Source of the DNA: Bolinopsis microptera
Lineage: Eukaryota > Ctenophora > Tentaculata > Lobata > Bolinopsidae
Assembly: GCF_026151205.1 (NCBI RefSeq)
Contig: NC_087081.1
Location: forward strand, 8,799,246-8,863,245
Reading direction: 5' to 3'
DNA: 64,000 bases
Position 1 is the stretch's first letter. Every line of letters begins with the position of its first letter. Under the pieces are notes generated by a model. It saw nothing but the letters and a program-made list of their open reading frames with translations. It was not told where the DNA came from and ran no database searches. A program made the position numbers and the translations under genes. Positions 1 through 64,000 of this stretch are shown here, piece after piece.

Positions 1-235
1 GTTCGGGTACCTCGCAACCGAAGTTGCTCCACCAAGAGACTGGACCGTCAGAATCTTGGCTAAAACTTGAGGCAGCGTCAGTAGAGAATAAGCCTCTTTT
101 CTCTCGGTAGAACGTGTACTTCGAAAGTATCTTCTTCTTTGTTGCACCGTCACACCACGTGTCCATGACATCTAGAAACTCCTTCCAGACATCCTGATTC
201 GTGTGTTGATCATATCCCTGATATACAAGCCGGGT
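1..235 (-). pseudogene. hAT-like transposase fragment (edge-truncated)
   Basis: The reverse strand reads open for about 77 codons to the window edge. It contains the segments VWKEFLDVMDTW, KYTFYREKRGLF and, at the edge, PVSWWSNFGCEVPE. The WW-x-x-(F/Y)G plus acidic/proline tail is the pattern seen in the C-terminal dimerisation region of hAT-superfamily transposases; that assignment is family knowledge applied by eye. The open stretch has no start codon and its 3' end lies outside the window, so only a fragment is visible. It is probably a relic or part of a larger element to the left. Another DNA-transposon protein with a similar tryptophan pair is possible. Confidence 0.5.
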
Positions 236-1300
236 GAACACAAAACCCTACTGAATGTAGGGGGGAATGGAGCTCGAACCACCTTTTGTTGGCAAGACTA
301 ACCATATCGCTTTTATAGTTTAAATTGCGAAAAGCAAAATTTGCTAACTTTAAGGTGAACAGATAATATTTGTAATAAATTACACCGATGAAACCAACAG
401 GAATCTTAAGACTATTGTCTGAAAATTTAAGCAAGACTATTATCGGCTCGAGAATTGAGCATAAATAGTCGACTTCTATCCAGAAACACTAGCGGAGTTT
501 TAGGGCCTGAAACGTGCATGCATGCGCGCTAAAACTCTTTTAGCTCATCTAGAACATGTAAAATTGCGGGAAACGATGGCGTGTCGACGTGTTAATATTT
601 TAAATCTGATTAACGTTCCTTTATATGTTCCGAACGTTAAAATCTTTTAGCGAACGCGTTCACAAAATATTTTTAGTGAGCGTTCCGTACGTTCACTACA
701 ACTAAGCCGGGTGTCTATCAAAGTAAATACTCATACTTTGACTCTTTGACAATGACATCAACTGTGTGGAACCCGATATCCTAAAAAGATTAGATATTGA
801 CAATATAATCCTTAATCTGTTTAGCCGTGCTACTGCTATTAGTATTGTGGATGGAGATTGGAGATGCTCCCGCCCATTCATGCATGGCGGATTATCAATA
901 TTGTCCCAATGTCCAAAATAGGAAATCTCACCGAGGCTGACAACTACATTAAATGGATCACCATCATCAATTGTCAGCAAAACTCTCAACCGCATGATCC
1001 TTATCAGTTGAGAGAGACCCGCTCGGGGTATTCTGATGAACATACTGACAGCATGCCTACGGTATCCGTATAGTATTCCAAGGCCCATTTTTTTATGAAA
1101 ATCTTTTCAAAATTTACATACAATATAGCATGTGGCGCAAAATAAAAACAAAATATAACTGATTGCGATCTCTAAAGGACAGATGTATGTAAATTTCAAA
1201 GGGAAACCAGAACGCAGTAAAATTGTAGTCGAAACCACACCGCACAAGCCTAGTCCCTGGTAAATGAAAATCAATTAAATAATATGTTGATAAAAAATCA
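236..1300. other. Intergenic stretch, no supported gene
   Basis: AT-rich sequence without a recognisable gene. A 128-codon reverse-strand frame (702-1088) and a forward frame over the same bases lack domain-like features and I do not call them. The stretch lies downstream of the ORF1-type frame at 1308-2216, so it could be the 3' part of that element, but no reverse transcriptase motif is visible. Confidence 0.4.
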
Positions 1301-1307
1301 TATCCCA

Positions 1308-2216
1308 TCAGTCCTTCTCGGAGCTTACGATCTTATTGTTCCTTATAACATGAACTCGCTGAGGCTCCAATTCCCGTTTCTGCTTAACTTCAAGAGCTAA
1401 CTTCCTGAAGGCAGCTCTCTGCTCGGCTGATCGGTCGGGGCTGATGTACACTGAGTCATACCCCTCCACTTCTCTTAGTTTTCTCGCTTTGCTCAACACT
1501 TGCCGCACATGATCTGAGCCGCTGAGAGTGAACTTGATAGGTTTAACGGCTGGTCCTCCATCTGATACAGTTCTCCCCATCCTACAGCAGGAAACGATTC
1601 GAGGTTTCTCATCTATGTTTTCTAGTACCTCAAGCACTCTCTTTTCCAGGATTTCTTCACTCTTTTCTGGTAGACCGTAGATGACCAGATTTTGACTACG
1701 ATCCTCTTCCTCGGAGGCACGTTTCAGAGCAGCTTTCATTTTCTTAGGCGCTAGCGCCTTGCTGCATGAATTCTTCACAACTGACGACCAGGCTTTGAGT
1801 TCGCTTTTCACTGTCGTCTGAACAGAGGTCAAATCTTCACTTTTCTTCTCAAGCAATTGTCCTTGCAGTTTAATCACAGTGTTCTGATCTGCAATCTTTT
1901 CGTCCTTCAGTTGGTCGATTTCATCTTGTAGTTTGGTGGCTGAAAACAACAGCGGTGAACAATAACTGTCGAGAATGTCGATAAAAGTTTCCATCCAATC
2001 ACACAGCGTAGCCTTGGTGATCTGAGGCTTGTTGAGCGTTTCTTTACGTAACACATTGGATTTCTGAACACCTGCCGCTTGACGCATATCGTTGAGTAGC
2101 ATAATCTGAGCACCCAAAATCTGTTCAGCATACATTGATCTGAATTTGAGTGTAGAGTAATTCAACGCTATTTCATTGTCAAGATTCTCCAAGTATTTGT
2201 TAACCATGATGTACAA
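1308..2216 (-). CDS. LINE ORF1-type RNA-binding protein
   Basis: Uninterrupted 302-aa frame. The N-terminal half is helical and charged, with coiled-coil-like heptads around residues 95-150. It is followed by a lysine-rich linker and then NLVIYGLPEKSEE, an R-x-GR segment (CCRMGRT) and VYISPDRSAEQRAAFRKL. The order coiled coil, then RRM-like 'NLVI-GLPE' domain, then basic C-terminal domain is that of ORF1 proteins of L1/CR1-like non-LTR retrotransposons, which bind the element's RNA as chaperones. No ORF2 follows on the same strand within the window, so this is an ORF1-only copy, a truncated element or a captured gene. The first M (MYIMVNKY) is used; the M three residues later is equally possible. 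Confidence 0.65.
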   Translation of the reverse strand: MYIMVNKYLENLDNEIALNYSTLKFRSMYAEQILGAQIMLLNDMRQAAGVQKSNVLRKETLNKPQITKATLCDWMETFIDILDSYCSPLLFSATKLQDEIDQLKDEKIADQNTVIKLQGQLLEKKSEDLTSVQTTVKSELKAWSSVVKNSCSKALAPKKMKAALKRASEEEDRSQNLVIYGLPEKSEEILEKRVLEVLENIDEKPRIVSCCRMGRTVSDGGPAVKPIKFTLSGSDHVRQVLSKARKLREVEGYDSVYISPDRSAEQRAAFRKLALEVKQKRELEPQRVHVIRNNKIVSSEKD

Positions 2217-2489
2217 TGTACACGCAGGGCCAGTTTAATATACACGAGTATATTATCTGCTACACAGTGAGAGCTGTTTAAACCGACGCAAAAGCAATTA
2301 ACTGATAAGACTAGCCATAAGTTAGGCTGATTCGACACTATGGAAAAATTCATTCTTGCAGGAGTTATGCAAGGGAATACGCTACCTGTTTGTCATTACT
2401 TATATTGAAGCTGTGTTGTGCAAAAGTCATAGAAGGTCGTGATCTTGGCTTCAAACTCGTTCTAATAGACCAAAATCATATATAAGACC

Positions 2490-2756
2490 ATGAAGATTAT
2501 ACTTTTCCGAGCCACCGTTGAGCCTGTATTGTTCTATGGCTGAGACCCATTGGATATCAGTTAGTTGCTGTCTGATAACTATAAGCGTATCAATGGCTGT
2601 TGCAGTAGGCCCTCAACAGTTGAATACCATCGGACCATCCCCAATCCAACAGTGATGATTAGTCGAAGCATAATGAAACTAACCAAGTATTTAGCAAGAC
2701 ACAATGATGAACTGGCCGATCAAGCACTTTTTGGGATTCCCAGCATGAAATAACAG
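2490..2756 (+). pseudogene. Decayed LINE reverse-transcriptase C-terminal tail
   Basis: In the forward frame starting at 2490, FRATVEPVLFYG is followed by in-frame stops. Further on, the segment KLTKYLARHNDELADQAL resembles the ETW and 'RRxxLAGHxxRHxDELA' blocks found after the RT domain in many LINE ORF2 proteins. Stops at the tryptophan block show it is broken. It lies 270 bp from the ORF1-type frame but on the opposite strand, so the two are not one simple element. Confidence 0.5.
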
Positions 2757-4505
2757 CACCTGTTTCAAAACAGTTAAAGTTAAAGATTAAACTTACCGTT
2801 GCCTAATTCTGAGAACATGGAACGCACACGTGCAAATATGATTTTACGCGCGAATTACCCAGAAACTGAAACTTAATGTTGAAAGAGAATCTAATTGCGT
2901 CGCGCGGGGAATAATTTTGGTCACGTACATCATTTTGTGTTCCCTTTTAAATACAATTACCAGTGCAGAGAGTGGTTTCAGAAACGCAAATTCAACTTGC
3001 AAAGATGAATTTACCTGGGAACGGTACCTCGCTCAGGCTTTTGTATTTATTAAGTTAAACACATTGATTTAACATTGAACATATTATGGCGATTAAAAAT
3101 ATGCCTATAGCAGATAGGGCGGAATGACAGGTTCAGCAACGCCCAGGAATTACAAGCAGCAAATTCTGCTACTGCTAGTGCTATCACGGAGAATCAAAGC
3201 AAATATTATAGTGGTACCGTGGCATGTCCATTCTTGGTCAGCGTTGTATAGGTTGCATGGATAAGTCCCTGCTTGCTGTTGGCGTTGCTGCGGTGATGCT
3301 AGCTGGAACAATTGTCGGAGAACTCTTTGGCTTCGTACTCTCTTCACTTCTTTCTTTGCACAAAACTGTTTAATCCGTGGGAGGCCCTGTTATTCAAATA
3401 AAGTTCTGAACCGTCAATCAAGCGTTTAGTTCTAAAACTGGTTATGGAAATTGTAGTTTTGTAGCTTTTCTCATAACTATCGTCCTATCGCATATCGAAC
3501 TGATGATCAATAAACATCACGCGGTTTGCTACAATCAAGTTAATATAAGGGGTCGTTTACATATCAGCAGAGGGGTCTTCCAAATTGCAAATGATTACGA
3601 TTGACCATATAATCAATAATATTGTAATTTTGGCACAATAGCACCAAGCATAATACTAATAGCGATACCCGGATTTAACATTTAAACAATTTGTAATCGT
3701 ATTGCCATGCAGTGTTTGTGTAACTGTAGACGTAGTTAGTAATCGCTTTTCTTATCAAAAAGTTAATATTTATTTCCTTCGATAGTAAATTATTTTGTCC
3801 CAAATTCATATATTTTCTAATAATAATATCTACTTTAATTTTTAGTGCTGACTTCAGCTTCAATCATATCACCGCGCACTGTTAACATACTCATAGTCTG
3901 GACAGCACCCTTCTAAATCCGAAAAGTGTTATACTTGTAGTGATAATATTTGGTAGAATTCGGTCCAGGACAAGCTATCAAATTTTTTGCTGCGCTCCGA
4001 TCTATCACAGCAGTTTACCTAATACCGTAAAGAAGTTTTTTTTATTAACAAATAAAACTCGATTACTAGACTCCTAGCCTGATACGAACTAAATTAAAAA
4101 TTGCTCATAACGAACTTATCATCTTATCATAAATAAAAATAAATGCTGTTAACTGTGAGCTTTTGCTGGTCCCATGAATATAATTATAATTCAATGGATA
4201 TGATATAAATATTCATATACTTGCACATTTACGAGTTTTCTGAATCTATTACACAATACACGACTTCTCATTTCATAATTCATATCAAACATTTATATAC
4301 TCATGCGAGAACAAAATATTTAATGTCGAAACTAACAGTAACACAAGCAGTCATATTGACGTGTTGTAAAACGGCCGACCGTTTACTACAAGTTAAGTCA
4401 AATCAAATCAAAACATAGTTTTAAAAAACGTATACCGATACGCTATCTGCAACATTTGACATCTAGCGCAACGTGCACAGTTTGGTTTCCAATTAGTCAA
4501 CAATG
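2757..4505. other. AT-rich intergenic stretch
   Basis: No gene is supported. A fragment at about 3120-3135 matches the end of the small MITE family described elsewhere (GGCGGAATGACAGG). The remaining bases are low-complexity AT-rich sequence with only short chance frames. Confidence 0.4.
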
Positions 4506-4591
4506 TTACGTGGGGACCTCAGGCTATCATGTTCATTAATGAATAGAGATTCGGCGGAATGACAGGCTGAGCTGTGAGCGCGGCCCAGTAA
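4506..4591 (+). mobile_element. Tiny MITE, copy A
   Basis: 86-bp element beginning TTACGTGGGGACC and ending GGCCCAGTAA, so the ends form a short imperfect inverted repeat (TTAC-TGGG / CCCAGTAA). It is flanked by the direct duplication TCAACAATG at 4497-4505 and 4592-4600. The 8-9-bp duplication suggests mobilisation by a hAT-type transposase (inference). The same element occurs at 6322, 6968 and 37339. Confidence 0.8.
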
Positions 4592-4674
4592 TCAACAATG
4601 CAGCTCTAAACGCTGCGGACTTGCTATTATAAAAATTGATGAGCGCTCGATTTGAAACCCCGACGCGCATAAAA

Positions 4675-4877
4675 ACTGCCACTAACTGCTACTAACTGCC
4701 ACTAACTGCCACTAACTGCCACTAACTGCTACTGTCGCGCGCAAATGCGTGGGCGCGATTGTAGCAGTTAGTGGCAGTTAGTGGCAGTTATGAGTTAGTA
4801 GCAGTTAGTGGCAGTTTGTGGCAGTTAGTGGCAGTTAGTGGCAGTTAGTGGCAGTTAGTAGCAGTTAGTGGCAGTTT
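4675..4877. repeat. Inverted array of a 10-bp tandem repeat
   Basis: About six copies of ACTAACTGCC/T (4675-4733) are followed by a 27-bp GC-rich spacer (4734-4760). Then come about eleven copies of the exact reverse complement, GGCAGTTAGT (4761-4877). The block could fold into a long hairpin. A tandem array that flips orientation once around a GC-rich centre is unusual. Confidence 0.9.
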
Positions 4878-4985
4878 CTTTGCACTTAGCTCCTCCTGTG
4901 GGGGGGGGGGTGCAGCGACCATTAATGTCAGTATTTTTTATTTTGCCAATACTTAACGGGTGATACTCGTAAAATATCTGTTCCA

Positions 4986-6146
4986 TATACTGCCGTTTTC
5001 TCAGAAAAGGCAGTAAGTCCAATTTTTCGAAATATGACAATATTGGTATCAAAATTTTCAGTAGAAAATTCTCTACAACATGAGCTACATATTAATGTAT
5101 AGAAACATTGTTGCATGCAATTTCTAAGGAAGTAAGTCCCAGTTGAGAAACATTATGTTCGGTTTTGGCCAATTATTTTCTGAGAGAAGGACGTAAGTCC
5201 GGACTTACTGCCTTTTCTGAGAAAATCTTGAAAATCTTCTGAGATAAGGAAGTAATTCCGTGGACTTACTGCCTTTTCTGAGATAAATTATCTGTGATAG
5301 GAAGAAGTAGCTGGACTTACTTCCTATAAAAGCATGCTAAAAGCGCAATTTTAGAAAGCGATTTCCCAAAAAAGAACAAAACTTTACTGCCGATTGATAT
5401 TTTCGCTTGAAATTTTCAGAATCGATGTATAATTACATTTCAACTTTACTTAAGTGATCAAAATTTTCATTTAGGCCTCAAAAAAAATTTGGTGGCCGAT
5501 TTTCAAAAACGCCGGATGTATTTTAGTCGCAAAACATAAACATTGGAGCAGTTATTGAGCTGTTATAATCGCAGAGAATGTTTAGTTTAGGTATATCTTT
5601 TAGATCAAGTTCATTTTCATCAAAATATCGATAAGATATCATTTAATGCACTGAAATCTTTCAAAATTGGCGAGTTTGCCTAAATAAGGGCATACTATTA
5701 TTCAAAAACATTTATTATATGATATGGAGCAATTTAGATTTACCTAATTGTTTATATTTTACAATATAATCCAAAATACATAGATCCAAACCTCAAAAAT
5801 TTAGTAAAAAGCTTGGACTTACTTCCTTCTCAGAAAAATATTGAACAGAGATTTTTCTCAGAAAAGAAGGTAAGTCCAAGTTTTCTCAGAAAAGGCAGTA
5901 AGTCCATCCAGTATGAAAAATAAGCTCGATTATTTGGCATAAAAATGGTTATATCTAAGCTTATGGACGGCTCAAAGCTTTAATTTTTTTGACAAATTAA
6001 AATTTGACTAATTATTGATAACTCAACGTGTTTACTTCCGATCTTACGCAAAAAGTAAGCGGAGAAAAAACCATAAACGCAAAAGTCGCAATATCTCGAA
6101 ATGGCAAATATGGACTTACTGCCTTTTCTGAGAAAACGGCAGTATA
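4986..6146. mobile_element. Foldback-like TIR element 1 with internally repeated TIR motif
   Basis: 1.16-kb element with inverted ends TATACTGCCG...CGGCAGTATA, continuing into GGCAGTAAGTCC / GGACTTACTGCC. Flanking TA is consistent with a TA target. The terminal motif (TTACTGCCTTTTCTGAGA) recurs at least eight times inside in both orientations, near 5190-5220, 5250-5285, 5315, 5815-5900 and 6110. No transposase frame is visible, so it is non-autonomous. The segment at about 5465-5700 resembles the arm of the large palindrome at 28.5 kb. A related element sits at 21430-22518. Confidence 0.75.
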
Positions 6147-6321
6147 TTGGACCGTCGACGAGTCCAACTCGGCGCGCGTCCTGGTAGGTTGTAAACCTAC
6201 AAGCCAATACTGACATTGTCATGAATGGTCAACAAATTCATCACCAATTAAATGCAGACGTCTTTGAAAACTGTCCGAGGACTTTACAATTTTGTTCAAT
6301 TCTTAAATATTAAAGTATATC

Positions 6322-6407
6322 TTACCTGGGGACCTCAGGCTATCATGTTCATAAACATATGAATAGAGATTAGGCGGAATGACAGGCTGAGGCGCGCGGC
6401 CCAGTAA
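6322..6407 (+). mobile_element. Tiny MITE, copy B
   Basis: 86-bp copy with ends TTACCTGGGGACC and CCCAGTAA, flanked by the 8-bp duplication AGTATATC at 6314-6321 and 6408-6415. Confidence 0.8.
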
Positions 6408-6535
6408 AGTATATCTTTACTGGGTCATGCGTTGTATGACCCGCCGCGCACGAGGGATGATAATTAATCACTCCACACTCGACTGTCACGTGACTTTTTC
6501 AACCCGTTCTCTAGCTAGTCCTGAACGACTATTCG

Positions 6536-6635
6536 AAACCCTAACCCTCTTATCTGATCCCAACCCTAACCCTAACCCAATCCTTAACAAAAGCCTATGC
6601 TGAAATCCTAACCCTAACGAGAAATTAGACTAACT
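6536..6635. repeat. Interstitial telomere-like CCCTAA motifs
   Basis: Several short runs of CCTAACCCTAACCC are interspersed with degenerate spacers. The opposite orientation (TTAGGG) occurs at about 11444-11535. This indicates a TTAGGG-type telomere sequence in the genome; it is not a chromosome end. Confidence 0.6.
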
Positions 6636-6967
6636 TCCTTATACGGTCATATCATGTGATCGAGACAGTTTTTCGCCTATATCTCGTCAGGGGAGCATTT
6701 TAACCCTATGTCATGCCGTCATGGGGGGTGATTCGGAATCAGCGTCCGAAAATACATCGATTGAAGTTGATTTCAACTGTAGGGGGCCCTTTTAGAACAA
6801 TCTCGAAGATCGACTGCATATAAAGTGATTTAGTACGCTCGGCGCACGAGTGCGCGGCTCCCCCTGTATCGTCGAAACTCTACAGGTGAAGCGACAGTGG
6901 GGGTCACCACGTGATACTGATACAAAATATATCATGTGCGCAGCTGCCAAAGTCTTCAAGAAAATGC

Positions 6968-7050
6968 TTACTTGGGGACCTCAGGCTATCATGTTCATAA
7001 ACATATGAATAGAGATTTGGCGGAATGACAGGCTGAGCGCGGCCCAGTAA
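6968..7050 (+). mobile_element. Tiny MITE, copy C
   Basis: 83-bp copy with ends TTACTTGGGGACC and GGCCCAGTAA, flanked by the exact 8-bp duplication GAAAATGC at 6960-6967 and 7051-7058. Confidence 0.85.
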
Positions 7051-7660
7051 GAAAATGCGCGCGTTCGGCGGCGCGCGCTTCGCGCGCGAAAAGTGGCATG
7101 CAACGTATGTCAAGTATATTGTCACGCGCGGTCCCTTTGTATGTAGCGCGATGCACTACTGGGGTCGCGCGCGCATCAAATAATGCTTCTCGCAACCACG
7201 TATGCAGATCGGCGAGATGCGAAGGATTGACATCGTGAATCAAGCGGTCCCTCTGTATTCCCACGGTCGTTTCACCTAGTGCATGAAACGACCGTCATGG
7301 GGGTCACGACGTGATACAACGATTGTTGACATCGTCAATTTGCTCTAACCAGAGCCCACCTCGCTTGCAGTAGCGCACGACCGCCGACTTGTGAAACAAG
7401 CGCGTCACGCAGTTCGCGTAGACATGTCTAGACACTGGACACATGACCATGTGAATTGTGAAATCGTCAATCAATAGTACAATTACAATTAGGCTTAAAA
7501 CTGCCTCGAAAAGAAAGCGGCGCGCACTACTTCGAAGAAATTTATATAAGTAACATCCATCAACAATGCGCGTTAATTTAAATTTCGAGAGTCTATTGTA
7601 GGTTTAATTTTATAACCTACCAGGACGCGCGCCGAGTTGGACTCGTCGACGGACGACGGT

Positions 7661-9159
7661 CTTAATAATTGAAACAAATATTTTACGACTATCATCCCGT
7701 TAAAGAGTATATATAATATAACTTAGTCCAATAAAGTAATTACATTGATATTTTTTTCAACAACCTGCAACAAGATCATTTTTTATTTGGCGAGAAAATA
7801 TGAGCTAGAACTTGTAGGTTTACAACCTACCAGGACGCGCGCCGAATTGGTAGGTTACTAGAGATAAGTGTACTGTATTTTCCAATAATATATTGGAGAT
7901 ATAAAGTGAATTGTATTTTCCAATGTGGAAAGCATATTTGAAGTCTATTATTTTGCTTTCCCAATTATATATTAGCAATAAGGAAGTGCTACTACTAAAA
8001 TGACAACGAACCACTCTGACTACTGATAAAAAGAGTTTTGATGTCTGTATAGACTTATCAGGTGGCCTTTTTAATGATCCAGATATAGCAATATCTGGTC
8101 TCTGAAAACCACAAATATTGACTTATTCGCGGGCGCGGAACGTTTTGAGTAAACTTTGCTAGTAGGCAGAACATGTGGTTTGCCGGTGCTAATTTATCAC
8201 AGATAACTAACGCGCATTTAGGAGACGCGCAAAAGTTGAAATTGTTATTACGGTTTGGGCGAGCGATTTAGAAAGAGCCACGCGCGGGTGCCCATAGATA
8301 ACAACTAAATGCTTTTGCACGTAGTGCGCGTCAAAAATGTGGCAAAACGCTTGCGGAGTGACAATATTTAAATTTCGATAAAATTGTTGATTGATACACA
8401 GTGGCTGCGCCGCAACTAGCAAACAAATTTGGCGCCCCACCGTCAGTCGAACTAAGTAGACCTTATACGTCGATTTATCATTGACAACGTATGATCAATG
8501 ATTTTGCCATATTTGCACAAATATTTTGTAAATGCGCAGTAACGCCGCGCACAGTCGCAACACAATTTTTGATAAAACAGCTAGGACCAATGTTCTCCGC
8601 AATCTTTTCACTTTTCAGCCTCTTCCACAGTTTCACATACCAGGCAGCCTTAATTTGCAATACCTCTTCCACAAGAGCTCCACTCAAAAATTAGATTTCC
8701 AGAGCTCAATCTAGAATCATTTCTTTGTGTACTATTTCAAAGCGCGATCAACGCCTGATCAACCAATGTTGGTCGCACGTCAATGCATAAAAAAGCTTCC
8801 GCATTGCTTTAAATTGTTACAGTACGTTTTCCGAATTTATAAATGCTACATCATACTTGATACTACTTTCTTCTTTGTTCTGTAGGGCCACATACTTATG
8901 CCGTCAGCAGTCAGCATAATTTTCGTTTTGTAGACCATCCGCTTAAACTTGTCCATAGTATAGTTCAGATTCGTCCGAAGTTTTAAAACACCCATTCCTG
9001 TATTTCCGAACTTATGAGTCACGTATTTTAACAATTGACCACAGGTTTCTATTATTCCCTGTTAACACCATTACTTTATCAACCACAAATATTCCGCTTT
9101 CGACTGTTGATTTATGTGGTTACTGGCTTTACTTGTAAAGTTGTACTTTTTAGTTAAAG
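7661..9159. other. Intergenic stretch, no supported gene
   Basis: Besides the third copy of the CG-rich inverted end at 7815-7850, I see only short frames. A reverse-strand frame of 69 codons (8478-8687, starting MSGALVEEVLQIK) has protein-like composition, but no domain, splice partner or homologue is recognised, so it is left uncalled. Confidence 0.4.
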
Positions 9160-11359
9160 ATGGAGTCTGCGAGTATGAATTCTACCGAAGAAACTTCTAC
9201 TTCTAATTCTCACAAGGAGATCAGGAAATACTCCTTACGAATACGAGTGAGTAAAAATGTTGAAGTTTAAATAAAACACGCTTTATATAGTTTATTTTTA
9301 ATATCAAATATATTTATATGTTTTGGCACGAATAATAATAATTCATAGGTCGGTCGTGAATTGCAGCTACAATTACACTGGAAATACTTTCCAGCGTGCG
9401 GTACTTTAGATTAAAAAACCGTTAAATTTTCTTTACCCGTTTTACTTTTATGCCATCTGCATTAATTACAATGTTACAGTACTAATTAACATTTCGATCG
9501 AATTTGATGAATAAAGCTCGATCTTTAGTTATGGATTTTTTAAACATCTGAAACTACTTTTATTTAGCGAATCAAGAGATACAAGAAATAATGGATACCG
9601 AAAGAGAGTCGAGTGAGTCCGAATCTGATTCAGAGTTCGATCGAATCGAAACTAACGTGGACGATATAGCTGGATATAGAGATATAATAATACTTCAGTC
9701 TATCTCAAAAGGTATGATTATTATAATATTAATAGAGTTATTTGTAATGGACCCGACAAGTTAAAACATTACGGAATACGGGCAATAGGCATAAGAGTTT
9801 CGATCAGACTGCGATAACTCAATCCGAGAAATCTCTCACAAACAAAGTCTCGTAGTGTGTCCACTTTCATCGGACGTGATATGAGAGATGTCCCACAGTC
9901 CCACACACGAAACGAAAATACAATGAATTGCCCGTGTTCAATGATCAAAATAATGTTCCGTTTGTACTAATTCTTGCTACCTATCTATCTAGTCCTTAAC
10001 TTAGGTTTGCAGCTTACTCTGAATGAGTGTTGCCGACTGCCAAGGTTTAATAATGGCTTTGTGGTCGAGGTCCCTCTAGTAGAAAGTATTTAATAATTTT
10101 CAATAATATGTAATAATATAATTATGACCTGATTTTATCAGGTCAGTCAATGAATTCTGAGAAGAGTACTACGCCAGAACCATTATTTCGGAAGAATCTA
10201 GGTCAGAATGGATATCGAGAGGAAAGTTCATCTGATTCTGATAAGGGGACGATATCAGGTAAGGGCAATTTGGTAATCTATCGATGGTCACTTAATTAAA
10301 GGCACGGTTACCGTTAAGTGTCCGTTCCTTAAGTAACCATATTAGGCGTTAAACGTGTCTTTACTGTGCCTTTATTGTGGATTGAGTGTCCGTTATGTGT
10401 GCGTTGACCATGCCGTAACACTAACTGTACCTTAAGTGACCTGTTATTGTGCTATCGTATATTGACGTGTTACTACGCGTGTAACTAGGCTATTTAACAG
10501 CGGAATCACAGGGCTATTATGTGTTTACCTTACTAAATACCTGTCTAGCAATGTTTACTTGTGACTTGGGAATCTTGCGGTGATTTATTTAGTTTTAGGA
10601 TTACATTTACCTTACCTGATAATTAGGTTCAGCACCCTTGAGGGGCTTTATTTGGTTTACTGTCGTATCACGTGAGCCTATTGGGGGTCATGTGATTCGG
10701 TGATTTTTGTGTAGAATGTTCTTCTACGAGACCGAAGATTTTGGATATATCTCCGGTCTCGTTTCTCTTTGTATTACGTACTACATAGATCAAATATTAT
10801 TACATAACTGTTAAACAGTATAAATCTATTACAGGAATTCCCGCTCTTGGCTAGGAAATTTGATTACGAATTTGGGCCGTGGTACGACTTGTTCCTGAAT
10901 CACATTGTTGAAGGAATGAGGTAAATCTTTAAAACCAATTTCTTATGGACTGTAGGTCTGTAGAAGCATTAAAATCGGGCGTTGCTTGCCACAGGCTATC
11001 CCGAATTTAGAAGGCTTACTTTGATCTTTAACAGTATCACTGACATTGTCTCTTCCGCGGTGGTCCCAGACCACTAAACTAATATTGCCTGGGAGTTTCA
11101 TGAAATGAAGTATTAGAGACGATCAAATTTTGCGTTTGTAAATAGACATTTAGTTGTCGGCTATATCGAAAGGGCAAATTAACCCTGGAAATAAAGTTCA
11201 GATTATAATTTTATTCTTTTATAGGTACGTAACAGCAAAGCAAAAAAGATCAAGTCATTATACTCAGACGATTTCATTAGTTCATCGGAGCTAGGCGGGA
11301 TAAATTTCTTGAAAAAAGTTATCAGAGGGTATACAGAAATCAGCAATGTAGAGAACTGA
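9160..11359 (+). CDS. Tentative multi-exon gene, unknown product
   Basis: Five open segments are bounded by plausible GT/AG sites. They are 9160-9246 (ATG, Ser/Thr-rich, donor GTGAGT), 9579-9711 (acidic Ser/Glu-rich), 10142-10258 (donor GTAAGG), 10835-10920 (contains YEFGPWYDLFLNHIVEGM) and 11236-11359 (ends in TGA). Phases join cleanly between segments 1-3, using an AGAG acceptor at 9577-9578, and between 4-5. Segment 3 does not join segment 4 in frame, so an exon is missing from my model or segment 4 is spurious. The deduced protein is short and acidic and I recognise no family. It could be a lineage-specific gene or an exonised repeat. Confidence 0.3.
10259..10834. other. Putative intron or spacer
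   Basis: Lies between tentative exons 3 and 4 of the unknown gene. It contains degenerate direct repeats around 'AAGTGTCCGTT' (10310-10400) and an inverted GAGACCG / CGGTCTC pair at about 10727-10762. The phase mismatch across it suggests that a small exon may be hidden here. Confidence 0.35.
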
Positions 11360-11849
11360 AAGTGAAGATGTCCTCTTTCAAGATTTTTAAAACTGTCTCG
11401 ACCATTTGATATGATATTGTAAGAAAGTTGGTATAATTTATCGTTAGGGTTAATAAGATTTTACCGTTAATAAGATTTCAACGGGTTAATAGGATTTCAC
11501 CGTATGCTTTAGTTAGGAATTGGGTTAGGGTTGAAGTCTTCTTTCTTGGAGTCTGTAGTCGATATCTTCAAACATAGATATCGACTACAGACTTCGAGAG
11601 TCTTGAAACTCTGTTATCACCACCCCTGGTGCAACCCCGTCGCGTCGGGTTGAAGACGGAGAGACAGGGACTTCCAGGAGATATCATGGCCTGCTATGTG
11701 CAACTCGTAGGAGTGTGCAGTGTTCCTGGTGAGTGTTACTTCTAAATCTGCTTAATGGGATCGCCAAACAGTTTATAGACAGTTGCCTAGGTACTGTCAT
11801 ATCTAAGCGGAAACTTGTCTTTGGACATCGCTTATGTGTTTATATCTCG
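11360..11849. other. Intergenic stretch with hairpin and TTAGGG motifs
   Basis: Contains degenerate TTAGGG/GTTAATA(A)GATTT repeats (11444-11535) and a perfect 17-bp stem (GTCTGTAGTCGATATCT, 11551-11567) with an 8-base loop, paired at 11576-11592. No gene is supported. Confidence 0.5.
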
Positions 11850-12110
11850 AACTACACAGTGTCCTGCTCCTGTAACCTGGTCAGTGGTAGCCTGTGAGGG
11901 TGTAGACTGCTCCTCTATTGTTTTATGTTTATCTATATCGGTATTTTGATTGTCCGATCCAAAACTAAATCCTGGGTTCCCACGAGACGTGGTAGCCTGT
12001 AAGCGTGTAGACCGCTTTTCTATCTTTGTTTTGAGTGTCCGATCTAAAACCAAAACCTGGGGTCGGTTACATGAAACATGGGAGCCTGTGAGGGCGTTTA
12101 TAGTTTCCTG
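11850..12110. repeat. Degenerate ~100-bp tandem repeat, about 3 units
   Basis: The block 'GGTAGCCTGTGAGGGTGTAGA ... TGTCCGATC-AAAC-AAA-CCTGGG' recurs at about 11885, 11990 and 12080 with substitutions. Two short forward frames overlapping it are by-products of the repeat. Confidence 0.5.
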
Positions 12111-12717
12111 CGAAAGGAGTTATTTGCTCATGCTGGTGCATTGTGGAAAGAGCATGGTTATGCTCTAAGGCTAGTACTAGTACTAGTAGAGCTTATTAAA
12201 GTTAAACACCTACGCATATATGATATAAGATCGCGCGCGTTCCGCGCATTTTGTTCAATTTAAAGTCAATCTTTTAAACAAATAAGTATAATTCGTATAT
12301 CTTTGATTAACGTTTTAGTTATGAATATTTTCCTGCCTATACCTAAAACTTTGACTGTATAAGTATTGTTATTAAGAAAATTTCTGATCATTTCGTGTAA
12401 ATATGCCCATTTAGTTTTACTTATTTCATATGTTATGATCAAAACAAAATGGAGGACTTTTATTTGTTTTAAAATGCACTTAACTCTATTTACAGTTAAG
12501 CTAGAAATTTCAAAATTGCTAGATAATGATATTTAGACCATAAATTGTATGATGATTGATGTATTAAAAATCATACTAAAAGGATTGTTCTGGAATTTAT
12601 GGACAGCATTTAAAGAGTGCTTATGATATATATCTTGTCAAAACGCGAGAAAACGCGCAAAATACTTAGTTTGCAATTTGCGCTTTTTCAGCCACTGTGT
12701 GATACATGTTTCGTATC

Positions 12718-13860
12718 GCGCGCGAAAAGTGGCATGCAACGTATGTCAAATTGTTAACCATTGTTAATGGTCGGGCCCGGCGCGCGCTTTCTCGAGAAGA
12801 AAGCGGCGCGCGCTACTTCGAATAAATTTAGACGAGTAACATCCGTCAATAAAATTGTTGTATTTTCAAACTGATTTCATTTTTTAATCTAGTATGCCTT
12901 TTATTTTGTAGTTGGAGGATTTTGTTGACGAATGTTACCCGTCTAAATTTATTCAAAGTAGCGCGCGCCGCAATTTCTTCTCGAAATGTTAAGTCATAAG
13001 TGACAAGCGCGAAGCGCGCGCCGGGCCGGATCATTAACAATGGTCAAAGGATTTTGCCGCTTCGACGCACCGCGCAAATTAGCATTCTTGCTTTGCAGAG
13101 CAACGATCTGGAAGGGTAGACATTTCACCTAACCATGTGCTTTCGCGCCACTTCGGGCGCGCTTGTTTCACAAGTCAAGAAACCGCCGTGAGGCGGGCGC
13201 GCGCTACTGCAAGCGCAAGGGCTCTGGATAGAGCAAGGTAGACATCATTAATAAAATTTTAATCAGAAAAATAACATTAATAATTATAAAGTGTTTCATG
13301 TCTCATGTCTACTCTCAAAACAAAACCAAAAAGCTTAGGTTAGAGAAACATAGCAACCTGTAACATGTAAGATTGGCTTCCAGCTCAATATTATTGAGAC
13401 TTGAGCTAATTGCGAGCGTGCTAAATAACTCCACAGTCGATCTTCGTGATTGTTCTAAAAGGGCCCCCGACAGTTTACAGTTTAAAGTGAAACCAACTTT
13501 GGACTTTAATCGATGTATTTTCGGACGCTGCCAAATAAATAAAAGCCCTCTCGCTTACAGTACGCGTATAACTGATACATATGATTATGTGAAGACGCTG
13601 ATTCCGAATCGAATCACTCCCCATTACATAGGTTAAAATTCCGAATTTCTATGATGATTATGAACTAAAATATAATAGCCCTGGGGTCCCCAGGTAAATC
13701 ATAAATATTTCTTGTAGCGCGATGCACTACTGGGTCGCGCCGCGCATCAAATAATTCTTCGCGCAACCTTCGGTAGATCGGCGAAATGCACCACTGTGCC
13801 TCACCGGGCTGCGAAGGATTGACATCGTGAATCAAAAATATTTCCTGACTATTACATAAA
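12718..13860. repeat. GC-rich repeat cluster with inverted arms
   Basis: The left arm (about 12755-12860, AAGCGGCGCGCGCTACTTCG ...) and the right arm (about 12903-13045, ... AAGTAGCGCGCGCCGC) are imperfect reverse complements around an AT-rich centre, so the block can form a large hairpin. Segments further right correspond to 6.7-7.4 kb in reverse (13437-13622) or direct (13709-13836) orientation. A partial MITE end (CTGGGGTCCCCAGGTAA) is at 13680-13696. Confidence 0.6.
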
Positions 13861-14315
13861 AGCTGAAAAGCTAGGTAGGTTATTTTATGTTTTACTTCAT
13901 TTATTTATTGGTGATATAACAAAAATCTCACCAAGATCTGAATGATATTTTAAATAATTGAATTTGTAGCGAATGTTTGTCGCTTTGCCCTTATCTGCAG
14001 AGGGTTTATCATTTTGAAGTACAATTGAGATTGGCTTTTATCTCCTCTGAGTAACACAAGTTATTGCCGACGTTTCGCCCACATGGCTTCTTCAAAGGCG
14101 GAAACATATTTTTTGTTACATAATCAATAATGTCCTGGTAAATATCCATATGAAGGTAAAACTCTAATTGTAATGATATGGTCTGTTAAAAGGAAAAGGT
14201 TTCAAACGATACAAAATTTCAAAGCAATAAATTGAGGTTTTGATTCACTTCTCAAACATTTTATTCACTTCTCAAACATTTTATCACTTCTCAAACATTT
14301 TATTACATTATGTTG
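13861..14315. other. Stretch upstream of the LINE
   Basis: Contains GACGTTTCGCC ... GGCTTCTTCAAAGG (about 14070-14100), a motif pair often seen at ends of eukaryotic retroelements, which could be a relic end. It also holds about three copies of a ~20-bp unit, CACTTCTCAAACATTTTAT, at 14243-14312. No gene is supported. Confidence 0.4.
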
Positions 14316-14524
14316 TTATCTAGTCTTGCTGCTAAATAGATAAGCCGACAGTGCAGCAGCTCATCGTGACGTGGCTTAAACGCTAATACTACGCACACTG
14401 ACTACAACACTACAGATAACAGAGACCCCTAGGCTCGGTGGCCCCAATTTAATTGGGCCCCTCCTTCCACATAAGTCCACCGTAGCCCTCCTTGAAGCGT
14501 AAGTTTACAAGTTTACCTTTCTAC

Positions 14525-16117
14525 ATGACTGAATCGACGGAACGCCCGTTTTGTTTCTCAACTGCAACCTGTTTGGAATTGATCGATAAACTCATTGTAT
14601 CTCAACTCGACCGTGAATTGCTGCTCTTTGGAGCGACTGAAGATGACCTTCAGTTATGCAAGCAATCCAAGCAGAAAATGCCACGTGCACACATTCTTGA
14701 CAGTCATAAGTGTACCTCTACATTAACCGAAACTACTGACAAACTTATCTCTCTAACTCAAATTTTTTCGAGATCGTCCACTGATGCGATGACCGGCCTC
14801 CTGAACACCGTTAGTGAAGCACAGTCCCTTGTCCAGTCTCTACGTGACCATTCTGCTCACCCTCCTACTCAACCTACAACCACCCTCCCCGAAATACCTG
14901 CACCACCTACACCGGTCCAGACTGTGGAACAGCCCTTCTCCAAGCTCGAAACTGGTGACCAGCTGCAGAGGTTTGACTTTAAGAGATTGGACTCTGAATT
15001 AACCTATGATAAAGTTTTCTCGAATAGAAAGGTTGCATATTTTGGCGATGCTCCTTACAAGTATTTAGGAGGGTACCACAGGGCAAAGCAATTAGACCCT
15101 GAGACGTACCTTGCTGAAAAACTTGTAGCAGTTGATGATGTGTGCAAGACCAACAACATCAACTATAAGGATTTCAATAGCTGCATGATCACCAAATATG
15201 AATCACACGTCTCGTGTATACCTCCTCATTCCGATGATGAATCGTGTATAGTACCCGACAGCACTATACTTACCATTTCCCTGGGGGGTAAAAGGGATTT
15301 AGTTTTTCGTAGACGTCCTCCAGGCGAGTATCGCGATGAAACCGTGACAGTTCAACACGGCGACTGTTACACTATGACGCGAAAGTCGCAGGACCTTTTT
15401 GACCATGCTGTTCCTCCGCAAACTCAGGCGGATTTTGAAGGTCCTCGAATCAGCTTAACCTTTAGACAGTTGGCCTCGGCACATTCCAGAAAATCTAGCA
15501 GCCATCAGCTGCGACCTCTACCCCATCATAAAGTGAACCAGACCAAACGAGTGCTGATACTGTCTGACAGCAAAAACTGTAATTTTGACTGTTCTCAATT
15601 TCGTTCACCTGTCATAGCGTTCCGGGAAAACTTATTTTTCCTCCGCGACTTAAAGGAACACCGGGAATCGATTCAACAAGCCGACATTGTACTCATAAGT
15701 GCTGGCATAAACGATATCCAGAAAAACAGAGCGAGTGCCGTCCTGCTGCATAATCACACCAGAAGTTTCATAGAACAGTTCCCGCGCACTATGTTCTTAT
15801 TCGATGCAGTCAGTCCACTATCGATACATGCTGACCGATTCAACACCCACAACGACATTATCCAGTACCTTAATGAACTCATGTTTAAGTGCTCCCTTCA
15901 CCATGACAACTTCAGACTCTTCGACAACTCAAGTTTTAGTCTCGCTCACCTCGCTCGTGACGGTCTACATCTTAACTATATTGGACAGAGTGTATTATCA
16001 GATTGCTGGGTAAACTGTGTGCTCATTGGACTGGGGTTCAGGCGTGGACCCCTACCTCTACGTGAGCACTTTAAACGTATGATATCTTATCCAATCCCTG
16101 GCCACTTTGGCACTTGA
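14525..16117 (+). CDS. LINE ORF1: AlkB-like dioxygenase fused to SGNH hydrolase
   Basis: 530 aa from the first ATG; a TTG eleven codons earlier is in frame but not preferred. Residues 1-140 are helical, then proline/threonine-rich. Residues about 150-320 carry the complete AlkB-type 2OG-Fe(II) signature: iron ligands H235-x-D237 (PPHSDDE) and H294 (FDHAVPP), then R308-x5-R314 (PRISLTFR), the 2-oxoglutarate/substrate arginines of that family. Residues about 340-500 form an SGNH/GDSL hydrolase: S349 in ILSDSK, G394-x-N396 in SAGINDI, and D479-x-x-H482 in DGLHLN. An esterase domain in ORF1 is known from CR1-like LINEs; the AlkB module is the unexpected part. By analogy with AlkB proteins that remove methyl lesions from RNA or DNA, it may repair or demethylate the element RNA (inference). 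Catalytic residues of both domains look intact. Confidence 0.85.
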   Translation: MTESTERPFCFSTATCLELIDKLIVSQLDRELLLFGATEDDLQLCKQSKQKMPRAHILDSHKCTSTLTETTDKLISLTQIFSRSSTDAMTGLLNTVSEAQSLVQSLRDHSAHPPTQPTTTLPEIPAPPTPVQTVEQPFSKLETGDQLQRFDFKRLDSELTYDKVFSNRKVAYFGDAPYKYLGGYHRAKQLDPETYLAEKLVAVDDVCKTNNINYKDFNSCMITKYESHVSCIPPHSDDESCIVPDSTILTISLGGKRDLVFRRRPPGEYRDETVTVQHGDCYTMTRKSQDLFDHAVPPQTQADFEGPRISLTFRQLASAHSRKSSSHQLRPLPHHKVNQTKRVLILSDSKNCNFDCSQFRSPVIAFRENLFFLRDLKEHRESIQQADIVLISAGINDIQKNRASAVLLHNHTRSFIEQFPRTMFLFDAVSPLSIHADRFNTHNDIIQYLNELMFKCSLHHDNFRLFDNSSFSLAHLARDGLHLNYIGQSVLSDCWVNCVLIGLGFRRGPLPLREHFKRMISYPIPGHFGT

Positions 16118-16942
16118 GCACGACGTATTTTATATCTTAATGTCAAATTATCATGACAAAAATATCGAATCCTGAACAACTTTCCAGACTCGCGCTGAGT
16201 CGCAAACAATTTCACTAATCAAACAAACGTAACTTATTTGAACAAACTCTTACCATATTTTTTAAATTTTCCGTCATTTCAAATCAAAATTAGAAACTTA
16301 AATCAAATTCAAACTCAAGCACAAAGCACATAATACAACCAACTACTTAAACGAACTTTTCCCTTATCCAGATTCCCTACCTTCTCACCTTATCTATCAC
16401 ACCTTATCAGCAAAACGCGAAATAAACCCTGCTTGATAATAGTCCACGTCCCTACATCATAACAATCATTTCATATTATCTAATTCCTAACCTCATGCCG
16501 TACAATGATGACGCAATATTTACACGATATCTACACAGATATTTACACAGTACTCATTATACATACATCACACATTACTGTACATTTGACTCTGTACATT
16601 TGACTGATCTGTACATTTGACTCTGTACATTTGACTCTGAACATTCGACACATACATTACTGTACATATGGAAATTAGGCTCATGCACGGTGAGCTGCTG
16701 CCATCAAGTAATAGAAGAGAAGTTAAAGGTCAATCATAAAGGTAAAGGTGAAGTTTACTTAATTACTGTAGATAAGTCACGGTACTTTCTACACACAGGA
16801 CTGAAAGTCTTCGTTAGAAGTATATCTGACTAGGTCACGTTATTATTATCATATTTTGTATTAATAGTAAGTCTATACTCTCTTAAATATATCATAATAT
16901 AACTATAATACAAACGAATATAATACATTATCTCATAGTTCT
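16118..16942. other. LINE inter-ORF spacer
   Basis: 825 bp without a frame, AT-rich. It contains the ~18-bp tandem unit around GTACATTTGACTCT (16575-16660). How ORF2 is translated across such a spacer is not evident; a second promoter, IRES-like entry or splicing are possibilities. Confidence 0.6.
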
Positions 16943-19900
16943 ATGAACGAATCTCAGCGTTGCAACAAATGTTATACACGTATTCCTAAAGCACGTTCGT
17001 TCCTAATTTGCAGTCACTGCGACAAAATAAAACATATGAAATGCATGAAGTTATCTAAGTCTGAGGCAAAAATAATTGTAGATTCTGGCTCTGCCTGGAT
17101 ATGTTATGACTGTATTTCCAGCGCCTTACCAGTAAATGCATGCCCCTCGGCAAAGCCACCGAGACAAGGGCCCGTCATAGGTCCTAAATTTAAAGTTCAA
17201 TGCACATGCTGTAATGGCTGGATTTACTCCCCCGCCAACCTGAAAACCTGCCACTGGTGCGAATCTAAAGTGCATACCAAATGTCACTCCGACTTATTAG
17301 GATGCAGAAATTGCTGTGAAAATATGATCCCGGGATACTATGTACATTGCTATCAGCTATACTCATTACATACACATACTCACACCGGCGCAATCCACAA
17401 TCCCTACGATCGCTATCAGTTGATTAACGAAATAGGAAATACAATTGACCAAGATCAGGAACTCGAATATTGGAATGAGATTTCTGATATTTTAGTTAGC
17501 TGCAATTACATGGAGCCGACAAATGTAAGTTCGTCAGGACCATGTGATCTTAAGATATTTACCTTAAACATACGGGGACTTCTTAAAAACGTAGACAAAT
17601 TAAGAGAAGATATATTCACGTACTCGAAGTATGATGTCCTTTGTTTTAACGAGACTAATCTCTTGCAGGATAAGCTTCCTAATGGTATTAATGACCTAGT
17701 GCTTGAGGGATTTTATGAACCACTGTTACGAGATCCAATACGTAGTTCTGGTCGTGGTGGGGGTTTAGCAATTTATATCAATACGCGCGTATGTGAGTCT
17801 GAAAATATTGAAAAATTCTTTCCCCAAAACTTTCATGTGACAGACAAGAGTGGTGAATTCATGTTGGTAAAACTCCATAACTGCAAAGGCTTTAACAAAA
17901 CAAAGATAATCGTCAATATATATCGGTCACCAGCATCAAAAAATCCTGATAATTTTAACAAACTCATTGACTCCCTATTACACGGCATGGAAAGGCACTC
18001 GAGAAAACATACTATATTAGTCGGTGATTTCAATGTAGATCTTTCACATTATGATACTGACAAACATTGTCAAAATTTGATTGAAACTATGACTAAATAC
18101 GGTTTTTTTCAGCTAGTCTCACGTCCCACACGTATCACTGATCACAGTGCCACTCTTATAGATCATGTTTACAGCAATAACGTACAACACACACACAGCT
18201 GCAATGTTCTTACTGTTGACCTGTCTGATCATCTAGCCACTCTTGTTACTATCTCACTTGGGCAATACAGCCACATTGCAGGGAGTAGAAACAAACGACA
18301 CAGAGTCGACCATGGAATGAATATTGAAAAACGTATGTTTAACGAGTCGAACAACCTTAAATTTATAGAATTAATTGGATCCGAAATGTGGGAGGAAGTC
18401 ACACGTGAAAATTGTGCTGATGAACAATATAACAAATTTATTGAAATATACAGTCAGCATTATGATGAGGCATACCCAGTGAAAACCAATCATGTGCGCC
18501 GCAAATTTGAAAGGCAGGACCCCAAACCTTTTATGCTACCCTGGCTTGAAATTGCATGTGCTCGTAAAAACAAATTATTCCATGCCAAAATAGTGGACCC
18601 AACGGAGGAAAACTACAAGGCTTACAAAAAGCATAAGGCATTCTGCGACAAGCACATCAATAAGGCAAAAGACAAATACTACAAAACACAATTTGATAAG
18701 TATAAAGATTGTTCAAAGAAACAATGGCAGCTGATCAACACTCTACTTGGCAGAAAATCTAAATCTCATAACAAAATTAAACTCCAAAACGCCGACGGAA
18801 ATATCATAAATAGTGACAGTGATGTAGCTGAGCACTTTAACTCTTACTTCTCCAACATTGCCACAAAAATCAAAGATGCGATCAGCGCGCGTACTGTATT
18901 CGATCCAGGGGGTTTTAAACATTACCTTAGCAGCCCAGCTTCGCAGTCTATGTTCGTAAGACCAACTACCGAAAGTGAAGTTGAACAAATTATTAGCAAG
19001 CTTAAGAATAAATCCACTCAAGACACTAAAATTGAACCCCTAAAAATTGTAAAAGACTGCCCCTCCTTCTGTAAAGTCTTGTCCATAATCATTAACACAT
19101 CATTTAGTCAAGGTATCTTCCCATCATCTCTCAAAATAGCTAAAGTTATACCAATTCACAAAGGAGGCAGCAAATCCGACGCCACTAACTATCGACCCAT
19201 ATCTTTGCTGTGCACCTTTTCCAAATTGTATGAAAAACTTATGCATAATAGAGTAATGGACTTCCTTGACAAGAAAGGCTCGCTCTTTGAAGGGCAATAT
19301 GGCTTCCGGCCAGGCCGATCCTGTGAGCATGCTCTTTTGGATGCTCAACACACGATTCTGAATTCCCTTGCCAAAAAGGAAGTTGCTCTATTACTCCTAG
19401 TCGACTTTAGTAAAGCTTTTGATGTTTTGTCTCATGATGTATTGATTGACAAACTCCAGCACTATGGAATCCGTGGGCAAGCTTTGCAATGGTTTAAATC
19501 CTACCTGAGCACACGTCAGCAATATGTATGTTTGAATGGTATTAAATCAGCTCTTAAACCTATTACATACGGAGTTCCACAGGGCAGTATTATGGGACCT
19601 TTGTTATTCCTAATCTACATCAATGATATGCCAAATATCAACAGTATGATAAAGTTTATACTCTACGCTGATGATGCGAACATCATAATAAAAGGAAAAA
19701 ATGCAAACGATGTTATACAAAAATTCAACCAATTCTCCCACGAGTTTGTACGCTGGGTTGACTGTAATGGACTTGCACTTAATCTAAAAAAGACCTGCTA
19801 TATGCTTTTCGGTGTTAGAAATACTGATAATACTCCAAATATTCATATTGCAGACACACAATTAGAACGTAAAAGGGAAGCACGGTTCCTTGGCGTTATA

Positions 19901-20602
19901 ATGGATGATAAACTAACATGGTCTAAGCATATAGCAGCTGTTAGATCAAAAATGATGCGGTATGTAGGAATTATGTATAAAATAAAACGTCACCTATCGA
20001 TTCAAATAAGGCTACAGATATATCAAAGTTTTGTTCAATCGCATTTAAACTTCTGTTCAATTGTATGGGGGTTTGCAGCAAAAAATCACATTGAATCACT
20101 CTTCTCACGACAAAAACAGGGTATCAGGGCAGTAATGCCAGGTCACATTAATTACTTTTACAAAGACGGTCGACTGCCAGAACACACAAAACAATTTTTC
20201 AATAACAATGGTATACTCACGGTGCACAGTGTTATTGTAAAAAACACACTAATTCTCATGCACCGAATCAAACATTTCCGCAGCTCAGTCCCTCAACAAA
20301 TCTGTATGACTATCCCAGAAAATGCACCCACTGCAAACTCAGATCACGTGACTGCAGCATCCTGGTTAGCCGAGTACAACACCACACATTTCAGATCTTC
20401 GATGTTCTTCAAAGGACCTTTACTCTCAATTTATGCTGTAAATGCAAATGTAAGCACCCTACCCACACTTTTTTCCATAAACCTTTTTAAATCGGCTACA
20501 AAACGCATGCTCTTGAACCTGCAGAGTGAAAATGACGATGACACGTGGCCCAGTTTCTTATTACATAATATTCCAGGTCTAAGAAGGTCACAACGTGTCT
20601 GA
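16943..20602 (+). CDS. LINE ORF2: PHD finger, endonuclease, reverse transcriptase
   Basis: 1219 aa, uninterrupted. Residues 7-57 form a textbook C4HC3 PHD finger (C7, C10, C23, C26, H31, C34, C54, C57, with W52 before the last pair). A second Cys/His cluster follows at about residues 90-125. An exonuclease-endonuclease-phosphatase type nuclease follows (FTLNIRGL, CFNETNL, GDFNVDL, LIDHVYSNN, LSDHLATL) and nicks target DNA. The reverse transcriptase has NYRPISLL, GQYGFRPGRS, DFSKAFD (D821), GVPQGSIMGPLLFL and YADD (908-911). There is no RNase H. Domain order and RT motifs fit the Jockey/CR1/L2 group; the exact clade needs a tree. A PHD finger in ORF2 rather than ORF1 is notable, since CR1 PHD fingers are described in ORF1. 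Confidence 0.9.
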   Translation: MNESQRCNKCYTRIPKARSFLICSHCDKIKHMKCMKLSKSEAKIIVDSGSAWICYDCISSALPVNACPSAKPPRQGPVIGPKFKVQCTCCNGWIYSPANLKTCHWCESKVHTKCHSDLLGCRNCCENMIPGYYVHCYQLYSLHTHTHTGAIHNPYDRYQLINEIGNTIDQDQELEYWNEISDILVSCNYMEPTNVSSSGPCDLKIFTLNIRGLLKNVDKLREDIFTYSKYDVLCFNETNLLQDKLPNGINDLVLEGFYEPLLRDPIRSSGRGGGLAIYINTRVCESENIEKFFPQNFHVTDKSGEFMLVKLHNCKGFNKTKIIVNIYRSPASKNPDNFNKLIDSLLHGMERHSRKHTILVGDFNVDLSHYDTDKHCQNLIETMTKYGFFQLVSRPTRITDHSATLIDHVYSNNVQHTHSCNVLTVDLSDHLATLVTISLGQYSHIAGSRNKRHRVDHGMNIEKRMFNESNNLKFIELIGSEMWEEVTRENCADEQYNKFIEIYSQHYDEAYPVKTNHVRRKFERQDPKPFMLPWLEIACARKNKLFHAKIVDPTEENYKAYKKHKAFCDKHINKAKDKYYKTQFDKYKDCSKKQWQLINTLLGRKSKSHNKIKLQNADGNIINSDSDVAEHFNSYFSNIATKIKDAISARTVFDPGGFKHYLSSPASQSMFVRPTTESEVEQIISKLKNKSTQDTKIEPLKIVKDCPSFCKVLSIIINTSFSQGIFPSSLKIAKVIPIHKGGSKSDATNYRPISLLCTFSKLYEKLMHNRVMDFLDKKGSLFEGQYGFRPGRSCEHALLDAQHTILNSLAKKEVALLLLVDFSKAFDVLSHDVLIDKLQHYGIRGQALQWFKSYLSTRQQYVCLNGIKSALKPITYGVPQGSIMGPLLFLIYINDMPNINSMIKFILYADDANIIIKGKNANDVIQKFNQFSHEFVRWVDCNGLALNLKKTCYMLFGVRNTDNTPNIHIADTQLERKREARFLGVIMDDKLTWSKHIAAVRSKMMRYVGIMYKIKRHLSIQIRLQIYQSFVQSHLNFCSIVWGFAAKNHIESLFSRQKQGIRAVMPGHINYFYKDGRLPEHTKQFFNNNGILTVHSVIVKNTLILMHRIKHFRSSVPQQICMTIPENAPTANSDHVTAASWLAEYNTTHFRSSMFFKGPLLSIYAVNANVSTLPTLFSINLFKSATKRMLLNLQSENDDDTWPSFLLHNIPGLRRSQRV

Positions 20603-21203
20603 AAGTTACTGGACACAACAGTCATTATATCAGTTTAGTGAATTAGTTAATTAGTTAATTAGTAAATCAGTTATTAGTCATATGGTTATTATTAAGTACT
20701 ATATATTATATGATATTACAAAAATAAACTATGAATATATATTTGCACACAAAAAAACCAGAACAAACTGATCACAGACTAGCGGCAACTAATATTAATG
20801 GATAAGCCACACATCCTAAATTCCAGGTCCATATTTACACTGCCACATTCCCCACTATCACTATTTTCCTATCAGCACAAACCGTAATTAATTGATTTCA
20901 ACAATCACAAACACTACATATCCAAACTAATGACATGGCATAGCAATATCTACGATATCCTAAATCAGTCCCTAACAAACTTAGCGCGAGTCTGAAAGGC
21001 TGTTGGAAGCACAGAGTGCTCCATATTTTGTTTTTATCAATAAACCTTTTTTTTTCATTTTCATTTTCTTTTTTCTATAAATTTATTAACTGCGTGCAAA
21101 TTTGTGTTTCAGATTTGATCTATTTATGATATATATTTATAATTATGTAATAAAGTTATTAATATTATATTCGTAAACATTGGCTGGCTTACAAACCAGT
21201 CCC

Positions 21204-21204
<1 letters not shown>

Positions 21205-21251
<47 letters not shown>
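21205..21251 (+). repeat. Poly(A) tract, ~45 bp
   Basis: An uninterrupted A run follows CCAGTCCCC, with CG-rich repeat (CGCATCTCGCCGATCTGC, GCGGCCCAGTAG) on its right. It could be the tail of a retroposed sequence or a slippage product. Confidence 0.7.
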
Positions 21252-21254
<3 letters not shown>

Positions 21255-21429
21255 ATGTCAATCCTTCGCATCTCGCCGATCTGCATACGTGGTTGCGATG
21301 CGCGGCGCGGCCCAGTAGTTGGTAGTGGCAGTGCATCGCGCTACAAATTGAGGTTAGGCAAAAGAATCTAAAAATCGTCATTAAAATAAATCAGTTATGT
21401 TTTAATTTCGTATCATCGTCTAGCTCTGT

Positions 21430-22518
21430 TATACTGCCGTTCCCTGAGAAAAGGCAGTAAGTCACATCGATGTCATTTTGAGAAAATGGGACAAACGTGT
21501 TTGTCGTTTTTTAGGTAATTTTATTCGTATAAACGGGGTTAATTTGGACATCTTCGTGTAAATAAATTATTGTCATATGTCCTAAACATGCTTAAAAGCA
21601 TAAATTCACCAACACTGATCTATAAAAACCATTTTTCTTCAGAATAAATGAACTATTTTCCCATCCGCATTGGACTTACTGCCTTTTCTGAGGGAATTGC
21701 GGACTTACTGCCTTTTATCAGGATCGATTTTAACCGATTCCTCTCTAGAAAGGCAGTAAGTCCATTTTTCCTCAGATAAAGTCAACACAAAAAATACAAC
21801 ATTTCTATATTTTTGATCATATCCTTGCAATATAATTATGTGGGCCTCCTGTGCATTGCAAGTGTGTAATATTGACGAAAAATTGATAATTTCTCGCTCA
21901 AAATGCCTATAACTCCTTAAATATCGAATATTTTGGAATAATTTTTACAGCATCATATTCAGCTTGGTCAGACACATTAAATTCGAAAAAAAATTTGAAC
22001 ATACAATATTTAAAGCACCAAATTTAAAAAAAAATGTTTCAATAATTCACACAAGGGGGGACCCTTGTGTTCAGGTTCAAAAATTTTGAAAATAATATTT
22101 TTTTAAATTTTGAATTATTAGTACCAAAATTTTTTGCTTGCTGAGCTGATTACGACCACATAAAAATTATTTCGATATAACTAAAACTGTGGAAGTTATA
22201 GGCCAAAAACTATAAAAACTGCAAATAAATCTGGACTTACTGCCTTTTCTCAGGGAAAAAGTTCCCTCACGGAAAAAGTTCCCTCAGAGAAGGCTGTACA
22301 AATGGACTTACTGCCTTTTCTCAGGGAAGGTTTTGGGATTATGTGCTAAATTTTCAAGTTTTGTGTGACTTACTGCCTTTCGTGACAGCTAAAACAGTAT
22401 TTTTATAACGTGATTCATAGCTTAAGTTGTAGAGAATCTTTTCCTGAAAATTTTGGTACCAATATCTCTAAATTTCGAAAAATGGACTTACTGCCTTCTC
22501 TCAGGGAACGGCAGTATA
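21430..22518. mobile_element. Foldback-like TIR element 2
   Basis: 1.09-kb element with ends TATACTGCCG...CGGCAGTATA, the same as the element at 4986-6146. The motif GGACTTACTGCCTTTTCT is reiterated inside at about 21670, 21700, 21755, 22230, 22300, 22370 and 22485. The core at about 21830-22215, including a C-rich/G-rich hairpin flanked by ACACAAGG, matches the reverse complement of about 63235-63600, inside an element with different termini. No coding capacity is seen. Confidence 0.75.
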
Positions 22519-24600
22519 CTGTAGTAATAGTATGGATTTTATTTGACAACGACGATAATACAACGTTGTTATTATTCAGATTCCCTAAAACTCTAAAAGC
22601 CTAAACAATACTTTTTACCGCATCAAAAATATCAATCACCAAAGTTATGAACTAAAGTCATGAGTTGATAACGTTGTAACACTAACCCCTGACCTGACAG
22701 CAATATTACGTAATCACAGCCTGACCCCCCCCCCCCCCCCCCTTGACTTTTTTCCCTAGAAAACACTTTCCTCAACGTTTTATGTTGACGGATGTACGTT
22801 ACTCGCGTAATTTCTTCGAAGTAGCGCGCGCCGGGCCAGATCATCAACAATCGTCAACGTTTCATGCTACCCTGATCATGCTATCATGATGAGCCGAAAT
22901 CATTGTTGTGATATCCAGCTAAGTACCTTCTTAACAACTTACTATTAATATTATGGCCGGATATTCGATCAATTTCTAAATTCTATCACTATCAAAGTGA
23001 AATTCATGAGTGGAATACGAATTAAAATATTGTCAAATCGTTATTATTCTATAGAGGGTAGAAAAGAAAATGTTGATAACGTAATCAACGACCGAACCCC
23101 CCCCCCCCCCCCTAATACTTGTATAATACTATAATATGAACGCAATAGTGAATAGCCTGAGGTCCCCTGCAGGTAATTAAATTACTAGTCTGTAGGATTG
23201 TGGAATTCGATTAAAATTTCCTTTGAGATCTTTGCACCTCTTAATATTGCTTCTGCGGAACACTCCTAGCTTCTCAATACTCCTTCCGCGGCAGTAGTAC
23301 AGACAAATCCGTCTGAAAAAATCGATCTGCTGACACACGAAGCTTTCAGAGGATTTTTGACGTTTTTGAGTCCCATTAGGTGCCCTTTATGGCTGACCAA
23401 CTTTTCCAAACTTTTCCACTTGTCTTAAGGCCACTTTTTGCCAGTTTACCACTTTTTACCACCTTTCGTCCTTTCTTGTTTGTCGAATATCTTTAGTTGT
23501 GAACATCGTAAAAGGTTGCGGATCAATCGAGTGTGTTCATATTATCAGGAAAAAAAACTTTTGTTCTAACAATTTTTACGTCAGATAATTGTTAATAATT
23601 GGATAATTATCAATTAACTAATTAGCAAAATTCTAATTTTTTTTTATTGGCTCAAAATGATCGGAATAGCTTAAAACACGGATAAAAGTAAATTTTAGAA
23701 AAAATTTGAAAATTTGTCACTTACTTTTTTTTTCGAGACTTGAAAAAATTTCGAAAATTCAAAATATTTTTTCCGCCAAAAGTGATCAAACCGCATGAAA
23801 CACGGAGAAAAATGTCTTTCAAAAAAAACTTAGTGAATTTTTCGTTTCAAGAATACTTAAATCGCCAATATTTGTAGTTGGAGTTCAGTAAATCTCGGCA
23901 GATTTTAGTAATCAGGAATTGCTGAAGCGGTCTGAAACTGAAAAACGTTAACCATACGATCGCGCGGCGATATAAGAGTTTCATAAACTAATTTTCACAG
24001 AAACTGCACCAATGGCACAGTCAAGATCGAAACGATAGCCTGCTGTACTGTCATTTTATTGATTTCAATGATGAATCAGTGGGGTTAAGATAATCACATT
24101 TGTAATAAATAAACATCTCTGTACCGTCAATTGTGCTAATCTAAACCAGCCTACCTGTATTACCAGACCTCTTCTTTTCCTCGACAATCAAACCAAGTTG
24201 TTCATATCGCATTTGGTGGGTGATGTAAGTAGTAATGCGCTTAGTCAATAAAGACACCGTGATTTTTCACCTACAACAAAAACCAGGATACGTCGCGTCC
24301 ATACGTTGTTATAGCTCGTATAACGACGTAGAGGACACACTCACAGGTCAGCAGCCAGCTTTCTTTGCGAAAGAGCCCAGAGGGTGTGAAAGTTAGAACA
24401 ATTGACAATACTCTGCCCTTTTTCTTTATTTAGGTATCATTAAACAGTAAGAATAAGCTGACCATGAGAATAGCACTATAATGAGAACCAATCAACGCTG
24501 AGTATTGTAAACGTTTATAAACGTTCCTATGAATAGGAACATGTGCAGAGTAGGACCCAGGACGGCAGGACCGTAACTCCGAATTTGAACTCTTGGCCGA
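22519..24600. other. AT-rich intergenic stretch with C-tracts
   Basis: Contains C runs at about 22727-22742 and 23097-23112. A CG-rich repeat block (about 22775-22860) is related to 12.8 kb, and a segment at 22860-22915 (TTTCATGCTACCCTGATCAT) recurs at about 29275 and 29552. A MITE-like end lies at about 23154-23174. No gene is supported. Confidence 0.4.
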
Positions 24601-25239
24601 GCGAAGCGGGTCCAGGGAGCAAAGACCCCCGTAAATTTTTGGCTTTGTGAGTTAAAACTATGAATTTTTAGCAATTATAAATCATCTTGCACTTTGACTT
24701 ACGTAAAGAAGCACTTTTAGGTAGTAAATAGTAAATACCCGTAGAATTATTGGACACCGTTGATTATGGTTTAAGGTAGTAAGATAATGAGCCATCTCGA
24801 GTTTTGTTTTTTTAAATACAGCTAATTACAGTTTACACTGCATTCTGATTTCTGGTTGATAGCGATTCAGAGGAAGCTCCGCGGTTGATCATCTCTAAAC
24901 GGATTCTGGGTATTAGGTTAGCAGCAGGTATGAATATGATGTTACCATCCCTCGAGATATTTCGTTTTATTTTACGCATTTCCTTTTTCCTGGAATGTGG
25001 ACTTTTTTACTTTATTCCGATCGAGTTACGGATTCCGATCGAGTTACGGATTTTATAAAGCTAGGACTAGGAGCAACTACTTTCCCCGGGATTTACGGCC
25101 CTGTTTGGACCAGCTTGGTAATTACCAGTCTTCCGAGCCTTTAGTGTTGATTAGGATTAATATCAATGACCGTCCTTATCCAGATCAGAAAATCAAGTCC
25201 TCAGTCATAGACAGTTGATTGACGGTGTCAATCCATCGA

Positions 25240-25270
25240 GATCGTTGCTCTGCGAAGCAGAGCAACGATC
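25240..25270. repeat. Perfect 14-bp hairpin, 3-base loop
   Basis: GATCGTTGCTCTGC (25240-25253), GAA loop, then GCAGAGCAACGATC (25257-25270). One arm also appears at about 13096-13110 beside similar CG-rich repeat, so this is part of a dispersed repeat family. Confidence 0.75.
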
Positions 25271-26187
25271 GACGACGATCGAAGCAAGAATACTAGTTTG
25301 CGCGGCGCGTCGAAGCGGCGAAGTCCTCCAAAGACTACAGTCCTCAGTCCTCGACTACAGCGAGAATGGAATTTTTCGCTCGCATTCTTCCCACCCTCTC
25401 ACAGAATTATTGCAATAACATTTATCAAAACAGTTTACACTCCGCCAGATAATGAAGTAAGGAAAGTGCTAAAGATAAAGATCGAAATTAAATTAAACAA
25501 TCTTAAGCAACCCCACCGCATATAGTCACGGAAATCAAATTAACATACCGATGAGTAAGTTAAGACTGGCACCGCTGTAAGAATTGCAACGGTGCCAATT
25601 GCATAAAATTGTTTCGTCATGTTAGTATGTAAATAATCTCCACGTATTATATAATAAATAATAAATAACATATTATATAATATACGCAAAGATCGTGATG
25701 ACTCAAACATTCATAATAGTGATTTTAGTTTTTAGTGATGTTAGTGATATGAGTGATTTCTGATTGATGGTATCCACACCCAATTGTTCGTCAATCCATG
25801 TAATGTAAACCTCTTTAAGATGAGGGCAAATTGCACCAATTAATTGATTATAAGGGTTTAATTAATTTGAGGGTGATATATGTTATATATCAAGAGCAGA
25901 TTCGGTTAGACGTTGTTTTATGGTGATATTCAGTGTAACAAGATTTACATTACAATTTATATTACGAGGGTCACAAATCGTAAAATCATCCCTGCATTTG
26001 AATACCGAAAACAGAAAACCATGCACATTGAAGTTCATGAAAACTGTTCTCGGTTACCCATGACAGCTCCTCCGCTTTGGTAAAATTCTCTTTACGTTTA
26101 AAAGTAGGCACACAAACCAACAAATCAGCGGTATTCCTAATTAGCTTAGGATTACCGTTAGCATTCATTCTCAACAAGACATCTCCT

Positions 26188-26228
26188 ATATTCACGTAGG
26201 GAAAACAAACTTTTCCCTACGTGAATAT
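26188..26228. repeat. Perfect 18-bp hairpin, 5-base loop
   Basis: ATATTCACGTAGGGAAAA (26188-26205), loop CAAAC, then its exact complement (26211-26228). It sits at the edge of a reverse-strand protein-like frame. It could be a foldback scar or a structured RNA; nothing else supports a role. Confidence 0.75.
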
Positions 26229-27049
26229 TGATCGAGATTATCTAGTAGTAGTTCCACTTCTAGTTTGGAGATCGCCTCCGATCCGCCTGACGATCGACAA
26301 CTTTCCTAACATTTGAGTTAACGTGTCGAAGTTCCACGAAATCATCCAATAATTTAGCATGATCACTACGAGTCAGTAATTTCCACTAAAAGTAGAATAA
26401 CGAAATTCTGGATCGTTATGTGTTGTGAACTAGATCAGAGTTGGCGCACGATAGAAATAAACTTGCTCGGGTTTCAAAATATTAATACCATTGTTTTCTA
26501 TAGAGTGTGAGCCTTTTCACAATACCAAATGTTCCATACTATAATTTGAAATGATCAGTCATGAGTTTCGCGCCTATAGTGTGTAGGTGCCATATTTAAT
26601 GACGCGCGGCTTTTGGAGCTTCAGTAAGTGTAATTGTAACAGTCCCGTAATTTGACAACATCCATTGATTTTCAACGTACTAATATTTAAATACTAATTC
26701 TATAAAACATTACGTGTCCCATCACCTGCTTTACCAATTTTATAAACGTAACCGGATTGTCCCTAATTAGATTTTTTGCCTCCAAGCCCTTTCATTGGCT
26801 GAATGAACAGGTACCTATCGATTTTAATATTTTTCCACGCTATCAACTATAGGACAGTAATTTCCGCTTGGTCATTTGTATCACTATCAGTATCACGTTT
26901 TACTTTTTTATTTCCCATATTCTTTCACAATTTCACGATAATAAGCCGTTCGCGTTGAACATCGGCTCATTGTATTTTGCAGGCCGTGAATTTATTGTAA
27001 TTGTATAATCATAATGTAAACGACCGGCTGATTTTATTCTCGGTGTCAT

Positions 27050-27864
27050 TTGGGAACAATAATTGGAAACTGGGTCACAATAAAAACCCTAATTTACCGC
27101 GGAGTTTGGAAGAAATATAATTATAAATACATTGGGTTTTGTTTTTTTACAATTACATTATGGCGCGGTACATCGGGGCGCCGCAAATCAGGATTTTACT
27201 GTAATATGATTTCTTTTTTGTCTTCAAGAAAGAGAAACTATATGTTATATTGGCCACGGTCCACTCAATCTACCCAATTTTTACCTGGCATGCCAATCCT
27301 AATGTACGGCGCTCTTTTCGAGCTTCTCGCGTGCATTGGGAGAGTGAGCGATACTCGATAGTAATAATATAAGAATTGTATTCTATTAACTTATATTATT
27401 TTTTGGAATACAACTGTGGTAGATTTAATTTTTCATTATAATCAATAGACTAAGTTAAAATACCTAGTAGTCTAAATGAACTGTATGAACTGAATAAATA
27501 AGTGATAAGATCACAGAAGAAGTTTTGTGATCCCAGTTTCCACTTTCCAATACGTTTACAAGTACAACCATTCGCAACAATAAAATTAACATGGTATATA
27601 CTGTATAGCTTATACTTTTCCACCCGTATTATTGAAATAAAATAGGTTATAAAAAGAAATGTGACCACAATTTATATGTCCGGGCCACTTAATTTCCCGG
27701 TCATGCCATGGCGCCACGCACAGGGGCCACAAGACACACGGCCTCCCCCCACCCCCACCCCCCCATAAAATCTGGGAAAGGGGCCAAAAATGGCCAATTT
27801 TTTTAGGTTTTAAACATTTTTAGGGGGAAAAAAAAATTTTTTTCGTTTTTTTTAACCGAAACTT
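27050..27864. other. Intergenic stretch left of the palindrome
   Basis: A 103-codon forward frame at 27050-27361 lacks domain features and good initiation context; it is not called. The sequence then becomes G/C-tract and A/T-tract rich (27745-27870) up to the palindrome edge. Confidence 0.4.
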
Positions 27865-29223
27865 TTAAGGGGGGGGACAATGGATATTTTTTTATGAAAC
27901 TTGATTTCGAGATAGCAGTTGACCAACAAACTAGGACCAGTGACCGAACTTTTGAGGGGGTCCCGGACCCCAACCGCCAAACGGTGCCCGCGGGGCAGCC
28001 ACGCCCATATTTGGTCCAAATTAGGCCCAATTTAGCCAAATACCCTGAACATGCCCAAAACCCAGATTTTATGTGCTCTACTTGTAGCTAGTGGTCTCCT
28101 GAACTCGTATATGAAATTTCACCAAGATTGGACAAAAAATGACTGAGTTATGGGCCAAAAACCATATGCCCATATTTGGGCATACGCACCAAATTTGGTA
28201 GATTTCGTCCCATAAATTAGGCAAATATCAATATTTTTAAATGAAACTTACTTAATAAGAAAGGTAAGGCTAGACTACATATTCTCTGTAAGTTATAGCT
28301 TTATATCTGTTTAAATGTGGATACTAAGGCGAAAAACCCACAAAAAATGAACTAAATTGCTCGTATCTTGGTTCGCGATATTCGCGGAATTGATTTCATT
28401 AAAATTGTAACAACTCAATCAGTTTTCAAAATTGAAATTTTCGGACTCGACTCGAAATCGCATTTCCACCTTATTTTGAGAACAGATTTTTGATTTAGGC
28501 CTCAAAAAAAAATTTGGCGGCCAAATTCCAAAATTTTCCCGGAAAAATTCAGAATTTGGCCGCCAAATTTTTTTTGAGGCCTAAATCAAAAATTTGTTCT
28601 CAAAATAAGGTGGAAATGCGATTTCGAGTCGATTCCGAAAATTTCATGACACAATTTTGAAAACTGATTGAGTTGTTACAATTTTAATGAGATCAATTCC
28701 GCGAATATCGCGAACCAAGATACGGGCAATTTAGTTCATTTTTTGTGGTTTTTTCGCCTTAGTATCCACATTTAAACAGATATAAAGCTATAACTGATAG
28801 AGAATATGTAGTTTAGCCTTACCTTTCATATAAAGTTAGTTTCATTTAAAAATATTGATATTTGCCTAATTTATGGGACGAAATCTACCAAATTTGGTGC
28901 GTATGCCCAAATATGGGCATATGGTTTTTGGCCCATAACTCAGTCATTTTTTGTCCAATCTTGGTGAAATTTCATATACGAGTTCAGGAGACCACTAGCT
29001 ACAAGTAGAGCACCTAAAATCTGGGTTTTGGGCATGTTCAGGGTATTTGGCTAAATTGGGCCTAATTTGGACCAAATATGGGCGTGGCTGCCCCGCGGGC
29101 ACCGTTTGGCGGTTGGGGTCCGGGACCCCTCAAAAGTTCGGTCACTGGTCCTAGTTTGTTGGTCAACTGCTATCTCGAAATCAAGTTTCACAAAAAAATA
29201 TCCGTTGTCCCCCCCCCCCTTAA
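27865..29223. repeat. 1.36-kb near-perfect palindrome
   Basis: Two arms of about 675 bp meet with almost no spacer at about 28540, near TTTTCCCGGAAAAATTC. Each arm begins with a C/G tract followed by A(C/T)GGATATT, then a shared ~650 bp. Small differences exist (for example at 28255-28265 versus 28815-28825), so the arms have begun to diverge. It has the form of a foldback transposon. The central stretch (TTTAGGCCTCAAAAAAA) is related to 5475-5500 in foldback element 1. Frames on both strands are mirror images and not genes. Confidence 0.9.
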
Positions 29224-29227
29224 GATC

Positions 29228-29625
29228 AAAATTTTTCAAAGTTTTTCTGGAAACTACTTTTGTTCATCATCATGTTTCATGCTACCCTGATCATTATGAG
29301 CCGAAAATATTTTTTTTCGGTTTTCGAAGTCCGCACCTTCACCCCTTCGATATACTATTTTGGACTCCAGGGTTCCCCTTTGTAATGCGATCTCGGGAGG
29401 CAGGCCTCCCCTTACCAATACGAGCTCGAAAGCCGGAGCTCTGCCTTCGGCTTCAGAAGTATGTTTCGTGTAACTGTATCGAGAATGACTCGTACCGAAA
29501 ATTTTCTGAGTAAAAATTTTTCAAAGTTTTTCTGGAAACTACTTCTGTTCATGTTTCATGCTACCCTGATCATTATGAGCCGAAAATATTGTGTCGGTTT
29601 TCTGAAGTCCGTACCTACATTCAGA
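29228..29625. repeat. ~100-bp direct repeats flanking a 200-bp spacer
   Basis: A block starting AAATTTTTCAAAGTTTTTCT, with CATGCTACCCTGATCATTAT and GAAGTCCG, occurs at about 29228-29335 and again at about 29513-29620. Part of it is also at 22860-22915. Confidence 0.7.
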
Positions 29626-29654
29626 AGGCTGTGGATGTGATTGGTTTCATATAC

Positions 29655-29905
29655 TTATAGATTTATAGAAAACGTGATATTTGGCCCGCAGATTTGAAGG
29701 AAAATAGGTGAATTTGCCATTTGGTCTTCAGATTTAAAGAAAATGCGCAATTTGTCGTGGAGAACTGAAAAATCGCGATTTGTCGCGGCAAACGTGAAAA
29801 ATCGCGATTTGTCGCGACAAACGTGAAAAATCGCGATTTTGCACATGCCGCAATTTCCTTTTGTCCTTGCCCCGAAAATTGCTTGAAATTCAGGCGCCAA
29901 AACAT
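29655..29905. repeat. Short tandem repeat, GTGAAAAATCGCGATTTGTC type
   Basis: A 26-27-bp unit with the palindromic core AATCGCGATT is repeated about three times at 29765-29840, inside looser related copies. Two reverse-strand frames of about 80 codons across it (KSRFFTF / NRDFS) follow the repeat and are not taken as genes. Confidence 0.6.
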
Positions 29906-30229
29906 ATTTAGAATTTAGCCGATGTAACCATGGCCCTTACTACCACTAGGTGGGAACTAAGTTCTATGAATGTCAGATTTCTGACGTCACTCTCCGTATA
30001 TTCTTGCCCCGCATCAGGATACTGATAGTTCTAGCAGCATGTATTCCCAGGATCGGAATTTTCATTAGATTTACTTTAAGCAGAAGCTAAACCCTCCGCG
30101 GCCAATACCAGTAACATTTTTTATAGCAGACAAATATTATCATGTTAATTTGATTTTATAAAGCTAGGACTAGGAGCAAGTACAGGGTGAATATAAAAAT
30201 AACTGCACTGAATTGGACTTTTTGACTAA
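29906..30229. other. Intergenic stretch
   Basis: No gene is supported. It contains the dispersed segment TTTATAAAGCTAGGACTAGG at about 30155, also present at 25056. Confidence 0.4.
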
Positions 30230-31160
30230 TTATTGCAAGACTGTGACCAGGCGGACTGGTTCTGAAATTGTATACTTTAGATATCTAGGAACTATAAACA
30301 AACATTTAATTACCCTAATCCTCATAATCCACTTGCAGGCCATATCAACTCTAGGTCCAGTCACAAACATCAAACAGAACTTACCGCCAGAGGATCCACC
30401 AACACTCCGATGGATAGCTGCTGTTAACCAGGTTTCCTGATTTAGTCTGGTGACTTTGTCGTCGATCAGGCGTTTGATGTAAAATTGTGGAATTGGGCAC
30501 TTTAAAGTGGATTCACTGGTTGTGCCAGTCTTGGCCAGCTCATTTGCTTTTTCATTACCCCACAATCCGATGTATGCAGCTATCGATCGGATCTCTAGAG
30601 TGTTAGTGGATCCGAGTGCAAATTGATGGTGTCATAACAGTCTCTAGTATAGTTCTACTTCTCGTTGGGAGCGAGGATATAGCTTGTATAGAGGAGAGAC
30701 TGTCTGACCATATGATGATGTGTGTGTTGGTATAAGTTGAGAGATATTTGCAAGCTTCGATGATGGCGGTGAGCTCTTTTTGATACAGATAAACAGTGCA
30801 ATAATCGGGAAGCTTGAATTATCTTTCCTTTAGGGTGGTGTAATCGTTATTGTCACTTTGTCAGTAGTGATGATATAGCAAGCCCCGCTACCTGAGTTTG
30901 TGCGTGACCCGTCTGTGTAGCATCTCACTGGAGATGTTGTCGATGGTGTTTTGAAGTGAATCTCTATTATAGTCTATATTCAATTTTGTCAGCTCCAGGA
31001 GTGATGACTGTGAAATGCCGTTCAAGCATTTAGCATCATGGTTGGTATTTATAGGTCTCTCTCTCTCTCTCTCTCTGCTTTGGATGGTATGTTGAGATAT
31101 ACCATGAATTGTTTGTTGATAGTGGTGTGAGTTTTGATGGTACCTTTTTTGAAGGCGACA
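30230..31160 (-). pseudogene. Decayed LINE RNase H domain
   Basis: On the reverse strand, LNIDYNRDSLQNTIDNISS and CYTDGSRTNSGSGACYIIT are followed, after breaks, by GLWGNEKANELAKTGTTSES. These match the T-D-G-S and 'GNExADxLAK' blocks of the RNase H domain that ends ORF2 in I/R1-type LINEs. Stops and frame changes (near 30620-30650 and 30840) show it is dead. The intact final portion continues to 30230. No RT domain is visible upstream, so this is a 5'-truncated copy. Confidence 0.7.
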
Positions 31161-32474
31161 ATTTCTAGGGTTAAGCTATATCTACGGCTACATATTACCG
31201 GGTGCACGCATTACAGGTAGCCGACGAAAAATCGATTTGCCAATCGTATTTTTCGGTTGCTGTATTATTATAGTGCTCGCTATTTCAATAATTAATTCTG
31301 ATATTTGTTGAAGAATTGTGATCCAGCATACCTATAACCAATTTGCTGCACTGCAATATAAATGTTGCTTTAAACAGTTAAAGCTTTAACTCCGTCCCTA
31401 GATAAAACGCGAAATGTTTCATACTACCCCATCAGATGCTCTAATTTTGCAAGTTCCAACAATTTAGAGCAAAGCAACGAAAAATCGCGTGATCATTGCT
31501 AATGGCGTGATAATGAATTGGTATGCAAGATAGGCCAGTAGGCCAGCTCTGGTTGAATTTTATCATGCTGGAGTACGAACTTAAAAACAAAAATGAATTC
31601 TATCATATGAAGTTCTGCGAATCAATGTCGGCTTTATTGATCACATGACCGCTTTACCGTGCAAATATCACTAAGCAACTATAGCTAAAGCTTGCAACTA
31701 CACGTAAAAATTTTAAAACTCAAGACTTTGATAATAAGTTCAACTTCATAAGCAGTGCATGTCATTCTTAACAGTTTGCTTAAAAAGGGCTGTTTAGTGT
31801 TTAGCGTTGAGGTTGTGCTTTGTTTGAAGTATGATTTCAAATTTTCCATATGCCAAATATTACATCCTTCTCCTAAAATTTAAACGGATACCGATTTTAT
31901 AGTATAGGTTCTTTATAGGTTATACATCTACTATTAGCTGCAATCTAACCTCGGGCAGGGTAATTAAATAATAGTGGTATCGCATAATACCGATATAAAT
32001 TATTCATACATTTATTTATTACGCATTTTAACTTAATAATCAATGATCTGTTCGTTTATTTTCCGACAAAGTGCTCGATAAAAATAGGAGCATATATAAA
32101 TAGTTATTAGTTATAACTATCATTTCTATAGAAATCAATACAAATGGCAGCTTTGTTGCCAAATGCCATACGGTTGTTATTAGCTCAAATATTTTACAAT
32201 TTTTCTAAATTAATTTGATAATGGTTTAATTTAAATATACTTGTATATTGGCTTTTATTAATACACAGCGCGCTGTCACGTGACTTGGCTTTTTGCCATT
32301 TTGTTACCAAACTTTTAGTTGCGCAACATTTTAGCCAATCACTATTTTAAACGTCTAAATTATAGCCGAAAAGGTATACAAATCCGTTTACTAATCTCAC
32401 TGATAAAACTGCACATAACATTTAAAGCTTCTAATAGGCGCCGTTCCGATCGTCCACAAGAAAAAAGATTAGCT
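31161..32474. promoter_or_regulatory. Upstream region of the choline transporter gene
   Basis: About 1.3 kb between the dead LINE and the transporter start codon. It is AT-rich and contains no frame of note. Promoter and 5' UTR of the transporter should lie here, with possible upstream non-coding exons; no TATA box or initiator could be assigned with confidence. Confidence 0.35.
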
Positions 32475-35400
32475 ATGGCTGAAGATGGAGATGAACTACC
32501 GCAACCAAAGCTCAATGTATCGGGGTTGATCGGGCTCATCGTATTTTACCTCATCATCTTCGCTGCTGGGATACTTTCCCACAAGTGAGTGTTGTTATTA
32601 CTTAGTGTTGCTTTTCGTAATTCTGTTTTTTTTTCTTTGCACTTTTCCCTGAAATTTGTAGCTATGACAAAATATTCGTGAGACAAAAAATCTTTGATTA
32701 GTTTATAATAATACTAGTGCCCTTAACGTGGATATCAAATTAAATACATTGATGAAGTTTGCACACATTCCATTTCCAGTCTTGGGATTTCAATATATAT
32801 CGGCCACAAGTTACCTGGAAATTTATCGGACACAGCTGATCCCTATGAAAATAGAAAGGTGGAGCACTAGCAATTGATATCAGGCGATTTGAAGTTTTGC
32901 GAGTTGCTAGAACATACGATAATATTGTATCACAATCATATCAGGAGGGAACTTAATTGCATACTCAGGATCAGTCTGTGATTAGTGCAAATATCAAAGA
33001 TCAGTAACTTTGGGTTAATAATCTGTAATCTCGTCCCCGATAGTATTACCTCACAATATAATATTCACATAAAGCACCTGCATACAGGAGAGTATCACAA
33101 TCTTATTAAGTGTGCATTATGCATTATGCAACCATGAGCTGCTGGTCTTCTCTGCATTCGCATTTTCTACATTGACCAAGATAAAAACGTTCTTCAAGCT
33201 CCCCATATATGTATTTGAACTTTTCATTTAGGATTATTATTAAAGGAAATTCTTAATATTACAGAGCCAGGGTGTGGACTCATTGCTTAATATTTTTTCC
33301 CAAGAGTGCTGAAAAGGAAATCAAGGAAGCAAAAACAGAAGGAACAAGTTGAATCTAACGCCGAGGACATGATGTTGGCTGGCAGAGACATCAACTATTT
33401 TGTTGGTATTTTCACAATGACTGCCACTTGGGTCGGTGGTGGTTACATCAACGGTAAGTTGAACGTTGAATGGGTGTCCCACTTATCACCAAGTCAGCAA
33501 GAAAAATTTTTGTCATAGAGTTAATTCTGTTTTCGGTATTGTCAACATGCATGCTGTTGAACCATGCTATTTTGTAGCATGTAAAGATATCAAGGATCCT
33601 TCACTGGGAGACTTTGGGACCGGAAACTGATCCGGCCCCCAAAGAGGGGTCAGATCACGTCACCAATTAGTGACGTATAATTAGTGATGTGATCCATGGA
33701 TTGAATTTAATTGACATAGAAATGGGCTAGATCTGGGGTAGAGTTCACATGTCAATTCTGTAAATCATAGCTGTACATTAAGAAGTAAACATGATCTGAC
33801 TGCTCGACTCGTAGATCACATAAGGGACGGGAGCTCTTGCTAAAGGGGGGTTCTCGTATCAAGGGATGTGAGACGTACGTGTCAAAGGCATGCAAGGGGA
33901 GTGAACCGATCTAGTGTTCTAGGTATAAATATTGGGTGATAGAAGGTAGTAGTATCGCATTCTATCAACAGTCATGCCTACCTTCTCCAAGTTCCTCAAC
34001 GGTTTCAGAGGATGTCAACATGTGCTTGATTCTGACGGATATATCTACAGCAGCAAGAAATATGATGACACCGTCCTCTCCTCTGCTTGGCGTTGCCAGA
34101 AGAACAAATCCCTTTGATGGGAAGACTGACCGAGATGTGAGAATCATAGCCTTCGCCACCAACAGGAACCCACAGCCAGAAACCATAGCAGACTAGCAGA
34201 TAATCTGCAAGGAAATTTTCGATTTCGGAGGAAATTTTTGTTGCCAACGAGGAAATTTCAAAAGTTTACGATATTAATTTGAAAAATTTGGATACGAAGT
34301 TTATTGTTTACTGCGGCAAACATATCTTCAATTCCTGTCTGTGGCCTGTGCGAAAGTTTATGCACTCTACATTTCTCAGGATATGGTTGCCTCAACTCTG
34401 CAAGGCACATATAATAATTTGTGATAACGGGCCACAGAAAACAGAAAATTTGTATCTGCGAGGACATTTTTAGCTTTCTGGATGTGGGAACAGGAACCTT
34501 CACACTCCCGCAGAACACAACAATTGGATTGCCGACGGGACATTTTATGTCGCTCCAAAGATATTTCCCCAAAGTTACACCATACATTCGGTTTAATTTG
34601 TAGCTTCTATGTACAGAGTTGTCATATGAACTCTACCCCAGATCTAGCCCATTTCTAGGTCAATTATATTCAATCCATGCAATATCCATATATGTAATAT
34701 GTACAAATATTTTATAATATATTGTATATAAGTATATATACATTAGCAATTCATGCCAAAAATAAGAAAATACACGTTTAACATCCAAAAAGCAGTGCGC
34801 GATAGAATTTAAAAAATCAAAAAGTAGATAAGGTCATGATTCTGTGCTGTTTTGTAAAGGTGTATTGTGACTCTAAAAACATCAATTATTCAGGAACCAC
34901 GGAGTCTGTCATCAAGAATGGATTAGTTTGGACGCAGGCCCCCATTGGCTACTCGATCTCTCTGTTTCTGGGTGGAATATTGTTTGCTGAGAAAATGAGG
35001 ACGATGTCTTTCGTAACGATGCTGGACCCGCTCCAAATTAAGTACGGGAAGCCACTTGGAGCACTCTTCTACATCCCTGCCTTCTCCGGAGAGGTAACTA
35101 CTAATTTGTTCCAGGGAGCTGATAGGTATTATGGAACTCTCAGTATTAAACTTTTAGGAAACACTCTCAGTATATAGATGAGCTAACTAAAACTTGACTA
35201 AGAGCCAAGGTTGCACAGAAATGTTAAACTTTTAGGACACTCTCACTCTCAGTATATATAATATGAGCAAACTTGGCTCAGAGCCAAGGAAATGTTGACC
35301 CCTGCCAGTTCAGCTGAACCTTTCGAAAAACGTTGAATATTTCAGATCCTTTGGTCTGCCTCAATCCTTGCTGCTTTGGGAACATCTCTTCGAGTGATCT

Positions 35401-38400
35401 GTGGTATCAACGATACTGCTTCTATCATCGTCAGTGCTGCCATCGCAATGACATACACTCTGTTTGGAGGTATCATCAACGTTTAAAGAGTTAATTTAAA
35501 TCATTAAAGTGTAGTTGTACGATTTAATTACAAATCATTTCACTTTAACTCATTAAGATACCTAAGATGTAGAATAAAAATTAGAATTTCACAAATTTTC
35601 ACAAATTTTCACAAATTTTCACACATTTTCAGGACTATACTCGGTAGCGTTTACGGATATCATCCAGCTGATTTGTATCTTCGTCGGACTGATATTCTCC
35701 ATTCCCTGGATGACTGGCCATGACGCTGTGACAGTGCCACTGCAGGCTAGCAATGTCTCTATGTTTGGACCAGATCAGCCGTACTCGAAATTCTATGGAA
35801 AGTTGGAGAAAAACGATGTGGGAGTTTGGGTATGAAAATTGCACCAGCTTTTCTTTTAAGATAAAGTCTTGAAAGTATGTTTGAGAAAATACATAGATCA
35901 CTCAACAGTTGACAAACGAAATCTATATCGGATAAATTTGTCTACTAAAACTTGCCCTCTCTTCCCAGATTGATTACGCCATTATGCTGATCTTCGGAGG
36001 AATCCCATGGCAAGCATACTTCCAGAGAGTGCTGTCCGCAAGAAGCGTCAGTGTTGCTAAAACACTTTCTTTCTGCGCTGCGTTCGGTTGCTTCTGTGCT
36101 GCAATCCCCTCCATTGTCATCGGTTAGTGTAACTTGTTTAAAGTTAATATTCTCAAGTTCCTCTCTATCTTATAGGCAGTCTATTGAACTCAATTCATTG
36201 GTAATAAAGTTTAAAAGTTGATAACTTCGAGGACAGATCATTTTGTAAACTCTACAAATCATTTTGTAAACTCTACATGTCATTTTGTAAACTCTACAAA
36301 TCATTTTGTAAAGTAAACTCTACAAATCATTTTTAAAACTCCAGTACTGATCACCATGACCACCACACGATTGATCGTTCTACAATTTCAGGATTGATTA
36401 CAATGAATACTGACTGGCCAAACACAGAGTACGCTCAGAAGCTGGTGAAGGATGACTACAAACTGGCAGTACCACTGACTCTGCTCTATCTTACTCCCCC
36501 TGCTGTTGCCTTTATTGGTAAGAAAATAAATATCTTTCAATAACCTCCAACATCGATCCTGAGTGGTAAGAATGTTTTACATTTTTCATTAGTCTGGAGA
36601 ATAACGGAGAATATAACGGAGTCCGAATGTATGTAGGGAGACAGTGCCAAGACGAGTGATGTTATTTTATTAGCCGAAAACGTGACAAAAATAAATTTCA
36701 CCTAATATTCTTATCCTTCAGACCTAGGTGCATGTAAGTACAACTTTAATGCCCTGAACTAATAATTCAATCCTCCAGGTCTAAAAATGCAGTCACTGCT
36801 CATTTGATAACCTCAGCTGATTGTTTTACACTTTTTCAGGTCTTGGTGCAGTCAGTGCTGCTGTGATGAGCTCCACTGATAGTTCTATCCTGGGGGTTAG
36901 CACTATGTTCACTAGGAATGTTTTTGTTAACGTTTTCTATCAGAAAGCGAGCGATAGGTGAGGCATGTTCATCCATTGAGGGAAAATGAGATGAGGGATG
37001 TAATTTAATCTAATGATAATATTTCAGTTACTTTCAGTGAATGATAACGATTTTGATTTATTAATCAGAGACAATTAACAAATCAAAAAGTAATGAAAAA
37101 AATTAGGAGCTAATGAGCAATTTCTGACCCATTATGTTTCAGGGTGACAGTTTGGTTCCTGAGAGCCACTATTCTTGTCAACACTATTATTGCTATGTTG
37201 ATCGCCATTTTCGTCAAAACTGTCTACGGACTCTACCTCATTTGCAGGTTTTTATTCACGAATTTTCTCTATTCTATCAGCAAAAATTAAAAAAAACCCC
37301 GAATGAATAATTGTAATTGAATTTAAACTTTGGGCCGCTAACTGGGCGGCGATCAGCCTGTCATTCCGCCAAATTTCTATTTATGAACATGATAGCCTGG
37401 GGTCCCCAGGTAATGGGCCGCTTGATGAAATTAAATCTTCTCAGTGACCTGGTGTTCATCCTCCTCTTCCCTCATCTGGTTTTGGTGGTACACTTCCCCC
37501 ATCGCACCAACAAGTACGGAATGGTCCTAGGTTTCTCCATCGCCCTGCTCCTTCGAGTACTGTCCGGTGAACCAGTTCTGAAATACAATGCTATCATCAA
37601 GTGGGCCGGATATGTTGAACCCTCTACTGACAGTTATGTAAGTTTTCAGAATCAGCATTTCCCAATTTTTAACACCTCCCCACTCTTGGTTCTGAGTTTT
37701 CTGTCAATTGCCAGGATTATATTATTATAAACCCCTCCGGGATAGAATAAGATTATGATAATCCCGGCTCCCGCTAAATAGATTCTGATAATCCCGGCTC
37801 CCGCTGTTAGTTTTTTCCCGCTTAATAAATAACCCCGGCACAGCTTTTATAATCCCGCCCCGCTAATTTGGCTCAACAAGATTTGTTTTGTTTTGACATT
37901 CGATGAGAATTTCAACCGCGTACTGTCACGTGTTTTGATGACGTGTATCACGTGACTAACTACTACGACGCGCATTGGTAAAAAATGTCACGTGACCTAT
38001 GGCTTAACGTAAGAACTATAAATACACTCGATCTACGTATCGGTCTAATTGCAGGCGCTGGCAAAACTCCAGCACACTGCTTACATTACTTAAACTCTTA
38101 CATTAATTGGACCAGTTCCAAAACTTGTCTCGACGGTTACATTTGATTTTGTCCGGTTCGGTTAATTTTGTCGTGTTTGATATAAGCCATGTATTATAGT
38201 CGTCTACTTTGATAAACTTCATGACACGATATCATTATTAGCTTTTATCGCTTGCCAGGCTTAACTCGACGCCCCTTATCGATATTCATATTCATTCAAC
38301 GTTCTGACTGAGGAATAATGTTTAGATATAACGCCAATTTCAAAAGTCATAGTACCTTAGTTGTATTTATTTGGTAGTCCCCAATTCCATTTCATATTTT

Positions 38401-39053
38401 CCATAATGATCTCATAATCATATAGCTATATTTAAGAGTAAAATGTCAAATTTGTTGGTCCTAGCACTAACCCGGAGGGGTTTATAACACATAACACCGG
38501 CACGCTTAAGTTATATTAAAATAACTGTCCGGTGAACCAGTTCTGAAATACAATGCTATCATCAAGTGGGCCGGATATGTTGAACCCTCTACTGACAGTT
38601 ATGTAAGTTTTCAGAATCAGCATTTCCCAATTTTTAACACCTCCCCACTCTTGGTTCTGAGTTTTCTGTCTTGCCAGGATTATATTATTATGTTTTGCTA
38701 TTTCAATATCATTATTGGTGATTGTTACAGGGAGAACCAGTGTACGGTCGACAAAGGTTCCCCTTCCGTAACCTCATCATGGCTCTGAACTTCATCATTA
38801 CTTTGTCTACAACCTGGGTGACACAGCAGCTCTTCAAAAGATGTAAGACACATTTTTTTAAAGACTTGCAGATCATTCACTTGATGCTATTTCTAACAAA
38901 TTTAAAGATCGTATCTGCTAGATTAATTACTACAACCAACTTATTTCAGACCCTCATCTGCTGAAGTACGACTTTTTGGACGCCCAGAGTATGCCTGTCA
39001 GTCCTATGACACCCGTCCAGCCCGAGATCAGGCAAAAGGAAACATCATCGTAG
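32475..39053 (+). CDS. SLC5A7: High-affinity choline transporter, 12 exons
   Basis: Na+-coupled choline uptake carrier of the SLC5 (sodium/solute symporter) family, which supplies choline for acetylcholine synthesis at the plasma membrane of cholinergic cells. Exons: 32475-32584, 33305-33453, 34894-35093, 35346-35469, 35633-35829, 35969-36122, 36392-36517, 36840-36957, 37143-37247, 37445-37637, 38731-38842, 38950-39053. All junctions are GT-AG and in phase, giving 563 aa; CHT1 is usually about 580. Family hallmarks include [41 protein letters not shown] and [18 protein letters not shown]. The N-terminus is hydrophobic ([15 protein letters not shown]) and the C-terminal tail is short. ATG at 32475 fits the family start. 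Introns contain several transposons, but no exon is interrupted. A poly(A) signal is at 39138. Confidence 0.95.
33694..34679. mobile_element. MULE-like TIR element with broken FLYWCH motif in SLC5A7 intron 2
   Basis: Terminal inverted repeats of about 70 bp: 33694-33764 (CATGGATTGAATTTAATTGA ...) and 34607-34679 as the reverse complement, with high identity over GGGCTAGATCTGGGGTAGAG. Inside on the + strand, from 33974, [16 protein letters not shown] and SAWRCQKKNKS are followed after a stop and frame change by [15 protein letters not shown]. This is the layout of a FLYWCH zinc finger, common in animal Mutator-like transposons. The coding part is dead. The element lies wholly within the intron. 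Confidence 0.6.
35586..35632 (+). repeat. 10-bp tandem repeat abutting an SLC5A7 acceptor
   Basis: ACAAATTTTC is repeated about four to five times and runs directly into the exon-5 acceptor (ACACATTTTCAG at 35621-35632). The last repeat supplies the polypyrimidine tract and AG. Confidence 0.85.
36230..36335 (+). repeat. 20-bp tandem repeat in SLC5A7 intron
   Basis: ATCATTTTGTAAACTCTACA recurs four to five times, one copy with an extra GTAAA. It lies between exons 6 and 7. Confidence 0.8.
37339..37413 (-). mobile_element. Tiny MITE, copy D, in SLC5A7 intron 9
   Basis: 75 bp, in the opposite orientation to copies A-C (TAACTGGGC ... CCCCAGGTAA). It is flanked by the exact 8-bp duplication TGGGCCGC at 37331-37338 and 37414-37421. 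It ends about 30 bp before the exon-10 acceptor, so it may include or displace branch-point sequence. Confidence 0.85.
37559..37728 (+). repeat. Duplicated end of SLC5A7 exon 10, copy 1
   Basis: This 165-170-bp segment (last 79 bp of exon 10, its donor and about 90 bp of intron) is repeated at 38524-38692, with one 3-base gap. This copy belongs to the functional exon. Confidence 0.9.
37725..38487. mobile_element. TIR element in SLC5A7 intron 10
   Basis: Perfect 17-bp inverted ends, TTATAAACCCCTCCGGG (37725-37741) and its complement (38471-38487). If the outer TTATAA is the target, the duplication is palindromic TTATAA. The interior has repeated AATCCCGGCTCCCGCT (37760-37805) near the left end and no coding frame. 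Confidence 0.7.
38524..38692 (+). repeat. Duplicated end of SLC5A7 exon 10, copy 2 (orphan exon fragment)
   Basis: Repeats the exon-10 end plus donor (GACAGTTATGTAAGT) but has no acceptor at its left edge, where it joins AAAATA. It is therefore unlikely to be spliced in as an alternative exon, though its donor could compete. Confidence 0.85.
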
Positions 39054-39137
39054 ATGTAACATGCGATACATCTACTTAGTCGTGCTTTCCTAAATTCCTA
39101 GCACTGTCGGCTGTAAGTGTAGCTGATGATCAAGGAG

Positions 39138-39143
39138 AATAAA
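39138..39143 (+). terminator. SLC5A7 poly(A) signal
   Basis: AATAAA, 85 bp after the stop codon and before the 14-bp minisatellite, so the array probably lies outside the mRNA. Confidence 0.7.
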
Positions 39144-39220
39144 AGAAGATTGGTTACATGAGCTTGCCGGATGTATATCTCAATTACGTAGCTTAGTGTT
39201 CAACTAACTTATAATTGTCG

Positions 39221-39865
39221 CTGTGGGCCTGCCACTGTGGGCCTACCGCTGTGCGCCTGCTGCTGTGCGCCTGCTGCTGTGCGCCTGCTGCTGTGCGCCT
39301 GCTGCTGTGGGCCTGCTGCTGTGGGCCTGCTGCTGTGGGCCTGCTGCTGTGGGCCTGCTGCTGTGGGCCTGCTGCTGTGGGCCTGCTGCTGTGGGCCTGC
39401 TGCTGTGGGCCTGCTGCTGTGGGCCTGCTGCTGTGGGCCTGCTGCTGTGGGCCTGCTGCTGTGGGCCTGCTGCTGTGGGCCTGCTGCTGTGGGCCTGCCA
39501 CTGTGGGCCTGCTGCTGTGGGCCTGCTGCTGTGGGCCTGCTGCTGTGGGCCTGCTGCTGTGGGCCTGCTGCTGTGGGCCTGCTGCTGTGGGCCTGCTGCT
39601 GTGGGCCTGCCACTGTGGGCCTGCTGCTGTGGGCCTGCTGCTGTGGGCCTGCTGCTGTGGGCCTGCTGCTGTGGGCCTGCTGCTGTGGGCCTGCTGCTGT
39701 GGGCCTGCTGCTGTGGGCCTGCTGCTGTGGGCCTGCTGCTGTGGGCCTGCTGCTGTGGGCCTGCTGCTGTGGGCCTGCTGCTGTGGGCCTGCTGCTGTGG
39801 GCCTGCTGCTGTGGGCCTGCTGCTGTGGGCCTGCTGCTGTGGGCCTGCTGCTGTGGGCCTGCCGC
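39221..39865. repeat. 14-bp GC-rich minisatellite, ~46 copies
   Basis: The unit GGGCCTGCTGCTGT is repeated with very few variants: GTGCGCC near the left edge, and CCACTG in two interior units. Because 14 is not a multiple of three and the unit lacks stops, all frames on both strands stay open (AAVGLLLWACCCGP forward, SSRPTAAGPQQQAH reverse). There is no sign of real coding. Confidence 0.95.
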
Positions 39866-42201
39866 GCGATGGCCATTCTGACCAACCGCACTAATCTTCT
39901 TCATTATTAAACTCCCATACATACGTTTAATTCAATATGAATAGACTTAAACATGTTAAAGTGATGATACTTTATTTTAGTTAGCTAGTTTTGCGCAATT
40001 CGCCAGGTATATTCGCGCGTGGCGGGCCTATACAATATACTATTATAACGTGAGGCAAATATTAAAATAAAAATGCAGTTATTTGGATAGATTGTTGAAA
40101 GTTTAAGTTCATTTTAATCTAATGATATTAGTATTATATTACTTTAACCTTACTGTTTACTAAGTATTTTTCTGATTTTGTGAGACCCGTGTGTTTGCTT
40201 TGTTTTAAACTTCCTGCTCCTGAGGAGAGAATTTTTTGAGGAGAGCTGCTTGATATATTTCAAAGTTCTCTGAGCAGGCAAGGCTATCATATTTGTAAAG
40301 GGGGGAGGGGGGGGGGGGGATTGGCCTGCCCTGTCTCATATTGCTGGCCACGGACTAGTCGTTCTTTTTAATTCGACGGTGTCATACGTACTTTTCAATT
40401 TTTATTGAAAAGTACTGTCACAAAAACTATTTTGAAAAGATTTGAAAAACGACTGTTTATTATTTTTATTTCCCGTACCTTATATTATGACATCATGACT
40501 CACAGATCTCTGGTTACCGAGCAAATTCGGAGCTAAAACTGCTTAGTTTTTGGTTCTAAAGTTCCGTGAATTCTTAAATTCCACGAACAGATCAATTAAA
40601 GGCAAGATTACCGATCTGTTGTTTACGTTTGGTATGTGTTTTAGCTGACACTGGCAGGTAGCAATCATGATGTCACGTTTTAACGATAAGAAAATATCAC
40701 GCCATGACTGCTTTTTTGAAATTATCCTCTGCTAAATCGTGATAGTTGTGATTAATAAACTCTCAGAACCGCAAAATATCTCGTTTTTAGCATTTCAACT
40801 TCAAGTATTTGCTGTAAATAATTTACTTATGTTTATGTAATCATATAAATTACGAAAAACTAATTCGAAAAAACTGTTAAAATATTTTCGAATTAGTTTT
40901 CCATAATGCCGAAAATGTTGACTTATAAAATTTTGGTCCGAGTCATTCTGATCGAAGTCGATACGTACCTCTGAGGGCAGGATTCTGTCCTAACTATGCT
41001 TAGGATCTTGTTCTCCGGATGCTAAATTTATAAATTAGGACAAGAGCGAGTCTGTTCACCTTCCAAAAGCCGTACAACTACAAGTTGGGCAGAAGCTTCC
41101 CCTCTAATTTTGTGTTACTAATTTTCAAAATTTTGGCCCAAAATGAAATTTTCACCAAAGCTTCTTCATACTTTTATATATCCACAAATTGAAATATCCT
41201 GAAATCACGTACATTCAATTGAGATGCAAGTTATAGTTAGACACCTGTGAATATTCCTGAGCTTTGTTAAAGTTAACACCTGAGCATATGGCTGCTCATA
41301 AATTCATTTCACAGCACATCAAAATCAATTTACTGTAGTCTAACAAAATCTACAGAAAGTGTGAATATTGTTAAGTTGTTAATTTTAGCCGCTATGAGAA
41401 AGAGAGCATTGGATTTGGCTTTACGAATTACGGTCACAAACAGTTCCCTCGTATTGAGATTTTATTCGTAAAATTTTGGAGCTCATAAATTTCTTTTCTA
41501 CTTTCAGTCAAAAAATTTTGTAAAGTAATAAACTGGCTCTCACAAGATTAAACATTGAATAATGTCAAACGCAGTATTAAGCCGTATGAAAGTAAACGAA
41601 TAAATATCTCAAATATATCAACTGCTATATCCCAAGAACATTTCGAACTTTTCGGACACCATGTGCGATAAAAAAATCGCGTCATAATAGCAGAATAACA
41701 TTTTATCTTTATCAAACATCATTATCTTTCCTTACCTAACAAAGCGTCTTTTGTTTGATTGCTAGATGCTTATGAAATTTCTTGGAAATAAGCACTAAGG
41801 GCTCGTTGATCTAATTGACATAATCGAAATTATCAATTATTTCCTAATGTACTTGTGTGACGTGTGTGAACTGGTGAGTTGTGGGGTTTGGTGCAATTTA
41901 TTTGTTTTTTTTTCGTTCGTTATCCTTATTTAAACCGCCCGTCTGTAGGGCTCGTTCACAAGGAGTATTGTGAAGCCATGTAATCAAGTTGATTGTTTGT
42001 TCGTTGGTTGAAATTCGGAATAAAATCCCCTAGATATAGAATACCTATGTTTTTCTAACTTTAAACTTTACCGAAAGAATAAAATATTACTCACATCACC
42101 TCTGCTTTTTCTTTTGACGACGTAACCCATTTTCAAAATGTAATTAGTCTACATGGTTCAGAGAATCTTAAAACCCATTATATATATACATTCCCCAGAA
42201 G
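39866..42201. other. Intergenic region between SLC5A7 and the SMP-C2 gene
   Basis: 2.3 kb with no supported frame. It contains a G-rich tract (about 40300-40320) and a ~17-bp inverted repeat (AACTAATTCGAAAA / TTTTCGAATTAGTTT) at about 40855-40902. The promoter of the downstream gene should be in its right part. Confidence 0.5.
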
Positions 42202-45200
42202 ATGTACCGAAGTTTGGGGTTGCTATCCTTGATCCTGGTCTCCGTCGTGTCACTAAGATGTGACTACAAGGGTTACAAGGATGTCACGGACCGGCCTGTC
42301 GAATCTATGGAGTGGTTTAATACACTTTCTGAATCCTGGTAAATTATTCATCATCACTCGTTAATCTGCCAACTAATCCTGGTAAATTATTCATCATCAC
42401 TCGTTAATCTACCAACTAATCCTGGTAAATTATTCATCATCACTCGTTAATCTGCCAACTAATCCTGGTAAATTATTCATCATCACTCGTTAATCTGCCA
42501 ACTAATCCTGGTAAATTATTCATCATCACTCGTTAATCTGCCAACTAATCCTGGTAAATTATTCATCATCACTCGTTAATCTGCCAACTAATCCTGGTAA
42601 ATTATTCATCATCACTTGTTAATCTGCCAACTAATCCTGGTAAATTATTCATCATCACTCGTTAATCTGCCAACTAATCCTGGTAAATTATTCATCATCA
42701 CTCGTTAATCTGCCAACTAATCCTGGTAAATTATTCATCATCACTCGTTAATCTTCCAACTAATCCTGGTAAATTATTCATCATCACTCGTTAATCTGCC
42801 AACTAATCCTGGTAAATTATTCATCATCACTCGTTAATCTGCCAACTAATCCTGGTAAATTATTCATCATCACTCGTTAATCTGCCAACTAATCCTGGTA
42901 AATTATTCATCATCACTCGTTAATCTGCCAACTAATCCTGGTAAATTATTCATCATCACTTGTTAATCTGCCAACTAATCCTGGTAAATTATTCATCATC
43001 ACTCGTTAATCTGCCAACTAATCCTGGTAAATTATTCATCATCACTCGTTAATCTGCCAATTAATCCTGGTAAATTATTCATCATCACTCGTTAATCTGC
43101 CAACTAATCCTAGTAAATTATTCATCATCACTCGTTAATCTGCCAACTAATCCTGGTAAATTATTCATCATCACTCGTTAATCTGCCAACTAATCCTGGT
43201 ATATTATTCATCATCACTCGTTAATCTGCCAACTAATCCTGGTAAATTATTCATCATCACTCGTTAATCTGCCAACTAATCCTGGTAAATTATTCATCAT
43301 CACTCGTTAATCTGCCAACTAATCCTGGTAAATTATTCATCATCACTCGTTAATCTGCCAACTAATCCTGGTAAATTATTCATCATCACTCGTTAATCTG
43401 CCAACTAATCCTGGTAAATTATTCATCATCACTCGTTAATCTACCAACTAATCCTGGTAAATTATTCATCATCACTCGTTAATCTGCCAACTAATCCTGG
43501 TAAATTATTCATCATCACTCGTTAATCTGCCAACTAATCCTGGTATATTATTCATCATCACTCGTTAATCTGCCAACTAATCCTGGTAAATTATTCATCA
43601 TCACTCGTTAATCTGCCAACTAATCCTGGTAAATTATTCATCATCACTCGTTAATCTGCCAACTAATCCTGGTAAATTATTCATCATCACTCGTTAATCT
43701 ACCAACTAATCCTGGTAAATTATTCATCATCACTCGTTAATCTGCCAACTAATCCTGGTAAATTATTCATCATCACTCGTTAATCTGCCAACTAATCCTG
43801 GTAAATTATTCATCATCACTCGTTAATCTGCCAACTAATCCTGGTAAATTATTCATCATCACTCGTTAATCTTCCAACTAATCCTGGTAAATTATTCATC
43901 ATCACTCGTTAATCTGCCAACTAATCCTGGTAAATTATTCATCATCACTCGTTAATCTGCCAACTAATCCTGGTAAATTATTCATCATCACTCGTTAATC
44001 TACCAACTAATCCTGGTAAATTATTCATCATCACTCGTTAATCTGCCAACTAATCCTGGTAAATTATTCATCATCACTCGTTAATCTACCAACTAATCCT
44101 GGTAAATTATTCATCATCACTCGTTAATCTGCTAACTAATCCTGGTAAATTATTCATCATCACTCGTTAATCTACCAACTAATCCTGGTAAATTATTCAT
44201 CATCACTCGTTAATCTGCCAACTAATCCTGGTAAATTATTCATCATCACTCGTTAATCTGCCAATTAATCCTGGTAAATTATTCATCATCACTCGTTAAT
44301 CTGCCAACTAATCCTAGTAAATTATTCATCATCACTCGTTAATCTGCCAACTAATCCTGGTAAATTATTCATCATCACTCGTTAATCTGCCAACTAATCC
44401 TGCTAAATTATTCATCATCACTCGTTAATCTGCCAACTAATCCTGGTAAATTATTCATCATCACTCGTTAATCTGCCAACTAATCCTGGTAAATTATTCA
44501 TCATCACTCGTTAATCTGCCAACTAATCCTGGTAAATTATTCATCATCACTCGTTAATCTGCCAACTAATCCTGGTAAATTATTCATCATCACTCGTTAA
44601 TCTGCCAACTAATCCTGGTAAATTATTCATCATCACTCGTTAATCTGCCAACTAATCCTGGTAAATTATTCATCATCACTCGTTAATCTGCCAACTAATC
44701 CTGGTAAATTATTCATCATCACTCGTTAATCTGCCAACTAATCCTGGTAAATTATTCATCATCACTCGTTAATCTGCCAACTAATCCTGGTAAATTATTC
44801 ATCATCACTCGTTAATCTACCAACTAATCCTGGTAAATTATTCATCATCACTCGTTAATCTACCAACTAATCCTGGTAAATTATTCATCATCACTCGTTA
44901 ATCTGCCAACTAATCCTGGTAAATTATTCATCATCACTCGTTAATCTGCCAACTAATCCTGGTAAATTATTCATCATCACTCGTTAATCTGCCAACTAAT
45001 CCTGGTAAATTATTCATCATCACTCGTTAATCTACCAACTAATCCTGGTAAATTATTCATCATCACTCGTTAATCTGCCAACTAATCCTGGTAAATTATT
45101 CATCATCACTCGTTAATCTGCCAACTAATCCTGGTAAATTATTCATCATTACTCGTTAATCTGCCAACTAATCCTGGTAAATTATTCATCATCACTCGTT

Positions 45201-48200
45201 AATCTACCAACTAATCCTGGTAAATTATTCATCATCATTCGTTAATCTACCAATTAATCCTGGTAAATTATTCATCATCACTCGTTAATCTACCAACTAA
45301 TCCTGGTAAATTATTCATCATCACTCGTTAATCTGCCAACTAATCCTGGTAAATTTTTCATCATCACTCGTTAATCTGCCAACTAATCCTGGTAAATTAT
45401 TCATCATCACTCGTTAATCTGCCAACTAATCCTGGTAAATTATTCATCATCACTCGTTAATCTGCCAACTAATCCTGGTAAATTATTCATCATCACTCGT
45501 TAATCTACCAATTAATCCTGGTAAATTATCGATCATCACTCGTTAATCTGCCAACTAATCCTGGTAAATTATTCATCATCACTCGTTAATCTGCCAATTA
45601 ATCCTGGTAAATTATTCATCATCACTCGTTAATCTGCCAACTAATCCTGGTAAATTATTCATCATCACTCGTTAATCTGCCAACTAATCCTGGTAAATTA
45701 TTCATCATCACTCGTTAATCTGCCAACTAATCCTGGTATATTATTCATCATCACTCGTTAATCTGCCAACTAATCCTGGTAAATTATTCATCATCACTCG
45801 TTAATCTGCCAACTAATCCTGGTAAATTATTCATCATCACTCGTTAATCTGCCAATTAATCCTGGTAAATTATTCATCATCACTCGTTAATCTGCCAATT
45901 AATCCTGGTAAATTATTCATCATCAGTCGTTAATCTACCAACTAATCCTGGTAAATTATTCATCATCACTCGTTAATCTACCAACTAATCCTGGTAAATT
46001 ATTCATCATCACTCGTTAATCTGCCAACTAATCCTGGTAAATTATTCATCATCACTCGTTAATCTGCCAACTAATCCTGGTAAATTATTCATCATCACTC
46101 GTTAATCTACCAATTAATCCTGGTAAATTATCTATCATCACTCGTTAATCTGCCAACTAATCCTGGTAAATTATTCATCATCACTCGTTAATCTGCCAAC
46201 TAATCCTGGTAAATTATTCATCATCACTCGTTAATCTGCCAACTAATCCTGGTAAATTATTCATCATCACTCGTTAATCTGCCAATTAATCCTGGTAAAT
46301 TATTCATCATCACTCGTTAATCTACCAACTAATCCTGGTAAATTATTCATCATCATTCGTTAATCTACCAATTAATCCTGGTAAATTATTCATCATCACT
46401 CGTTAATCTACCAACTAATCCTGGTAAATTATTCATCATCACTCGTTAATCTGCCAACTAATCCTGGTAAATTATTCATCATCACTCGTTAATCTGCCAA
46501 CTAATCCTGGTAAATTATTCATCATCACTCGTTAATCTGCCAACTAATCCTGGTAAATTATTCATCATCACTCGTTAATCTACCAACTAATCCTGGTAAA
46601 TTATCTATCATCACTCGTTAATCTGCCAACTAATCCTGGTAAATTATTCATCATCACTCGATAATCTGCCAATTAATCCTGGTAAATTATTCATCATCAC
46701 TCGTTAATCTGCCAACTAATCCTGGTAAATTATTCATCATCACTCGTTAATCTGCCAACTTATCCTGGTAAATTATTCATCATCACTCGTTAATCTACCA
46801 ATTAATCCTGGTAAATTATCGATCATCACTCGTTAATCTGCCAACTAATCCTGGTAAATTATTCATCATCACTCGTTAATCTGCCAATTAATCCTGGTAA
46901 ATTATTCATCATCACTCGTTAATCTGCCAACTGATCCTGGTAAATTATTCATCATCACTCGTTAATCTGCCAACTAATCCTGGTAAATTATTCATCATCA
47001 CTTGTTAATCTGCCAACTAATCCTGGTAAATTATTCATCATCACTCGTTAATCTGCCAACTAATCCTGGTAAATTATTCATCATCACTCGTTAATCTGCC
47101 AACTAATCCTGGTAAATTATTCATCATCACTCGTTAATCTGCCAACTAATCCTGGTAAATTATTCATCATCACTCGTTAATCTGTCAATTAATCCTGGTA
47201 AATTATTCATCATCACTCGTTAATCTACCAACTAATCCTGGTAAATTATTCATCATCACTCGTTAATCTACCAATTAATCCTGGTAAATTATTCATCATC
47301 ACTCGTTAATCTGCCAACTAATCCTGGTAAATTATTCATCATCACTCGTTAATCTGCCAACTAATCCTGGTAAATTATTCATCATCACTCGTTAATCTGC
47401 CAACTAATCCTGGTAAATTATTCATCATCACTCGTTAATCTGCCAACTAATCCTGGTAAATTATTCATCATCAATCGTTAATCTGCCAACTAATCCTGGT
47501 AAATTATTCATCATCACTCGTTAATCTGCCAACTAATCCTGGTAAATTATTCATCATCACTCGTTAATCTGCCAACTAATCCTGGTAAATTATTCATCAT
47601 CACTCGTTAATCTGCCAACTAATCCTGGTAAATTATTCATCATCACTCGTTAATCTGTCAATTAATCCTGGTAAATTATTCATCATCACTCGTTAATCTA
47701 CCAACTAATCCTGGTAAATTATTCATCATCACTCGTTAATCTACCAATTATTCCTGGTAAATTATTCATCATCACTCGTTAATCTGCCAACTAATCCTGG
47801 TAAATTATTCATCATCACTCGTTAATCTGCCAACTAATCCTGGTAAATTATTCATCATCACTCGTTAATCTGCCAACTAATCCTGGTAAATTATTCATCA
47901 TCACTCGTTAATCTGCCAACTAATCCTGGTAAATTATTCATCATCAATCGTTAATCTACCAATTAATCCTGGTAAATTATCTATCATCACTCGTTAATCT
48001 GCCAACTAATCCTGGTAAATTATTCATCATCACTCGTTAATCTGCCAATTAATCCTGGTAAATTATTCATCATCACTCGTTAATCTGCCAATTAATCCTG
48101 GTAAATTATTCATCATCACTCGTTAATCTGCCAACTAATCCTGGTAAATTATTCATCATCACTCGTTAATCTACCAATTAATCCTGGTAAATTATCTATC

Positions 48201-51200
48201 ATCACTCGTTAATCTGCCAACTAATCCTGGTAAATTATTCATCATCACTCGTTAATCTGCCAATTAATCCTGGTAAATTATTCATCATCACTCGTTAATC
48301 TACCAATTAATCCTGGTAAATTATTCATCATCACTCGTTAATCTACCAACTAATCCTGGTAAATTATTCATCATCACTCGTTAATCTGCCAATTAATCCT
48401 GGTAAATTATTCATCATCACTCGTTAATCTACCAATTAATCCTGGTAAATTATTCATCATCACTCGTTAATCTACCAACTAATCCTGGTAAATTATTCAT
48501 CAACACTCGTTAATCTACCAGCCAACTCTGGAAGATCTGATATTGATGAGGCTAACAGAGTAACAGAGATTTCTGATATTGATGATACTAATACTACTAG
48601 TAAGAGCCAAATCTTATAGAGGTCATCCGGTCAAAAATAATCACGACAGTGACAACACGATATAGTATATACAGTGACATATCATTATCAACACATTACA
48701 ACAATACAACAGACAAGATGAGCAGGTACCAAACCAACAAACGGGGGCTGTTCAACATGGTGAAGGAATCAGTAAACGTGAAGTTGGTGTCCGGGTTACC
48801 GGACTGGATCCTATCTCTGGAGCTGGAGAGGTTAGAGTTTTCGGAGGGCACCGTCCCAGCCATCACTAGAGTTAGAACTGACCAGGTATTCAAATATGTG
48901 GAATAATTGAATTTTTTTGTTTTTGTATGCTGTAAAGCTCCAAATTGGGCTTTGAGGGCTACATTGTCATATAGGGAGAAATCAAATAAATTAATATCAA
49001 ATTCAAAAAGAAAATTTATATGAAACAAATATAAATTTGAGAACCGCGATGGTTTCACGTGCCAAATACGATTTTTAGAACACACCTACTTAACGGTCTC
49101 GTGTTACAGGATATGGTAAGATGTCTGAATGAGGTTAACCAAGAGGTGAAGCTGCGGCGTGTTACCTTCGACATGAACATTCTTCTACACAGCAAGGGAT
49201 CTATCGCTCTCCTCGCCATCAAGGTGAGTTTAACATCATAAACCTCACATTATAAACCTCACATTATAAACCTCACATTATAAACCTCACATTATAAACC
49301 TCACATTATAAACCTCACATTATAAACCTCACATTATAAACCTCACATTATAAACCTCACATTATAAACCTCACATTATAAACCTCACATTATAAACCTC
49401 ACATTATAAACCTCACATTATAAACCTCACATTATAAACCTCACATTATAAACCTGCAGCATTAATCATAATTTTCTGCATGCACATTTGATTCCGAATG
49501 AAGACTATAACTTGACGAATTGTTTAGGTTATTAGCTGGGCCAGTCAGAAAAATTTGGCGCGATCTTCAAGTCACTTCCTGTTTGTGAAACAGACCCTCT
49601 AGTAAAATGGGACTCATTCTGTCAGGCTGTCACCCCGACACTCCGCCATATCTTCGAGTGTGTTTATAAACACTGAGATCCCCAGGTAAGTGGATATTTA
49701 CCAAGTAATTTTAAATCAACATTTGCAGCTACTTCTCGGTGTAAGTGGACAGTTGTCTCTCAATGGAGTGACTCTTATGGCCCAAGCAAGACTAGAAATC
49801 CTGATGAACACTAAACAAGAATTCCCTGGTCTTGTCAGTGCTACTTTCTCTTTCACTGAGAGGTTACTTTGTCTTTCACTGAGAGGTTTTGTTTCGTTGT
49901 CAATAAATCCTTGATAGAATACGAATAATCATCATCTTAAGTTATATGACCAATATAATAAATCAACATTCTGCATTCCCAAAACCATTAACAAACAAAA
50001 TGAATGGAAAACGATCAAGTTTAAATTGATCGAGCTTCAGCTTGTTCATCTTACAGTTTGAGTTACACATTTACAGTTACCTTGACACAAGCCTTGTTCA
50101 GGCCGCATTTTGCTTGCAATGTGGACATGTACAATCTGATCGGGCTTGACACGTTTGGTATTGACAAATGGGTAAACGAAAAAGTTGAAGATATAATACA
50201 GCAGCGTGAGATTTACAATAATTTTTTTTACAATAAGTTTTAATGATCTTAAAATGTAGAATTTAAAATCTCGTCATTCTGATGTGGAAACAAAATGATT
50301 TGGTATCGGGTTATGGGATTTGATAAATTGAGTTCGGCTAATCAGCATAACATAATTAGTGGCAGCATCCGGCAGTATGGAAGGAAGATGCCAGCTGTAC
50401 TAATTATCTTAAAACGATATTTCGAGTTCAACTTTAATCATTTCCAGAACTGGTTTACCCTGGAATGTTGTTTATGGATCTAACAGGTCTATCTACCGGA
50501 CAAGCTGTTCAGACATCTCTTCTTAGCGGCATACACGGCGGTGAGTTTTGTTCCTATTTGTTGTTTTATTTTATTTGTTGTTGTTACTTTAACTTATTGA
50601 GATATAATTTGCATTTCCGAAGTCAGTTTTCAAGTTCGACGCATGATAACTATAAAGCTATACCCTGCCTCATTCTTAAACTTCTTTGTAGACTAATGAT
50701 GATTATAACACTACTTATTGTGAGGTTTTTGCTGGGGTTTAATGATCATATTTTCTCAGATTTCAAAGAGTGGCCCGCAGCTTATTCAGTAGCTGTAAAA
50801 ATCAGCCCTGCAGATGATAACACGAACGGTTAAGTTTTTTAATATTCTGAAACTGTTTCGTTTTTTAGTGTTAACAATGTTTATGTTTTGATCAGTTTAT
50901 CACTATAAGCAATCGGGATCTTGCATTTAATCCTCCACAGTTAACAATAATAATAATAATAATAATATTTATTATATTTATTTGTATAATTTGTGATTGT
51001 TTCTCCCGGTTTTCTTCCCTTGCGTAGCAAGCCCTGTCTCTTGTAAAAACAACCTCGAAAGATTTGTAGATACACATAGTCTCTACACCTTTACCCTCTG
51101 GTCCCTAGGGTCAGCTGATCCCGGGCCAGAGGAAAACTACCGACTGCCAAGGTTTGACGCCTAGGCAGTCGAGACCTCTTATTGAGACCCTTTATAATAA

Positions 51201-54200
51201 TAATAATAACAAAGTATTTATATCCCGCTCATATTAGCAACTAGTAACCAAGAATGGTACTAGCTACTAATGTCAGAGCGGCTGTCCAAACAAAGATAAA
51301 ACTTTAATAATTTAGAATTCTCCAACAAAAAATTCTCAATTTCCTTTAAACTGCTTATTAGTAACACTAACGTCTAAAAACTACCTTATCGGACCTTATT
51401 TGGACGGACATTACATGAACGGACATAATTATGAACGGACATTAATATGAACGCTCGAAGGCATTCAAAACCATCAAAAATCCGAATTTTTTTGACGTTT
51501 TTTTTAATTTCAGCAAATGATTTTTAAATCCATTTTTTATACAGTAAGTAAGAAAAGCAGTCATTAAGCAGCAAAAATGTTAAAATATGTGTACATGATC
51601 AGTTTTTAATATCACATATCATCTTCATCAAATGGGTTTTCGTGCATGAAATAGTCCATGCTTAAAAGCTTAAAGCATCAGTGATTTCTAGCTTTATAGA
51701 AAACTTTTTTATCAAACTACCCCGGTCCTGCATTTCAGTGTTAACTTTTACAAGCCATTCGGCGTGAAGTGGTTTTATCTTAGACAACTTAAGGTTAACC
51801 TTAACATCACGTGGAGCTTTCCTATCACTGTTTCATTACCTCCCGGTCCCCTCAGTAATATGAACTATAACAACGTCGGACAATGTCCTTGGCAACACGA
51901 TTTACCGTAATATCTAGAGGCTGGAACAAGTTTGTCATGTTGGCGGGGACTAGTTCATGAACTATGTTGTGGAGTGCCATAATTTCGTTGACTTTTTTCC
52001 GCCAAGTGACCCTTCAAAACATCATATACTAGTAGAGTTTTCTGTGCCTCCAGCAGACCAAGGAGAACCTTTCCATCGTTAACTTACGGCACAATAAAGT
52101 TCTCAAAGTTGTCATATTCTGGACAAAAAGTTCGAAATGGAAAAATGTTTGAAAAAATTTCAACGGACTTTAACTTGGACGGACATTAATTGAACGGACT
52201 TTATTTGAACGGACATTAAGATGAACGCTAGGGCCTCCAGCGTTTAAGTAATGTCCGTCCAAATAAGGTCCGATAAGGTATATTATACGACAGACATGGT
52301 GGTACAATCAGACATCAGATGGAATAAACTATAAGAGAAAAATAATAATCTCGACACGTCATAATGGTTACCTTTATCTATTCAAAAGAATTTAATTAAT
52401 TGAACTTCATTATACACTCTTCTTTATTTGTAGATCAAAACAACAAACACAAACTGAGGCCTGCATCCCCGTCAATACTTCAATACCACACAATCAATAA
52501 AAGTAAAGTTTACCAGTGTCTGTTTTAGAAAGTGAGTTTGTGGTTAAAGTTGGTAGTGTGGATGACTCAGCTCCTCACATGGAACGAATAAAACACAGTG
52601 GCGAAGTACAATTCGACTTGGCTCTTCAATCCCTTTCATACCCACAGGTACGCATAGGAAATAATTAACTAATGTATCTTATCGAGATTTTTAGGATTTG
52701 CTGTCTTCACCAACTACTAGTAGTTAGTACTCATTTTAGTCACAGTCTTTAATATCATGTAGAGTTACCGTCAAAATAATTTCGAATACTGAGAGGCAAA
52801 AAGTCATTTTAAGTTTACTGTATACTAGTATACTGAAGAGTGTAGTACTAGTTCAGTAGTTCAGGAATACTTACTTTCCTATTTTCATGTTAGGTGGAAG
52901 TGAAAGTGACGAAAGATGTTAGTTTTGCCGTGGATCCAGTGATATTATCAAAGCAAGTTGACCTGACGATGATTCTTGATGGAAATACGATGAACAAATC
53001 CTACTCAATTGATTACCAAGATGGTCAGGGCTCCTGGAAAATAGATGTCAATGTATGGGGTCAGTTTCCTTTTCAATATTTTGTCGTAGTATTCTGTAAA
53101 CCGGGGTTTACTTTTAGATGCGTTCCCAGCTAGCAGCTTATACTCTTATATATAGTAATATATATATAGTAATATATTAGTATAAATCAATTCAGATTTT
53201 GTTTGCTTTATATGTGGTTTTATTTTATCTGATACATGATTTGAATAAATTGAAACAAAGGAGTTGACCGCACTCCAGGACCATCAGCCAAATCAGGTCC
53301 GCGGCAGTGGGACCTATAGTTCTGTTAAATTCGAGTTTAAACTTTTAAAGTAAACTCGACAATCTAAGAATCTAGCAGAACTATACTAGGCTGGCACGAA
53401 GAGCAAGTATTTAATACCTTGCTCCCCCCACTGTGACCGAAGCACGACGTTTTGCTTGGCCGATTAAAATCTTAAGTGTATAATATAAAATCATAGTGAT
53501 GGTTGCTAAAGTCGTAATTGTGGTGTTCCATCGTCCGTTTTCCAAAGGCGAGTCCGTTCCGATATGTTGTTTCCTCCATCCTACTCAATTTGAATCACCG
53601 CATCTGTCAAAGGTTTGACTTGGATGATTTGTGGCAAACTTTGAGTGCTAGCCAGATTTGTCTGAGTACAAGCATCTGCTTGTTCGTTGCAATCCAGTTC
53701 TGTGGCGGCATCTGCCATGACAATTCGTCGAGGGTTCATCTTCACATGCGCAGCCCTCTCCACTTCTCTGATTTTCTTTTCCAAATAGTCAGAGAAGTCC
53801 AGGCTGACGTATTCGCTTGATTCCAGGTAGCTCTGTACCTTCTTTTCCAAGTCTTCGATCATCGAGTAATTCTGTCCTTTTCTGGTCCAAAATATGACAG
53901 CAGCCCCGATGGTGACGACTGCAAACAGTAACACAACGGTTACTAGCAATATGATCTCCTCAAGGATCATTTTAAAGATTCGAGAAAGTTGAGGGAGTAG
54001 TAGAATGCTTTAAAGAGCGATTCGTTCAATTCAGTGAGAGCACAAAGCAATGAGTGTTGTGATAAGACCGAAGTGAACCAGAACATTGTGCGTTACCAAG
54101 GTAATTATGCGCGCAAATTTGCACGCGCGGTTTGTTGTCGTAAAATGCACGTGCAAGTCAAATACATTAAACTGCTCCTCTAGTCTCTAGCTTGCCAAAT

Positions 54201-57200
54201 AAAAAGAATATGAAGAGAATGACCAATGACTTATTGTCTGTTTTGAAATTCACAAATAATCTTCCGCCCAAAATTGGTGTTATCCGTTGCAAGTTAAAAC
54301 TTTCGTATTCGTTTCTGCTTCGGAAACAATGATCAAGCCATGGAAGCGATCATTAGTCATTTGTATCAAAGCGACAACTTCACATAACATGAACTTTCGT
54401 CTGAAATCTGAAGTATAGCTCAGTGTTTCTATTTGAAACGTAATAACGTATATAATCTTATAATCATACTTTGACATCATTTCTTTTTTCAGCGTATTTG
54501 TTACCAGCAGCAGTTATTAAACAAACAGGCGTAGAAGTGGTCCACTATCCGACTTTCGCTTCAGAGGCAACTTGTAACGAAGGTAACTTCAAGCTATACA
54601 TACATTCACGATTCATCTTATCACAATTCAGCAATTTCATGATTATTTTTGATACTTCTTACAACTTTACAAAATGATGTTTGAATTTGATTATCATCAT
54701 ATTATTATATAGGTATAAACAAACATCAGCTTCGTCGCGGTTTTTGTCTACACATCATATCAAGGTGACTAACAACACCTCCCTCCCTAGACTGCCCCCA
54801 GCTAGGAGTACTGTGTGTGCAGGTGACTAACAACTTAACAACACCTCCCTCCCTAGACTGACCCCAGCTAGGAGTACTGTATGTGTAGGTGACTAACAAC
54901 ACCTCCCTCCCTAGACTGCCCCCAGATAGGAGTACTGTATGTGCAGGTGACTAACAACACCTCCCTCCCTAGACTGCCCCCAGCTAGGAGTACTGCATGT
55001 GTAGGTGACTAACAACACCTCCCTCCCTAGACTGCCCCCAGCTAGGAGTACTGTATGTGCAGGTGACTAACAACACCTCCCTCCCTAGACTGCCCCCAGC
55101 TAGGAGTACTGTATGTGTAGGTGACTAACAACACCTCCCTCCATAGACTGCCCCCAGCTAGGAGTACTGTATGTGTAGGTGACTAACAACACCTCCCTCC
55201 CTAGACTGCCCCCAGCTAGGAGTACTGTATGTGTAGGTGACTAACAACACCTCCCTCCCTAGACTGCCCCCAGCTAGGAGTACTGTATGTGTAGGTGACT
55301 AACAACACCTCCCTCCCTAGACTGCCCCCAGCTAGGAGTACTGTATGTGCAGGTGACTAACAACACCTCCTTCCCTACACTGCCCCCAGCTAGGAGTACT
55401 GTATGTGTAGGTGACTAACAACACCTCCCTCCCTAGACTGCCCCCAGCTAGGAGTACTGTATGTGTAGGTGACTAACAACACCTCCCTCCCTAGACTGCC
55501 CCCAGCTAGGAGTACTGTATGTGTAGGTGACTAACAACACCTCCCTTCCTAGACTGCCCCCAGCTAGGAGTACTGTATGTGCAGGTGACTAACAACACCT
55601 CCCTCCCTAGACTGCCCCCAGCTAGGAGTACTGTATGTGCAGGTGACTAACAACACCTCCCTCCCTAGACTGCCCCCAGCTAGGAGTACTGTATGTGTAG
55701 GTGACTAACAACACCTCCCTCCCTAGACTGCCCCCAGCTAGGAGTACTGTATGTGTAGGTGACTAACAACACCTCCCTCCCTAGACTGCCCCCAGCTAGG
55801 AGTACTGTATGTGTAGGTGACTAACAACACCTCCCTCCCTAGACTGCCCCCAGCTAGGAGTACTGTATGTGTAGGTGACTAACAACACCTCCCTCCCTAG
55901 ACTGCCCCCAGCTAGGAGTACTGAATGTGTAGGTGACTAACAACACCTCCCTCCCTAGACTGCCCCCAGTTAGGAGTACTGTATGTGTATGTGACTAACA
56001 ACACCTCCCTCCCTAGACTGCCCCCAGCTAGGAGTACTGTATGTGTAGGTGACTAACAACACCTCCCTCCCTAGACTGCCCCCAGCTAGGAGTACTGTAT
56101 GTGTAGGTGACTAACAACACCTCCCTCCCTAGACTGCCCCCAGCTAGGAGTACTGTATGTGCAGGTGACTAACAACACCTTCCTCCCTAGACTGCCCCCA
56201 GCTAGAAGTACTGTATGTGTAGGTGACTAACAACACCTCCCTTCCTAGACTGCCCCCAGCTAGGAGTACTGTATGTGCAGGTGACTAACAACACCTCCCT
56301 CCCTAGACTGCCCCCAGCTAGGAGTACTGTATGTGCAGGTGACTAACAACACCTCCCTCCCTAGACTGCCCCCAGCTAGGAGTACTGTATGTGTAGGTGA
56401 CTAACAACACCTCCCTCCCTAGACTGCCCCCAGCTAGGAGTACTGTATGTGTAGGTGACTAACAACACCTCCCTCCCTAGACTGCCCCCAGCTAGGAGTA
56501 CTGTGTGTGCAGGTGACTAACAACACCTCCCTCCCTAGACTGACCCCAGCTAGGAGTACTGTATGTGTAGGTGACTAACAACACCTCCCTCCCTAGACTG
56601 CCCCCAGCTAGGAGTACTGTATGTGCAGGTGACTAACAACACCTCCCTCCCTAGACTGCCCCCAGCTAGGAGTACTGTATGTGTAGGTGACTAACAACAC
56701 CTCCCTCCATAGACTGCCCCCAGCTAGGAGTACTGTATGTGTAGGTGACTAACAACACCTCCCTCCCTAGACTGCCCCCAGCTAGGAGTACTGTATGTGT
56801 AGGTGACTAACAACACCTCCCTCCCTAGACTGCCCCCAGCTAGGAGTACTGTATGTGTAGGTGACTAACAACACCTCCCTCCCTAGACTGCCCCCAGCTA
56901 GGAGTACTGTATGTGCAGGTGACTAACAACACCTCCTTCCCTACACTGCCCCCAGCTAGGAGTACTGTATGTGTAGGTGACTAACAACACCTCCCTCCCT
57001 AGACTGCCCCCAGCTAGGAGTACTGTATGTGTAGGTGACTAACAACACCTCCCTCCCTAGACTGCCCCCAGCTAGGAGTACTGTATGTGCAGGTGACTAA
57101 CAACACCTTCCTCCCTAGACTGCCCCCAGCTAGAAGTACTGTATGTGTAGGTGACTAACAACACCTCCCTTCCTAGACTGCCCCCAGCTAGGAGTACTGT

Positions 57201-60200
57201 ATGTGCAGGTGACTAACAACACCTCCCTCCCTAGACTGCCCCCAGCTAGGAGTACTGTATGTGCAGGTGACTAACAACACCTCCCTCCCTAGACTGCCCC
57301 CAGCTAGGAGTACTGTATGTGTAGGTGACTAACAACACCTCCCTCCCTAGACTGCCCCCAGCTAGGAGTACTGTATGTGTAGGTGACTAACAACACCTCC
57401 CTCCCTAGACTGCCCCCAGCTAGGAGTACTGTATGTGTAGGTGACTAACAACACCTCCCTCCCTAGACTGCCCCCAGCTAGGAGTACTGTATGTGTAGGT
57501 GACTAACAACACCTCCCTCCCTAGACTGCCCCCAGCTAGGAGTACTGAATGTGTAGGTGACTAACAACACCTCCCTCCCTAGACTGCCCCCAGTTAGGAG
57601 TACTGTATGTGTATGTGACTAACAACACCTCCCTCCCTAGACTGCCCCCAGCTAGGAGTACTGTATGTGTAGGTGACTAACAACACCTCCCTCCCTAGAC
57701 TGCCCCCAGCTAGGAGTACTGTATGTGTAGGTGACTAACAACACCTCCCTCCCTAGACTGCCCCCAGCTAGGAGTACTGTATGTGCAGGTGACTAACAAC
57801 ACCTCCCTCCCTAGACTGCCCCCAGCTAGGAGTACTGTATGTGTAGGTGACTAACAACACCTCCCTCCCTAGACTGCCCCCAGCTAGGAGTACTGTATGT
57901 GTAGGTGACTAACAACACCTCCCTCCCTAGACTGCCCCCAGCTAGGAGTACTGTATGTGCAGGTGACTAACAACACCTCCCTCCCTAGACTGCCCCCAGC
58001 TAGGAGTACTGTATGTGTAGGTGACTAACAACACCTCCCTCCCTAGACTGCCCCCAGCTAGGAGTACTGTATGTGTAGGTGACTAACAACACCTCCCTCC
58101 CTAGACTGCCCCCAGCTAGGAGTACTGTATGTGCAGGTGACTAACAACACCTCCCTCCCTAGACTGCCCCCAGCTAGGAGTACTGTATGTGTAGGTGACT
58201 AACAACACCTCCCTCCCTAGACTGCCCCCAGCTAGGAGTACTGTATGTGTAGGTGACTAACAACACCTCCCTCCCTAGACTGCCCCCAGCTAGGAGTACT
58301 GTATGTGCAGGTGACTAACAACACCTCCCTCCCTAGACTGCCCCCAGCTAGGAGTACTGTATGTGTAGGTGACTAACAACACCTCCCTCCCTAGACTGCC
58401 CCCAGCTAGGAGTACTGTATGTGTAGGTGACTAACAACACCTCCCTCCCTAGACTGCCCCCAGCTAGGAGTACTGTATGTGTAGGTGACTAACAACACCT
58501 CCCTCCCTAGACTGCCCCCAGCTAGGAGTACTGTATGTGTAGGTGACTAACAACACCTCCCTCCCTAGACTGCCCCCAGCTAGAAGTACTGAATGTGTAG
58601 GTGACTAACAACACCTCCCTCCCTAGACTGCCCCCAGTTAGGAGTACTGTATGTGTATGTGACTAACAACACCTCCCTCCCTAGACTGCCCCCAGCTAGG
58701 AGTACTGTATGTGTAGGTGACTAACAACACTTCCCTCCCTAGACTGCCCCCAGCTAGGAGTACTGTATGTGCAGGTGACTAACAACACCTTCCTCCCTAG
58801 ACTGCCCCCAGCTAGGAGTACTGTATGTGTAGGTGACTAACAACACCTCCCTCCCTAGACTGCCCCCAGCTAGGAGTACTGTATGTGCAGGTGACTAACA
58901 ACACCTCCCTCCCTAGACTGCCCCCAGCTAGGAGTACTGTAATTAAACGGAATTAAACGGAATTAAAACGGAATTAAACGGAATTAAACGGAATTAAACG
59001 TAAAGTTGTCAGAGATGGCACTAACACCATCGTCTCGACTATACATGAATGAATAACATATCTAGAGTAGGTAAAATTCGAGATTCAAGAATCATGAAAA
59101 TTTAAAACAAAATCACTTAAAATTTAACTCCCGTACAAACAACCGAAATAGAAATAATTGCTGAAATAATAATTTAACAAAAGAGGAAGTAGTAAAAGGC
59201 AACTTCAATGGTCACTAAACTGCGATATTAGTATTCGAGTCCACAAAAGACACATTCATACTCAAACAGTCCTCCCACTCACAGTCACAACGTACTGGAA
59301 ACAGTAATCACTAGTGTTCCATGCTCGTACAACAGATCGTGAAATCTGCATAATGATGGTTGATCTGTATCATGTCTGTTGAGTTGGTAGTCCTGATGGG
59401 GTGACAGGCAGTATTGGCGTCTTTTTCGGGTTCCTGATGCGGTGACAGTTGCAAAGGAATTTGCCCAGTTCTTGCACATGGGCAGAATTCATGATAGCTC
59501 CGTATTCCTTGAGCAGCAAAAGACTCTTAAGGTTTTCCGACAGTGAGAGTCTCGCTGAGTGGTACATTGGACATTCAGTGAGGCAGTGTTCTTCATTTTC
59601 AATGATTGTTCCTTCGAAAAAGGGGAGATATTCTAAGCCTTGAACGTTATCCTTGTTGCAGCAGAATCTGCAGGCTCTCGTCCACGTTCCAGTTTCTTTT
59701 GTGTATCTCCCTCTTTCAATAAGAAGGTCATGGCTACTGGAGCGGATTTTTGCTATGTGCATGCGACATTGACTATTCTTTAGATTGAGATACTACTGTA
59801 TGTGTAGGTGACTAACAACACCTCCCTCCCTAGACTGCCCCCAGCTAGGAGTACTGTATGTGTAGGTGACTAACAACACCTCCCTCCCTAGACTGCCCCC
59901 AGCTAGGAGTACTGTATGTGCAGGTGACTAACAACACCTCCCTCCCTAGACTGCCCCCAGCTAGGAGTACTGTATGTGTAGGTGACTAACAACACCTCCC
60001 TCCCTAGACTGCCCCCAGCTAGGAGTACTGTATGTGTAGGTGACTAACAACACCTCCCTCCCTAGACTGCCCCCAGCTAGGAGTACTGTATGTGCAGGTG
60101 ACTAACAACACCTCCCTCCCTAGACTGCCCCCAGCTAGGAGTACTGTATGTGCAGGTGACTAACAACACCTCCCTCCCTAGACTGCCCCCAGATAGGAGT

Positions 60201-61803
60201 ACTGTATGTGCAGGTGACTAACAACACCTCCCTCCCTAGACTGCCCCCAGCTAGGAGTACTGTATGTGTAGGTGACTAACAACACCTCCCTCCCTAGACT
60301 GCCCCCAGCTAGGAGTACTGTATGTGTAGGTGACTAACAACACCTCCCTCCCTAGACTGCCCCCAGCTAGGAGTACTGTATGTGTAGGTGACTAACAACA
60401 CCTCCCTCCCTAGACTGCCCCCAGCTAGGAGTACTGTATGTGTAGGTGACTAACAACACCTCCCTCCCTAGACTGCCCCCAGCTAGGAGTACTGTATGTG
60501 TAGGTGACTAACAACACCTCCCTCCCTAGACTGCCCCCAGATAGGAGTACTGTATGTGTAGGTGACTAACAACATCTCCCTCCCTAGACTGCCCCCAGCT
60601 AGGAGTACTGTATGTGCAGGTTACTAACAACACCTCCCTCCCTAGACTGCCCCCAGCTAGGAGTACTGTATGTGCACCTCCACAGAGCAGAGGGCATCGC
60701 TCACGAGGACCCTGAGGAGAGTGTTGATCCTAATGTTAGAGTTTATCTGAACAACCAGCAGGTTATTTACTAATTATTAATTTAATGTAATTAATTAATG
60801 TAAGCATATTGTCATGATATCTGTAAATATGGTAAAGTATATGGTGAAAGTTATATGAAGAGGATAACGTTTATAAAACATCCCAAAACGTGTTTCAAAG
60901 CAAAATCTCGAATGTTGATTAAGAAGGGTATATCATCATCAATTATGAAAGAAATTGCTCTATTTTCAATTAGAGGACGTAATAGTTTCTGAATAGTGGA
61001 GATGCTTGTCGTGGAAGTTTTTCTATGTTTGAAAATTAAAAGACTTAATATTTGTATTCCTTGCATAAGGTGTACAAATCAGAGACATATCCTAATTCCG
61101 GTGATCCAATATTCGACGAGAAATTCCAGATACTTGTTCGGACAAAATACTCTACCATTCCAGAAATAGCTGACCAGGTAAATTGCTGAGAGTAAGAAAC
61201 TCTTATTAGCAGTTATTAATAAAAATTGGGAAATTATCGAATACAATTAATAATACATCATAAGGAGTCATGAAGATGATTATGCACTCGACATAGAGGA
61301 CCTGGGACACCACCCTCAGGCAAAGCGATTACTTTTACTTATTTTTCAGACCCTGAGATTTGACGTATCCGACTATGACAAGTTTACAGACGACGACTTT
61401 TTGGGTCAAACTTCTGTCAACCTTTCAACTGTGAGTCGAGCTTAAATTCTTAAAGTGTAATTTGTAAAAGCGACCCAAGCTATATACTAGGATCGTTCGG
61501 CGGTCCACTAAAAGTAACTCGTCTTAAGATTGAAAATAATACAAGATAATGTATTTACCATTTACTCTGCATGCATTTTCCATGAAACAAACTACTTCCC
61601 TCATTTGCATTGCCATTACCATCGACAATAAAGTAGAAAAATTAACAAAAAACAATAACTTGTGGTGACACAACATTTAATTTTATATCCCGCAGGACGT
61701 GGTTGTTAACAAAGGTCTCTACCTACAGAAAAGGGCGTCAAAAGTTGGATACAGTGTCCTGTATGTTTCCATGGTGTTCAAACCAGTACCATTCTATAAA
61801 TAG
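42202..61803 (+). CDS. Membrane-anchored SMP + C2 domain protein (E-Syt-like), 13 exons
   Basis: Exons: 42202-42338, 48726-48885, 49110-49223, 49729-49862, 50102-50205, 50448-50540, 52530-52647, 52894-53059, 54493-54582, 60646-60761, 61070-61177, 61350-61430, 61696-61803. Phases fit except within exon 7 (see findings); allowing for that, about 509 aa. The N-terminus (LGLLSLILVSVVSL) is a signal anchor. It is followed by an SMP-like region (residues ~30-245: ESMEWFNTLSESW, LELERLEFSEGTVPAITRV, PHFACNVDMYNLIGLDTFGI). SMP domains move lipids at membrane contact sites. Then comes a beta-rich linker (VEVKVTKDVSFAVD), and from ~375 a C2 domain (LGVLYVHLHRAEGI, DPNVRVYL, SGDPIFDEKF, DVSDYDKFTDDDFLG) with aspartates suited to Ca2+ binding. 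Closest familiar type is extended synaptotagmin or TMEM24/C2CD2; I do not assign a symbol. Introns are packed with repeats. Confidence 0.8.
42337..48528. repeat. 43-bp minisatellite, 144 copies, seeded on a splice donor
   Basis: The unit starts TGGTAAATTATTCATCATCA, continues CTCGTTAATCTGCC and AACTAATCC, and is 43 bp. The first unit begins at 42337 and the last at 48486. The difference of 6149 is exactly 143 x 43, so 144 copies have no net indel; variants are substitutions (CTACC/CTGCC, CAATTAATCC, TATCGATC). The first unit spans the real exon-1 donor (TCCTG|GTAAAT at 42338/42339), so each copy repeats the donor core. Confidence 0.95.
49229..49456. repeat. 14-bp minisatellite beside the exon-3 donor
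   Basis: ATAAACCTCACATT is repeated about 16 times, starting within ten bases of the donor AAG|GTGAGTTTAACATC (49221-49237). It occupies the left half of intron 3. Confidence 0.9.
49533..49689. repeat. MITE-related fragment in intron 3
   Basis: Begins TAGCTGGGCC and ends GATCCCCAGGTAAG, resembling the ends of the tiny MITE family. The interior diverges and no clear target duplication was found. Confidence 0.45.
50541..52529. other. Intron 6 of the SMP-C2 gene
   Basis: Two-kilobase intron. It contains an ATA-rich microsatellite (about 50946-50985), a near-palindrome CCTCTGGTCCCTAGGG ... CCCGGGCCAGAGG (51095-51132), a short CGACTGCC / GGCAGTCG hairpin (51140-51171) partly repeated at about 10025-10045, and the Tigger-like element described separately. 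Confidence 0.6.
51384..52278 (-). mobile_element. Internally deleted Tigger/pogo-like DNA transposon
   Basis: Inverted ends of about 31 bp (CCTTATCGGACCTTATTTGG ... / complement at 52248-52278) are flanked by TA on both sides. On the reverse strand, broken transposase pieces read EAQKTLLVYDVLKGH, then after a frame change ALHNIVHELVPANMTNLFQP and LDITVNRVAKD, then LSKIKPLHAEWLVK. These match the DDE_1-type catalytic-core end ('VPANxTxxxQPLD') and C-terminal 'KPLHAxW' motif. The motif GAACGGACATTAA is reiterated near both ends. Non-functional. Confidence 0.75.
53060..54492. other. Intron 8 of the SMP-C2 gene
   Basis: 1.4 kb. It holds a TATATAGTAA repeat (53148-53180), an unassigned block at 53260-53460 with a GTTCTGTTA / TAGCAGAAC-type inverted pair, and the antisense ORF at 53581-53970. 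Confidence 0.6.
53581..53970 (-). CDS. Small single-pass membrane protein, nested antisense
   Basis: 129-aa uninterrupted frame beginning MILEEIILLVTVVLLFAVV, a clear N-terminal transmembrane segment. It continues AAVIFWTRKGQ, then a charged, helical cytosolic part (MIEDLEKKVQSYLE, FSDYLEKKIREVERAAHV) and a polar tail. Composition and codon use look genuine, unlike the chance frames around it. It lies inside intron 8 of the SMP-C2 gene on the opposite strand and appears single-exon. I recognise no family. It could be a retroposed copy of a spliced gene, a nested gene, or the last exon of a longer antisense transcript. No poly(A) signal was identified. Confidence 0.5.
   Translation of the reverse strand: MILEEIILLVTVVLLFAVVTIGAAVIFWTRKGQNYSMIEDLEKKVQSYLESSEYVSLDFSDYLEKKIREVERAAHVKMNPRRIVMADAATELDCNEQADACTQTNLASTQSLPQIIQVKPLTDAVIQIE
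54765..58941. repeat. 58-bp minisatellite seeded on a splice acceptor, first block (72 acceptor copies)
   Basis: Unit: 26 intron-like bases (GTGACTAACAACACCTCCCT + CCCTAG) followed by 32 exon-like bases (ACTGCCCCCAGCTAGGAG + TACTGTATGTG(C/T)AG). Exon-like starts run from 54791 to 58917. Their distance of 4126 equals 71 x 58 plus one 8-base insertion in the second unit (AACTTAAC). Each unit repeats the true acceptor and 5' end of exon 10. Blocks of units with matching variants (for example TTCCCTACACTG) recur, implying higher-order duplications. Confidence 0.95.
58942..59793 (-). mobile_element. 5'-truncated LINE 3' end inserted in the 58-bp array
   Basis: 852-bp insertion flanked by the duplication TACTGTA (58935-58941 and 59794-59800). 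On the reverse strand it encodes the C-terminal end of a LINE ORF2 (59370-59789). RSSSHDLLIERGRY is followed by the zinc-knuckle-like CRFC-x(n)-EEHCLTECPMYH, ending in a stop. A 3' UTR follows, and then a tail of about six copies of the 10-bp unit CCGTTTAATT (58942-59000 as AATTAAACGG). Oligonucleotide-repeat tails instead of poly(A) are typical of some LINE clades. The reading frame is intact over the retained part. Confidence 0.8.
59801..60645. repeat. 58-bp minisatellite, second block up to exon 10
   Basis: Continuation of the array after the LINE insertion. Exon-like starts run from 59834 to the genuine exon-10 start at 60646, exactly 14 x 58 apart, so 15 acceptors including the real one and 87 in total. 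The penultimate unit has GTTACT instead of GTGACT. Confidence 0.95.
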
Positions 61804-62179
61804 AATTATTGGTTCGAGGGACAATTGTGAAATGCAAAGTAGCTGATTGTTCAAAATATATGAAATTTATTAGCTGTTAACTGATTCTTCGGGATTAGAT
61901 TTAAATTTTTGAATTGATTCTGACCCTTTTTATTTTTCAGAATGTGAAAAATGTAACATTGTTGTTTAACAGTAGACTGCTACTACGGCTATGCAAAAGT
62001 ACTTTAGCTTAAAATGGGTCAAATATAGTTTTTTCGGTGTATAAAAATCCCAAATCTAGCGATCAACTGCAAAAAAAATGAAAAAAACGTAATCAATAAT
62101 TGTATTGTCCCATTCATTCACAATTGATTATAGGAGGCACTTACGATGCGTTACGACACTAACTGAGCTCATTACAGTT
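61804..62179. other. 3' flank of the SMP-C2 gene
   Basis: AT-rich with no frame. The 3' UTR and poly(A) site should lie here, but no canonical AATAAA could be assigned. Confidence 0.4.
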
Positions 62180-62289
62180 TACATGCCTTGAATAATGGGA
62201 AAAGCGACCGACATATTTCATTATCGGTATCATTTTGCGTTTGGGTACGGTAATTCAAATTGATATCACTTCCTTTTGTTTGGAAAAAG

Positions 62290-62680
62290 GAAACACTAGC
62301 AACGGTCCTGCGGTCCAACTCCACTCTACCCAATTTTGGGTTTTGTTTAAGATACATGATCCTGATTCAACTGCAGTACACCTCATCACGGGACATTGTG
62401 GCCTCAACAAACACCTACACACCATTCGCAAATCAGACACAAGTGCTTCTCCTAAATGCGGCGACGGAGAGGAGACTGTCTCACACTTTCTCGGACTGCG
62501 GACAGTGCCCGGCTATTGCCCAAATTGAAATAAGAGGTCAATATTTCCGGGACTAATACCTCTCTCACAATGACATATTCGACAACCAACACATCTCCAC
62601 CATTGTCAACTTTACAAACCACACTAAACGCTTAGTGGTGCTAGAGGAGTTGGACCAGACAGGTGTAACATAGCGACTAT
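62290..62680 (+). pseudogene. Decayed LINE ORF2 C-terminus
   Basis: In frame, DSTAVHLITGHCGLNKHLHT is followed by IRKSDTS-x2-PKCGDGEETVSHFLG. After a frame change come IRGQYFRD and ISTIVNFTNHTKRLVVLEEL. The 'LITGHxxLxxHL' block plus C-x2-CGxxEETxxH zinc-knuckle pattern is what follows RNase H in I/R1-type LINEs. At least one frameshift (about 62505-62520) and an in-frame stop make it non-functional. Confidence 0.65.
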
Positions 62681-63064
62681 TTTAACGCCGTCTTATTTCG
62701 CCTCTCTCTTCCACACTCAACCACCACTTAAGCGTTTACAGTTTATCTATGACACACCCCACAACACTTACCATCATCCTTGATTACACATCTTGATTCC
62801 ACTGGCATCCTCCCACAGGACTGCCATACCCCAGAGGGGGTATAGGACGCAGCGGCGGAAGTCACTGCTGTGGTGGACGGTACAGCGGAGGACGGTACAG
62901 CGGAGGACGGTACGGCGGTACTCCGCCGCAGTGACCGGTTCCCGCAGAGGTAGGCAAAGCATCCATATGCTATCCTCTCGTGGGCCAACCAGGCCCAGCC
63001 TCTTTTTTTAATGATCCTGATTCCTGAATACCTGCTCGTGTCCAGGAGTTACCTGTAGTCAGTG
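62681..63064. other. Stretch with a short GC-rich tandem repeat
   Basis: GGACGGTACAGCGGA is repeated about three times (62876-62920), flanked by GCAGCGGCGGAAGTCACTGC and its near complement ACTCCGCCGCAGTGACC, so the block can fold back. Short frames on both strands derive from it. It is probably the 3' UTR of the dead LINE plus a repeat; no gene. Confidence 0.5.
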
Positions 63065-63718
63065 TAATAAGCGCCAAGCGCGAGCACAGAACTTTTTTCT
63101 CCGATTTCGATAAATTTGGTACCAAAATTTGTCTAAAAATGTGAATAAAATAAATCCACCGTGTAGCAATTTTCGCTAAAAATGCTACACGGCGCTTGTT
63201 CGCCGCGCGTGCTTTTTTCGCGCCAATTTTTAGTTTTTGGCCTATAACTTTCATATTTTCAGTTATTATCACATAATTATTATGGCATCGTAATCAGCTC
63301 ATCGAGACGAAACTTTTTGTACTAATATTTTAAGATTTAAAGGAAAACTATTTTCAAAATTTTTCAATCTGAACACAAGGGTCCCCCCTTGTGTGAAATT
63401 TTGAAAAATTTTTGAAAAATTTGGTGCTTCAAATATTATAATTTTGGTACCAAAAGTTGCGTCTGACTAAGCTCATTACGATGCTGTAATAATTATTTCA
63501 AAATATTCAATATTTTAGGAGTTATAGGCATTTTAAGTAATAAATTACCCATTTTTCGTCCTTTGTACATTCTTGTAATGCACAGGAGGCCCACATATAG
63601 CTCGACGTTATTTTGCTACACGGTGAATTTGCATTATTCACACTTAGAGGCAACTTTTGGTACCAAATTTATCAAAATCAGAGACAAAAAATTCTGTGCC
63701 AACTCATGGCGCTTATTA
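63065..63718. mobile_element. Foldback-like TIR element 3
   Basis: Perfect 11-bp ends, TAATAAGCGCC / GGCGCTTATTA, continue as ~100-bp imperfect inverted arms (CACAGAA-TTTTTT, ATAAATTTGGTACCAAA). The core at about 63235-63600 is the reverse complement of the core of element 2 at 21830-22215, including the ACACAAGGG/CCCTTGTGT hairpin and CACAGGAGGCCCACAT. An internal hairpin with TGTAGCA / TGCTACA arms lies at 63165-63192. No coding capacity. Confidence 0.75.
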
Positions 63719-64000
63719 CATAGACTACTGGGGACCCAGGCTAATTATTATTATACAACTTTATTCAAATAAATAAATAGTACAGGGTGGGCCAAAAGTC
63801 AGTACCCATACCACATACGTTGGGTCTTATACCTCCGCCGTCTTTTATATATTTGAGAGCTGTTGCTTTGCAGATGGCATACTATACTTACTGGTTCGAG
63901 GATTCCGTCGTAAAAATTGGAAAATTGGAATATTTTAGACCACGCCCATTCAATATTAAAACACTTATATTGTTCGCTGTGAACATGTTGGACGCCTAAT
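63719..64000. other. Right edge
   Basis: Begins with a MITE-like end (CTACTGGGGACCCAGGCTAA at about 63724-63743). A short forward frame (63787-63999) starting near GTACAGGGTGGGCCAAAAGT runs to the edge. The motif 'AGGGTGGGCCAAAAGT' is reminiscent of mariner-type transposon ends, but nothing more can be seen. Confidence 0.4.

Follow-up and report, generated by a model that had tools for sequence, protein, structure and literature searches.

AlkB-family dioxygenases have been described in replicators which depend on RNA. The orchid retrotransposon Gypsy_Pa_2799 carries one of them (PMC9289625). It is a plant LTR element of the Ty3/Gypsy type, in which the AlkB domain is a separate ORF2 after gag-pol and is m6A demethylase-like: RNA binding and m6A demethylase activity have been found in vitro (PMC9289625). 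Since this AlkB works, retrotransposon-borne AlkB is not new as a general idea. Plant Flexiviridae also have an AlkB domain on an RNA-based replicator, in their case as part of the polyprotein of an RNA virus, with no reverse transcription (PMC544882). The original prediction for the locus described here drew an analogy with these viruses. The analogy is real (PMC544882), and the orchid element provides a closer precedent (PMC9289625).

Among LINEs, the best comparison is with elements whose ORF1 codes for an esterase. These domains are documented for CR1, L2 and RTEX LINEs (PMC3905857, PMC4120745), in line with what the prediction stated for CR1-like elements. The Type IV ORF1 of CR1 and L2 has an esterase domain, in some cases with a coiled coil or a zinc finger/leucine zipper (PMC3905857, PMC4120745). 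The SGNH domain has been called unique among ORF1 proteins in harbouring an enzymatic function (PMC3905857).

The window, that is, the whole stretch of 64,000 nucleotides from Bolinopsis microptera that we have analyzed, contains by its sequence a near-intact LINE of the APE type, about 7.4 kb long and with a poly(A) tail. It appears to be of a CR1/L2-like kind by domain order alone. As in ZfL2-1, which has a Type IV esterase ORF1, an SGNH-like ORF1 lies upstream of an APE-RT ORF2 (PMC3905857, PMC4120745). As is probably the case in L2 subgroup 5, a PHD-like finger is found at the start of ORF2; the ORF1 of that subgroup is of the transposase-22 type, whereas here it codes for AlkB plus an SGNH-like domain (PMC4120745). 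The difference from the orchid element is that this is a LINE, with the AlkB domain inside ORF1 and of the ABH2/ABH3 type. The features are the following:

13712..13830, no strand assigned: host flank arm on the left, which pairs with 21252-21346 as an inverted repeat, from the local alignment score
13836..14524, plus strand: inferred 5' untranslated region, 689 bp, its start taken from where the match to the repeat unit stops
14525..16117, plus strand: ORF1, 530 aa plus stop, an open frame
14525..14920, plus strand: ORF1p residues 1-132, preceding the AlkB domain at 14921, with predicted helices of low confidence
14921..15478, plus strand: AlkB-type 2OG-Fe(II) dioxygenase domain, residues 133-318, from profiles, PDB sequence matches and model
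15479..15550, plus strand: basic linker, residues 319-342, with 6 K/R and 0 D/E
15551..16114, plus strand: SGNH-like domain, residues 343-530, from motif residues, a weak profile match and model
16118..16942, plus strand: ORF1-ORF2 spacer, 825 bp, with short tandem repeats at 16516-16649
16943..20602, plus strand: ORF2, 1219 aa, with PHD-like finger, APE-type endonuclease and reverse transcriptase
20603..21204, plus strand: 3' untranslated region, 602 bp, between ORF2 and poly(A)
21205..21251, plus strand: poly(A) tract, 47 A, the 3' tail of the LINE
21252..21346, no strand assigned: host flank arm on the right, matching 13712..13830 in reverse complement

The two flank arms carry the same repeat unit in opposite orientation; the unit has at least one more copy, at about 7142-7243. 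The alignment score of the arms, 68, was reached by none of 1000 block shuffles (maximum 41), nor by any of 1000 pairs of places drawn at random from the window with the large satellites excluded (maximum 52). Since the arms bracket both ORFs, they point to one insertion carrying ORF1 and ORF2. The simplest reading is a palindromic repeat split by an insertion of about 7.4 kb which contains both ORFs together. TCAA is found right after the poly(A) and at the end of the left flank; it is possibly a short target-site duplication at both junctions, although too short to be sure. The 5' end was placed where similarity to the repeat unit stops, without a second copy of the element as a guide, and no further copy of the LINE is found within the 64-kb window outside 13001-22000.

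The arms make it extremely unlikely that ORF1 belongs to an independent host gene, or to some other insertion, which happens to precede a LINE ORF2: one arm is 5' of the ORF1 leader and the other is at the poly(A). Such a reading would be favoured by the long gap of 825 bp between the ORFs and by the fact that the element ends are not fixed by a second copy. On the other hand, both ORFs have the strand and order expected of a LINE, and esterase ORF1s are known in CR1, L2 and RTEX elements (PMC3905857, PMC4120745). We have rejected a host gene next to a LINE as a candidate because the arms enclose ORF1 and ORF2. Membership among the AlkB-bearing Ty3/Gypsy LTR elements was also rejected: the element has a poly(A) tail and an APE-RT ORF2, with no LTRs or gag-pol. 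The long spacer contains tandem units of 12, 14 and 31 bp at 16516-16649, where translation of ORF2 might be controlled.

Other repeats are found in the window. The unit present at 13712-13830, 21252-21346 and about 7142-7243 is dispersed and has the look of a foldback element or MITE. A 24-base motif, GACTTACTGCCTTTTCTCAGGGAA, appears at 4996-6136 and 21440-22508, seven times on the plus strand and three times on the minus strand (up to 3 mismatches); some copies are close together in opposite orientation. Satellites include a 43-bp unit at 42332-48520 (about 144 copies), a 58-bp unit at 54836-58941 and 59794-60674 (about 71 and 15 copies) and a 14-bp unit at 39220-39862 (about 46 copies). 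A 308-codon open frame at 1308-2234 on the minus strand, whose best Pfam match is not significant (0.085), looks like an ORF1 from a different LINE; it contains a coiled-coil-like part and the string QNLVIYGLPE. Further open frames at 30230-30631 (minus), 59370-59792 (minus) and 62196-62528 (plus) resemble what we take to be C-terminal pieces of ORF2 from other LINEs, for example 'GLWGNEKANELAK' of RNase H.

ORF2 had been described as intact, and both an APE endonuclease and a reverse transcriptase are matched in its 1219-aa frame. The APE-type endonuclease corresponds to residues 207-430 (PF03372, 6.7e-13) and the reverse transcriptase to residues 744-986 (PF00078, 6.4e-35, with YADD at 908). 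The motifs YADD, GDFN and SDH are all present, and the best PDB match is human L1 ORF2p (7.2e-18). The PHD-like finger at residues 7-57 passes its cut-off of 24 bits, with 24.6, in a search of the N-terminus by itself, and stays below it, at 20.8, in the whole protein.

The coordinates 14525..16117 proposed for ORF1 are also correct: it is a single open frame of 530 codons, preceded by an in-frame TTG at 14492. According to a rough single-base composition model, 530 open codons have a chance of 2.5e-12 at this composition, while the other five frames contain from 22 to 50 stops over ORF1. The nine residues named in the prediction (H235, D237, H294, R308, R314, S349, N396, D479 and H482) are all in place, and the central claim is borne out: AlkB-type and SGNH-like domains in one frame, with an intact LINE ORF2 downstream. 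A scan of residues 1-145 by themselves gives no match in Pfam at E values up to 10. Nor does Pfam, up to the same E value, detect in ORF1p an RRM, a zinc knuckle (CCHC), a CTD or another known RNA-binding domain. Of 300 shuffles, 43 reach the heptad score of the N-terminus, so that no coiled coil is claimed there; one is present in ZfL2-1 (PMC3905857), but it is not clear in this ORF1p.

The AlkB match of ORF1p is far above chance in two profile libraries, Pfam among them. In agreement with the AlkB fold proposed for this region, the Pfam profile PF13532 gives 67.5 bits against a curated cut-off of 31.2; NCBIfam, whose models are prokaryotic, gives no match to ORF1p up to E 1. In the PDB, significant sequence matches are confined to chains of ABH2 and ABH3. 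The predicted model aligns with ABH2 over residues 133-318 and with ABH3 over residues 134-318, so that it is fair to call the domain complete. The double-stranded beta-helix that had been expected is present in the model, and superposition on ABH2 suggests that H235, D237 and H294 would be clustered in space. The alignment used for the model included AlkB rows, so the model is not independent of homology. In the structural comparison, the 50 VIA rows listed all belong to chains of AlkB, ABH2, ABH3 and FTO and fall within model residues 130-328; the rest of ORF1p is barely covered there.

For comparison we have used viral AlkBs. Scanning viral contigs with an AlkB alignment yielded 19 loci, 17 of them with frames of 179-231 aa, the size of AlkB alone; the other two are partial, L016 (frame broken, 105 aa) and L019 (no start, 83 aa). 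None of the 19 frames has room for an additional SGNH-type domain. Alignment A3 contains 15 of the 19 loci, leaving out the partial ones, L014 (the same protein as L013) and L026 (a near-copy of L025); another alignment, A2, contains 7 from a set of 19 phage records. In L001 (Acinetobacter phage MD-2021a), the AlkB gene is directly downstream of a gene annotated as ada_1, regulatory protein, the same order as in the bacterial adaptive response; this may be host DNA in the record.

Identity of the ORF1p domain to the 15 aligned viral AlkBs is 22-29%, and about 26% to ABH2. The iron triad H235, D237 and H294 is aligned with the invariant H, D and H of all 15, and the R-x5-R near the end of the domain is present as R308 and R314. 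ORF1p keeps 21 of the 29 columns which are identical in at least 14 of the 15 viral AlkBs, including the iron ligands and both arginines; overall, it has the viral-majority residue in 47 of 169 columns and differs in the other 122. In the N-x-Y motif Y225 is kept, but the Asn found in 15/15 viral AlkBs, and also in human ABH2 and ABH3, is Thr in the LINE (T223). We take this Asn to be a 2OG contact. Seven more near-invariant viral columns are changed. Taken together, profiles, alignment and model identify this ORF1p domain as AlkB-type, with an intact iron site and an intact frame.

Ranked by the structural model, ABH2 and ABH3 are above ABH5, ABH6, AlkB and FTO. These two enzymes tie in the structural comparison (ABH2 acts on dsDNA and ABH3 on single strands), while a profile of A3, mostly viral AlkBs, places ABH3 first and ABH2 next. 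Human ABH2 and ABH3 are cellular enzymes without an attached SGNH-like domain, with 21-26% identity to the LINE domain in structural alignments. An extra segment before the conserved P-R is found in 5 of the 15 viral rows and is absent from ORF1p. In ABH2, the segment at this place is presumably the finger which probes duplex DNA. Its absence would favour single-stranded substrates. It also argues against an action on DNA, whether as repair or de-modification of the target site or cDNA or by countering adenine methylation of the element's DNA. ORF1p is moreover expected on RNA, and we consider a DNA role decidedly improbable.

A different substrate would be m6A, whose removal from the LINE RNA might allow escape from host readers or decay. 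The orchid Ty3/Gypsy AlkB indeed demethylates m6A in vitro (PMC9289625). However, our domain is nearer to ABH2 and ABH3 than to ABH5 or FTO, both by sequence and by model, and in human L1 m6A promotes retrotransposition, which is lowered when ALKBH5 removes it (PMC7873242). For both reasons we regard a role in m6A escape as quite unlikely; the suppression of L1 by ALKBH5 speaks against a simple escape from host m6A and for the version based on lesion repair.

The second domain is less clear. The prediction of an SGNH hydrolase holds for the catalytic residues: S349, D479 and H482 (DGLH) are present, together with N396 (GIND) of block III. Their spacing is similar to that of S143, N195, D279 and H282 in ZfL2-1, with steps of 47, 83 and 3 here against 52, 84 and 3 (PMC3905857). 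The domain is recognised only weakly by profile. Pfam Lipase_GDSL_2 matches ORF1p with E 0.0013 and 19.7 bits, under the cut-off of 32.9 (20.3 bits for the piece alone). There is no glycine between S349 and G394, so that the block II or oxyanion glycine is missing; ZfL2-1 has G165 in its oxyanion hole (PMC3905857). The missing glycine and the score under the cut-off make an active hydrolase doubtful on sequence grounds, and we call the domain SGNH-like without claiming hydrolase activity. Loss of hydrolysis is known in SGNH proteins, for example Oskar (PMC3905857).

In the full-length model, the SGNH-like part has five strands with helices between them, at low confidence. A single-sequence model has a mean pLDDT of 42, and none of its 544 Foldseek matches reaches E <=0.001 (best E 0.022). 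The top five weak matches, with E of at least 0.022, are entries of the acetylxylan esterase Axe2, which we take to be an SGNH enzyme; an esterase fold is only suggestive from this model. Eight phage records were matched by tblastn up to E 10: the four best (E 0.03-0.7) are annotated as esterase, GDSL hydrolase or GDSL-like lipase, and the other four are unannotated or virion proteins. PHROG 14008, of unknown function, weakly matches residues 381-493 (0.0082).

The state of this neighbour bears on the AlkB domain, since if the SGNH-like domain is worn, both enzymes could persist as folds. The AlkB domain might then be mainly a nucleic-acid-binding module, in place of an RRM or zinc knuckle, with catalysis weak or lost. 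By Pfam, ORF1p has no RRM, CCHC or CTD, Thr223 replaces the Asn of N-x-Y, and the adjoining domain, without its block II glycine, also seems catalytically worn. Nevertheless, the three iron ligands and both arginines, which a pure binding domain would not need, have been kept in a domain that departs from the viral majority in 122 of 169 columns. We find loss of catalysis unlikely, although T223 and the worn neighbour keep it a serious rival.

Searches for relatives were negative. Scans of viral contigs gave 3 pattern matches with the ORF1 protein and 4 with the ORF2 protein, none of them relatives, and the 30 matches of the ORF1 protein in prokaryote genomes include no relatives either. A eukaryotic LINE is hardly expected in such collections. 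Neither Rfam, at the gathering score, nor ARAGORN gave any match. The single copy seen and the lack of relatives in these viral and prokaryotic collections would suit a one-off or recent chimera, in which AlkB was captured by transcript fusion or template switch and is a functionless passenger. This is very unlikely in our opinion: the captured domain would sit fully in frame, preceded by the N-terminal part and followed by the SGNH-like one, and the 530 codons are free of stops; the iron site has been kept despite 22-29% identity to viral AlkBs and about 26% to ABH2; and the collections scanned would hardly contain sibling elements.

The original prediction knew of no standard LINE architecture with AlkB, and none appears in the open-licence PMC literature, among the matches listed; a prior description in Repbase or in subscription journals is possible. 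Term searches for AlkB and dioxygenase gave 0 occurrences in the main text of a survey of 448 Jockey-superfamily ORF1s (PMC4120745), in that of the esterase ORF1 paper (PMC3905857) and in a paper on bdelloid retroelements (PMC5408684). What would be new, and does not appear among the matches listed, is a LINE whose ORF1 contains an AlkB domain fused to an SGNH-like one.

The usual view is that LINE ORF1 proteins coat their own RNA and serve as packaging and chaperone proteins. Our preferred reading, to which we give somewhat less than an even chance, is that an ORF1p with an ABH2/ABH3-type AlkB cleans the RNA of the element before or during copying, the SGNH-like half being structural. ORF1p would coat the LINE's own RNA, and its AlkB domain would oxidatively strip from it methyl groups on the Watson-Crick face (m1A, m3C), which may come from alkylation damage or host methylation and would stop or mislead reverse transcriptases. 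A template cleaned before or during target-primed reverse transcription would give longer and more accurate copies. The SGNH-like half would most likely retain a structural task of ORF1, for instance in assembly or in association with membranes; its hydrolysis would be reduced or absent.

Several published results are relevant to this reading. ABH3 acts on m1A and m3C in ssDNA and RNA, and work on m1A in RNA is attributed mainly to this enzyme; ABH2 acts in dsDNA (PMC11431407). Methylated bases hamper reverse transcription and AlkB treatment relieves the effect (PMC8053708, PMC7968990); AlkB is used for this purpose in the laboratory ahead of cDNA synthesis (PMC8053708). Demethylase activity, an RNA substrate, action in cis and a benefit to reverse transcription are what we infer for the LINE. 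The single copy seen, T223, the seven other changed near-invariant columns and the tie between ABH2 and ABH3 count against this reading. We propose more tentatively, and with the balance leaning against it, a class of LINEs with their own repair enzyme in the ORF1 particle protein, where AlkB acts in cis on the packaged RNA and erases m1A and m3C for RT read-through.

If this is true, a template-cleaning step would be built into a LINE, which is not described for any LINE among the papers listed. There would be another AlkB-bearing RNA-based replicator beside orchid LTR elements and plant viruses, now an element which needs a clean template for reverse transcription. The prediction is that template methylation limits target-primed reverse transcription. 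A demethylase in ORF1p would link retrotransposition directly with RNA damage or with control of the epitranscriptome.
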